Positions 1-47,226 of a stretch of DNA of 47,226 bases are shown here, one piece after another (position 1 is the first letter of the stretch; every line of letters starts with the position of its first letter). The notes under the pieces were generated by a model. The model did no database searches, was not told where the DNA came from, and worked only from the letters and a program-made list of their open reading frames with translations. Both the position numbers and the translations under genes were made by a program. The DNA is from a bacterium D16-56 (GTDB lineage Bacteria > Bacillota > Clostridia > Lachnospirales > Lachnospiraceae). The DNA is taken from contig RAYY01000036.1 of assembly GCA_003611875.1 (NCBI GenBank), forward strand, positions 1 to 47,226. Reading direction: 5' to 3'.

Positions 1-1
1 G

Positions 2-133
2 ATCCGGGTCAGCTCAAAAGAAGAATTATCGGAACGAATTTATCAGTATTTTGATGAGATTAATACTGCTCCTGTTGTCTATCACTGGACATATAAAATG
101 AACGAAATAGGAGACGAAGAAGTAAATATTTAA
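2..133 (+). pseudogene. IS630-type transposase, C-terminal end
   Basis: The reading frame is open from the window edge to TAA at 131-133. It gives a 43-residue tail with RIYQYFDEIN, VVYHWTYKMNEI and an acidic end, which matches the C-terminus of IS630/Tc1-like DDE transposases of Firmicutes. The catalytic part lies outside the window, so its integrity is unknown. The element ends a few bases beyond the stop and cuts off the recombinase gene that starts on the other side. This tail differs from the second IS630-type gene near 46 kb, so the two are probably different elements. Confidence 0.6.
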
Positions 134-1024
134 CTATTCGTTATTTAATATTCGATGTACTAGCTCAATGGCGATTCCATCCTGATAAAGATTTGTGGCT
201 CTGGTCCGGCGGAACATATGACAGTGAACCGAATCCGGAAGGCTAATCCCTGATTCACTGACCAGAGCTGCATATTTTTTTATAATCCGCTGGACATTTC
301 CAACGGACATCCTGTCTGTTACACCTTTTATGGTTGTGGAAAATAAGTATGCTTCTTTGGAAGAATTACTGTGATATACACGTATATATTCCCTAAGGTG
401 TTCGACTGCTTTAGCTGTTAATTGTATGGTTCTCTCTTTATTACCTTTGCCAGTTATGAAAATGTTGGGATATTTTGATTCCATTGCGATATCACATAAG
501 CGAATACTAAGTAGCTCACTGATTCTTATAGCTGTATCGTAAAGAAGAATCAAAATAGCACGGTCTCGTACACCGAATTTCGTATTCGGCGGTGCGGACA
601 GTATTGCAGCAAGTGCATCATCGGACAGAATAGGCTTTTCCTTTTTTATGGTTTTGCATGGTGAGATCTGACTGATTGCCAGGGCAACTGACTGGATTGA
701 TATGTCCATATCCGAGGCATAATTCAGATAGGCACGGATAGCCGCGACTTTTACATTTACAGTTGATGGCTGGCTGCCATTTGCAAGCAGATATTCTCTA
801 AAATTATAAATACATTCTTTGGTGCAATCGGAAAACTGAAAGGTGCTTATAGACTTACCTAATTCACCTACAAGGTAGTTTTTAAATATTGTAAGGGAAT
901 CTCTGTAGGATTCTGCTGTAGCCTGACTGCGTCCGGCCTGCTTTGCCAAATAAACATTTAGAAAGTTCCATGTCTGAGAAAAGAACAGCTGGTCAGTCGA
1001 TATCTTTGCTGATTTATTCTTCAT
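134..1024 (-). pseudogene. tyrosine recombinase, third gene of trio, 3' truncated
   Basis: This is a site-specific DNA integrase of the tyrosine recombinase family. An N-terminal SAM-like core-binding domain spans roughly residues 15-110. The catalytic domain shows the first Arg in TAIRISELL, the Lys in GKGNKERT and the HxxR box in HMFRRTR. The protein then stops after ELVHRILNNE. The second His/Trp box and the Tyr nucleophile, which should follow within about 35 residues, are absent because the IS630-type sequence at 2-133 interrupts the gene. The ATG at 1024 overlaps the stop of the preceding recombinase by 11 bases, so it was translated by coupling. Confidence 0.85.
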
Positions 1025-1982
1025 AGGGTATCACCTCCGGAATGACCTTTCCAGACACTGAATCTTTCTCTCGGATGGTATCAAATGCCTTTTCTACAAG
1101 ATGATAGTAATAATACGTTTCATCAGGACTTTTGTGTCCAAGGTATCTGCTTAAATATGGGAGCATAGTGTTTGTATCAATTCCCTGATGCATCCACTCA
1201 TTAAATCTCTCTACTACAAAAGCATGGCGTAAACAGTGGGGTGTCGGATGTTTATCAATCGTCTTGGCAACCGGAAGCATAGCCCAATGGCGGTTAAAAC
1301 TTGATTCTACTCCAGAGCACGAAACAGGCTTATGTGGATCTTTTCCCGGAAAAGCCCAGTCAATTCCGGGGAAAAGCGTTTCCTGACGTTCTTTATAGTT
1401 TTTAAGTACCGGAAGGCTATCCTGTGGAAGATATACAAGACGGTCCTTGTTACCTTTTGAGCCAAGGACAGTAAGTATTCCTTTATCCAGGTCTATGTGC
1501 TCCCATTTTAGCAATCGCCCTTCTGACAGACGCAGACCACAGCAAAAATATAGGAGAAAAAGAATTTTGCACTCTCTATCGAGTCTAAATTGCTCTGAAT
1601 TATGAGACGTGCGGATATCCATTTTCTGTAGCAGTTCCTTAACTTCCTCTTTTGATGGAATGTAAAGAACAGGACGGTAAGCCTTGCAGAAAAAATTAGG
1701 AATGTATGTTTCCTGACCAAGGGAAAGGATATATTCACTCAGCACCTTCACTATCGACATACGGCGATTATGATAGGCATCTCCTTCGCCTGGTCTGGCT
1801 TCAGACCATTTGGCTGCCATTTCATAGGTGACTGTTGTCAGTTCCGGATAATTCTGTACGCAAAAGGTATCAAAGCGTTTTAACAGCTTTTCTTCGGAAT
1901 TATAGGCATATCCATCAGCTCGTTTTTGCTGTATAAGTCCTTCGATATGATGTGCCAGACCTCTCTCAAAAATGTATGTCAT
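1014..1982 (-). CDS. tyrosine recombinase, middle gene of trio
   Basis: A complete 322-residue tyrosine recombinase. The catalytic set is visible: Arg in CCGLRLSEG, Lys in GSKGNKDRL, HxxR as HCLRH, His in YLGHKSPDE and a run of Tyr (YYYYH) that supplies the nucleophile. The N-terminal 100 residues look like a core-binding domain. Its ATG overlaps the stop of the upstream recombinase (ATGA), and its own end overlaps the next gene, so all three should be made from one transcript. It is the only member of the trio without a visible lesion. In such trios each protein is thought to be needed, so activity alone is doubtful. Confidence 0.88.
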   Translation of the reverse strand: MTYIFERGLAHHIEGLIQQKRADGYAYNSEEKLLKRFDTFCVQNYPELTTVTYEMAAKWSEARPGEGDAYHNRRMSIVKVLSEYILSLGQETYIPNFFCKAYRPVLYIPSKEEVKELLQKMDIRTSHNSEQFRLDRECKILFLLYFCCGLRLSEGRLLKWEHIDLDKGILTVLGSKGNKDRLVYLPQDSLPVLKNYKERQETLFPGIDWAFPGKDPHKPVSCSGVESSFNRHWAMLPVAKTIDKHPTPHCLRHAFVVERFNEWMHQGIDTNTMLPYLSRYLGHKSPDETYYYYHLVEKAFDTIREKDSVSGKVIPEVIPYEE

Positions 1983-3879
1983 GATAAAACACCTCCAAAT
2001 TCCAAAGGGCAGAGCCTCATTTTATCTTCGTCACGTTCAAGATATACCTCGGCAGTTTCCTGACGTGCATGCCCGAGAGCATTGGAAATATCATCAAGTT
2101 TGTTGTCTGCCCGAAGCATTCTTGTGGCAAATGTTTTTCGTGTCATATGAAAGCCCTGACCAGCAGATAATTCAAATCCATATTCAGCAGTATTCTTTTT
2201 AAAGCTCCACGGCACGCCGTTGTAACTTTAAGCGGAATATATGGCGCCTGATGGCGGATAAATATATATCCGCTGCCTGTGGCAGCTGCTTCCGGACGTC
2301 CATTCATGATGTATTTATATACAGAATTACCTGCATCTGTTGGGACTGGAAGCGTGATTGCTTTCCCTGTTTTCTGCTGGATGAAGGAAACAGTTTTGTT
2401 TTTCCAGTCAAAATCATTTACCTGAAGCTTTAGAATGTCTGCTCCCCTGATACCCATCCTGAGGCCGAGCATAACCATAGCTGTGTCCCTGAGTTCTATG
2501 GGAGTGGAAGCTTTCTCACGGTATTCATATATTTTTTCGACCATATCGTCGCTCAGAACATCAGCTATGCTGCGATGGGGAGCGCAGCTTGCGGATACTG
2601 CAAAAACAAGTGTTGGCGGAGCCAGATCCTGGTCAGCCATGTACCGCAGAAGCTGACGGAGCTTTGCCCCATATGCATTTTTACTTTCCGGGGTCGAGTG
2701 GACATCATGGTCATGAAACGCTTTCACTACATGAGGTGTTATGGACAATGGGTTGTCTATTCCATTATCTTCAAGATATTTGAAGAAACCGCATCCGGCA
2801 GCCCTGCACATGGTAAGTGTATTATTAGTCATTCCATCCCGCCTTCGGTTCTCTATAAAACCATCAAGGATGCTTTTGCTCCATGGCGGAAAATGATCGG
2901 ACGCACACTTTGGATCAGCAGTCATATTAGATTCCATTGTGCCCTGGAGATACTTTTCAAACATTTTGATCGTGTGTGAACGGTGGGCCGATACAGAATT
3001 GCTGGCTTTGGACTGATTCGGACAATCCGGAAGTATATCTATCCATAGGGCTACAGTTTCTGCCGAATGTTCCAGGCGGTTAAGTTCCAAAAACATGAAA
3101 TACCATGTGAAATCATTGCGGTAAACAGCTTTTGATGATTCCGTGTATTTCCAATCGTCCAAGGCGTCAAGATACTCTTCAGCTTTATGTTCAAGAGGTA
3201 CACTGGGATGGAATGCGGCGCCTGTTTTGGGGAGTTTCATACCGGGCAGTATTTCAGCGTTACCGCCAAAAAGAACCAGCTGATAACACTCCGGCACATC
3301 ACCCCGGAGGTGAAGGTATTTCATAAGCGCCGTCATGGCGCATACGGCGTTCTGGCATCTGTCGGGAGAGCCACAGGATTTGCAGTAAGTATTCCAGTAT
3401 TCGATAAGAGTATCTATGGTGACTGCTTCCGGCTCTGTAATTCCAAGGGAAGTCGCAAGCTTGAAAAACTCTTTTGTGGCAACGGAATACGTATGGTAAT
3501 AGCTGGGATTCTGGTTGGCCGCATAGTATTTCTCCAACTCATATGTCAGGCGGAAAAAGGATTCCGACATCCCGCTACGGCAGAAAAAACTGTCTTCTGA
3601 GCGGCAGAAAGGACTTTCGATATCTTCAAAGAGCAGGTAATGCTCAAGGCGGAACAGGGCGTTTCTATATTGGGAACATGTCTCATAGGAAATTTCCTGT
3701 TTCTTAATCTCAAGCCAGTCCAGCGCGGCATCCACTGAAAAAGGAATGCCCTTTTCCATCAGGTGTTTGAAGATCGTGGTGTAACAGGTTCTGTGCATGT
3801 CTATATTCTTACATGCACTGTCTGGCTGCTTCATCATATTGAGGACTGATGAAACAGCATCTAAATAGTTTATTTGCAT
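1979..3879 (-). pseudogene. large tyrosine recombinase, first gene of trio, frameshifted
   Basis: An integrase-type protein of about 630 residues. The start is placed at the ATG at 3879 because AAAGGAG lies about 10 bases upstream. Two long N-terminal helical regions precede a catalytic domain with the first Arg in GLRMGIRGADIL. After residue ~560 the frame shifts near 2200 (around TGCCGTGGAGC). The rest continues in another frame with GFHMTRKTFATR (HxxR), NALGHARQET (His) and AEVYLERDE (Tyr), ending at 1979. Joining the frames restores every catalytic residue, so one small indel appears to be the only lesion. Size and position resemble the large first gene of Tn554-like and RIT modules. Confidence 0.8.
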
Positions 3880-3975
3880 ATCAAATGCGCTCCTTTCCGG
3901 CTTCCCATTCGAGGGGAAAACCTGAGAACAGCGTATCTGATAATGCTCATCTTTTGTACAAGAAAGTGAGGATTT

Positions 3976-6900
3976 ATGGGAGATAATATAAAAAATCAAC
4001 ATTATAAAAACATGGGTATAACGCCTGAAATGGATACATTAACATTTGAAGCCGAGAGCATTGCCTACACCGTGTGCCAGCATTTCGGCATAGATACTTC
4101 GGATTATTCCTTTGGGTATATTGCCGGGGGGGGGTCAACAGGGCGTGACATGAGGGAACTGAAATCTTCCCTTGACACGATCCGCAGGACGGCATCAGAA
4201 CTGATCACGGGGATTGAGGGGCAGCTCCGGGAATTGCAGCGTGACCGGGAACTGATGCAGGAGCAGGAAAAAGAGAGCCTTTTGCTGATACAGAACAGCG
4301 ATCTGTCCGAGTACAGCCTTGTGAATGTCCGGGGTATGGATGCGGCGGAGCTTGTGGAAGCCCTGTCCGCCATGAATGACAATGACAGGCTGAGCGCTGC
4401 CGCATACCTGGAGAGCAGGGGCGCATGGACAACGGAGATCGCCAACCAGGATACAAAAGAGTTCGGGGAATACCATTTGGATGTCCGGTATAATACCGAC
4501 ACAAACGAAGTCATTGACATAAAGGCGGAAATGGAGCTGAACGAGAGGGCAAAAGAGCCTATCGGTGCGGACGATGTGATTTTGAAAATTACACATTCGC
4601 ACGGTTTTGAGGTGGAGCGCATTACCAATAAGACACCGGAGGGAGTGCAGGAGATCATGGCTGCGCTTACAAAGCTGGAAGATAAGAACACACAAAATAT
4701 CCGTGACTGCCTGAAAAGCTGTGGGGCTGACTATATCCCTGTCATTGTGGATGGCGGCAGAAATTCCGGTATGCCGCAGCTTAATGACTTTGAGATTGAC
4801 CTGGTTAAAAAAGAGATAACCATGATGCGCCACCTTTCCCCGGCAAAGCAGGCGGAGGGCATCATCAACCGGTTAGAGTTTGCCAAGACCGCTTTTTCCG
4901 ATGATGAACGCAACCTTATCGTGAATTATGCCTTTAAGCTGAATGACATGGAAAAGACAAGGGAGCTTGCGGAGCATATCTATTATGAGGAGGCGGAAGG
5001 CAGCCAGGGAGCCGCCCTTGCGGTCATTGACGCACAGGCAGAGATTGACGCACTTCCTGACCCGATGATTGGTTTATGGGAGATGGAAGAATACGGCTAT
5101 TTGACGGAGGGAATGCTGCCGCTTACAAAGGAAACAGCATTAGAATTGTTTGACCGTGACCTGCCCGTGTACCAGATCCACAAGGACGGTTCGGAAACCT
5201 TGATACAGGGCAGGGAGCAGGTTACAGAGTATGAGGGGATCTTCGGTATTGAAAAAGCGGATTGGGAGAATGAAAAAAGCCTGCGGGCGTTGCAGGAGGA
5301 ACTTGCGGAAGGCAGGGCAAATAAGGAAGCACAGCTTTTATATGGGGATTCTGATAAGTACGGCATTTATCAGCTAAAAGATATTCCCGAAATGCGGCAA
5401 TTCCAGTTTGCCGGTACGGAATCTTTAAAACGCAGGGAATTATAAAAGACAATCTCGATGCCATTAAGCCGGAGAATTACAACCTGGTTTATGTTGGCGA
5501 ACTTTCCGAGCTGCAAGGGCGGACGCAGAGCGTAACACTGGAAGCGGTCTATGAGAAATTCAATATAAACCACCCGGCAGATTATAAGGGGCATTCCCTT
5601 TCTGTCAGCGATATTGTAGTGTTGTAGTGCTGCATGAGGACGGGAAGAACAGCGCACATTTTGTAGATTCATTCGGCTTTACCGGGATTCCTGACTTCAT
5701 GCGGGAACTGGAAGGCGTGGAAGAACGGGAAAAGGGAGAAACAGAGCTGGAAGCGCCACAGGAGGAAGCACCACAGGAGGAAGCGCAGGACACTTCTGGA
5801 CATGATGTCCAGAAGTCGGAGCCGGCATTTGAGGATTTGGAGGATGAGGACGAGATCATTGACCTTGGAGATGAAAAAGACCAGGTGCTTGCGCAGATGA
5901 AGAAATCCTTAAAAGGGGAACAGGAAACAGAGCTTGCTTTCCAGGTAGCAGACCGCTTCATCAGTATTCAGGAGGTTGACGGGGGCTATGATTATTCCAT
6001 TATGGGCGCTGACTATAAGGAGATAGACGGGGGCGTATATGACAATCCCGATGTCAGTATCAGAGAAGCGCTTGACGATATTCTGACGGATTTGAAAGAA
6101 AATCCTTTTGACAACGGCACAAGGGGAAATATCCGTGATAATGATGAGCTGATACCGATTGATCATGATGGATTGATGGAAAAGGTGGAAGCGGCAAACG
6201 CAATCGAACCGCAGGCACAGGGAACCGTGGTGGAAAATTTCAAGGCAAAGACCAATGAGCTGTTCCATGAGATCAGTGAAATGAACCCGGCAGAGATTGA
6301 GGAAACCGTAAAATGCCATGTGCAGGCGAAGTTAGACGAATCCGGCATTGATGCGGAGATTGTGGACGTGGCAGTAGTGGGGAGCCGCTGCCGGGGATTG
6401 GAGCAGGACGGCTCTGACCTTGACGTGGCAGTGGAGCTTTCCACAAGTGAGCGTGAAGATGTATTGTTTGATACATTTAACGGGGATGCGCTCCATATCG
6501 GCGGCGTGAAAGTGGATATAAACCCGATCACCGCACAACGGACGGGAACGCTTGAAACTTATCTCCCGCAGGTGGAGGACTATCTGGAGGGAGTGCGTGA
6601 GGCCAGAGAAAAAGAGCCGGTGTCCTTATCCCAGGAGCAGGCGGAAACAGAAGTGACGCTGACGGTTGCGGAATGTGGGGAGTTCCATAACCTGGGCGAG
6701 TTTTATGAGAATATCCCTGCCGTGGAGGAAGCAGTGGCTATCTGGAAACAGATACCGCCGGAGCGCATGAACGGAATCCCCGCAATCGGCATCCATATCC
6801 ATACGCCGGGAACGGAGGCATTTGAAGATGTGGGGATGGATATTTTGTCCGGGAACAGGATTGACCTTGACATTTTAGAGTACATTCCTGACATAAAGGG

Positions 6901-7588
6901 GAATCCGCAGGCGATGGAAATGATTACGGAGCTTGTGGCCAAGCTGCCGGAAATGGAGATAGACGGCAATATGAGTGAGGAAATGGAGGCAAAGGTGTGG
7001 GAGAAGCGTATGCCTGACCTGACGCCTGCAGAACAGCTTGCGGTGGAGATTGACCGTTTTATCTACGGTTATGACACAGCCCTTTACCGTGACAATAACC
7101 AGAGCATGACGGAGAACGTATCAGAGATTGCGGAAGCCTTGAAGCAGAGAGATACCCGTGACATGGCATTGTGGTTTGCCGACAAAGCTGCGGACGGAAC
7201 AGAGCCGGAGGAGCGAAAACGGGCTATGGAGTTTCTTGGAAAGCTGGCGGAGTACAAGCCCCTTGCCAAGATCGAGGAAATGGAAGAACAGAATTATTGC
7301 CTGAACCCTGATGAGGAAGATTATGACCCGTTTCTTGAGGGGGAAGAAGGCTTTTTCATGGAAGATTTGGAGGACAGACTGGAAATTCAGCCCCCAAAAG
7401 AGCCAGAGGGCAGTCCGTCATGGCGGGTGCAGGTGGAATACACGAATCATACAGAGCAGGATATGTTTAGTTATAATGATGACCTGTCAGACCGCCCGGA
7501 AGAATTGTATCTCTCACTGTTAGAATATTTTGAGCCAGAGGAGGAAGAATGGTTTGGAGTTTTGCGTGATAATATACAGAAAAATTGA
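3976..7588 (+). pseudogene. YodL-domain / nucleotidyltransferase polyprotein, 5' truncated and frameshifted
   Basis: Remnant of a large multidomain protein of Clostridial conjugative elements. The 5' part (from about 4030, ESIAYTVCQHFG) matches the tail of an ArdC-like antirestriction/peptidase module whose start is missing, lost at the junction with the recombinase trio. Then come coiled-coil and helical repeats and a YodL domain (IYQLKDIPEM near 5370 through KNSAHFVDSFGF near 5660). Next is an acidic linker, a pol-beta-type nucleotidyltransferase fold with GSRCRG, SDLD and VDINP (around 6380-6530), and an LPD-like domain near 6660-6960. Two lesions break it: a probable 1-base deletion near 5435 and an 8-base tandem duplication at 5614-5629. 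The stretch after 5630 remains open for 653 codons. Confidence 0.75.
5614..5629. repeat. 8-base tandem duplication that breaks the YodL frame
   Basis: TTGTAGTG occurs twice in direct succession. With one copy removed, the YodL sequence reads through as DIVVLHEDGKNS, the expected continuation, so the duplication is a recent slippage event that caused the frameshift. Confidence 0.8.
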
Positions 7589-7672
7589 AAAATATTTGCG
7601 GGAGGGCAAGGGCTGTTCAATGGCTCTTTTTTGCTTTCTGCCCCTGAAAAATAGTCGTTTCGTGCCATTGGG

Positions 7673-7701
7673 TGAAAAACAGAAAATTTTTATGGTATAA
7701 T
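7673..7701 (+). promoter_or_regulatory. promoter of the HxlR regulator gene
   Basis: A perfect TATAAT with an upstream TG-containing extension lies at 7696-7701, and a weak -35 (TGAAAA) lies 17 bases upstream. It sits about 75 bases before the HxlR start and follows the end of the decayed polyprotein. Confidence 0.5.
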
Positions 7702-7777
7702 TCAGTGGATGCTTTTACTTTAGCGAGAACGGCTTTTTGCTGAAGTAATAGGAAACAGCGGAAAGGGGCATCAGCTT

Positions 7778-8143
7778 ATGAAAATGAGAACGGAATACAC
7801 CTGCCCTTTGGAATTGGTGCATGACATGATCAAAGGGAAATGGAAACCGATCATCTTATGGCGGCTGCGTTTAGGGGCGACATCCCTGGCGAAGCTGGAA
7901 CGTGACATAGACGGCATAACACAAAAAATGTTGCTGGAGCAGTTAAAAGAACTGATGGATTACGGATTTGTGGAAAAGAAATCCTATGAGGGATACCCGC
8001 TCCGGGTGGAATATTCCTTGACGGATGATATGGGAATGAAAATACTGGAAGCATTGAGAATCATGCAGCATATCGGGATTGACTACCTGAAAGCAAACGG
8101 CATGGAACATATCTTGGAGGAAAAGGGAGTTATCCCGGATTAG
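7778..8143 (+). CDS. HxlR-family winged-helix regulator
   Basis: A 121-residue DNA-binding repressor or redox sensor of the HxlR/DUF24 family. The typical opening is seen: a Cys at residue 9 in TCPLELV followed by IKGKWKPIILW, then a recognition helix around GITQKMLLEQLKEL and the wing VEKKSYEGYPLRVEYSLTD. The N-terminal Cys is the residue that HypR/YodB-type members use to sense quinones or electrophiles; whether it does so here is inference. It starts at ATG 7778 after AAAGGGG. The inverted repeat between its stop and the next gene is a likely target, so it probably controls the PEBP-FUSC gene pair downstream. Confidence 0.88.
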   Translation: MKMRTEYTCPLELVHDMIKGKWKPIILWRLRLGATSLAKLERDIDGITQKMLLEQLKELMDYGFVEKKSYEGYPLRVEYSLTDDMGMKILEALRIMQHIGIDYLKANGMEHILEEKGVIPD

Positions 8144-8193
8144 TACCCACAAAAAAGTGGGTAATTTACTGTCTGGCAAACGCCGCTTATAAT
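8144..8193 (+). promoter_or_regulatory. HxlR operator and promoter of the PEBP-FUSC operon
   Basis: TACCCAC (8144-8150) and GTGGGTA (8157-8163) form a perfect 7-base inverted repeat with a 6-base A spacer. It lies directly upstream of a promoter with TTTACT (8165-8170), a 17-base spacer and TATAAT (8188-8193). Position and symmetry fit a dimeric HxlR-family operator. Confidence 0.65.
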
Positions 8194-8226
8194 ATCATCA
8201 TAAAATCGAAGTGGAGGATATCAAAG

Positions 8227-8730
8227 ATGAATGTTACAAGCAGCGGTATTATAAACGGCGTAATCCAGCCCCAATATGGCGGGCACGGGACGCAGTTCAA
8301 TGAAAACGGCATCCCTACTTATTCTTTATCCTTTAAGGTGGAAGATGCGCCGCAGGGAACGGTGTCGATTGCCATTGTTTTGGAGGATAAGGACGCATAC
8401 CCGGTGACCGGGGGATTCACATGGATACACTGGCTGGCAGCAAACATAACCCGTTTTGAGGTTAAGGAGAATGAGAGCCAGACGGCGGATGACTTTGTGC
8501 AGGGGAGGAATAGCTGGACGAGCATACAGGGTGGAGAGCAGTACACGGAGCTTTCCTGTTATTACGGTGGGATGACGCCGCCCGATAAGCCGCACATATA
8601 TGAACTTCATGTGTATGCTTTGGATAAAATGATGGACTTGGAGAAGGGCTTCCTGCTGAATGAGCTTTACCGTGAAATGGACGGGCATATCTTAGACCAG
8701 TTTACCCTGAAAGGGATATATGAAAATTAG
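8227..8730 (+). CDS. YbhB/YbcL-family PEBP protein
   Basis: A 167-residue phosphatidylethanolamine-binding-protein fold, annotated in bacteria as Raf kinase inhibitor-like. Family marks are the DAPQGTVSIAIVLED strand with the conserved Asp, the GGFTWIHWLAANI segment containing the ligand-site His, and the YYGGMTPPDKPHIYELHVYALD block. No signal peptide is visible, so it is probably cytoplasmic. GTGGAGGA precedes the ATG. The gene overlaps the next by 11 bases, so the two are probably co-expressed under the HxlR operator. The bacterial role of the family is poorly defined. Confidence 0.9.
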   Translation: MNVTSSGIINGVIQPQYGGHGTQFNENGIPTYSLSFKVEDAPQGTVSIAIVLEDKDAYPVTGGFTWIHWLAANITRFEVKENESQTADDFVQGRNSWTSIQGGEQYTELSCYYGGMTPPDKPHIYELHVYALDKMMDLEKGFLLNELYREMDGHILDQFTLKGIYEN

Positions 8731-9259
8731 CTGTCTGAAAGTCGGCGGGCGCACAATAAAAACAGTTGTGGCAGTATTCCTGTGCTTGATGACAGGCATA
8801 ATAAGGAAATCAGACACGGCATTCTATGCCGCCATTGCTGCTGTGCTGTGCGTCCAGCGTACCTCTAATGACAGTTTCCGTGAAGCATTCAACAGGGAGG
8901 CGGCTACAGTTATCGGCGGGATATGGGGTATGCTCGTCCTGCTGTTTGAGAGGAATGTCTGGTGTATCCCATATGAAGCAATACAATACCTGTTTTTATC
9001 AGTGCTTCTTATTCCAATCATCAATTTTTCTGTTTTGATAAAACGGGAAAAAGGGACGTTTCTCATGTGCGTTGTTTTTCTGTGCATTACTGTGACGCAT
9101 GGAAATGATGAAAGCCCTTTGTCTTTTGGCATTGCACGGATTTTGGATACTACGATTGGCATTGTGATTGCTTTGATAACAAACCAGTTTCCAATCCATC
9201 ATATATTGACTAAAGGAGAGCGGGTACTGCGCGGCTTTCGCCATAATGGAACATTTTGA
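8720..9259 (+). CDS. FUSC/aromatic acid exporter-like membrane protein
   Basis: A 179-residue membrane protein with about five hydrophobic segments. The segment TAFYAAIAAVLCVQ followed by FREAFNREAATVIGGIWGML matches the N-terminal membrane domain of FUSC/ArAE exporters (DUF939-like). The short length corresponds to the membrane half only. The C-terminal cytoplasmic domain seen in longer members is missing, so it is either a small member or a shortened gene. It starts at 8720 inside the end of the PEBP gene. A link to export of a toxic aromatic or quinone compound would fit the HxlR regulator, but that is inference. Confidence 0.65.
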   Translation: MKISCLKVGGRTIKTVVAVFLCLMTGIIRKSDTAFYAAIAAVLCVQRTSNDSFREAFNREAATVIGGIWGMLVLLFERNVWCIPYEAIQYLFLSVLLIPIINFSVLIKREKGTFLMCVVFLCITVTHGNDESPLSFGIARILDTTIGIVIALITNQFPIHHILTKGERVLRGFRHNGTF

Positions 9260-9377
9260 TAATCCGTCAATAGATTGTGTGGCTTATCGGCAAAGCACGG
9301 AAAATCTGAAATCCTATATGCAACGCCAATGGAGCCTTGTGGGTGGAATGGCTGGCACGTTTAGGGAGATGGCATGA
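9246..9377 (+). pseudogene. fragment of an unidentified conserved gene, copy 1
   Basis: A 43-codon remnant ending in YRQSTENLKSYMQRQWSLVG-GMAGT and a TGA stop. The segment 9289-9372 is about 90% identical (8 differences in 84) to 26266-26349, and many differences are at third codon positions, so both derive from a gene that was under protein-level selection. I do not recognise the parent family. Here it follows the FUSC gene and faces the MerR gene. Confidence 0.5.
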
Positions 9378-9425
9378 AGGGATAAAGCCAGAAAAGAACG
9401 GTTATCTTTTTCGGCAGTGTAATAC

Positions 9426-9806
9426 TCATGAAGGTACATTTTTTTGCACACGCTCTATTTCTTTCTTGTAAAATTCTATCTTCTCATCCAATTTAATCTT
9501 ATGCTCCTGTAACTGTGCAATCTGCTCATTAAGCGCCTGTTGGTGCTGCGCCAGCATTTCCATCCTTTCAGAAAGGGTGGGATTACCTGCTGCCCGGAGT
9601 TTGGCATAGTGCTTGATTTCCTTGATAGGCATCCCCGTGTCTTTCAGGCGTTTGATAAATTCAATCCATGTGAAGTCTTTATCAGAATAACAGCGGCGGT
9701 TGCTGGAATTGCGTTCCGGGGCAATCAGCCCTTCGTGTTCATAATAGCGCAGGGTATGGATGCCCAGCCCCGTCAGTTTTGAAAAATCTCCGATGGAGTA
9801 TTCCAT
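9426..9806 (-). CDS. MerR-family transcription regulator
   Basis: A 126-residue MerR regulator of the AdhR-like type. The N-terminal winged helix shows YSIGDFSKLTGLGIHTLRYY, EHEGLIAPERN and RRCYSDKDF. A long dimerisation coiled coil covers residues 75-120. No metal-binding Cys cluster is present at the C-terminus, which argues for a small-molecule or electrophile signal rather than a metal. GAGGTGA precedes the ATG at 9806. The gene is divergent from the SDR gene, and a classical 19-base-spacer promoter with a central palindrome lies between them, so it almost certainly controls that gene. Confidence 0.92.
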   Translation of the reverse strand: MEYSIGDFSKLTGLGIHTLRYYEHEGLIAPERNSSNRRCYSDKDFTWIEFIKRLKDTGMPIKEIKHYAKLRAAGNPTLSERMEMLAQHQQALNEQIAQLQEHKIKLDEKIEFYKKEIERVQKNVPS

Positions 9807-9826
9807 AAAAAATCACCTCAATCCTC

Positions 9827-9857
9827 TTGACATAGAGTTTACTCTACATTGTATGGT
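9827..9857 (+). promoter_or_regulatory. MerR-type promoter with operator in a 19-base spacer
   Basis: TTGACA (9827-9832) and TATGGT (9852-9857) are separated by 19 bases, the over-long spacing typical of MerR-activated promoters. The spacer contains TAGAGT-TT-ACTCTA (9833-9846), a perfect inverted repeat. It drives the SDR gene and lies next to the divergent MerR gene. Confidence 0.85.
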
Positions 9858-9889
9858 TGGATTATACCAAATCGAATGAGGATTATCAA

Positions 9890-10714
9890 ATGGTTCAGGG
9901 AATGGGAAAATATACAGTCATCACCGGTGCAAGCTCCGGTATTGGGTATGAAGTGGCAAAGGCGTTTGCGGAGCGGGGAAAAAATCTGGTCATAGCAGCA
10001 AGGCGAAAAAATAATCTGGAAAAACTGAAACGGGAGATTTTAGGGATATACCCGGATTTGGATATTGTCATCAGAAGCACCGATTTATCTGTGCCGGAAA
10101 ACGCACATCAGCTTTATGAAGGTTTGAGGGGCTATGAGATTGAAACATGGATCAATAATGCGGGCTTTGGCAACTATGACAGCGTGGCGGATCAGGACTT
10201 GAGTAAGATCAGTATGATGCTGAATCTGAACATAGAGGCTCTGACAATTCTGTCCTCACTGTATGTCCATGATTACAAGGATGTAGAGGGAACACAGCTT
10301 ATCAATATATCTTCATGTGGAGGCTATACCATTGTGCCTACGGCTGTGACATATTGTGCGGCGAAGTTTTATGTCAGCACTTTTACGGAAGGGCTGGCAC
10401 GGGAACTGGAAGAAACGGGAGCGAAAATGAAGGCAAAGGTGCTGGCACCTGCGGCAACAAAGACAGAGTTTGGAATGGTGGCAAACAATGTCAGTGAATA
10501 TGACTATGACAAGTCTTTCGGAACATACCACACGGGCAAGCAGGTAGCCGGATTCCTGCTTGGACTGTATGACAGCGAAAAAATGGTGGGGCTGGTAGAC
10601 AGGGAGAGTTTCAGTTTCCGGCTGGCAGACCCGTTGTTCCCATATGCGGCGGTCTGCCGTTTCCGTAGGCAGGCCGGACGGCCTGATAGCGGAAATAACT
10701 TGGAAAGGGAATAG
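9890..10714 (+). CDS. SDR-family NAD(P)-dependent oxidoreductase
   Basis: A classical short-chain dehydrogenase. The Rossmann motif TGASSGIG lies near residue 10-17, followed by the NNAG motif, the catalytic Ser in ISSCGGY and the YxxxK pair in TYCAAK. The ATG at 9890 is preferred because GAGG lies 8 bases upstream and transcription should begin after the MerR promoter at about 9864; the ATG at 9902 is an alternative. The last 25 residues (from about FPYAAVCRF) do not look like the family's usual end. They run into DNA that is repeated near 12.7 kb, so the 3' end may have been replaced. It probably reduces a reactive carbonyl compound sensed by the MerR protein. Confidence 0.88.
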   Translation: MVQGMGKYTVITGASSGIGYEVAKAFAERGKNLVIAARRKNNLEKLKREILGIYPDLDIVIRSTDLSVPENAHQLYEGLRGYEIETWINNAGFGNYDSVADQDLSKISMMLNLNIEALTILSSLYVHDYKDVEGTQLINISSCGGYTIVPTAVTYCAAKFYVSTFTEGLARELEETGAKMKAKVLAPAATKTEFGMVANNVSEYDYDKSFGTYHTGKQVAGFLLGLYDSEKMVGLVDRESFSFRLADPLFPYAAVCRFRRQAGRPDSGNNLERE

Positions 10715-10791
10715 AAATGCGAAAAATATCTGCCGATATAAATTTGAAAGAAAACTTTCTACAGTAAAAAGAACTGCCCATGGGGAAGCTG
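10714..10791. repeat. dispersed promoter-region repeat, copy 1
   Basis: Two blocks, 10714-10742 and 10763-10791, match 12717-12745 (28 of 29) and 12747-12775 (27 of 29). In this copy the blocks are 20 bases apart, against one base in copy 2. Each contains CTGCCGATATAAA, which holds a -10-like TATAAA. Copy 2 lies upstream of the LytTR regulator gene, so this copy is probably the upstream region of a lost paralogous system. Confidence 0.7.
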
Positions 10792-10895
10792 TAACCATGG
10801 GAACGCAGCGCCTTAAAAGGATTGCAGGCAGATTGCTAAAGAAACCTTTCCATGCTATACTGTCCTGCGAAGAGATAACCGAAGGAGGTGGGAAT

Positions 10896-10976
10896 ATGCT
10901 CTGCCATTTAGTGATTGACTTAAGCAAAGGACTCTGTACAAAGTCTGATGAATGGACGAAATTTGTACAGAGGTAA
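10896..10976 (+). CDS. 26-residue small ORF with a strong ribosome binding site
   Basis: The ATG at 10896 follows AAGGAGGTG at ideal spacing, and the frame runs 26 codons to TAA. The peptide is mixed, begins MLCHLVIDLSKG and contains two Cys. It resembles no family I know. Its 3' half carries an 11-base inverted repeat, so it may be a leader peptide whose translation affects the MFS gene 70 bases downstream. It could equally be the preserved start of a deleted gene. Confidence 0.4.
   Translation: MLCHLVIDLSKGLCTKSDEWTKFVQR
10932..10972. promoter_or_regulatory. 11-base inverted repeat upstream of the MFS gene
   Basis: CTCTGTACAAA (10932-10942) and TTTGTACAGAG (10962-10972) are perfect inverted repeats with a 19-base spacer. 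They could form an RNA hairpin or bind a dimeric regulator. The rest of 10715-11045 holds only the repeat and the small ORF listed separately. Confidence 0.5.
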
Positions 10977-11045
10977 AAACCATCGTCCACATTGGATTTT
11001 GTACTTTTTATTCTGAAAAATAAAGAATAGAATGGAGAAAATTCA

Positions 11046-12323
11046 ATGGAAGAAAAATCATTTAAGAAATATATTATTTTGTGGTTAAGCCAGAGCGTAT
11101 CAGGGCTTGGAAGTTCCATGACCGGGTTTGCGCTTGTTTTGTGGGCGTATGGACAGAGCCATTCTGCAATGTCCGTTTCGCTGATGTCCTTTTGCAATTA
11201 CGTGCCATATGTATTTTTAAGCCTGTTTGCCGGCGGTTTTATAGACAGGCATAAGAAGAAAACGATCATGCTGGTTTCGGACAGCATTGCGGCGGCAGGT
11301 TCATTGGCAGTATTGGCGTTTCTGTTTGCAGGCTGTTTGGAGGTCTGGAATATCTATGCCATAAATGTAGTGGTCGGTATAACGAATGCTTTCCAGCAGC
11401 CTGCGTCCGCAGTGGCAACGGGAAGGCTTGTGCCAAAGGAGAAGATTTCAAATATCAGCGGGATGAATTCTTTTTCCAATAATCTTATTGTGGTATTCAG
11501 CCCCATGCTGGCGGCTTTCCTGTTTGCGGCAGGCGGGCTCCCTCTGATTCTGCTGGTAGACCTGGCCAGCTTTGTCTTTGCATTTTGCGTATTGCTGTTT
11601 TTCATCACAATTCCGGAACAGGCGCAGGACAAAACACATAGTTCCCCCTTTGCCGGGATAGCGGAGGGATTTGCTTTTCTGAAAAAGGAAAAAGGCATAT
11701 TATACATCATGCTTACGATGGCGCTGATTAATTTCTGTTCAAGGCTGACCTATGAGAATATTTTATCGCCAATGATCCTGGCAAGAAGTTCCGGGGACAG
11801 CGCAGCGCTTGGAATTGTAAATGCCTGCATGGGGGCAGGTGGGATTGCCGGGGGAATCCTTGTTTCCATGAAAAAAGAGAGCCGTCATAAGACAGCGGCT
11901 ATTTATGTTTCGGCGGCACTGTCTTTTCTGTTTGGGGACTTGATGATGGCAGTTGGAAAAAATGTTTTCTGTTGGTCGGCTGCTGCGGTTGCTGCCAGCC
12001 TGCCCATTCCATTTATAATGGCAAACCAGGATACGATACTGTACCAGAAGATTCCTGCTGCCATGCAGGGGAGGGTATTTGCAGTCAGGAATGCCATCCA
12101 GTACAGCACGATCCCGGTTGGCATTATCCTTGGAGGCTGGCTGGCAGATTATGTCTTTGAGCCTTTTATGGTTTCCGGGAACAGGCTGGCGGAAATGCTG
12201 GAAATAATAGTAGGGGATAGTGCCGGAAGCGGCATGGCAGCAATGTTTTTATGTACCGGGATATGCGGCTTTACAGTGAGCATGGCATCCTGTTTCAACC
12301 GGGAAATAAGGAAATTAAACTGA
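11046..12323 (+). CDS. MFS efflux transporter (macrolide-efflux-like)
   Basis: A 425-residue major facilitator protein with about 12 membrane helices. Start is ATG 11046 after GGAGAAA. The loop AGGFIDRHKKKTIML between helices 2 and 3 is the MFS signature. The mid-loop PEQAQDKTHSS and the C-terminal half match the Mef/MFS_3 type of drug exporter in Firmicutes. It is intact and, as far as can be seen, full length. It follows the small ORF and inverted repeat and precedes a broken two-component region, so it is probably accessory export cargo. The substrate cannot be told from the sequence. Confidence 0.85.
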   Translation: MEEKSFKKYIILWLSQSVSGLGSSMTGFALVLWAYGQSHSAMSVSLMSFCNYVPYVFLSLFAGGFIDRHKKKTIMLVSDSIAAAGSLAVLAFLFAGCLEVWNIYAINVVVGITNAFQQPASAVATGRLVPKEKISNISGMNSFSNNLIVVFSPMLAAFLFAAGGLPLILLVDLASFVFAFCVLLFFITIPEQAQDKTHSSPFAGIAEGFAFLKKEKGILYIMLTMALINFCSRLTYENILSPMILARSSGDSAALGIVNACMGAGGIAGGILVSMKKESRHKTAAIYVSAALSFLFGDLMMAVGKNVFCWSAAAVAASLPIPFIMANQDTILYQKIPAAMQGRVFAVRNAIQYSTIPVGIILGGWLADYVFEPFMVSGNRLAEMLEIIVGDSAGSGMAAMFLCTGICGFTVSMASCFNREIRKLN

Positions 12324-12446
12324 TTGGATAATATGGAGGGGCGGGGTATCTTGTCCCTTCTGATGCTTTTTGTGGGATGCATATGCCCCATGCAGGAGAT
12401 CCAAAATGAAAACGAAAATGTAGCTCAGATACGAGGTGTAATGTAT

Positions 12447-12608
12447 ATGAAAATAATTGCTATTATAGAGGATGACCAGCATATCGGGGATGTTCTGGAA
12501 AGGACGCTGTCCCGTGAGGGGTATGGCAAACCGCCATATGCGGCGGTCTGTCTATTGGAAAGCGGGGAATCAGAGGTAATATGCTTACACGGCGGTTTGC
12601 GTTTGTGA
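12447..12608 (+). pseudogene. OmpR-type response regulator, N-terminal stub
   Basis: The first 26 residues (MKIIAIIEDDQHIGDVLERT and a little more) are the start of a receiver domain with its acidic pair. They are then joined to unrelated sequence and stop at 12608. GAGGTG precedes the ATG at 12447. The unrelated part contains GCAAACCGCC (12526-12535) and its inverted copy (12591-12600), possibly a deletion scar. Confidence 0.65.
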
Positions 12609-12677
12609 CGCCCCTATATCGGACGAATGGCGAAAAACTTTAGACATGTTTTGGGATTTTTACAGAAAAGAAAAAGA

Positions 12678-12745
12678 TTTCGTTCCCTTTCAAATAGGGT
12701 TTCGTTCCCTCGCGGTGAAATACGAAAAATATCTGCCGATATAAA
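12678..12745 (+). promoter_or_regulatory. LytTR-type direct repeats and promoter
   Basis: TTTCGTTCCCT occurs at 12678-12688 and again at 12700-12710, a 22-base period equal to two helical turns. That is the layout bound by LytTR regulators such as AgrA or ComE. The second repeat ends just upstream of a promoter with a weak -35 (GTGAAA, 12715-12720) and TATAAA (12740-12745), as expected for activation. It precedes the LytTR regulator gene and so suggests autoactivation. Confidence 0.6.
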
Positions 12746-12809
12746 AAGTAAAAAGAACTGTCCGTGGGGAAGCTGATTCTCATGGGAAACGAATTGCAGG
12801 TGATGAAGA

Positions 12810-13303
12810 TTGAATATAGCCATATGCGATGACGAGAAAGTCATCCGGGAACAGATAAAGGAACTGATAGAAAAAACAGGATTATGCCCTGAACTTTTTG
12901 AAACAGGGGACAGCCTGCTTGCCGCCGGGCAGAACGGGAGCTGGAAAAGAGGAAAAAACAGCAGCGGGAAACGGTATTCGTAAAGACGAGGAACCGCAGT
13001 TTTACGCTGGAAAAGGACAGCATCCTCTATATAGAGAGCAGGGGAAAGAAAGTAGAGATACACACCAAAGGAGAAACCATAGAGGCATATGCCTCCATGA
13101 ACGAGCTGGAAGCACAGCTTGGGGAAGGGTTCTACCGCTGCCACAGGGGGTATCTGGTGAACATGGCATATGTGGCAGAGTACGACAGTGAGAACATCAC
13201 CCTGAACAATGGGGAGTATATCTATCTGGCAAAGGAAAAGTATGGGGAATTTGTGAAAGCCTATATGCGGTATCTGAGGAATGGGGTGAATGAGGATGCT
13301 TGA
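12810..13303 (+). pseudogene. LytTR response regulator with internal deletion
   Basis: The start is TTG at 12810 after AGGTGATG. The first ~40 residues are a receiver start (NIAICDDEKVIREQIKEL). Near 12905 the frame changes and the sequence jumps to a receiver-LytTR linker (AERELEKRKKQQRET). A complete LytTR domain follows, with TRNRSFTLEKDSILYIES and FYRCHRGYLVNM, to the stop at 13303. The phospho-acceptor Asp and most of the receiver are gone. The gene overlaps the kinase gene, so both formed an Agr-like two-component operon. The DNA-binding part could still be made from an internal start, but phospho-control is lost. Confidence 0.8.
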
Positions 13304-14738
13304 ATGGATCATGGGAATACTCGGCATTCCGCAGTATTTATTTGAGGGGTACTGCATTCAGTTCTTTTTTGGCAGGTTTGCGGAACCAAAGCTGTGCAGG
13401 AGGAAGAAAGCACAATGGGCAGCCGGGATTGTATGGATTGCAATAAGGATTATCGGCAGATGGTTATTTCGTGAAACAGACAGTGTGACACTGGTTCTGG
13501 GGCTGATTTTTACCATGGCTGTACTTTTTGTTTTTTGTGTGGGCTGGTACAAAGGGAATATCCTGCTGAAAATATTCCTGGTCATTCAGTTTATCGCCCT
13601 TTGTGAACTGGCATTTTGGACTGGGTACAGTTTTCTCTATATTGGAAATGAATTGATAGATGCGCTTGTGTGTGCGGCCGGCAATAGCATGACGCTGGCA
13701 GGATATTTACCTGTGGCGGCAGGAGTGTTGGCCTGCCTGTCAGTGGCGCTTGTGGAAATCATAGAAGGCATCCTGCTCTTGGCTTCCATAAGAAAGATTG
13801 CAGGAAGTTATCATTGCAGGGAAAAAGGGAGGATGGATAAGGAAGTGGTCCTCTATCTGCTCCCAGCCGTGGCGGGGGTTCTGGTTTCGGTGCTTGTGCG
13901 CCTGCTGTTGATCGCAGTTACGGATGGCGTCCCGGTGCTGCTGTATGAAAGGCATCCGGCGCTGTATCTCATCATTCCCATGACAGCACTTGTATTGCTT
14001 GGGGCTGTCGTGTTCAGTTTCCGCATTTATCAGAACATGGCGGCCCTGCAGGAAGAACGGGCGGAGAAGATCATACTGGAAAACCAGATCACGCAGATGC
14101 AGGGTTCCATGGTGGAAATGGAGCATCTGTATGACAGGATACGCTCGGTCAAGCACGATATGAAGAACCACATGGCAGTCCTGCAGAACCTGATACAGAA
14201 AAAGTACAGCGGGGAAGATGAGGAAATCCGGCAGTATTTCGAGGGGATGTACCAATCGGTGGAGCAGCCTGACAGCAGAGTGCATACGGGCAATGCAGTC
14301 AGTGATGCGGTGGTGGGCAGCAAGTTCCGTTATGCGGAAAAAAAGATAAAAGGCATCAAACTGGATGCGAAAGGTTTCATGCTTTCAGATGCCGTTACGA
14401 TAAAGGCTTATGACATGGGAATCATCCTGAACAACGGGCTGGACAATGCGATTGAAGCCTGCATGAGAATGCGGGAGAAACAGCCAGATGCAGAAGCCTA
14501 TATCACGATCCGGTCTTTTACGGCAAAGAATATGTATTTTATAGAGATTGAGAACAGCTTTGATGGCGCGGCGTTGTTCCATAAGGACAATGGCCTTCCC
14601 ATATCAACAAAAGAGGATAAGGAGGTGCATGGGATAGGGCTAAAAAATATCAGAAAATGTGCAGTAAAATATGGCGGCGATTTAGACTGCATTGTAAAAG
14701 GCAATAAATTCACGCTGTCGTTCATGGTAAAAAGTTAA
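13296..14738 (+). CDS. AgrC-like sensor histidine kinase (GHKL)
   Basis: A membrane sensor kinase of the AgrC/peptide-sensing class. Six or seven hydrophobic segments fill the first ~235 residues. A coiled coil and the SpoOB-like H box RSVKHDMKNHMAVLQ follow, then the GHKL ATPase with N box NNGLDNAIEAC and G box HGIGLKNIRKC. ATG 13296 is favoured since GGGGTGA lies 7 bases before it; ATG 13290 is the alternative. The kinase is intact, but its partner regulator is deleted internally. Its stop lies 24 bases before the DUF6033-like genes, so these may be its output operon. No AgrD-like peptide gene was seen. Confidence 0.88.
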   Translation: MLEWIMGILGIPQYLFEGYCIQFFFGRFAEPKLCRRKKAQWAAGIVWIAIRIIGRWLFRETDSVTLVLGLIFTMAVLFVFCVGWYKGNILLKIFLVIQFIALCELAFWTGYSFLYIGNELIDALVCAAGNSMTLAGYLPVAAGVLACLSVALVEIIEGILLLASIRKIAGSYHCREKGRMDKEVVLYLLPAVAGVLVSVLVRLLLIAVTDGVPVLLYERHPALYLIIPMTALVLLGAVVFSFRIYQNMAALQEERAEKIILENQITQMQGSMVEMEHLYDRIRSVKHDMKNHMAVLQNLIQKKYSGEDEEIRQYFEGMYQSVEQPDSRVHTGNAVSDAVVGSKFRYAEKKIKGIKLDAKGFMLSDAVTIKAYDMGIILNNGLDNAIEACMRMREKQPDAEAYITIRSFTAKNMYFIEIENSFDGAALFHKDNGLPISTKEDKEVHGIGLKNIRKCAVKYGGDLDCIVKGNKFTLSFMVKS

Positions 14739-14762
14739 TCGGTAGGAAGGAGAAAAATTATT

Positions 14763-15479
14763 ATGAGCATTTTAGGAGTAAACGGAGCTTTGGCGGGCGT
14801 ATACCAGTATGCGAACAAGGCACAGAAAACATCAGCAAACAAGGCAAGTTTTACGGAGCAGTTGCAGAAAACGGGCGAGGCAGCGGAAACATCAAAGGTG
14901 GATACATACCAAAAATATCTGGAACAGAAATATGGCCCTATTATGGTTCGGAGTGTTGGAAGTGACCAAAAGAGCATGGACGCATTGGGAACAGGAACAT
15001 ACGGAATGAACAATATAGCGATTGCTCCTAATATTTTAGAGGAGATGGCAAATAATCCAGAGAAGGCTGCCCACTATGAAAAGATTATAGATGATTTTTT
15101 TGCCTCGCAGCCTATGGTAAAAGCGCAGATGGCAGCAGGCGGGTTTGAAATCCAGTCCTATGGAGTGGTGATTCATCCGGATGGTACGGCAAACTATTAT
15201 GTTTGCGGTGATGTTTCCCCGGAAAAGAAAGCTAAGATAGAGGCGCAGATGAAAGCTGAGGATGAGGAAAAAGCAAAACGCAAACAAAAGTATCGTGAAC
15301 AAAGCGAAAAAGCGGCAGAGAAGCGGAGAATGGAAATGGAGACCGTTTACAAGCGGCAGACTATGGAAGGATTTTTTGCCAGCCGTATAGCGCAAACAGG
15401 CAAGGTTATCTATGCGGGAACGCCGGAGGTCATGAGTTCTGCGATTGCCGCATATGAGGCGGCGGGCATTTTGAAGTAA
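14763..15479 (+). CDS. DUF6033-like protein A
   Basis: A 238-residue protein of unknown function that I associate with the Lachnospiraceae DUF6033 family. A short N-terminal motif (MSILGVNGALAGVYQY) precedes a Lys-rich linker. The conserved core carries YGMNNIAIAPNILEEMA followed by YEKIIDDFF, and the same core recurs in the gene at 15574. A strongly charged coiled coil covers about residues 155-205. There is no signal peptide or membrane helix. It lies 24 bases after the sensor kinase, so it is likely in the same transcript. A secreted or surface role by a non-Sec route is possible but unproven. Confidence 0.65.
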   Translation: MSILGVNGALAGVYQYANKAQKTSANKASFTEQLQKTGEAAETSKVDTYQKYLEQKYGPIMVRSVGSDQKSMDALGTGTYGMNNIAIAPNILEEMANNPEKAAHYEKIIDDFFASQPMVKAQMAAGGFEIQSYGVVIHPDGTANYYVCGDVSPEKKAKIEAQMKAEDEEKAKRKQKYREQSEKAAEKRRMEMETVYKRQTMEGFFASRIAQTGKVIYAGTPEVMSSAIAAYEAAGILK

Positions 15480-15487
15480 GGGAGATT

Positions 15488-15549
15488 ATGCCCGGACTTA
15501 CCGCAAGGGGGCATGGGCGGCCCTGAATGACAGAGGGGCCGCAGGTAAG
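15488..15549 (+). ncRNA. two-hairpin 5'-UTR RNA element, copy 1
   Basis: Hairpin 1 pairs ATGCCC (15488-15493) with GGGCAT (15509-15514) around the loop GGACTTACCGCAAGG. Hairpin 2 pairs GCGGCCC (15517-15523) with GGGCCGC (15536-15542) around TGAATGACAGAG. In this copy only, CTTACC of loop 1 could pair with GGTAAG at 15544-15549. The element ends about 10 bases before the ribosome binding site of the gene at 15574. Stems differ from the other two copies while loops are conserved. Confidence 0.6.
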
Positions 15550-15573
15550 ATTTTTTGAAGGAGGATGATCATT

Positions 15574-16197
15574 ATGGCAATTTCAGGAGTAACGGATTAC
15601 ACGTACACTTATGCAGCAGACAGGGCAAATGGGAGCAGTTCCCTCAATGGGGATTCGCAGACTTACCTGAATAGTCTGAAAGAGAAATACCCGGATGTGA
15701 ACATAACGGTGGCGGATTTCAAGAACGGAAAACAGGAAGATGCATATATGCTTGGGAGCAGGGGGTATAACAACATAGCGGTTTCCCCCAGCATCGTAGA
15801 GAAGATGGCGAAAGACCCGGCTACAGCGGCGAAGTATGAGAAAGTCTTTGCAGAAATGTCCGGCAATTCGGAGCGGATTGAGAAGTTCGCAAGGGAGAAC
15901 AATGACGAGATACTCAGCGCAGGCGCCCTTATTGACAGGAATGGGAAAGTTTCTTACTGGAAGGTCGGCAGGAGCAAGGATACGATGGAGAACCCCGGTA
16001 CGGTCTATAAGGAAAAGGTACAGAAACAGATAGCGGAAAAGCGAGCAAAGAAGAAAGAGGAAGAAGCTTTAAAGGAGAAGAAGCTGGCAAAGGCGGAATC
16101 CGTGGAAAAACTGATGGAGCAGATAAAGGCGGGAACAAGCCAGCCTGTAAAAGTGCAGGAAGAAGGCAAGGGCGCACAGTTGGATTTGACGATATAG
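15574..16197 (+). CDS. DUF6033-like protein B
   Basis: A paralogue of the gene at 14763, 207 residues from ATG 15574. GGAGG lies about 9 bases upstream; the ATG at 15565 would be too close to it. It starts MAISGVTDYTYTYAAD and carries the shared core SRGYNNIAVSPSIVEKMA and AAKYEKVFAEM. A Lys/Glu coiled coil fills residues ~145-195. No signal peptide is visible. Its 5' untranslated region contains the two-hairpin RNA element. The role is unknown; the family resemblance to its neighbour is seen directly in the sequence. Confidence 0.65.
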   Translation: MAISGVTDYTYTYAADRANGSSSLNGDSQTYLNSLKEKYPDVNITVADFKNGKQEDAYMLGSRGYNNIAVSPSIVEKMAKDPATAAKYEKVFAEMSGNSERIEKFARENNDEILSAGALIDRNGKVSYWKVGRSKDTMENPGTVYKEKVQKQIAEKRAKKKEEEALKEKKLAKAESVEKLMEQIKAGTSQPVKVQEEGKGAQLDLTI

Positions 16198-16216
16198 AAG
16201 TAGGAGGGATTTTATC

Positions 16217-16792
16217 ATGCGTATAGGAAATAACAGCCAGGGAATCTGGCAGCTTTTATCAAGGATGAACGGCGGCAAAGCAAATACGAATATGCCTTTC
16301 GGCAGTGGGGCATCGAAAGGCAACTATTGTGGCAATACCATTGATGACTTGCGTTCCGGACACTTCAAAAATTCTTATGGCGTAGAGGGCATGGGAATTA
16401 CAGGAAGAACAGATTGGAAACGGATTGTCAATGTATCAGAAGAAATGAAACAGCACGTTTATGAAGACGTTAAAAAGGGGTTTTATAAGTATGGTGGAAT
16501 GTCTGGTGATAATACTGCTGAGACGGATGCCTATTATGACAAGATTCATTCCTATGTGAAGTCGTTAGATTTAAGTACCCGCCGTGCTGCACCATGGACG
16601 TTGAGCCAGCTTCATTTGGAAATTTCTGGAAGGGTAACACAGGCTGTAAAGGAAAAAGACCCAACATGGACAGCCGGAAAGCCAATTTCCCATGAGATAC
16701 TGGATGAGATTTTTGCAGGTGATACTATCTATCAGGACAGTGTAAATGCATTGTATTCTAAAGGCAGCAAAGGGCTGGATATACAGATATAA
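16217..16792 (+). CDS. DUF3879-like protein
   Basis: A 191-residue protein starting at ATG 16217 after TAGGAGGG. It has a low-complexity N-terminus (MRIGNNSQGIWQLLSRMNGG), then WKRIVNVSEEMKQHVYEDVK and a helical region with DKIHSYVKSLDLSTR. It resembles what I remember as DUF3879, found beside DUF6033 genes in Lachnospiraceae. It follows protein B by 19 bases and should share its mRNA. No membrane or export signal is visible. Function is unknown. Confidence 0.55.
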   Translation: MRIGNNSQGIWQLLSRMNGGKANTNMPFGSGASKGNYCGNTIDDLRSGHFKNSYGVEGMGITGRTDWKRIVNVSEEMKQHVYEDVKKGFYKYGGMSGDNTAETDAYYDKIHSYVKSLDLSTRRAAPWTLSQLHLEISGRVTQAVKEKDPTWTAGKPISHEILDEIFAGDTIYQDSVNALYSKGSKGLDIQI

Positions 16793-16810
16793 TCCTTACA
16801 CCGTATTCCG

Positions 16811-16880
16811 CAAAGGCGCATAAACCTTTGCCTCTGCGGACTGCAAGGGTGCAGGGGCGGCTCTGAACGGGAGAGCGGCG
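16811..16880 (+). ncRNA. two-hairpin RNA element, copy 2
   Basis: Hairpin 1 pairs GCCTCTGC (16830-16837) with GCAGGGGC (16851-16858), one G-U pair, around GGACTGCAAGGGT. Hairpin 2 pairs GCTCT (16860-16864) with AGAGC (16872-16876). An alternative upstream stem, GCAAAGG (16810-16816) with CCTTTGC (16825-16831), excludes the foot of hairpin 1, so a switch is conceivable. A GGGAGGTG ribosome binding site follows at once. Confidence 0.55.
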
Positions 16881-16896
16881 AAGGGAGGTGTTTGCC

Positions 16897-16920
16897 ATGA
16901 AGTTTGACAGAGGAAGTTAG
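16897..16920 (+). pseudogene. truncated gene start after RNA copy 2
   Basis: The ATG at 16897 lies well placed after GGGAGGTG and reads only seven codons (MKFDRGS) before TAG. It looks like the first codons of a deleted member of this gene family rather than a functional peptide. Confidence 0.4.
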
Positions 16921-16939
16921 GATTGAATAAAGCAATAAA

Positions 16940-16992
16940 CTGCTCGGACTTACATCAAGAGAGCAGAGATGGCTCTGAATGACAGATGAGCC
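16940..16992 (+). ncRNA. two-hairpin RNA element, copy 3
   Basis: Hairpin 1 pairs CTGCTC (16940-16945) with GAGCAG (16961-16966) around GGACTTACATCAAGA. Hairpin 2 pairs GGCTC (16971-16975) with GAGCC (16988-16992) around the same TGAATGACAGA loop seen in copy 1. It lies about 20 bases before the ribosome binding site of the gene at 17025. Confidence 0.6.
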
Positions 16993-17024
16993 GCAATACT
17001 AAAAACAATGGAGGAGATTTGGAA

Positions 17025-17396
17025 ATGAATGTAAATGGAATAGGAGCGGCAGGGTATCTTGCCATGTATGGAATGAGAGGAACAGAAGGGCACGTGGCGG
17101 AAAAGAACTTTGCTGACGAGATAAGCAAAGCAGCGGCAAGGCTGGAAACGGAAGAACCGGATTCTGGCAAAGCCATAACAAAGATGCGTCCTATGGGAGA
17201 TAATGTTGGTGAAACATCAGAACTGGAAGATAAGTATTGTTCGCTTTGCGGCTCCATGATAAAAGAGGATGGGAGTTGCCCTATGTGCGGTGTTCCCACA
17301 TTCATATCCGGCAATGGGCGGGCTGGCAATCAAAGAATTGCACAGGCGGCAAGTTCTCAGTCGGTATCTGGAAGCCCTAAAATCAGAATGCGGTAG
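17025..17396 (+). CDS. zinc-ribbon protein with DUF6033-like N-terminus
   Basis: A 123-residue protein. ATG 17025 is chosen because GGAGGAG lies upstream. The first ~40 residues (MNVNGIGAAGYLAMYGMRG then FADEISKAAARLE) resemble the start of the protein at 14763. A small zinc ribbon follows with paired Cys in YCSLCGSM and CPMCGVP, about 12 residues apart. The tail is Ser/Gly-rich. It has its own copy of the hairpin RNA element. The shared N-terminus suggests a common targeting or assembly signal. Function is unknown. Confidence 0.6.
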   Translation: MNVNGIGAAGYLAMYGMRGTEGHVAEKNFADEISKAAARLETEEPDSGKAITKMRPMGDNVGETSELEDKYCSLCGSMIKEDGSCPMCGVPTFISGNGRAGNQRIAQAASSQSVSGSPKIRMR

Positions 17397-17530
17397 GGCG
17401 GCTTTAATATAAAAGAACCATAGGAAGAAAAACGATAATGCACTAACGATAAAAGGGATCAACAGGCATATTACTAAAAAAGACGAAGGGATTTTGCGGG
17501 TAGAGAATATATAGAGGGTAGTTTAGAAAT

Positions 17531-17574
17531 AAAGGCGTCTATTGGAAGATACCAATAGATGCCTTTGCACTTTT
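17531..17574 (+). terminator. intrinsic terminator of the DUF6033 operon
   Basis: AAAGGCGTCTATTGG (17531-17545) pairs with CCAATAGATGCCTTT (17552-17566), one G-U pair, and is followed by GCACTTTT. It also lies at the end of the opposing HTH gene. The 17397-17530 stretch before it shows nothing else. Confidence 0.75.
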
Positions 17575-17636
17575 AAGACGGTACATAAATGATGATTTTT
17601 AGATTTGGATGGCTGCTGCGGATGCGGCAGAGAGTG

Positions 17637-17933
17637 TTATTTCCGCAACAGGCCAAGCAGGTAGCGGATCATAGGTATCAGGTCAGCAGCTTCCTGTTCC
17701 GTGCAGTCTTTTTGCAGGGCCAGGAGTTTCTGAAGGTTTGGGGTTTCTTCTTTGTATGCTGGATCAAAGATTTTGTCGGCTGGTATTTTCAGGTATGTAA
17801 CCAGGGGGTACAGCTTTTCAAATTTGGGGTTTCCCCGTCCGGCTTCGATACCCCGTATGGTGCGTGAGTCAATATTCAGGATTTCGGCAAGTTTTTCCTG
17901 CGAGAGTCCGAGTCCAGTCCGGGCATCACGCAC
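17637..17933 (-). CDS. XRE-family helix-turn-helix regulator
   Basis: About 98 residues with an N-terminal HTH (LGLSQEKLAEILNIDSRTIRG then IEAGRGNPKFEKLYPL), typical of XRE repressors in conjugative elements, and a short helical tail. The GTG at 17933 is used. However, the frame is open upstream through NEAKQNLAAAVRDAR toward a GAGGTGA at about 17975 with only a non-standard start (ATA), so the native start codon may be mutated or unusual. It lies upstream of the relaxase remnant and may have regulated the conjugative element. Confidence 0.7.
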   Translation of the reverse strand: MRDARTGLGLSQEKLAEILNIDSRTIRGIEAGRGNPKFEKLYPLVTYLKIPADKIFDPAYKEETPNLQKLLALQKDCTEQEAADLIPMIRYLLGLLRK

Positions 17934-18128
17934 TGCGGCAGCAAGATTTTGTTTTGCTTCATTTATTGTGATTCACCTCGATAGTAGTTTACAATACACT
18001 TCGGCGGGCGTGAATTACAGCAAAATACAGTTGGAAAGTGAATCAGAGTACATGAAAGAGCGATATAAGAAAATACATAACATTAAATATGAAGAAGGTC
18101 TAAATACAGGGACTGCCACACACATAAG

Positions 18129-18176
18129 GGTGTATCGCAATGAAGGACAAAACCTCATTGGGATACACCATTTTTT
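18129..18176 (+). terminator. intrinsic terminator, plus strand
   Basis: GGTGTATC, one mismatch and CAATGA pair with TCATTG, the mismatch and GATACACC (18129-18169), followed by six T. It points away from the HTH gene and toward the end of the opposing relaxase gene, and it implies a lost plus-strand gene upstream. The 17995-18128 stretch has an open plus frame that I cannot assign. Confidence 0.7.
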
Positions 18177-19236
18177 GATGTCGAATTTAGAGGGTATTTT
18201 GGTTTTTTTGCACTTTTTTGTCAACAGCCGCCTGCTCCGAGGTACGGTCAAGATATTGGTTGAGGTTATCCAGTTTCCGATTAAGGTCAGCGCTTTCTTT
18301 TTCGGCAGTTTTATAAGTTTTCTGTAAAGCCTGCTTTTTGGAAGAAAGCGCATTGTAGTCGCTGCGGAGCTTTTCGACATCAAGGTTTTTTGTGTCAATG
18401 CCAAAGCGTTTCAGCATATTTTCAGCGCCGTCATGGAGCAGAAGCTCCGTTTCGTGCTGGCGCAGGTATCTGTCCTTATCCTTTGACTTCTGGCAGCGGA
18501 TATGGCAGATGCGGTTGGCTTTGTACTGCTCGGCATATTTCAAAACCTGCCCTAAATCCTTTAGCTGATGCTCGGTTTCCACAAGGCTCTCACGGGCTGT
18601 TTTTGCCAGTGTGGACTTGGCGGCGATCTGCTTTTCAAGCTCGGAAATAGAGCCTGCCTGACTGTAACTTGCGGCGGCAATTTTAAGGTTTTGAATGTCA
18701 GCCCAATGCTTCAGGCCAGGGCTTTCAGCAAACTTATCCTCGGTGGTGTCAATAAGATTTTTCCTTGAATAATCTTTGACAACGGGCTTCTTCCGGGCAG
18801 GGAACGGAATACGCTTTTTTTTCTTAGCAAGCGCCTTTTCCTCAATGCGTTCCCTGATGCGTCCTTTGGTGTATTCCGTTCCTAAAGACTTTGCGCTCCC
18901 ACGGACAAAACGCTCTCTGTCCAGAGGACGGAATGAGATAAATTTATGTGCTTTCTCCCCAAAGTCCGCACCTTTTATTTCATAACCTTTTGCCCGGATC
19001 AGCTCAATGCAGTCCTCGTAGGTGGCGGCGTTTTTAATGGCTTCGTCAATGTCGGACTTTAACTGTTCTTTCCATGCGGAACCGTTTTTGCCAGCCTGCC
19101 ATTCCTTGTAAGTTTTCCCCCGGAGTAATGATGGAAAGTTCATGCTCCCGGCAAAGGTCATCGCTCAGGCTGCGGATGTTGTAATAGGTCTTTTTGCAGT
19201 CATGATATTTCTGATGATTGATGTTATCGGCGGCAC

Positions 19237-20475
19237 AGAGTAGGCTAAGTATCCAGCGCCTTGGCGCATTGCTGCGCTAGGTTTCCAGATACTCGCCCCG
19301 AAACCGGACTTACAACTCGTCGCTGTATCCGGCTTCCCCCTTGTTTTATCAATCTGCGTTGTGAATCATTTCATGACAGCCAGAACATACAACCATAGTT
19401 TTGCGGTTTATCTTCTTCATGAAAATATTCCACGGCTGGCTGTCGTCCAGTTCGCTTAGTGCCCGGACTTGGTGCATTACCACGTCCGGCGTTCTCCTGC
19501 CGCACCACTCACAGGTCTGTGCTTTCAGCCTGTCCGCTAACGAGGGATTGGTCTTGATTTTTGCCGGCTTATGTATTGTGTCTGCCTTTGCTTCCTGCGG
19601 AAAGTCATTCCGGGCAAGGCTGCCTTTCCAAAATAGGCGTACCCGTTCTCTGCCTTTCCAGTCCGTATAACGCACTCCGAAATCCTTATCAATGTGATAT
19701 TTTTCTATGATTTTTCTTTTCGTGGTTCGGTACTTGCAGGCAAAAGTTTTGTACATACTGTATTCCATGATATATCGGAACTTGTGGAGCTTGGAGCGGT
19801 TGTTGGCAATAGAATAATAATTACAGATTCCCCGGACTTCCCCATTGTATTGGCTGAGGATATAGATGTCCTTTCGGTTTGTTAATTCTCCCCGGTGGGT
19901 GGGCTTCCAGATTTCTTTGCCGTCCACTTTTCTGATTTCCATAGCTCCCAGTTGCAGCAGTTTCTTTTGCACCAGCTCCGTTGCCATATCGGATTTTCAG
20001 CGTCATCTTTCTTGGCATTACCCTTGAAATTTCTCACCTTCCGGCATTACGCACAGCCTTTTTGGGCGTTCCGACGTAGGCAATCCCCATTTAGTAACGA
20101 AGTGACAAAACAGTGATTGATTGTCGGGTACGGTTTCCGTCCTTTCCCACTTATATGGGTGAGCCGTGCATAAGTTTCGCTGCACTTGCTGATCTTTCGC
20201 AAGCAAGATACACGGTAGGGCGCTTATAGCTGTCTTGCGTCGCAGCCACCACGAATGCCTCTCGGACTGCCATTGAATCAGTATGGATTTTACCCTCGTA
20301 TCAATCTTTGGTCTCGCCGTTCAGTCGTGGCTTGACAACTAGCCAACTTACGGTTTTAATGACGTGCTATGTTCCCATTAGGATTTCTCCGCTTGGTAAG
20401 TCATTGACCATCAGCATGAAACTACACGCTGACCGCTTGTTATTGCGGATTCACTTTGCCCCGGTATGGGCGCAC
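19237..20475 (-). mobile_element. group II intron, internally deleted, inside the relaxase gene
   Basis: The intron starts with the canonical GTGCG at 20475, right after the relaxase HNHII codons. Close to its other end lies a domain V-like hairpin (about 19340-19305: AAGCCGGATACAGCGACGAG then GTAAGTCCGGTTT) and a domain VI-like stem, and the relaxase frame resumes at about 19236. It is only ~1.24 kb because most of the reverse-transcriptase coding part is missing. The 5' ribozyme domains (about 20475-20010) look retained. Exact 3' boundary is uncertain by a few bases. It could splice in trans only if maturase were supplied. Confidence 0.75.
19349..19987 (-). pseudogene. intron-encoded maturase/HNH endonuclease, C-terminal part
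   Basis: A 212-residue remnant of the group II intron protein. The maturase X domain is seen in NYYSIANNRSKLHKFRYIME and KRKIIEKYH. An HNH endonuclease follows with CEWCGRRTPDVVMHQVRAL and CSGCHEMIH. The reverse-transcriptase fingers and palm, including YADD, are absent, so it cannot support retrohoming. The ATG at 19987 is probably an internal Met exposed by the deletion. Confidence 0.85.
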
Positions 20476-20959
20476 AGATGATGTGATTATGGATATGGGA
20501 CTTGTCGATATGGGTGCAGACCACAAAGGCGTGATTTCCCTTGGTGAACCGCTTTGCAAACTCCACGCCCAGCCGGTTGGCTTCCTCCGGGGTGATCTCG
20601 CCGGGGACAAAGGACTGCCGGACATGGCAGGCCAGCACATCGTCCGCGCCCCGTACCCGTCCGGTGGTGGAAATATACTCCCGTTTTGCCAGCATAAACT
20701 CGGCGTCGGCTACCCGGCTGTCACACGCAAAGCCGGTGACCAGCCTGCCGTTATCTGTCTTTTGCGGGTTGGATACATAGTCAATAATGTCACTGACCGC
20801 TTGGCTTTCGGTGCGGCCCTTGCCGATGTGCAGCGGCATGATGCGTGTGGTTGCCATGATGGAATCCTCCTCTCTGAACTCGTTTCTTTTATTGCAATAA
20901 ATCCTTTTGGCGGGTATAATAAAATAAAAATTTTTCTGCACCTCAAAGGAGTGCCTTTT

Positions 20960-22372
20960 ATGATAGAAAAATGGATAGCAGAGGCAACGGAATGTGATTT
21001 CAAAGTTGCCGTTGAAATTAAAAAACCAAAAAGCTGGCTGAAAAGCGTCAGTGCCTTTTCTAACGGTATTGGAGGGACGCTGTTCTTTGGCATTGACGAT
21101 AATCAGAATACGGTCGGCCTGCCCGACATTCAAGGTGATGCCGAGGCCATCAGCCGCTTTATTAAGGAGCGGATTACACCCATCCCTCAATTTGTGCTGA
21201 CCCCGTTTCAGGAAGATGGAAAGGATATGCTTGCCTTAAAAATTCCAGCTGGGACCTCTACACCCTATTACTATAAGGCAGACGGTATTATGGAAGCCTA
21301 CATCCGGGTTGGGAATGAAAGCGTGGCTGCGCCTGATTACATCGTCAACGAACTGATTTTGAAAGGAACACACCGGTCCTTTGACGCGCTGGTGACAGAT
21401 GCCCCCAGGAAAGATTATAGCTTTACATTGTTGGAGGCAACCTACCTGGAGCGTACAGGACTGCGGATGGAACTGCCGGACTACTGTTCTTTTGGCCTTG
21501 CGGATAAAAATGGGATGCTCACAAATGCCGGAAGGCTGCTGACGGATCAGCGCACTGTTTTTAACTCCCGGATATTCTGCACCCGCTGGAATGGTTTGGA
21601 GAAAGGCTCTATCTTTGATGATGCGCTGGATGATAAGGAGTATGAAGGCAGTCTGATTTATCTCCTGCAAAGCGGCTGTGAATTTATCCGAAACAACTCC
21701 AAAGTCCGTTTCGCAAAAGAAGCGCAGTATCGTGTGGATAAACCTGATTACGCAGAGCGGGCAGTAACCGAGGCTGTAGTCAATGCCCTGATCCATCGGG
21801 ATTATATCGTTTTGGGCAGCGAGATTCATATTGATATGTACGATGACCGGGTGGAGATTGTATCGCCAGGTGGAATGTTCGAGGGTGCGCCTGTTTAGGA
21901 ATGTGACATCAATACCATTCGCTCTGTACGCCGGAATCCAGTCATTGCAGACTTGTTTCACCGTATGAAATATATGGAACGGCGGGGAAGCGGTCTGCGT
22001 AAGATCGTAAGTGAAACAGAAAAACTGCCAGGGTATGAAGAATATCTAAAACCGGAGTTTTTCTCAACACCATCGGATTTCAGGGTGATTTTGAAAAATG
22101 TGAACTACATCATGAGTGGTAGTTCCACACATGAAACCACACATGATACCATACATGACCTTGCTTTGACGCAAAAACAGGCTCTTTTATTGGACTTCTG
22201 CACCGAGGCCAGAAGCAGGGATGAGATGCAGTCATTTGTTGGGATTACAAACCGTTCTCATTTTAGTAAGGCTTATTTGAAACCGCTGTTGTCATCTGGG
22301 AAACTTAAAATGACCATTCCTGATAAGCCTAAGAGCCGGAGCCAAAAATATATTACGGCAAAAGAGCAATAG
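20960..22372 (+). pseudogene. AlbA_2/Schlafen-type ATP-binding protein with nonsense codon
   Basis: A ~470-residue regulator-like protein. AAAGGAG lies 8 bases before ATG 20960. The AlbA_2 domain has KPKSWLKSVSAFSNGIGGTL and FFGIDDN. A central region follows, then a GHKL-like C-terminal ATPase fold (AVTEAVVNALIHRDY, then DDRVEIVSPGGM) and a winged-helix tail (residues ~390-465). The frame is cut by TAG at 21896, where the family usually has Gln (CAG). The same frame continues to 22372 with MKYMERRGSGLRKI. It lies opposite in strand to the surrounding mobilisation genes, so it is an insertion between MobC and the relaxase. Confidence 0.82.
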
Positions 22373-22484
22373 GCCAATCCGGGTTGTGGCTGGAATCAGC
22401 CGATATTCCGGCAAAAAGAAAAATCGGAGGAAGGCGCGGCAAAGAACGCCGTTCCTCCCTCCGCAGATGGGGCAGATTGTCTGG

Positions 22485-22829
22485 TCAGGAGAGTTTGGAA
22501 AGCTGGGCCAGTATCTTCTGCACACCGTCCCAAAGCTGTTCCTGCCGCTGGGATATATCCTCCAGATCAGCGTCATAAATCCGCCCGGTTTCATGCACTT
22601 TACGGGTAAGCTGGTTCAGGTTGTTGCTGGAATAGCGCATCAGGGATACCAGCTCCTTCAGCTCCGGCAAATCCAGCTTTACCACATAGCCATCCAGCGC
22701 CATTTTCCGCAGATAGGCTTCCCGGTTGACGGTTCCAAGCTGGGACATTTTCTGCTCAATCAGGGCCAGCTCCTTTGGGGAAACCCGGAAATTCACCTGT
22801 ACCTCCCGTTTCCGCTTTGCCGCGCTCAT
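22485..22829 (-). CDS. MobC relaxosome protein
   Basis: A 114-residue MobC-family accessory protein that helps the relaxase open oriT. It starts MSAAKRKREVQVNFRVSPKE (ribbon-helix-helix) and continues AYLRKMALDGYVV and YSSNNLNQLTRKVHETGRIY, all family marks. It overlaps the upstream DUF3849 gene by four bases. Normally the relaxase would follow directly; here the AlbA_2 gene intervenes. It appears intact. Confidence 0.9.
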   Translation of the reverse strand: MSAAKRKREVQVNFRVSPKELALIEQKMSQLGTVNREAYLRKMALDGYVVKLDLPELKELVSLMRYSSNNLNQLTRKVHETGRIYDADLEDISQRQEQLWDGVQKILAQLSKLS

Positions 22830-23627
22830 CGTTCCGGTTCCCGTTTCTTAGGGGCGGCGGGTCTGCGTTCTGGCGGCTCCTGTTTGAGTTTTTCCAGGAC
22901 GGAGCTTTTCTCCGGGGCTTGAAGGACTTTCCGCGCCTGCTTCAAAAACAGGTCGGTCAGACCGGGGTTGACCTTATCCACCACCAGGACATAGCTGTGG
23001 CGGGGATCGCCGCCATCCTCCGGCATGGGGATTGTTTTCGCCCAGGCTTTGTTATCGCGGGAGATACGCCCGTCATGATCCTTTTTCAGCACCGTATTGG
23101 CAAGGATGTACTGCATACGCTCCGGCCCGAACTGTTCCAGCACCTCTTTGACAGCGGCCTCGGTATTCAGGCGGTTATCCCCATAGTGGGCGCTGATGGC
23201 CTGCCGGGTGGCTTCTTTGCAGGCAAGACTGGCTTGCAGGGAGGCGCGGTACTGCGCCATCTCCCCATGCTCGGACGCATAGGCGGCGGAGTGGGGATAG
23301 ATCGGGGCGGCTCTCTGTTCCTCTTTTTTCTTGCACATCTCATTGGCTCGTTCCTCAATGCTGTCCCGGATCACATCCATATAGCCGGTTTCCAGCTTCT
23401 CAAAATGGCGGTACACATCGGCCAGCGGGGAGGGGGGAATCCAGAAGCGCCTGGGCGTCTGTCAGCTCCAATACCTCCATCGCCATCACAATGTCCTCCC
23501 GGACGGTGTACTCATAGGCATGGTTTAGGACCTCCTCCGGGGACTGGCTTTTCAGCCAATCCCGGAAGGTATCCTGTTCAGCGGCCATTTTCTCATAAAG
23601 GGCCGTATTCTTTTCGTTGCTGTTCAT
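22826..23627 (-). pseudogene. DUF3848-DUF3849 conjugative-element protein, frameshifted
   Basis: Two frames together give one ~265-residue protein. The first (from ATG 23627) has ALYEKMAAEQDTFRDWLKSQ and EYTVREDIVMAMEVLEL, a DUF3848 start. A G6 run at 23432-23437 (C6 in the coding strand) shifts the frame. The second frame gives VYRHFEKLETGYMDVIRDSI and AQYRASLQASLACKEATRQA, DUF3849-like, ending in a Pro/Arg/Lys-rich tail at 22826. Deleting or adding one base restores the protein. Function is unknown. A sequencing error in the homopolymer is possible. Confidence 0.72.
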
Positions 23628-23628
23628 A

Positions 23629-24845
23629 TTATCTTGCCTCCTGTTCCTGTTGTCTGGGTTTCTTTTCCATGCTGCGGGGCGGGATGGGGCGTTTCAGCCC
23701 TTCCAGCACCGAGGGCCTTGCGCACTTGGCAATCGCCGCTTCTGGACGGGACTGCCCCCTGCTGTCCATGTTCAGCTCCATATCCAGCTCCACCAGACGG
23801 GCGTTCCTGACCCGCAATTCCTCCTCATAGGGGAAGATTTTGCCCACTTCCTCCTTCGCGGCGGCCTGCTGCTGGTAAAGGTTATCCAGCTGGACTTTGA
23901 CGCTTTTCAACCGCTGGGGCATCTGGGAAAGGGCGTTGTCAATATGGGTCAGGTTGCCGCGCGGGTCCGCGCCCAGGGCGGTACGGTGGGTCATCCTGCC
24001 TTTCAGTTGGAGCATATATTCCTTCTGAAAGGCGTCAAAGGTTACAAACATAGCAAATCCCCGGTTGCTGCCGACCTGCACCGGCTCGGAGCCTTTAACC
24101 TCCTTGCAGGCGTCCAGAAGGGCGGCTCCGGCGTTCTCTTTGTCGGTGAGCGTATCGCCCCGGACTTCCATGCCGGTAAATCCATCTGTCGGGTGGGGGG
24201 TGCGCCGCCAGGGTTTCCATAGCTGTTTCCAAACCCTGAATAAAGCCTTTGTGTTTCTCGATCTCCTCCGGGAAGTGCTTTAACAGCTGATCTTCCAGCC
24301 GGTACTGCTTGCTCTGGTGGTCGGCCTTTATCAGCTTTAAGCGGGATACCTCCACATCCAAATCCATACGCTCCTTGATACGGGGGTCCCCGGCGCACAG
24401 GGCCTTGATCTCCGCAAAGGACAGGGCGGTTTCGTCCACATCGTCACAGCTGCGGACAGGGGATTTTGAGGTCATGATCTGAGAGATGAATTTCTGCTTG
24501 TTCTCCACCGTCTGGTCGAGCGTCGAAGGTCCCTTCGGTCACATAACGGTAAACATGGACCAGCGGGTTCTGGTTGCCCTGGCGCTCGATTCGCCCTTTT
24601 CGCTGGGCCAGATCTCCCGGCCTCTAGGGGAAGTCCAGATCGTGAAGGGCCACCAGCAAATCCTGCACGTTGGTCCCGGCCCCCATCTTCTGGGTGGAGC
24701 CTAACAGGACGCGCACCTGGCCGGAGCGGACTTTGGAGAACAGCTCCTTTTTGCGGACTTCGGTATTGGCTTCGTGAATAAAAGCAATCTGGCTGGCGGG
24801 CATCCCCTGTGCGACGAGTTTTTGCCAGATGTCCTCATAGACTTG
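23629..24845 (-). pseudogene. SNF2-type helicase of conjugative element, C-terminal remnant
   Basis: The C-terminal ~400 residues of the very large helicase/methylase polyprotein of Tn1549-like elements. Helicase motifs V and VI are visible in GSTQKMGAGTNVQDLLVALH and QRKGRIERQGNQ. Lesions are TAG at 24624 where Trp is expected, a frameshift near 24524 (after GTFDAR), and an extra base in the G run at 24195-24200. The tail is helical and coiled. At its 5' side it is fused to the parA remnant at about 24843 (VYEDIWQKLV), so many kilobases are missing. Confidence 0.78.
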
Positions 24846-25367
24846 ACCTTGTTCACCGTAGAGAGCAGCTGTTCCAGCCCTTTGGCGGGCAGATACTCCG
24901 CCTGGACGGGAATTATAATCCTGTTGGCAGCGGCCAGTGCGTTGACGGTGAGCATACCCAGGGAGGGCTGGCAGTCTATGAGGATATGGGAATACTGTCC
25001 CTTTACGGTGTCCAGGTATTGCCGCAGAATCGTTTCCCTGCTCATGGCGATTACCAGCGATACCTCCATGCCGGACAGCTGAATATCCGCTGGCATCAGG
25101 TCCACGCCCTCCGGGTGGCGCAGAATCCCCTCGCCGGGGCGGACCGGCTGATCGGTCAGGATGCGGCCCATTGCGTCAGAGAGGGTAAAGGGCAGCTTAT
25201 CCGGCTGGGGATTGCCCAGGCTGATGGTCAGGCTCCCTTGCGGGTCCCCGTCAATGAGAAGCACTTTCTTTCCGGCCTGCGCCAGTCCTATCCCTAAGTT
25301 GGCACAGGTTGTGGTCTTGCCCGACACCGCCTTTTTGGTTTGCGATGGCGATGATTTGCGTGTTCAA
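24843..25367 (-). pseudogene. ParA/Soj ATPase, 3' truncated and frameshifted
   Basis: A partition-type Walker ATPase of the conjugative element. It starts with TTG at 25367 after GAGGTGA: NTQIIAIANQKGGVG. An extra base in the GGGC at 25319-25322 breaks the Walker A loop; in the shifted frame KTTTCANLGIGLAQAG, VLLIDGDPQGSL and the later ILIDCQPSLGMLTVNAL motif continue. After about 165 residues (NKVKSM) it is fused to helicase sequence. No ParB partner is present. It is inactive twice over. Confidence 0.82.
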
Positions 25368-25392
25368 GATAATCACCTCGTTTCTTGGTATG

Positions 25393-25430
25393 AAAAAAGG
25401 GAGAATGTGACTGGAATCAACATTCTCCCT
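25393..25430 (-). terminator. intrinsic terminator upstream of parA
   Basis: AGGGAGAATGT (25398-25408) pairs perfectly with ACATTCTCCCT (25420-25430). Read on the minus strand it is followed by six T. It insulates parA from upstream transcripts or acts as an attenuator in its leader. From here to about 25650 I see no gene. Confidence 0.8.
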
Positions 25431-25653
25431 TAGAAACGATATGTGATTGTGCAATAATCTGTCTTTTGTGAGGTTAGCTTTTGAGAGCCATCTCGCCGCA
25501 AACCCGCATGAATACTGGATTTTTGCCTGTTTGCTTTCCCTTTCCCCAATAACCTGTGTTCAATGATATGTACAGCCAGGATATATCAAAGAAAGTGCTG
25601 GCCGGATGTATGACACGCTCCCGCCAGGGGAAGTTTGGAGGCGGTTTGTCTTG

Positions 25654-26215
25654 CATATTTTTCTGTCTGCGGGATGGATTTTCAGGGTAATGGGTATCCC
25701 TGTGGCGGCTGCCCTCCCTGCGGCAGAGTATTTGAGGATCACGGCAGTGGGAATCCCATTCCTGTCAGCATATAACTTTTATTCTGCGGTGACGAAAGCC
25801 GGAGGGGACGCAGGGACGCCGGTACGGGATATGTCCGTTTCCTGCCTTATGAATATGGTGCTTGATTATGTGTTTGTTGTAATCATCCGGCTGGGGATAA
25901 GAGGGGTGGCATCTGCAACGGTGATTTCCCAGGCGGCAGCGGCAGGGCTGGCTGTTATATGGGCTGCCTCCATATCATTTCCTTAACATTCCCTTTCTGT
26001 GTGAGCCTTTATCTGCTCACGAATTTCCTGCGCGGGGCAGGAGAGATTGCATACCCGGTCTTTAATACCATGCTCGAATTAGGGTTCTGTACAGCCTTTG
26101 CTTTTGTTTCAGTGCGGTAATCGGGTTTTATGGAATTATGCTCTGCAGGCCATTGAGTTTTCTTATAAGCACGGCCAGTCTGTCCTGCCGGTATTTCACA
26201 AAAATGGCAGGGACG
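25654..26215 (+). pseudogene. MATE-family efflux transporter fragment
   Basis: The middle of a MATE exporter is recognisable from AAEYLRITAVGIPFLSAYNF and FYSAVTKAGGDAGTPV to VASATVISQAAAAG, ending at TAA 25984-25986. A second frame continues with LLTNFLRGAGEIAYPVFNTM up to about 26120, and a third resembles a last membrane segment to 26215. The 5' third is missing. At least two frameshifts remain, so it is dead. Confidence 0.65.
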
Positions 26216-26234
26216 GTAAGGAATAAGACATTCT

Positions 26235-26354
26235 GATAATTCAGAAACAGTCCGGGAGGCATACAGGCAAAGCACAGAAAATCTGAAATCCTATATGCAG
26301 CGCCAGTGGAGCCTTGTCGGGGGAATGGCCGGCACGTCCAGGGAGATGGAATAA
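26235..26354 (+). pseudogene. fragment of an unidentified conserved gene, copy 2
   Basis: This is the counterpart of the remnant at 9246-9377. The frame from 26235 reads DNSETVREAYRQSTENLKSY, then MQRQWSLVGGMAGT and a TAA stop. Nucleotides 26266-26349 match 9289-9372 with 8 differences. Both lie directly after membrane-transporter remnants. The parent family is not recognised. Confidence 0.5.
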
Positions 26355-26364
26355 GTGTGTGAAA

Positions 26365-26390
26365 AGGGACTGCTTTGGCAGTCCTTTTTT
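26365..26390 (+). terminator. intrinsic terminator
   Basis: GGACTGC (26367-26373) pairs with GCAGTCC (26378-26384) around TTTG and is followed by six T. It ends the MATE-side transcription unit. Confidence 0.85.
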
Positions 26391-26448
26391 CGTTGTTTGG
26401 CTAATACATTTGCCCAAATGAATCCAAATTTATACCTTTTGTGGGAAA

Positions 26449-26775
26449 TCACATCAGATGCGTACCGCTCCAGCTTTTCATATCTTTCAAAATAGGGATG
26501 AAACTTTTCCCCAGGTCAGTCAGGGAATACTCCACTTTCGGCGGCACTTCCTGATAGATATAGCGGGAGATGAAGCCGTCCTGTTCCAGTTCCCGGAGCT
26601 GCTTGGTAAGGGTGGACTGCGTGATGTCCCCAAGCCTCCGCCTCAGTTCCCCGAACCGCTGCACCTCATATTCCGCAATGTACCATAATATTGTTATCTT
26701 CCATTTCCCGCTTAAGATGTTCTGTATCCTGACCATAGCCGCGCATTGTGGCAGCGGCGATTTCATGTTGCTCAT
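26449..26775 (-). CDS. HxlR-family winged-helix regulator
   Basis: A 108-residue HxlR/DUF24 regulator. ATG 26775 is preferred to the one at 26799 because AGAAGGAGG lies just upstream. Features are a Cys at residue 11 (PLPQCAAMVRI), ILSGKWKITILWYIAE, the recognition helix GDITQSTLTKQLREL and the wing YIYQEVPPKVEYSLTD. It has its own strong promoter. The divergent neighbour is a broken pyrD, so its natural target may be lost or may be the MATE exporter. Intact. Confidence 0.9.
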   Translation of the reverse strand: MSNMKSPLPQCAAMVRIQNILSGKWKITILWYIAEYEVQRFGELRRRLGDITQSTLTKQLRELEQDGFISRYIYQEVPPKVEYSLTDLGKSFIPILKDMKSWSGTHLM

Positions 26776-26797
26776 GTGGATCCCTCCTTCTGGCAGC

Positions 26798-26826
26798 ATT
26801 ATACTATATCCGTCCTATCTGTTCAA
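26798..26826 (-). promoter_or_regulatory. promoter of the second HxlR gene
   Basis: On the minus strand, TTGAAC (26826-26821), a 17-base spacer and TATAAT (26803-26798) form a near-consensus sigma-A promoter about 23 bases before the ATG. Confidence 0.75.
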
Positions 26827-26941
26827 GGTACTATGCTTTTTGATACCGGTATTATTTTACGCACTATAAACAAAAAAAGACAGTACTTTTATTTTCCTTC
26901 ACAAGTTGTTATCATGTGATTCAAGAAAGGAGGCGGACGGG

Positions 26942-27335
26942 ATAAACACATCAGCGGGCATCACATTGAAGAACCCGGTGATGCCCGCGTCCGGGACATT
27001 CGGCTCCGGGCATGAGGATTGACGTGAAGAAAGGGGCGTTCTGCGTGGCAAATAAGACGGGCGGTCTGTCCGGGCCTGCCATAAAGCCGGTTGCGCTGCG
27101 GATGGTCTGGCAGGCCTGCCGGGCGGTAAGCATCCCGGTCATCGGGATGGGAGGAGTCCAGACGGCGGAGGATGCGCTGGAGTTCATCATGGCCGGTGCT
27201 GCCGCAGTGGCGGTGGGGACGGCGAATTTCAGGAACCCCTATGCCATGCCGGAGATCATCGGCGGGCTGAAAAAGTACATGGAGGAAAACGGTATCCGGG
27301 ATTTAAAGGAGATCAGGGATATCGTCAGTTGGATT
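26942..27335 (+). pseudogene. pyrD: dihydroorotate dehydrogenase (PyrD, class 1B), internally deleted
   Basis: The N-terminus reads [20 protein letters not shown] with AAAGGAGG 8 bases before an ATA where ATG is expected, so the start codon is probably mutated. At GGGCATGAGG (about 27007-27016) the sequence jumps, with a frame change, to the C-terminal part: [40 protein letters not shown] and the FMN phosphate-site AVAVGTANF. About 160 residues, including the catalytic loop, are missing. The frame then runs on without a stop into the radical SAM gene. Confidence 0.8.
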
Positions 27336-27362
27336 TTTGCAGACAGGAAGGAGAGATGTTTT

Positions 27363-28247
27363 ATGCATTACACGGGAACGATATGGAGGCCGCCCTATGA
27401 GGCCGGGAGCGCACTGGTACAGGTGACGGCGGGTTGTACCCACCACAAATGCAAGTTCTGTACGCTTTATGAAGACGTGCCGTTTAAGTTCCGTATGTCG
27501 CCTTTATCCGAGGTGGAGGCGGACTTGAAGGAGATCAGCCGTTACTACCGGAACGCAAAGAGGGTATTCTTCACCGGGGCGAACCCTTTTGTATTAAGTT
27601 TTGACAAGCTGAAAACGCTGGCGGAACTGGTACGGAAATATTATCCAAAAGTGCAGTCCATCGGCTGTTTCGCCCGCATCACGGACATCACGCCGAAGAC
27701 CACGGAGCAGTTGAGGGAGCTGCGCGGGCTTGGGTACAACAGCCTAACCATCGGCGTGGAGGCGGGTGACGAGGAATCCCTGTCCTTCATGCATAAAGGG
27801 TTCGGCACGAAGGAGATCATAGAAGAATGCAAAAGGCTGGATGAAGCAGGGATGGATTATAACTTCTTCTACCTTGCCGGGATATACGGTTCCGGGCATA
27901 TGGAGGAAGGGGTGAAGAACACGGCGGAGGTGTTCAACCAACTCCACCCGAAGGTCATTGTTTCCTCCATGCTGACGGTCTATCCGACCTCGGAGCTGTA
28001 CCAGGAAATCCAGGCTGGGAACTGGACGGAGGAAACGGAGACAGAAAAGCTGTATGAACTGAGGACGCTGGTCGGCAGCCTTGACATAGACACCTATTTT
28101 GCAACGATGGGGGCTTCGAACTGCATCAACGTGGAGGGGCATCTGCCGAAGGACAGGGAACGGATGGTAAAGTGGCTGGATGAGGTCATCGGCGCCGTGG
28201 ATGAAAAGGAGCTGCGCAGATACCGTGAGAACCTGCGGCATCTGTAA
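27363..28247 (+). CDS. radical SAM protein
   Basis: A 294-residue radical SAM enzyme. ATG 27363 follows AAGGAGAG; the frame is open further upstream only because it is fused to the pyrD remnant. The cluster-binding Cys lie in [15 protein letters not shown], a CX4CX2C spacing rather than the common CX3CX2C. The SAM-binding barrel follows with [20 protein letters not shown] and [12 protein letters not shown]. There is no SPASM domain. The substrate is unknown; similar proteins are widespread in Clostridia without an assigned role. It appears intact. Confidence 0.82.
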
Positions 28248-28258
28248 GGAGGGGAGCC

Positions 28259-28441
28259 ATGATACAGGATATCTCCCCTTACAGGCTGGATATGGCATAC
28301 CGCGGTACAGCCCCGGCCCCGGATGACTGCTTTTTCTCTTTCCGCGGAGAGGATGTGCTTTTGCAGGATATGGGGGACGGGCGCAGGAGCCTCCCGTCCT
28401 TCCGGGATAAATTCCAATTTTTCTCTATGTGCAGTCTTTAA
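28259..28441 (+). pseudogene. NADH pyrophosphatase (NudC) N-terminal fragment
   Basis: After AAGGAGGGG the ATG at 28259 opens MIQDISPYRLDMAYRG and FFSFRGEDVLLQD, which resembles the N-terminal domain of Clostridial NudC-type NUDIX hydrolases. At about residue 50 it runs into unrelated DNA and stops at 28441. The zinc ribbon and NUDIX box are missing. It lies 11 bases after the radical SAM gene, so it was in one operon with it. Confidence 0.6.
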
Positions 28442-28529
28442 GATGCGTTTAGAAGCCAAAAACCTCATATTGTGCATATGAGATACAAATTTTTAACCGT
28501 TCACTACAAAATTTGTACCATCTGTCAGA

Positions 28530-28766
28530 TTTGATATCATATTTCTTGACATACAAATGGATGGCATAAACGGAATTCAGGCAGCAAGAATGCTGTGGAA
28601 TAAAAAAGAAAAAGCCTTGTTGATTTTTATTACGGGCTTAAAAGAGTATGTATTTGAATCCTTTGACGTATCTGCTTTTCATTACCTTTTAAAGCCAATT
28701 GAAGAGAAAAAATCTGCAGAGGTATTTGCCAGGGCTGCGGCAGAGGCAGAGAAAAAAGGGGATTAG
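28530..28766 (+). pseudogene. LytTR-type response regulator, receiver-domain fragment
   Basis: The frame from 28530 reads FDIIFLDIQMDGINGIQAAR with the phospho-acceptor Asp, then LIFITGLKEYVFESFDVSAF and HYLLKPIEEKKSAEVF (conserved Lys and the alpha5 region), ending at TAG 28764. It is the middle of a LytTR regulator; neither the start nor the DNA-binding domain is present. It corresponds to the part missing from the regulator at 12810. Confidence 0.8.
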
Positions 28767-28771
28767 CGGAC

Positions 28772-28822
28772 GGCAGCTACTCATAAAACAGTATCACAAT
28801 AAACTGAAATAGGGTAGCTGCC
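28772..28822. repeat. inverted repeat GGCAGCTAC/GTAGCTGCC
   Basis: GGCAGCTAC (28772-28780) and GTAGCTGCC (28814-28822) are perfect inverted repeats 33 bases apart, just before the strong terminator. Possibly part of an element end. Confidence 0.45.
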
Positions 28823-28840
28823 ATACAGCAAAGACGGAAA

Positions 28841-28889
28841 CAGCCGTCAAGGACGCGAAGCGCGAAGTTTATCCTTGACGGCTGTTTTT
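28841..28889 (+). terminator. strong intrinsic terminator
   Basis: CAGCCGTCAAGGA (28841-28853) pairs perfectly with TCCTTGACGGCTG (28872-28884), 13 base pairs, followed by five T. It separates the receiver fragment from the convergent genes on the other strand. Confidence 0.88.
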
Positions 28890-28896
28890 GGCTTTG

Positions 28897-29109
28897 CTAC
28901 TTATGCGGCGGTTGGTAATCCAGTCGGAACTTCAAGACAGCCATGAGCAGCTTTGCGTTTAATCGTTCTTTCAAATCGGCGTTCCCTCCGCTTAGTCTGC
29001 CTATGTAGGCTTTGTGCCGTTCCTGTACCGCAAGGAGCGCGGCGGTATCGCCTGTGATTGCCCCTTCAAGCACTTCTTAGAGAACAAGGTTGTATTTGCT
29101 ATTCTTCAT
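28897..29109 (-). pseudogene. Tn916 orf8-like helix-turn-helix gene with nonsense codon
   Basis: A 70-residue small regulator of Tn916-like elements (HTH_16 type). It reads MKNSKYNLVL, then TAA at 29077-29079, then EVLEGAITGDTAALLAVQER, HKAYIGRLS and LKERLNAKLLMAVLKFRLDY. Only the TAA interrupts the frame; a Gln codon CAA would restore it. The ATG overlaps the end of the sigma-factor-like gene, as is usual for this pair. Confidence 0.72.
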
Positions 29110-29473
29110 CATTCATCTTCTCCATTTCTCTCCGCAACTGCTTCAAAGCTGCGTTTTTCTGATAGTTGACCGTTGTGCGCGGCTTTCCCAATAACGCCGC
29201 AATCTGCTTATCCTTTAATTGCAGATAATAGCGTATGAGGATAATTTCCCGCCAACCTTCCGATAGATACAACAAGGCTGTTGCTAACTTTTCGCTGTCA
29301 ACGATAACCGTCTGACCGTTGACTGCAAAGGCAGTCGGCTTGTCCTGCAAGACAAAGTATTCATCCATGCTGTGCGGTGCAAAAGGAGTATTCTCTTGCA
29401 AGTATTCAAGGGATATTTCATGCTTTGTTTTGCGCTTTCGTTCCCTGTAATAATTACAGGCTTCATTGTGCAA
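29099..29473 (-). CDS. sigma-70-like HTH protein of a Tn916-type element
   Basis: About 124 residues, similar to the sigma-factor-like regulator (orf7 type) of Tn916-like elements. An N-terminal basic segment (EACNYYRERKRKTKHEISLE) is followed by a C-terminal sigma region 4-like HTH with EGWREIILIRYYLQLKDKQI, AALLGKPRTTVNYQKNAALK and QLRREMEKM. The frame is open upstream (SKSQTQRRRAVL) but without an ATG, so TTG 29473 is a provisional start and a small lesion at the 5' end is possible. It may control transfer genes that are no longer present. Confidence 0.72.
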   Translation of the reverse strand: MHNEACNYYRERKRKTKHEISLEYLQENTPFAPHSMDEYFVLQDKPTAFAVNGQTVIVDSEKLATALLYLSEGWREIILIRYYLQLKDKQIAALLGKPRTTVNYQKNAALKQLRREMEKMNDEE

Positions 29474-29522
29474 TACGGCTCTGCGTCTTTGCGTCTGGCT
29501 TTTTGATAACTGACATATTCAT

Positions 29523-29660
29523 TTATTTCACATTGATTAGTGTTTCCTGTTTGCACTTCGGACAGAACAACGGAAGGTTTTTAAGTTCCGTATCTCCTCG
29601 TATGCGTAATCTTGTTTTATTTCCGCAAACAGGGCAAAATATCCATTCTGATTTGTCCAT
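29523..29660 (-). CDS. cysteine-rich KTR-domain protein
   Basis: A 45-residue zinc-ribbon peptide common beside tet genes and small regulators in Tn916-like elements. It starts MDKSEWIFCPVCGNKTRLRI and ends LPLFCPKCKQETLINVK, with two CPxC knuckles. It is complete. Function is unknown. Confidence 0.85.
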   Translation of the reverse strand: MDKSEWIFCPVCGNKTRLRIRGDTELKNLPLFCPKCKQETLINVK

Positions 29661-29678
29661 TAAAACAACCCCGCCAGT

Positions 29679-30227
29679 TTAGCTGAAAAACTGCTCGACA
29701 AAATCAGTAGAGTTCAATTTGTCTTGTACCTCTTTGTTCCATTTTTCTTGTTCCAGTAGTTCAGATAAAGGACTTCCAAAAACTTCCTCGATTTGTTTTC
29801 TGCTAAAGGAGTAACTTTCACCGGAAAAGTTGTAGGTTATTCCGGACAGGTTATCAATCGCCGCCATAGCCGCAACAGAATTATAGACTAAATCGCATTG
29901 CACCTTTTCTTCGCCAATGTTCCAAACAGTATCAAGGTAGTTTACTGTCAAAGCACAAGTTTCTGAATTGATTTCAAACTTCATATCAACATTATTCAGT
30001 GGTAAATTCCAGAACAAATTGCCGATATTACTTGCGTCCCCGATATAAGGGCTTTTGTAATCCATAATCGCAGAAATGTCATGCGTTAAAGCATCTGTTT
30101 GATTTCGTGCATACTCCGCTTGCTTTTCTTGATTAGCTGGAATAACCCCAAACTGGATTATGCAAAACAGGATTGCAGCGATAGCCAGAAGACAAATGAT
30201 GATTTTACTTTTTTTATTCATTTTCAT
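29679..30227 (-). CDS. DUF4825-like membrane-anchored protein
   Basis: A 182-residue protein with an N-terminal hydrophobic anchor (SKIIICLLAIAAILFCIIQF) preceded by Lys residues, so the rest should face the outside. The exported part includes HDISAIMDYKSPYIGDASNI and fits what I know as DUF4825. Start 30227 or the second ATG at 30221 are both possible; AAAGGGG favours the second. It overlaps the upstream membrane gene and forms an operon with it and PadR. Confidence 0.72.
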   Translation of the reverse strand: MKMNKKSKIIICLLAIAAILFCIIQFGVIPANQEKQAEYARNQTDALTHDISAIMDYKSPYIGDASNIGNLFWNLPLNNVDMKFEINSETCALTVNYLDTVWNIGEEKVQCDLVYNSVAAMAAIDNLSGITYNFSGESYSFSRKQIEEVFGSPLSELLEQEKWNKEVQDKLNSTDFVEQFFS

Positions 30228-30879
30228 GCCCCTTTCTGTTTTTCAATAAGAGCTTTGTAAAGCTGCCAAATGTAATAGGAATAAGGATTGTAAGTAGCGG
30301 CATATAAAACCGTACCGCGACATTCGCCATTTGATACGGACCGCTGATATTGAGAGGTCTGCCAAACCAAATATTGCTTCCGAATGTCAACGCCGCCATT
30401 GTTCCGGCACATACAACAAAGAACAGTCCCCAAACAATCCAAGCTGTTTTCTTGCGTCGTTCGCTTGTAGTGATTGACAGGAATGCGACAACTTCCGTCT
30501 GCTGTTTGGTCTGCAAAAGATAAACTATGCCGGAACTGATAGTAAGCAAAAGCCCCAAGTAGCTGAATGCTGCAAAATGGGTGAAAAGCAGCGGCAAAGA
30601 GAATATCCAAAATATGATACAGTTGAGAAGTACGGTCTGCGTACATTCTAAACGGTATTTGCTAATGTCTGTCAGTTGATTTCCGTCTATCAGATAGTCA
30701 ATCGTGGATACACTTTCCTTTGCTTTCTTTGCTGCAATATCCGCTTCAATCCCCTGCGCTATCAAGTCGTCCATTTTTGCAGTCATATTGCTCAATATTT
30801 CTTCCTTTAAATCTTTTACTTCGGGTGTCAGGCGTTGATGTCGGAATAATTCATCAACGTATTGTTTTAAATCTATCAT
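30214..30879 (-). CDS. PadR-linked membrane protein (permease prefix domain)
   Basis: A 221-residue protein. The cytoplasmic N-terminal ~75 residues (LKQYVDELFRHQRLTPEVKD, then LKEEILSNMTAKMDDLIAQG) are the permease-prefix type domain that usually accompanies PadR repressors. Four or five membrane segments follow (IIFWIFSLPLLF, YLGLLLTISSGIVYLL, AWIVWGLFFVVCAG, FYMPLLTILIPITF). It starts 4 bases before the PadR stop. It probably senses or shapes membrane or envelope stress. Intact. Confidence 0.78.
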   Translation of the reverse strand: MIDLKQYVDELFRHQRLTPEVKDLKEEILSNMTAKMDDLIAQGIEADIAAKKAKESVSTIDYLIDGNQLTDISKYRLECTQTVLLNCIIFWIFSLPLLFTHFAAFSYLGLLLTISSGIVYLLQTKQQTEVVAFLSITTSERRKKTAWIVWGLFFVVCAGTMAALTFGSNIWFGRPLNISGPYQMANVAVRFYMPLLTILIPITFGSFTKLLLKNRKGHENE

Positions 30880-31223
30880 TCGTCATTACCTCCTTGAAGA
30901 AGTCTTGTAATAATTTTTTGTGCGTGCAGCCATTCTGCAAGGGCTTTTTCATATGCTGCATTGCCGCTGTCTGTAATGTGGTAATATTTGCGGCGTCCTC
31001 CTTGCGATTCGTCGCCCCAGTAGCTAATGATGTGTCCTTGTTTTTCGAGCCGCTTTAGACTGGTATATAATGACGGCTCTTTTAGCTCATACCCATTGTT
31101 GCTATTTATGGATACAGCTTTCATAATTTCGTAGCCATAGTTATCACCATTAAGCAGGATTTTCAAAATAATAGTGTCTATGTGTCCACGAATAAGGTCG
31201 CTGTTTATATTCTGCTCCGTCAT
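30876..31223 (-). CDS. PadR-family transcription regulator
   Basis: A 115-residue PadR winged-helix repressor. It shows RGHIDTIILKILLNGDNYGY, EIMKAVSINSNNGYELKEPS, LYTSLKRLEKQGHIISYW and GGRRKYYHITDSGNAAYE, all family marks. GGAGGTGA precedes ATG 31223. It is the first gene of the operon with the permease-prefix and DUF4825 genes and probably represses its own promoter. Confidence 0.93.
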   Translation of the reverse strand: MTEQNINSDLIRGHIDTIILKILLNGDNYGYEIMKAVSINSNNGYELKEPSLYTSLKRLEKQGHIISYWGDESQGGRRKYYHITDSGNAAYEKALAEWLHAQKIITRLLQGGNDE

Positions 31224-31242
31224 CTACTTCACCTCCATACTC

Positions 31243-31271
31243 ATTATACTCAAAATTACTATGTGTGTCAA
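31243..31271 (-). promoter_or_regulatory. consensus promoter of the PadR operon
   Basis: On the minus strand, TTGACA (31271-31266), a 17-base spacer and TATAAT (31248-31243) give a full consensus sigma-A promoter about 20 bases before the PadR start. A promoter this strong needs repression, which fits PadR autoregulation. Confidence 0.9.
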
Positions 31272-31474
31272 GGTACTTCGCAATAAATAGACTGAGGGCA
31301 GCAGATTGCAGCCGTTCTGTGCTGCAATGTTTTTTTATCCAAAATCTGCTTTTCATTTGGCATTTTTGGATTTTCCCCGTATTAAGAAGTGAGAAAACTT
31401 TTTGAAAAATTTTCTCTAAAACTTTGGCAAAACCGCCCTCTGCGGTGTTGTAGGCAGTAAAAGGAGAAATGCGA

Positions 31475-31811
31475 ATGGAAAACCGAAAACGGAACGTACA
31501 AATTATTGTACGGGTAACAGAGGAAGAACGGGCGTTGATTGAGGAAAAAATGAAGCAGATACCAACACCTATCTGCTTATGCCCGCAAAATGCTTATCGA
31601 CGGGTACATTATTGTTTTAGATTTGCAAGAGGTCAAAGCGCATACGGCGCAGCTTCAGAAAATCGGCGTGAACGTCAATCAGATTGCAAGGCGTATCAAC
31701 GAAACAGGGCGCATTTACGCCGACGATATGGGCGGGGTAAAGCGGCTTATGGAAGAAGTGTGGCGATTGGAGCATCGGCTGCTTCTGCAATTCAAGGGGC
31801 TTACAAAATGA
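31475..31811 (+). pseudogene. MobC relaxosome protein, frameshifted
   Basis: AAAGGAG precedes ATG 31475, which opens MENRKRNVQIIVRVTEEERA and LIEEKMKQIPT. Near 31562 the frame shifts, and the remainder reads LSAYARKMLIDGYIIVLDLQ, VNVNQIARRINETGRIYADD to the stop at 31811. Joined, it is a full MobC of ~110 residues. It belongs to the Tn916/Tn4451-like remnant rather than the relaxase at 18-21 kb. Confidence 0.78.
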
Positions 31812-31949
31812 GGGTTTGGGATACTTCCCAACAATCGTTTTGCAGGGCAAAATATGGAACAGGCTATCCTGTTCTTATGCTTTAACTACGAAACGGTAAA
31901 CCCCGATTTCAAAGGAAAGGACGGAAAGGAATGGAACGAAAACGAATAA
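31812..31949 (+). pseudogene. 3' end of an unidentified mobile-element gene
   Basis: The frame after MobC reads RFAGQNMEQAILFLCFNYET and VNPDFKGKDGKEWNENE to TAA, overlapping the next gene start. The sequence looks like the true end of a protein whose body was deleted. Family not recognised. Confidence 0.4.
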
Positions 31950-32149
31950 TCAAAAACGGACATATCGTGGTAAAAAATCCACTTGCCTATGAATTGCCAA
32001 AGCGTGAAGTCGTGATAAAGCCGGGCAGGACGCTCTACCGTTTTACGGGCAGTTATGACGGACAAAGAGCGTTGCCGAGCAAGGTTTTACGGCTTATGGG
32101 GCAGGATAATTTACAGAAAGATGATGACAATGGAGACAAAGAGCGTTAA
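31931..32149 (+). CDS. TnpW-like small transposon protein
   Basis: A 72-residue protein starting after GGAAAGGA. It reads ELPKREVVIKPGRTLYRFTG and SYDGQRALPSKVLRLM, similar to the small transposon-encoded TnpW-type proteins that sit before large serine recombinases in Tn4451-like elements. It directly precedes such a recombinase remnant. Role unknown. Confidence 0.55.
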   Translation: MERKRIIKNGHIVVKNPLAYELPKREVVIKPGRTLYRFTGSYDGQRALPSKVLRLMGQDNLQKDDDNGDKER

Positions 32150-32207
32150 AATAGAAATATGCAATCCTGTATTGGCAGACTGCCCGCAGATAAAGGAGGA
32201 ACATTCT

Positions 32208-32379
32208 ATGTTAAGGCAGTCTGATAACCAAATCACCGCCCTCTACTGTCGTTTAAGTCTGGTCGTCAGACGACGAGTTACAGGGCGACAGCAACAGCAT
32301 TGTAAATCAAAAGGCGATTTTAAGTAAATACGCAAAGGAAAATCACTTTTCCAATCTTCAATTTTTCGTGGAAATGTAA
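32208..32379 (+). pseudogene. large serine recombinase, N-terminal fragment
   Basis: After AAGGAGG the ATG at 32208 opens LRQSDNQITALYCRLS, the catalytic-domain start of TnpX/TndX-type recombinases (the Ser follows CRL). The frame then shifts near 32260 and continues DDELQGDSNSIVNQKAILSK, YAKENHFSNLQFFV to 32379. The remaining ~450 residues are missing; the IS1182 element begins 50 bases later. Confidence 0.75.
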
Positions 32380-32432
32380 ACCGCTTATTTGATACAAAAG
32401 GAATGAACAGAATATCGGGAAAACCGCTGAAA

Positions 32433-33409
32433 CGAGGGCACTGAAAAAGTCTGATTCTTTGAAAAAGAATTGGGCTTTTTTCTGTGTTGGCATTATAATA
32501 GAAGTATAGGGAAGGAGGACTCCGAAATGCTGAAAGATCATTCACAGTTGAAATTACCATTATCACCTTATCAGGGGATTTACAATGCGATCATTCCTGC
32601 AAATCATCTTTTGCGGAAGATAAAAGAGAACATCGATTTCAGTTTTGTTAATCCTATGCTGCGGAAACAGTATTGTGAAAATTTCGGACACCCGGCAAAA
32701 GAACCAGATATGATATTCAAGCTATTGTTCTTGAAAAAGCTCTGCGACCTGTCTGATGAAACGCTGATCAGCAGCGCCCGGACAGATATGGCGGCCAGGA
32801 GTTACCAGGCCTGATAGAAAAGGTGCAGGAAACAGGGATAGAGGTGACAGAAGTAATAGGGGATATGGCATATGGCTCAGCGATGATAATCCGGAAGCCT
32901 GTGGAGAAGGGATTACATTAATTGCACGGACAAATACGGCGGTGGCAGCGTCAGCAAACGGAAAACCGGAGGAAGGATTCTGTTACAATAAGGATGCCGG
33001 AATGCTGCAGTGTCCGGCCGGGAAATTGGCGATGCGGGTAGAGAAGCGGACAGCAAAGAACGGGAATACCTATTTAAGATATATATTCAGCAAAGTGAAA
33101 TGCAGGAAATGCCCGTTAAGAGAAAGCTGCCGTGTAGGGAGAGGGAAATCAAAGGAACGGAGTTACAGCATTACCCAGGCAAGCGAAAAGAACCTGGAAC
33201 GACTGAAATTTGAGTAGAGTGAATATTTCAGGGAACGGATGAAGATTCGGAATCGAATAGAAGAAAAGAATGGGGAAATAAAAGAAGCCCACGGATTACG
33301 CAGAGAGGATTCGAGAGGGCTGTTTGCCATGGAACTGCAAATGTATATCACAGCATTTGTGGCAAATGTCAAGAGAATCACGAGGCTGACGGAGCTGGTA
33401 ATGCAGTAA
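32433..33409 (+). mobile_element. IS1182-family insertion sequence, internally deleted
   Basis: The left end (GAGGGCACTGAAAAAGTC onward) recurs at the window's right edge. The transposase starts at ATG 32527 after GGAGGA. No matching inverted repeat was found on the right, so that end is truncated near the start of the kinase cassette. Confidence 0.8.
32527..33409 (+). pseudogene. IS1182-family transposase remnant
   Basis: The N-terminus (HSQLKLPLSPYQGIYNAIIP, NPMLRKQYCENFGHPAKEPD) stays in frame for 96 codons to TGA at 32812. Several hundred bases coding for the DDE core are missing. After that the middle (EKVQETGIEVTEVIGDMAYG) and, in another frame, the zinc-binding C-terminal part (GMLQCPAGKL, KVKCRKCPLRESCRVGRGKS) follow, with TAG at 33215 and a final stop at 33407. 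It cannot encode a transposase. Confidence 0.8.
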
Positions 33410-33475
33410 GGTAACGCTTTTCCTTGCATGCTTTGGAGCAAATTTGTAACACAGATGCTGTTTATAGTGTCAACT

Positions 33476-33491
33476 CTCAAGTAAACTTGAG
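33476..33491. promoter_or_regulatory. palindromic operator candidate before the kinase cassette
   Basis: CTCAAGT-AA-ACTTGAG is a perfect 7-base inverted repeat with a 2-base centre. A TATAGT hexamer (33463-33468) lies just upstream. It is the only clear regulatory-looking site before the first gene of the cassette. Confidence 0.5.
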
Positions 33492-33519
33492 AAAATTCAA
33501 AAAGGTGATAAAATTAAAA

Positions 33520-33630
33520 ATGAAAAAGGTAGGCGAAAATTTTGATTCAGGAGTAAGGGAAGATGATATGAAGCAAACTTTCAAGTTTATCCTGAATAGC
33601 AATACGATCGATTGCAGGGAGGACGAATGA
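33520..33630 (+). CDS. 36-residue small ORF coupled to the kinase cassette
   Basis: ATG 33520 follows AAGGTGA by about 11 bases. The peptide starts MKKVGENFDSGVREDDMKQT and ends NSNTIDCREDE with one Cys. Its TGA overlaps the next ATG (ATGA), so translation is coupled. It could be a leader, a substrate peptide for the downstream radical SAM enzyme, or a small partner protein. No family is recognised. Confidence 0.45.
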   Translation: MKKVGENFDSGVREDDMKQTFKFILNSNTIDCREDE

Positions 33631-35324
33631 AAGAGCTTGATTATACCATTTCTGCGAAAAAGAGCATAGAAAAATATGAAGCAGCCACTTACGGCAGTCA
33701 GGATTTTGATGTATATGACCTGATAAAATGCGGACAGCTTACAGTTGAGGATGTTCTATGGTATCATGCTTTTAGCGGCTATACGTATCTGTGCAGTATG
33801 CCCTTAAAAAACGAGCAGATCGCAGCGGAAATACGCAGGTATCTTTTTCGGGAAAAAATTGGGGGAAAGGAAAAAACCGTACAGAGTATCGAACTAGATT
33901 CGGAGATTGAAAAAGAGCAGACCCTGTACTGTCTTCCGGACGGTTCCTGTTATGACAGGCTGACGGCGCCGGAGATTTTAAGCAAGATGATAAAGGTTCT
34001 GCAGGAAAGCTATATGGAATGCCATTTGACGAGTGATGAAGGCATTGCGTATAAGATTCCCTTGACCCCTGCCGCGTTTCGAAAATTCCTGCTTCAAGAG
34101 GTAACGAACCGGGATAATCTGATACGTATGGCTTTTGCCCTGCGCCTGAAAAGAGAGGAGTTTAATCGTTTTTTAACTTCTGGATCGTATCTTAGGGAAT
34201 TAAGCGCGGCTGTTCCTCGGGAGATGATTCTGTTGTATTGTATTGAAAATGGGAGATTTGAGTGGGAGTTTGTCAATAAGCTCCAGAGGAAAGCCGAGAA
34301 GTATAAAAAGGAAGCTTACAATGAAAATCATAGCGAAAATATTGATACAGACAGCAGATTTATATATACACAGAATGCGAAGACAGAGTGGGCAGAAGCT
34401 CTGCAGGGCATGGATGCAAAAAGGTTTCAGGAGGAGATTTTAAAGCCCTGCTGCCGTATGGCTGTGCGAAAAAGCCTGTCGGACAAACAGTATAGTATGA
34501 GTTCTTTTGAAAAAATGTATCAGTATTCGATTCTGAAAGATTTAGCGGCAGAAATGGGGAACTGTAAAGTATACGAAGACTATGATACTGTGTTTGTTAC
34601 GGAAACTGTCAGGCGTTATTGGGAACATCTGAATCTGCCGGAGGATTACTGGCTGTTTAAAAGTGAAAATGATGATAAAGTAATGTCAGCAGATTCTTAC
34701 TGTAGATTTTTGGCGTATCGTATGATGATGCCCAATACCGAGGGCAGGCATAATGTCAAATTTTATCGTTCCAGATATGGACTGCTTCCAAATGAAATCC
34801 GTAGCCATGTGATGAAAGTGAGCGATATTGACAAGCTTCGCAGCCTGGACTGCGAGAAATCAAAAGTACATAGCATCAATCGGTATGATATTATGGTCGT
34901 GAAATTTTATTATTTTTTAATGAAGAGCTGGAAAGAGGGCGGGCCGTTTCTGGCGGAAAATAGGGAGTCTGCGGATAAGCAGTGGAGGAAGTTTTTTGCC
35001 GGAATGAATGCGGATCTGCAGGATACAGGCTATCCGAAGATGACAAATAAAAATCCGATGGATGCCATGCTGCGGATTTGTTTCCATTCGATCTGTCCGC
35101 TGGAATGTTATAACAGGATTTATGAGCTGGATATTTTGCATAGCATCATCGAAGACCCTGACGGGTACAGCACAGCATATTATCCAAAGCCGGAGAGGAT
35201 ACGAGCTGTTTTAGACGGGCTGGAAAGAAGCTATCAAAAAATCTGTAAGATAGATCCGGTAAAAGAAGGCGAATGGAGGCTTGTTGAAGATTTTAAGAAG
35301 AGAATTCAACAAAAGGACATCTAA
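33627..35324 (+). CDS. uncharacterised 565-residue protein of the kinase cassette
   Basis: ATG 33627 is chosen since GGGAGGACGA lies directly upstream. I do not recognise the protein. It is soluble and mostly helical, without signal peptide or membrane span. The segment at about residues 165-215 (NLIRMAFALRLKREEFNRFL, then LREMI-like LLYCIENG) resembles a compact helical XRE-like unit seen in some Clostridial regulators with protein kinases; this is a weak comparison. Cys are scattered without a metal motif. It lies 33 bases before the kinase gene, so it may be the kinase substrate, a regulator or an effector. The frame is fully intact. Confidence 0.75.
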   Translation: MKELDYTISAKKSIEKYEAATYGSQDFDVYDLIKCGQLTVEDVLWYHAFSGYTYLCSMPLKNEQIAAEIRRYLFREKIGGKEKTVQSIELDSEIEKEQTLYCLPDGSCYDRLTAPEILSKMIKVLQESYMECHLTSDEGIAYKIPLTPAAFRKFLLQEVTNRDNLIRMAFALRLKREEFNRFLTSGSYLRELSAAVPREMILLYCIENGRFEWEFVNKLQRKAEKYKKEAYNENHSENIDTDSRFIYTQNAKTEWAEALQGMDAKRFQEEILKPCCRMAVRKSLSDKQYSMSSFEKMYQYSILKDLAAEMGNCKVYEDYDTVFVTETVRRYWEHLNLPEDYWLFKSENDDKVMSADSYCRFLAYRMMMPNTEGRHNVKFYRSRYGLLPNEIRSHVMKVSDIDKLRSLDCEKSKVHSINRYDIMVVKFYYFLMKSWKEGGPFLAENRESADKQWRKFFAGMNADLQDTGYPKMTNKNPMDAMLRICFHSICPLECYNRIYELDILHSIIEDPDGYSTAYYPKPERIRAVLDGLERSYQKICKIDPVKEGEWRLVEDFKKRIQQKDI

Positions 35325-35357
35325 GAGGACGCCTGAGTTGATTGAAAGGACGATTTT

Positions 35358-38300
35358 ATGCAGGACAACAGAAGATCTTTAGCCGGGGAAGAAGAAATCT
35401 ATATAAATCTGCGCGATGTTAAGACGCATCTGCCGGCACAGTTTCTTATTAGAGGTGAACAGGGGAGAGGGAGCAGTTGCATAGTCTATCAGGCTTTTTT
35501 ATGTGCCGGTCACAAGCCGGAGCGTCCAGTTCTGCTCAAAGAATTTTATCCATTGGAATGCAGTGATCTGCTGCTGCGGAGCGACGGCGATCATGCGTTA
35601 AGGTATGCGCAGGAGTATCCTCCGCTGACCCAGGCCGATGAATATGTCAGGAAAAAAACGCTTTTTTGCCAGATCTGTGAGAATCAGAAGGTTTTTTATC
35701 TGATAAATGCTGCTGTAAGTGCCGATGAACTGGTAGAAATACAAGGCATGTATGTCCTTGGAGAGAGCTGTTATGCTGTGATGCCGATTGGCGGCGGCTG
35801 TAGCTGGGATCAGATCGACAGGGAAGGGGAAAGCCTGCATGAAGTGCTTGAAACGATTTATTCTGTTTTGAGCGAGCTTGAGCTTTATCACAGCAATGAA
35901 CTTTTGCATGGCGATATCAAACCAGCGAACATATATATTTTTCGAAAGACCCGCCAGCATGTGCGGCTTTTAGATTTTGGAAGTACGCAGAAGCTGCAGG
36001 GAGGGCGCCTTACCGGAGATGAGGCATTATCTTACAGCATGTGCTATGCGGCGCCGGAGTTGTTGGAAGCTGAAGGCGTCTGTGATCTGGACAGGGAAGA
36101 TTATTTTTCCTGCATCACCCCGAAGGCTGATTTATATTCGGCTGCGGCTGTATTGTATGAGAGGCTTACCGGGCAGTGGAGAGATTATCGCATGCCGGAC
36201 GGCCAGTTTTTCAGTCTTATGGAAGAAAATCTGGAATCACTCTGGGAAAGAGAAAAAAACGGTTGGTTTCAAAATATCCGCCGCATGATTGTGACAGAGC
36301 TAAAAGTTTTTTTAAGACGCACACTGGAAAGGAATCCAGAGGATAGGTACAGCCTTTTGGAAATGAAGAAAGAAATTGAAAGAATGCTCAAATTAGCGGA
36401 GCCGCCGAGATTTGAATTGGCGCCGGAATTCAGGGCTTATGATGCGTGTGCGGATTTTATCGGGCGTAAAAGCGAGCTGGAGCAGCTTAAAAATATGCTG
36501 GGCCGGAATCAACATGCAGTTTTCATTTATGGGGAAGGCGGACTGGGAAAGAGTGAGCTTGCCATGAAGCTGGCGCAGGAGCTAAAGAGCGACTTTGACT
36601 TTTACAGGCTTACCTTTTCTGAAGACCTGAAGCAGACAATTCTTGGGATTAGGACGAAGCCGGAGCCTGTATTTGATCATTTTGGTGCATCCGGGGAAAA
36701 CAGAACAGAAGAACTGTATGAGTGGAATCTCCAGTGCCTGAGAGGCTGCAGCCCGGCTAGTGTCCTGATTATTGATAATTTCGACATTCCTCCAGAAAAG
36801 GAAAATGAAATCTTTCACAGCAGGGCTTATGCGGATTTGATGAGCATTGATATGAAGATTTTGTTTACATCCAGACAGCGGCCGATGCCTGGCGCCGCCG
36901 GACTGGAATTGAAGGAATTACCGGAGTCTGAGCTTTTAAAGATCATCCAGGCTTATTACAAGGGAAAGATTGACGAGGATGTTTTCTGCGAACTGATACG
37001 GAAAGCGCAGTCTAATACGCTGGTTGTAGAGCTGATTGCAAAATCATTGGAGCAGAGTTGGGGGCAGCTTTCCCCGAAGGAGCTTCTGCGTCTGTTTTCT
37101 TTATCTGGAGAAAGCGGGGATGGTCGAAAGCCAGAGCTGATTTATGGTTGTATTCATCATCTGTTTCAGGTCACGCTGTTGAGTGATGCGGCGAAAGAGC
37201 TGATGGCGCAGACAATCCTGTTTCCGGCAGGAGGGATTACGGCGGAAATCTGCCTGCGATGTCATTCGCAGACGGAGCAGGATAAGCTGCGGCTGCTGGA
37301 GCTGAATGGATGGATTCATAAGACGCCGGACAATCTTCTTACCGTACATCCGTTGGTTCAGGAAGTCTGCCGAAGGGATTTAAAGGAACAGGAGGAGGCA
37401 TGCGGCAGGTTTTTAAGAAACTATGAGCTGCTTTCGCTTACGCTTGCCAATGAAGCTCGTCTGAAAAATCAATATCAATTTGCGGATATTTTTTCTAATG
37501 CGTCGGATTATTTAAGTGATCCGGAAGGAGACTATGCTGCAAAGGCGGGCGGATTGAATTATCAGACAGGACGTTATCGGCAGGCCTTGAAATATCATCA
37601 GAGACATTGGGAAAGGTATGCGGCCGGAAAGGATATAGACTCTTTAAAGGCGATCGGCATACTGGACTGTATTGCGTCCTGTTATTTGGGACTTGGACAA
37701 TATAGAGAGGCTGTCTATTATGAACAGCAGGGGATTCATACGTTTGAAGAACTCGAAGGACGGGACGCAGCCTTGCTTGCGGATTATTATAATAATCTGG
37801 GGACCATCTATAAAGAGTATGGCAGGTTCGAGGAGGCGCTTGCAAATTATCAGCGGACGCAGCAGTTTTATGAAGCGCGGGAGGAAGGGCTTACGATGCA
37901 GAGGGCTGGTTTATATTTAAATCTGTGTAAGCTGTATGAAAAGCTGGGGAGGTTTGCATTATCGAAAGAATACGGATTAAAGGCGCTGGCATATTACGAG
38001 CAGTATCCTGAGAAATATATACCGATAGCAGTGCTTCGGGCTTCTGTATACACTACGCTGGGCATATTGGAGGAGCATGGTAATGATTATCAGCAGGCAG
38101 CTTTTTATTATGAGCGTGCAGCCGGTATTTATGAAGCCGCCTATGGGAGGGAGAACCCGTGGACTGCGGGCAGCTATAATGACAAGGGAATTGCCTTGAC
38201 ATATCTGGGAGAATATGATGAGGCTTTTAAAGAGCTGACAAAGGCGAAGAAAATAAAAGAAGCTGTTTACGGCAGTTTTCATACATCGACAGCGAATACA

Positions 38301-38681
38301 TACCACAGCCTGTCTGATTTTTACCGCCAGAAAAAAGATTACAAAAATGCGCTGAAATGGTGTGTGAAGGCGGAAAAAATTCGGAAAGCTTCCTATGGGC
38401 CAAGGAATCTTAGGACAGTGAGAAGCTATGAGCTTCACGCAGCCGTACTGTATGAATGGGGGATTGATTTGAAGAAAGCGCTGGCTTATATCAGCTTTGC
38501 TTTTTTGATTTACTTTGATGCGGTTCAAAAGAAACTTTGTGCGGAGTCGCAGATTAGGTTTGTGCAGTACAATTTGTATCAGATTTATCTGGCAGTGGGA
38601 AATCCTCCGGAGATGTTTGCGGAATGGGTGGTTGGGGAAAGGGCTAAGTTGATGGATGGGTGGTTCGAGAGGAATCTTTGA
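35358..38681 (+). CDS. protein kinase-STAND NTPase-TPR fusion protein
   Basis: A 1107-residue signalling protein. Residues ~30-345 form a Ser/Thr kinase domain: Gly-rich loop RGEQGRGSSCIVYQ, Lys61 in LLKEFYP, catalytic loop HGDIKPANI (184-192, HGD in place of HRD), DFG at 206-208 and APE at 232-234. A STAND/NB-ARC-like NTPase follows: DFIGRKSELEQL, Walker A GEGGLGKSE (392-400) and Walker B VLIIDNFD (469-476). From ~730 to 1060 lie TPR units such as DYYNNLGTIYKEYGRFEEAL. STAND proteins oligomerise when the repeat domain binds a trigger; here the output would be phosphorylation. AAAGGA precedes ATG 35358. Intact. Confidence 0.9.
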   Translation: MQDNRRSLAGEEEIYINLRDVKTHLPAQFLIRGEQGRGSSCIVYQAFLCAGHKPERPVLLKEFYPLECSDLLLRSDGDHALRYAQEYPPLTQADEYVRKKTLFCQICENQKVFYLINAAVSADELVEIQGMYVLGESCYAVMPIGGGCSWDQIDREGESLHEVLETIYSVLSELELYHSNELLHGDIKPANIYIFRKTRQHVRLLDFGSTQKLQGGRLTGDEALSYSMCYAAPELLEAEGVCDLDREDYFSCITPKADLYSAAAVLYERLTGQWRDYRMPDGQFFSLMEENLESLWEREKNGWFQNIRRMIVTELKVFLRRTLERNPEDRYSLLEMKKEIERMLKLAEPPRFELAPEFRAYDACADFIGRKSELEQLKNMLGRNQHAVFIYGEGGLGKSELAMKLAQELKSDFDFYRLTFSEDLKQTILGIRTKPEPVFDHFGASGENRTEELYEWNLQCLRGCSPASVLIIDNFDIPPEKENEIFHSRAYADLMSIDMKILFTSRQRPMPGAAGLELKELPESELLKIIQAYYKGKIDEDVFCELIRKAQSNTLVVELIAKSLEQSWGQLSPKELLRLFSLSGESGDGRKPELIYGCIHHLFQVTLLSDAAKELMAQTILFPAGGITAEICLRCHSQTEQDKLRLLELNGWIHKTPDNLLTVHPLVQEVCRRDLKEQEEACGRFLRNYELLSLTLANEARLKNQYQFADIFSNASDYLSDPEGDYAAKAGGLNYQTGRYRQALKYHQRHWERYAAGKDIDSLKAIGILDCIASCYLGLGQYREAVYYEQQGIHTFEELEGRDAALLADYYNNLGTIYKEYGRFEEALANYQRTQQFYEAREEGLTMQRAGLYLNLCKLYEKLGRFALSKEYGLKALAYYEQYPEKYIPIAVLRASVYTTLGILEEHGNDYQQAAFYYERAAGIYEAAYGRENPWTAGSYNDKGIALTYLGEYDEAFKELTKAKKIKEAVYGSFHTSTANTYHSLSDFYRQKKDYKNALKWCVKAEKIRKASYGPRNLRTVRSYELHAAVLYEWGIDLKKALAYISFAFLIYFDAVQKKLCAESQIRFVQYNLYQIYLAVGNPPEMFAEWVVGERAKLMDGWFERNL

Positions 38682-39067
38682 TAGACGGGAGTAACAGTCC
38701 AGATGGGGTGTTACAAAGAGTGACATTGTAATGCTGCGTAAAAGAATAAGGTTGTTGCATGAGGTTCCTGTGTATACAAAATTTTGTGTGCGCAGAAATT
38801 TTGTGTAACAGCCTTTTTGCGTTTTTACGGTTGACATCAGACGACAGGCATTCATTTCCATGATATATTTTCGCTATACACATAAGCGATATAATTTGTA
38901 GTTTAAGGCTTGAACGTCCGTGAACCAGCATACTGGTAAATTTTACCGCCTGCCAGTATAGCGGCTTGATCATTTATGGTTACAGCTCAGAATCCGACTT
39001 TACTGTAACGGAATCCGGCAGGTTCATTGGAAATCGTATTATATTGCTTTGGAGAAAGGAGAAATCT
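38682..39067 (+). promoter_or_regulatory. 386-base regulatory gap before the radical SAM gene
   Basis: The largest gap in the cassette. It contains AAATTTTGTGT twice (about 38777 and 38795), a TATAAT at 38890-38895, the palindrome GGTAAA-T-TTTACC (38935-38947) and the inverted repeat ATACTGG/CCAGTAT (38930-38936, 38953-38959). Two short frames occur: 25 codons at 38731 and 34 codons at 38759-38863 (MRFLCIQNFVCAEILC and on), the latter with three Cys and a weak AAGG site. A separate promoter and possibly a small peptide gene are suggested. Confidence 0.45.
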
Positions 39068-41119
39068 ATGAAAAAAACTACATTGATTGGTAAAGTGGAA
39101 AATAATGAAATGCTGCTGCCGCTGCTAGCGGAAAAGAATTTATTGAGAGATCAGATGCTTTACCAAGTGACAGAAGTAAAGCGGGGAGGAATCTGTGCCA
39201 GAAACATGGATGCGAAGCTAAAGGATGCAGACCCAGGCCAGGCAGTGGGATGTGCAGAGGTCCTTTTGACGGCGGGTCCTCTGAATGATCGGATAAAGAC
39301 GCTGATAGGAGACCGTGAAGCTGTTTCCTTTGAAGCATACGCAAAATGTCACAGCGTTTCTACGGACTGTCCGGCTATCGAGATTGCCGTTTCACGAGAA
39401 TGGTTTTCGGATGTATTAGGCGTGATGCGCAGACTGGCGGAAACTGGTTATAAGATTTATCTGGAAGGAAAGCAGCCGCAGCTCGATCAGATTTTATCCT
39501 TAACAAAGCTTCGGGGTGCAGATGCGGAGGCTAAAATAATTCTTAGTATTCAGGATGATTCAGATTTTACGTCCGTACAGCTTTTGGAGAAAGAAATTTT
39601 AGATTTTTTACGTAAAACAGTACCAATGCAGGCTTATTTTAACCAGTTTACGAAAAACTATATAAATAGATGGAAATATAACCTGCATGTTTTGAGCGAT
39701 GGGAGTGTATTTCTTTCCTGCTCGAGAACTGTTCGACCGCTTACGAAGACGCAGTGTCAACTGTTAGAAATGTCAGATTTGAATCAGGCAGTGATGCCGG
39801 AGGATTTGACAAGGGAGGAGCTAGAGACTTTAACGGCTCTGTGCATGCAGGAAGAAAACAAATCCGAGTATTTTAAAGCTATCATCAGCACAGGACTGGC
39901 CCGGATTGAGAATTACGATGATATGATTGTTTCGTTTGTCGGCAGCCACCGCTGTAATATGAAATGCAAATACTGCTTTTCAGACCATACGCATGAGGCG
40001 CTTTCAGCAATGAATGAAGATGACATGCTTGAAATTACAGATCTGCTGACAAGCGGCAGGCCGAATTTAAATCTCCATGTGGACAATAATCTTGCCGGTG
40101 AGCCGCTGGAAGACGAAAAAGCGGTAAAGAAACGGCATAATGCGTTGATTGCTTATCATAAAATACGCGGAATCGTGGCTTCCTTCGGATTGCTGACAAA
40201 TGGAACGCTGCTAAAGCCGGAGCATCTTAGCTGGCTTCGCTACCATATGCCATATCTGGGGTTCAGCCTGGATGGCGACAGGAAAACTCATGACAGAATC
40301 CGTCAGGATGCTGGCGGGAATCCCACTTATGACAGGGCAGTCAGAGGAATCAAAATGGTGCAGGAAGCTGATTGGCCGGTGGAGACAGGAGTTTCTACAG
40401 TAATCAGCAGATATAATCTGGACATATCGTCGCTGCAGGCTCATATCCGGGAAGATCTTTTGGTTCCGAATATCGTAATGAAGCCGGTGAGGGCTTCCGC
40501 TGATTCTGATTTTGCCCTGAACTATGGGGATTTAGAACAGTTGCAGGCAGGCTATAGGGATTTCTTTTCTTTTTTGTTAAATCAGGGCAGACAGGGGGAT
40601 CTGAAGCCGTTGTTTACGATGCTTCAGCCGCTTGATTATGCAGGACGCTTTTTGCTGCGGGTATTTATGGCTGACAGGGTGATTGTAAAGCGGTGCGGGA
40701 GCGGAGAGCATATATTTAGTGTTGCTGATAATGGAAAAATATATCCTTGCGATTCTTTTAATGGAATTGAGGGTATGGAAATAGCCAGTCTGGAGGAGGG
40801 GATGCATAATCGTCCGGGCTACCGGGTTCCTTTTGTGACGGATGAACAGGATAAATTTGGATGTGGGAGCTGCTGGGCGCGTTATCTATGCGGAGGAATC
40901 TGTCAGTATGTGCAGTATTTGAATCATTACGAATATAACGATGTACTGAAATTCGAATGCGGGCTCAGCCGCTTCTTGATTGAATTATCGATACTTTTCT
41001 GGGAGGAGGCACACAGGACATGGGATAAGGGGCTGCTTGTTTCGGTGGAACAGAGGATGCATTCGATAGGCTTTCGTCCGATGCGGGATAAGGATGCGTT
41101 TGTCTATGCTCCGTGTTGA
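39068..41119 (+). CDS. radical SAM/SPASM maturase
   Basis: A 683-residue enzyme. ATG 39068 follows AAAGGAG; an in-frame extension upstream lacks a ribosome site. The first ~280 residues are an unassigned domain that may bind the substrate. The radical SAM barrel has the CX3CX2C motif GSHRCNMKCKYC (Cys296, 300, 303), then LLTNGTLL and GFSLDGDRKTHDR. A SPASM region carries further cluster Cys at 543, 561, 599, 602, 608, 612 and 631 (GCGSCWARYLCGGICQY). The layout matches peptide and protein maturases such as sactipeptide/ranthipeptide enzymes and anSMEs. The substrate is probably encoded nearby. Intact. Confidence 0.9.
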   Translation: MKKTTLIGKVENNEMLLPLLAEKNLLRDQMLYQVTEVKRGGICARNMDAKLKDADPGQAVGCAEVLLTAGPLNDRIKTLIGDREAVSFEAYAKCHSVSTDCPAIEIAVSREWFSDVLGVMRRLAETGYKIYLEGKQPQLDQILSLTKLRGADAEAKIILSIQDDSDFTSVQLLEKEILDFLRKTVPMQAYFNQFTKNYINRWKYNLHVLSDGSVFLSCSRTVRPLTKTQCQLLEMSDLNQAVMPEDLTREELETLTALCMQEENKSEYFKAIISTGLARIENYDDMIVSFVGSHRCNMKCKYCFSDHTHEALSAMNEDDMLEITDLLTSGRPNLNLHVDNNLAGEPLEDEKAVKKRHNALIAYHKIRGIVASFGLLTNGTLLKPEHLSWLRYHMPYLGFSLDGDRKTHDRIRQDAGGNPTYDRAVRGIKMVQEADWPVETGVSTVISRYNLDISSLQAHIREDLLVPNIVMKPVRASADSDFALNYGDLEQLQAGYRDFFSFLLNQGRQGDLKPLFTMLQPLDYAGRFLLRVFMADRVIVKRCGSGEHIFSVADNGKIYPCDSFNGIEGMEIASLEEGMHNRPGYRVPFVTDEQDKFGCGSCWARYLCGGICQYVQYLNHYEYNDVLKFECGLSRFLIELSILFWEEAHRTWDKGLLVSVEQRMHSIGFRPMRDKDAFVYAPC

Positions 41120-41193
41120 TGCCGCTGATCTTTTTATCTATGCGGAAGGTTTTTGGGGATTGTGGGAACAGCATATTGTGAGAGGAGAAGAAG

Positions 41194-42017
41194 ATGAGGG
41201 CAATACAATGTTACAGCAGCAGGCCGATGACTGAAGGCCGTGGGGCGTTGGGATTGTTTGGAGATTCAGGAGAAATTTTTTTGGATGAACATGTACGTTT
41301 GTGCATGGTTCTCTCAGCGCTTCAGTGGAGGCGGCTCAACGGCCCGATTACGTTATATACTGATACGCCGATGAAGCGGTATTTAGAAAAACATAAATTA
41401 CTCAGCTATTGGGATGATGTGGATACAGAGGTACTAGATCGTTTTTATGAAGAATGCGGTGTTATTAATTTCAGCGTGTTCTGGTCTGCCGGAAAGTTTG
41501 CCTGTTATCTTCATGAGGAGGCTCCGTTTGTCTGCATTGATACGGATCTCATCGTATGGGATACTCTGGAGTTTGATGAGGGACTGGATTTTGCGTTTGC
41601 GCACTGGGAACAGATCGAGGCAGGGGATGAGAGCTATCCTGATGTAAGCAGAATCCATAAGCCTGACGGATATAAAGACGGTTATCAGAAAGGGAGAAGA
41701 AATATGCGCTGCCGGAGGTCTTATATATGGAGCAGAGGCTTCCGCTAATGATTGCTTGTAGAAATGAACTGAATTTTGCTCCGGTACTGCCTTGTACATG
41801 GAATCCTAAGAGATTTTGTATTATGAATCCGGGTGATGATTTGAAGCACTGGTTTTTCTCTGACATTGATCCGTCGAAGCCTTTTACGCACCTGTGGTTT
41901 CATAAAAAGTATCTGGCACAAAACAAAGAGGCGTGCAAGGAATATTGTGAGAGGCTGCGTCAACTGTGTGCTGCGGCAAAGCAGGGGAAGGAAAAAGTGA
42001 AAAGGCACTGCAGATAG
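41194..42017 (+). pseudogene. DUF6734-like putative glycosyltransferase, one frameshift
   Basis: A ~275-residue protein in two frames. AGAGGAG precedes ATG 41194. The first frame has MRAIQCYSSRPMTEGRG, a region with PITLYTDTPMKRYLE, and the DxD-like VCIDTDLIVWD (Asp116, Asp118), as in DUF6734 and GT-A-type glycosyltransferases. Near 41690 (CAGAAAGGGAGAAG) a probable one-base deletion shifts the frame. The second part, YALPEVLYMEQRLPLMIACR and FTHLWFHKKYLAQNK, runs to 42017. It may glycosylate a product of the cassette. A sequencing error would make the gene intact. Confidence 0.65.
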
Positions 42018-42035
42018 GCAGTGGTGGAGGAAAAG

Positions 42036-42050
42036 ATGCCAGCAACATTA
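42036..42050 (+). pseudogene. first codons of a further cassette gene
   Basis: GGAGG (42026-42030) and ATG 42036 open MPAT, after which the sequence becomes group II intron debris. The cassette operon therefore once continued and is truncated on the right. Confidence 0.4.
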
Positions 42051-42420
42051 AACGGTTTTGTATCTGGCGCAGGGCAGTATGGCAGATTCTGCCGGGGCGG
42101 AATCCGTGGGAAGTGTCCTCAAAGCTATCGTCATAGATTGCTTCCAGTATCATTCTTGCGGCTTCCAGTACCAGCTTTTCGTCGATTGACGGGACTCCGA
42201 GCGGACGGAGCTTTCCGTTTTTCTTGGGTATATAGGTTCTCCTTGCTGGATAGGGGTGGTATTGCTCCCCCTTTAGCTGTTCTATGAGCCGGGCGATTCG
42301 TTCCTGGCTCATGGCGTCAATGGTTTGTCCATCAACGCCTGCTGTCATTGCTTTTATGTCCGTGTGGTCTACTTGGATAATGTACCCGTCAATGGCAATC
42401 TTGCGCAGATACGCCGCCAT
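42051..42420 (-). pseudogene. MobC stub fused to group II intron reverse transcriptase fragment
   Basis: The minus strand first reads a MobC piece (AAYLRKIAIDGYIIQVDHTD, IKAMTA) and then, in the same frame from about 42333, a reverse-transcriptase piece: GVDGQTIDAMSQERI, RRTYIPKKNGKLRPLGVPS and SHGFRPGR. It ends at about 42051 where cassette DNA starts. The catalytic YADD part is missing. The join suggests a deletion between two mobile elements. Confidence 0.75.
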
Positions 42421-43928
42421 GTTTCTTCTGGAACCCCTGTCCCAGAACCCATGGCTTTTTCTATCGCTTTACGCTTTGCCTCCGTGTCGGCATGGGCATA
42501 GACCAGAGTGGTCTCAAGGCTGGCATGCCCAAGCCATTGGGAGATCAGTGTCAGGTCCATCCCGTGCTGGTACAGGTGCATGGCACGGGTATGCCGCCAG
42601 AGATGGGGGTATACTGTTTCTGGCACATCCCCGCATTTCTCCCTTGCCGCATCCGCATATTTCTGGATGCGGATCCTCACCGTGTCATCGCATATGGGCT
42701 GTAGCTGTCCTTTCCGTTCTACATAAAACAGCGGTTTCTCTGAAAGCATGGATTCCCTTTTGTGAAAGACGCTGATATAATTCTTCAGCTTCCCTACTGT
42801 ATTTGCCATCAAGGGGACTGTCCTGATCTTCCGGCCTTTTCCAAACAGCTGTGCTGTCGGCGTCCTGTCAAGCCGCAGGCCGCAGAGCCTGATGCCGAGG
42901 GCCTCCTGTATCCTGGCTCCTGTATCATACAGCATGACCATGATCATCTGGTCGCGCAGCCCTATGGCTGTGCGGGTATCCGGTTCTTTCAGGAGCGCCT
43001 CCACTGCCTTTTCTGTCATGTAGTCCACTTTGGCAAAGCGGTCGCTCTTGCGGACCTTGATGGCAGAGAGCTCACCTGACAGGCTGATATATTCCGGCCT
43101 GCAGGCTGCCGTATAGCTGACGAACGTCCTCAATACCGCGAGCCGGTTGTTCCTGGTCGAAGACGACAGGCCCCTGTCCCCTGTGAGCGAGTCCAGGCAG
43201 GCATTGACGGAACCCGCGTTCACCATATCGAAAGTGACGGCCATGACCGGTATGCCTTTGGCCCCCGCCACATGGGCCAGGAACTGGTTCAGCACAGTGC
43301 GGTAAGTGGTCACTGTGTTCCCGCTCAGCTTCCGATGCACCGGCAGATATACAAGGAAGATATGGAAATGCTTCAGGTAGAGCAGGACATTGTGCAGGCC
43401 TGATGTCTTTATGCTGGCTGCGGTCTTTAAGATGAATTCCCGGACTTCATCATGTGTCACATCTGAAAGCGAGGCATGGCCGCGTTTCTCCATGTACTGG
43501 AGATATTTCCGCACGGTCCATCCGGCATCATATCTCGATTTGTCCCCGCATGACCTCGAACAGAGGAACTGGTCAACGATCCGCTCATTCCCCTCCGACA
43601 GTATAAAAGAAGTCCCCCTTTTTTGCGATGTGTACCGGAATTGTCCACTCAGGAAGAATTCATTCATCCTGCGGCCGACATACCGTGCTTTCTTGAAGGA
43701 CTGGTAGGTGACCTTTCCGCGCTCATATCTTTCCTTGTTCAGGCTGATATACTCATCTGTGATCTCTGGGCTGTATACTGCCTGTCCGGTCTGCCCATAG
43801 TATTTCCGGAACTGCCCCATGGCAGGCTGATAATACCTCCAGACCGTAGTCTCACTGTAACCGATTCGCCTCATCTCATCCAATATCTGCGCGGTCAGCT
43901 GGTTGATGGTTACTGTGTTTTGTTCCAT
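42369..43928 (-). CDS. chimeric tyrosine recombinase with doubled N-terminal domain
   Basis: A 519-residue protein from ATG 43928 (AAAGGAGG 8 bases upstream). Residues 1-~200 (QLTAQILDEMRRIGYSETTV to VLLYLKHFHIFL) are the N-terminal domain of one recombinase and stop where its catalytic domain should begin. At VYLPVHRKLSGNTVTTYRT a nearly complete second recombinase starts, with Arg in DTGARIQEAL, Lys in GKGRKIR, HLWRHTR and GHASLETTLVYAH. An in-frame deletion inside a recombinase trio, from the middle of the first to the start of the third gene, explains this. The last ~20 residues run out of frame through MobC debris. All catalytic residues are present. Confidence 0.78.
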   Translation of the reverse strand: MEQNTVTINQLTAQILDEMRRIGYSETTVWRYYQPAMGQFRKYYGQTGQAVYSPEITDEYISLNKERYERGKVTYQSFKKARYVGRRMNEFFLSGQFRYTSQKRGTSFILSEGNERIVDQFLCSRSCGDKSRYDAGWTVRKYLQYMEKRGHASLSDVTHDEVREFILKTAASIKTSGLHNVLLYLKHFHIFLVYLPVHRKLSGNTVTTYRTVLNQFLAHVAGAKGIPVMAVTFDMVNAGSVNACLDSLTGDRGLSSSTRNNRLAVLRTFVSYTAACRPEYISLSGELSAIKVRKSDRFAKVDYMTEKAVEALLKEPDTRTAIGLRDQMIMVMLYDTGARIQEALGIRLCGLRLDRTPTAQLFGKGRKIRTVPLMANTVGKLKNYISVFHKRESMLSEKPLFYVERKGQLQPICDDTVRIRIQKYADAAREKCGDVPETVYPHLWRHTRAMHLYQHGMDLTLISQWLGHASLETTLVYAHADTEAKRKAIEKAMGSGTGVPEETWRRICARLPLTGTLSK

Positions 43929-44017
43929 GGCAAAACGCCTCCTTTGATAATAGTCAGACATTATCCTGTCTGCTTTGTCTATTATCATGGATACGTTGTT
44001 TTTTGTGCGAGAAGTAT

Positions 44018-44162
44018 TATACCGAATTTGAGCATCTGTCCGATGAGGCGCCAGCAAGATCGCCAGATCTTGGAGAAAATGTTATACCGAATTATTTTAA
44101 AAAATCGTAGAAATACCGAGGCTGCTCCGTAAGCCTCGGTATAATAGAAGTTTCGGTATAAC
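44018..44162. repeat. cluster of TATACCGAA sites upstream of the chimeric recombinase
   Basis: ATTATACCGAA at 44017-44027 and GTTATACCGAA at 44081-44091 lie in one orientation; TTCGGTATAAC at 44152-44162 is the exact inverse of the second. A hairpin ATACCGAGGC/GCCTCGGTAT (44113-44140) carries two more variants. The arrangement fits recombinase core sites, an element end, or a regulator array. Confidence 0.6.
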
Positions 44163-44259
44163 AACTTTGGTGAATGCCCCAAAATGAGATTGAATGCCGG
44201 TCGATTTTGTGCTATACTTTGAAAATGTCAATTCGACAAATCGGCATTTGTAAGATTGA

Positions 44260-44796
<537 letters not shown>

Positions 44797-45095
44797 AAAG
44801 AAGATCCCTTAATCATTTTAGTTCATCGGGGGATTTCATCTTTTGGGCGAAATCCCCCTTGACAAATGCCCTCTTGGTTGCTTATGGAGTTGGATTCGCC
44901 TTGGAGCGTGTCCTCGTGCGACAATCTCGGATAAAGGGCGGTAATGAGTTTCTGGCTGTACAGTCCTTTTTGCTGCTTTACAGACAATAAAATCTTATAA
45001 TTTATGTCATGGATTATCGTTTATAAACAATGGTTATTTTTCCGCCCATATGGTATAATGTTTTTGAAAATCATATAGGACAAGAGAATTAAAAA
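44797..45095. other. intergenic stretch with one hairpin
   Basis: GGGGGATTTC (44828-44837) pairs with GAAATCCCCC (44849-44858), probably the CbrC terminator although no T run follows. A TATAAT with TG extension lies at 45054-45059. Nothing else is recognised. Confidence 0.5.
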
Positions 45096-45433
45096 TGCGG
45101 ACAATGGGTATATGATAACCTGCAAAGCTATGTAATCACGCATAGGAATTGTACCTCTAAAAGCAATGTAACCTTTGTTTCTGAAAATCCATGTACCCTC
45201 GTCAATGGATTAAGGCAAAAAGACGGCAAGGATATTTGGATATGTGGCGGGGCTGACATTGTTCATCAGCTTATGCAAAACAACCTGATTGATAAATATT
45301 ATATTTCTATCATTCCGACGATTTTGGGAGATGGCATTCGTCTTTTTGATGTGACGGACAAAAAATAGATTTACGTTTCATTTCATCAAAAAGCAGTAAC
45401 GGCATAATAGAATTAGTGTATCAAAAACAATAA
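45096..45433 (+). pseudogene. dihydrofolate reductase-family (RibD C-domain-like) protein, 5' deleted
   Basis: The frame reads QWVYDNLQSYVITHRN, KDGKDIWICGGADIVHQLMQ and YYISIIPTILGDGIRLF, the C-terminal half of a YwjB/RibD_C-type reductase. It stops at 45366; in another frame IDLRFISSKSSNGIIELVY follows to 45433. One A lost from the run at 45361-45365 explains this. An ATG with promoter lies just upstream, so the start was kept and ~90 codons were deleted. Confidence 0.72.
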
Positions 45434-45483
45434 ACCATTTTGCGGTTATGCTCCCCGGCATGACCGCTTTCCTATATCACGGC

Positions 45484-46418
45484 TTAGGCAGTAGAAATCG
45501 GCTTGTGTCCGGCTGCGCTTTCCGCTTCCAGCACTTGATTTAAATATTCATCTGGATTTATTTCAGGCGAATAAGGTGAGGTAAAAAATAATTCTATTTC
45601 ATTCTTATGCTCTGACAGTCATTCTGCAACAATCTTTCCATGATGGACTTTAAGATTATCAACAATAAACAAAACTTTTCTGTCTGTATCTTTTATCAGA
45701 CGCCTCATAAAGTCTATAAACCTTTGCTGGGTCATGTTCTTCTCATAACAAAGGAAATGGCAGCTTCCCTGATTGTTAATCGCTGATATCATGTTGATTT
45801 TTTCTGTTTTCGAGAAAGATGGTACGGCCGGTGTCTGTCCCTTTGGTGCAGATCCTTTGATGTGATGTGCCTGGTTATTGATTCCGGTTTCATCTCCCCA
45901 AAAGATTACAGCATCCTCTTTTTTGGCCTGCTTTACAATAGACGGGTACGTTTCATACATAAATGTATTCAGCTTTACGTTATCCTGGAAGTATGCTTTT
46001 TTGGTGGGAGGCTGGCATGTCATTCCCCATCGTTTCAGATATTCACTCATATTTCTCAGGGTAATTGTAATTCCATATTTTTCCTGAACCAATTGACATA
46101 CAGCGGCACGGGTCCAGAGCATAAAGCTTAACTTCATCTGGTCAGGTGTCCTGTCAATGAGGATGTTTCTGATTTCCTTTTCCTGTGCAGAAGTAAGCTG
46201 ACGTTTTTCACCTACTTTACGGCCACGCTTTTTTTCTTTTAGGCATGCTGTGCCCTCCTTCTTATATGCACAGGCAATTTTGTCAACAGCAGGCTTTGAA
46301 ATGCCGATAATATCAGCAATTTCCTGATGATTCATATGTTTTTTCAGCATCGAAATAATTTGTTTTTTTATTATTTTCCGTGTCTCTGGCGACACTGCTT
46401 TGAGGTTGATTTTTCCAT
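45484..46418 (-). pseudogene. IS630-type transposase with nonsense and frameshift
   Basis: The expected start is ATG 46418; a T5 run at 46410-46414 puts it out of frame with the body, which one more A would restore (giving EKINLKAVSPETRK). The body has an HTH (MNHQEIADIIGISKPAVDKI) and the DDE domain with FWGDETGINNQA and VLFIVDNLKVHHGK. TGA at 45619-45621 replaces an expected Trp. The frame then continues through FFTSPYSPEINPDEYLNQVL, giving the last Glu of the triad, and ends in foreign sequence at 45484. Confidence 0.8.
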
Positions 46419-46503
46419 ATATTTATTATACACTATATATTGAAAAATTCCACATATTATTACTATTTTTAACCACTAAAGTAATAGCTGCTTTTTATTA
46501 TCA

Positions 46504-46536
46504 AAAGGGCAATAGCATGTTAGGCTATCGCCCTTT
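46504..46536 (-). terminator. hairpin after the flavodoxin-family gene
   Basis: AAAGGGC and AATAGC pair with GCTAT and GCCCTTT (46504-46536) around a short loop. On the minus strand it follows the flavodoxin-like gene by about 45 bases. The T run is short (TTTTGAT). Confidence 0.55.
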
Positions 46537-46581
46537 GATTATCTGCCAGTAAATCTATACAAAATACCCTTTATTTCTCCA

Positions 46582-47121
46582 CTAATCATGTTGCCTAGCT
46601 TTGCTTTTTTGTGAAATAAGATTAAGTAACCACGCCATATTTTGTCCTAAATTTTTCATATTGTTGATGCCCTCTATATCATTCAAAACATCTCCAATAT
46701 CCTTACCGTAAACCATATTCCAATAAATAGAACCAACAACAAAAATTTCTTTATTCAAGAAAAAATGGTTCATTGTATCAACAGTTGCCATTCCTCCACC
46801 GCGGCGCACTGCTGAAACAGCGGCACCCACTTTATGCTTCAACAATCCCGGATTACTTGCTGCAACCACGCCTGCCCTTTCTAAGAAGGCTTTCATTTTT
46901 GCTGATACATCAGCAGAGTAAACAGGAGAACCTAAAAGTATACCGTCTGCTTTTTTCATCTTAGAAAAATATTCACAAAACAAATCATCATCAAAAATGC
47001 AGTTACCTTTATTTTTACAAGCAAAACAACCGCGACAAGGAGAAATAATCTGATTGCCTATTTCTAAAAGCTCTGTTTCAATCAATTTATTCTCATTTCT
47101 GACAAGAGAAGTACAAAACAA
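46582..47121 (-). pseudogene. flavodoxin-family NADPH-dependent FMN reductase, 5' truncated
   Basis: The C-terminal ~165 residues of an iron-sulfur/FMN flavoprotein-like reductase: ISPCRGCFACKNKGNCIFDD with its Cys cluster, GILLGSPVYSADVSAKMKAF, VGAAVSAVRRGGGMATVDTM and a helical end. The N-terminal FMN phosphate loop (NGSPR-type) is missing. The reading frame breaks just upstream, and the IS1182 end lies at 47156. TTG 47121 is only the first possible start in the fragment. Confidence 0.78.
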
Positions 47122-47155
47122 AATTCAAACTTTTTTATCAGAAAATGCCTTGAAT

Positions 47156-47226
47156 CGAGGGCACTGAAAAAGTCTGATTCTTTGAAAAAGAATTGGGCTT
47201 TTTTCTGTGTTGGCATTATAATAGAA
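47156..47226 (+). mobile_element. left end of a second IS1182 copy
   Basis: All 71 bases to the window edge are identical to 32433-32503, the left end of the IS1182-type element. The second element continues outside the window. Confidence 0.9.

Follow-up and report, generated by a model that had tools for sequence, protein, structure and literature searches.

The window, i.e., the whole 47,226-nucleotide stretch of DNA analyzed here, contains three long genes that are intact and co-directional (+ strand), as the preliminary description had stated: U565 (33627..35324), encoding a 565-aa protein; KIN (35358..38681), encoding an 1107-aa protein that combines a Ser/Thr protein kinase, a STAND NTPase, and TPRs; and a gene encoding a radical SAM/SPASM enzyme of 683 aa, counted from its ATG (39068..41119). 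A DUF6734-like gene of glycosyltransferase type follows on the same strand and is spread over two reading frames (41194..41748 and 41715..42017). The left border of the island carrying these genes consists of broken open reading frames on the + strand (32470..33466), which we take to be transposase remnants; two segments of this border (32638–32833 and 33176–33466) matched a different contig of this genome at 98–99% in a DNA search. The right border presents a fragment of a group II intron reverse transcriptase (41884..42420, − strand; TIGR04416, E = 8.9e-31, 107 bits versus a cut-off of 300) and a gene encoding a tyrosine recombinase (42369..44057, − strand; Pfam Phage_integrase, E = 3.9e-26). 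The island was also used in a DNA search of 24 genomes of the genus, the window's own included, with at most 12 candidate places per genome being scored; among the matches listed, none in the 23 other genomes fell in 33466–42071, while the DNA flanking this stretch on both sides matched several of them. This pattern fits acquisition, and the stretch between 33466 and 42071 thus looks acquired.

A promoter-like site (TTGAGA-16-TAAAAT, preceded by TG) is located upstream of U565 (33487..33514, + strand); it is a consensus match only, and such sites were not found in the region above the number expected from shuffled sequences (15 found versus 15.3 expected). U565 itself showed no significant match in Pfam (best E = 0.15), NCBIfam, or PADLOC and, as a single-sequence query, found no close relatives in viral contigs, 84,980 species genomes, plasmids, or phages. 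KIN was annotated from Pfam matches, motifs, and a KIN-family HMM (the seed of which includes KIN itself). Its kinase domain spans residues 118–338 in Pfam (Pkinase, E = 2.9e-18), its P-loop/STAND-like region lies at approximately residues 365–480 (AAA_16, E = 2.6e-6; NB-ARC, E = 0.004; both under the Pfam gathering scores), and its TPRs lie at approximately residues 760–1060 (TPR_12, E = 1.4e-32), such that a putative effector, a STAND NTPase, and a C-terminal repeat sensor are found in one protein. Motifs predictive of an active kinase are present (a glycine loop from residue 33, a lysine in VLLKEF from residue 58, HGDIKPAN at 184, and LLDFG at 204), as are those predictive of a STAND switch (Walker A GEGGLGKS at 392, a Walker B-like SVLIIDNFD at 468, and VHPLVQEV at 663). 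The PADLOC matches listed for KIN reach the kinase domain only; for PD-T4-6 (E = 5e-21), the best model covers residues 118–347 of 1107. A match to the FxSxx-COOH TPR model NF040586 scored 95.7 bits, under the cut-off of 300.

Relatives of KIN at E = 1e-25 or better were present in seven of 298 other genomes of the family, and none were found in viral contigs. The match spanned both the kinase and the STAND part in four of these seven genomes, the other matches being to the STAND part only, and in all four a gene encoding a protein of 413–469 aa adjoins the kinase gene. Searched against the 84,980 species genomes, an alignment of these four neighbors yielded 18 loci, the four seeds included; the set is partly selected, as its seed was drawn from kinase neighbors. 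A gene matching the STAND-kinase profile lies within 5 kb of the partner gene in all 18 loci (divergently in 16), including one locus, L072, in which it is split in two frames. U565 matched a profile of these 18 STAND-clade partners alone only weakly (E = 7.7e-5; 1.2e-9 once L050, a locus at a contig end and without a kinase by HMM, had been added). An HMM of 18 wider-family partners, from which U565 was left out, matched residues 123–505 of the 570-codon U565 open reading frame with E = 6.8e-18 (for 100,000 sequences), although the search that had found these 18 partners used a profile in which U565 supplied one of the 20 rows. Motifs in the N- and C-terminal parts are common to U565 and the partner family, and by these matches U565 falls, as a divergent representative, within an unnamed family of kinase partners. 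Members of this family are mostly 370–530 residues long, and no significant Pfam family was found in any member scanned. The partner N-terminal domain bears a resemblance to a helix-turn-helix; this assignment was considered but not adopted, Pfam giving only HTH_3 (E = 0.17) in one and HTH_NDX (E = 0.15) in two of 19 proteins.

A profile built from the 18 partners, U565, and L050 found partners in 40 of the 397 genomes searched in this bacterial family. For the 41 partners found by the partner profile alone, a set that excludes the first 18 loci and the window, a kinase gene was located within 5 kb in 34 cases and within 500 bp in 29, as compared to a chance expectation of about 3% (94 Pfam kinase matches in 12 genomes, ~46 Mb). 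Across all 59 loci, with the window left out, the corresponding numbers were 52 and 43; for the remaining seven partners, the HMM detected no kinase in the 5-kb range, though two of these have one by motif. These counts exclude L046–L049, which repeat L061, L077, L074, and L063, and one weak place (E = 2e-6) among the 47 obtained from the profile search of the family genomes. The commonest arrangement is a partner gene preceding the kinase gene on the same strand (24 of 53 pairs, window included); in the window, U565 ends 33 bp before KIN. Partner distances and kinase distances were correlated (r = 0.907 in 39 of 53 pairs, 14 having been dropped for a missing motif; largest value in 2000 permutations, 0.211), including when the STAND clade was left out (r = 0.785 in 24 pairs, a value reached by none of 2000 permutations), with host relatedness inflating this correlation. 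By HMM, 27 of the 53 partner-linked kinases reach into the STAND part, and three more show a P-loop motif. The preliminary description had proposed that recurrent co-occurrence of the 565-residue protein, the kinase, and the SPASM enzyme would support a system, and the first two do recur together far above chance. U565 and KIN are, as judged from these comparisons, a recurring pair that belongs to an unnamed kinase-and-partner family of gut bacteria; no description of such a pair was found in the literature, as judged by titles and the openings of abstracts.

A plasmid search with residues 1–731 of KIN yielded a single match at E = 1e-15, a 1106-aa kinase encoded by pCY186, a plasmid of Butyrivibrio proteoclasticus. 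A gene encoding a 431-aa protein is located 14 bp upstream of this kinase gene; its product matched the wider partner profile with E = 8.2e-24 and U565 directly with E = 8.6e-4. The pCY186 pair was used in no profile and is free of seed circularity. No radical SAM or glycosyltransferase gene is among the 20 features listed around the pair in a gene table that is incomplete, and by these matches pCY186 carries the counterpart of the U565–KIN pair without the other two genes of the window.

The Pfam family most often matched by the 101 neighbor proteins scanned around the 18 STAND-kinase loci was Radical_SAM (11); Fer4_12 (5) and NRDD (3) also occurred, the Fer4_12 and Radical_SAM matches falling partly on the same proteins. 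The 133 neighbors of the other loci were led by FHA (7), Pkinase (6), and PP2C_2 (6), a composition that suggests ordinary phospho-signaling, and Radical_SAM was not among the 25 families listed for them; the two scans leave out 2 of 103 and 15 of 148 proteins, respectively, the 15 being mostly long. By cysteine motif, a radical SAM gene was located within three genes in 8 of 18 STAND-kinase loci versus 2 of 41 others (Fisher p = 0.0006), a comparison that is post hoc because the idea arose from the same loci; three CxxxCxxC matches were set aside on visual inspection as not representing radical SAM proteins, and the 41 include L109, whose STAND-type partner has no kinase. The genome background was 223 radical SAM genes in eight genomes, or approximately 7.2 per Mb, which corresponds to about 0.14 per 20 kb. 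Genes encoding a NrdG-like activase and a NrdD-like enzyme are located between partner and kinase in L062 and L069, while L070 has such a pair on the far side of the kinase; NCBIfam scans of two NrdD-like proteins (559 and 550 aa) gave scores over the NrdD cut-off, and from their length and match range both appear to be without an ATP cone. Between partner and STAND kinase, L072 encodes a viperin (250 bits versus a cut-off of 180), and the locus also contains another radical SAM gene and two genes for GTPases; L071 carries close copies of these GTPase genes and a decayed viperin gene, which was not counted. Given this turnover of radical-enzyme genes, in the related loci the cargo is seen to change and the predicted switch to stay. 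Identity within this clade (16 of the 18 STAND kinases, leaving out L072, which is in two frames, and L074, which is cut by a contig end) was 23–28% in the C-terminal arm, 48% in the kinase and STAND domains, and 42% in the partner, as expected if the arm is a sensor under diversifying pressure or is weakly constrained. In a kinase tree, KIN is on a long branch, its place is unsure, and it falls outside the radical-SAM-linked clade.

Downstream of KIN, we identified an intrinsic terminator (38750..38813, + strand) that begins approximately 70 bp after the gene and consists of a 29-pair stem (−38.4 kcal/mol; z = −8.2; equally stable shuffles, 0 of 200) followed by the T-rich tail TTTTTGCGTTTTT; the U565–KIN transcript therefore very likely ends at this predicted hairpin, and the SPASM gene is probably in a separate transcription unit. 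A promoter-like site precedes the SPASM gene (38841..38869, + strand; 9 of 12 consensus positions, with TG), though such sites are not above shuffles here. The SPASM enzyme matched Pfam Radical_SAM (E = 2.9e-12) and TIGR04085 (E = 2.2e-10; 40.8 bits versus a cut-off of 27) and contains CNMKCKYC at residue 296 and SPASM-type cysteines at residues 543–631. Its N-terminal part (280 residues) is of no recognized kind and had no match at E = 0.001 in 298 other genomes of the family and none in plasmids; the plasmid matches to the enzyme, among those listed, cover the radical SAM part only, and no relatives were found in viral contigs. The enzyme scored under the cut-offs of the models for the SCIFF maturase (TIGR03974, 135 bits versus 425), the PapB ranthipeptide maturase (NF047865, 115.3 versus 340), and prokaryotic viperin (NF038283, 43.8 versus 180). 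Radical SAM/SPASM matches occurred in 200 of 298 other family genomes; from their spread and NCBIfam scores, these are presumably mostly SCIFF maturases and are uninformative on the cassette. The two best such matches (L044 and L045) were rejected as cassette relatives, their clusters having no KIN match. A small-ORF search identified no convincing precursor peptide next to the SPASM gene; frames of 25 and 34 codons were discarded as candidates, both overlapping the terminator.

The first half of the DUF6734-like gene carries a DTD motif and matched DUF6734 (PF20508) with E = 4.4e-6 and 26.8 bits, just under the cut-off of 27. Seven relatives (25–39% identical) align across both frames, matching 41188–41673 in one and 41715–41954 in another (frame 3; best E = 6.5e-17 and 3e-7, the others weak), such that the gene is, from its reading frames, frameshifted and broken. 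Of the domains proposed earlier, the kinase, STAND, TPR, and radical SAM/SPASM calls were borne out; the gene of the glycosyltransferase candidate is broken, and its domain score is just under the cut-off. Seven of 249 other genomes of the family carry DUF6734 genes, and none of the seven loci examined contains a KIN or partner match; three of them contain a gene with a radical SAM cysteine motif, which is at most two genes away in L158 and L164 and is confirmed by Pfam in L158. No protein of the 59 partner loci matched the N-terminal part of the SPASM enzyme or any DUF6734 query, and three matched its radical SAM domain weakly. The proposal of a four-gene cassette as a unit does not agree with the terminator, the broken fourth gene, and these 59 loci; likewise, recurrence of the SPASM enzyme with the other two proteins was not seen, as relatives of partner and kinase occur without it, both in the 59 loci and on pCY186.

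The SPASM gene and the glycosyltransferase-type gene may be remnants carried in by another mobile element and situated beside U565 and KIN by chance, an explanation that we regard as evenly poised. It accommodates the terminator before the SPASM gene, the broken last gene, the mobile DNA on both sides, the pCY186 pair without these genes, and the position of KIN outside the radical-SAM-linked clade, but it does not account for a SPASM gene that is intact amid otherwise decaying DNA or for the linkage of radical SAM genes to related STAND-kinase loci. Since KIN lies outside that clade, a link between KIN and the SPASM enzyme is possible rather than proven. The preliminary description had named a chance junction of kinase and SPASM gene as the finding that would overturn its reading; these two may well be chance neighbors, while the U565–KIN pairing holds.

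Our preferred reading, toward which we lean with some reserve, is that U565 and KIN form one two-gene signaling switch of an undescribed family, in which U565 would serve as adaptor or substrate, with related radical enzymes as outputs and plausibly with a role in defense. From the NLR-like layout and the divergent C-terminal arm, we interpret KIN as a sensor in which the kinase is activated through the STAND switch: the TPR arm would bind a trigger, the STAND NTPase would then exchange nucleotide and assemble, and the N-terminal kinase would thereby become active. U565, as the dedicated companion of KIN and most likely its substrate or adaptor, would relay the signal. In related switches, the adjoining, exchangeable radical enzymes (viperin, NrdD/NrdG-like pairs, and SPASM enzymes) would be the likely outputs, and the SPASM gene and broken glycosyltransferase-type gene of the window would be either such an output or unrelated cargo. 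The comparisons themselves document membership in the family, the partner–kinase pairing and its co-variation, the intactness of the motifs, and the enrichment of radical SAM genes in the related clade; we infer the activation order, U565 as target, the defense role, and any tie to the SPASM enzyme. Defense is suggested by the NLR-like layout, the fast-diverging C-terminal arm of the related clade, and the viperin in a related locus. Observations that count against a two-gene switch are the uncertain place of KIN in the tree, the restriction of its PADLOC matches to the kinase domain, the FHA/PP2C genes near the wider family, the partners without a nearby kinase, and the weak match of U565 to the STAND-clade profile.

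A different role for the pair, housekeeping-type phospho-signaling by a kinase and its adaptor with PP2C and FHA proteins, in which the STAND and TPR parts would sense a cell-internal cue and defense would have no part, seems to us a serious though rather less probable possibility. The FHA/PP2C neighbors of the wider family favor signaling of this kind, as does the finding of a STAND part in little more than half of the partner-linked kinases; however, KIN has the STAND–TPR layout and sits in a mobile-element island, the family is also carried by a plasmid (pCY186), the neighbors in the STAND clade are unlike the FHA/PP2C pattern, and the mobile setting and the viperin locus favor defense. We consider it unlikely that Lachnospiraceae and their relatives carry a kinase-NLR immune module gating interchangeable radical effectors, with the SPASM enzyme as the effector in the window. 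The substrates of the viperin and NrdD/NrdG-like enzyme families are nucleoside triphosphates; if such a module exists, infection would trigger nucleotides that are radical-made or depleted, through viperin or through short NrdD-like enzymes with NrdG-like activases. It is highly improbable that all four genes form a kinase-controlled, FxSxx-like modified-peptide pathway (the SPASM enzyme modifying, the DUF6734 protein glycosylating, and KIN and U565 regulating): although the SPASM enzyme is nearest to SCIFF and PapB maturases, the FxSxx TPR model matches KIN, two of the seven DUF6734 loci have a radical SAM motif gene close by, and FxSxx coupling is described in PMC7159879, the model scores are far under their cut-offs, no convincing precursor peptide lies beside the SPASM gene, the glycosyltransferase-type gene is broken and has no counterpart in the 59 partner loci, and a strong terminator follows KIN.

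The kinase-partner family points to a kinase signaling layer of gut Clostridia that is seemingly missing from annotation. Should the STAND-kinase branch be immune, it would constitute a bacterial NLR with a kinase output and swappable radical-enzyme effectors, viperin included. With the pCY186 pair and with loci available in named genomes, the kinase-partner family can be put to the test now.

Among known systems, PD-T4-6, mad6, and C3a189 of PADLOC resemble KIN in the kinase domain, and the matches listed include no STAND, TPR, or partner component. The SCIFF and PapB ranthipeptide maturases, which provide the best models for the SPASM enzyme of the window, likewise combine radical SAM and SPASM domains; the window's enzyme scores far lower, has a long extra N-terminal part, and has no precursor found beside it. 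Prokaryotic viperins (pVip) are represented over the cut-off in the related locus L072, whereas the SPASM enzyme of the window is not a viperin. In FxSxx peptide-processing systems, an AP-ATPase–TPR protein accompanies a radical SAM/SPASM enzyme, according to Kaur et al. 2020 (PMC7159879); the likeness to the window is a STAND–TPR protein together with a radical SAM/SPASM enzyme, while the window differs in that no FxSxx peptide was found, a kinase domain is added, and the NF040586 score is far under its cut-off. The closest parallel in layout is provided by antiviral STAND proteins (Avs and bacterial NACHT proteins) and NLRs, in which, according to PMC10907252, an N-terminal effector, a central STAND NTPase, and a C-terminal repeat sensor are combined. 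KIN presents the same three-part layout, and the related clade presents the same fast-diverging C-terminal arm; KIN differs in that its putative effector is a protein kinase with a dedicated partner protein encoded alongside.

In one locus from a Selenomonadales genome (L072), viperin, radical SAM and GTPase genes (8722-9546 and 6024-8709) are flanked by a STAND kinase gene and a partner gene, i.e., a member of the unnamed family that includes the window's 565-aa protein and whose genes mostly adjoin protein kinase genes. The prokaryotic viperin scored over the NCBIfam cut-off, and beside it are a gene for one more radical SAM protein and a pair of GTPase genes; the one of this pair that was scanned matched MMR_HSR1, with IIGP slightly below its cut-off. 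A remnant of a decayed viperin (L071:9229-9533) adjoins GTPase genes that are 82-89% identical to those of L072. NrdD-like enzymes (550-559 aa) and NrdG-like activases also share loci with partners and STAND kinases (L062:7633-10018, L069:7482-9640, and L070:2211-4360).

Within the window, a single ORF (27012-28247) fuses a dihydroorotate dehydrogenase C-terminal part, its N-terminal part missing, to a radical SAM domain, and another gene (5627-7588) encodes a protein with LPD16, one of the large polyvalent protein domains typical of mobile elements. The window's frameshifted glycosyltransferase-type gene is DUF6734-like, and in a DUF6734 locus elsewhere (L164:4788-11144) a gene of this family clusters with two genes bearing a radical SAM-type cysteine motif and a gene presumably resembling Hsp70.

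On the Butyrivibrio proteoclasticus plasmid pCY186, a gene annotated as encoding a caspase family protein (L173:16751-18244) lies approximately 3.4 kb past the partner-linked kinase gene. The protein encoded at L052:6821-7825 ends with a portion of the partner-type N-terminal domain, while its N-terminal half has what we take to be a resemblance to a macro domain. At L130:1322-10018, one partner gene without a kinase directly follows a set of four genes, which we assume to resemble JetABCD (Wadjet).
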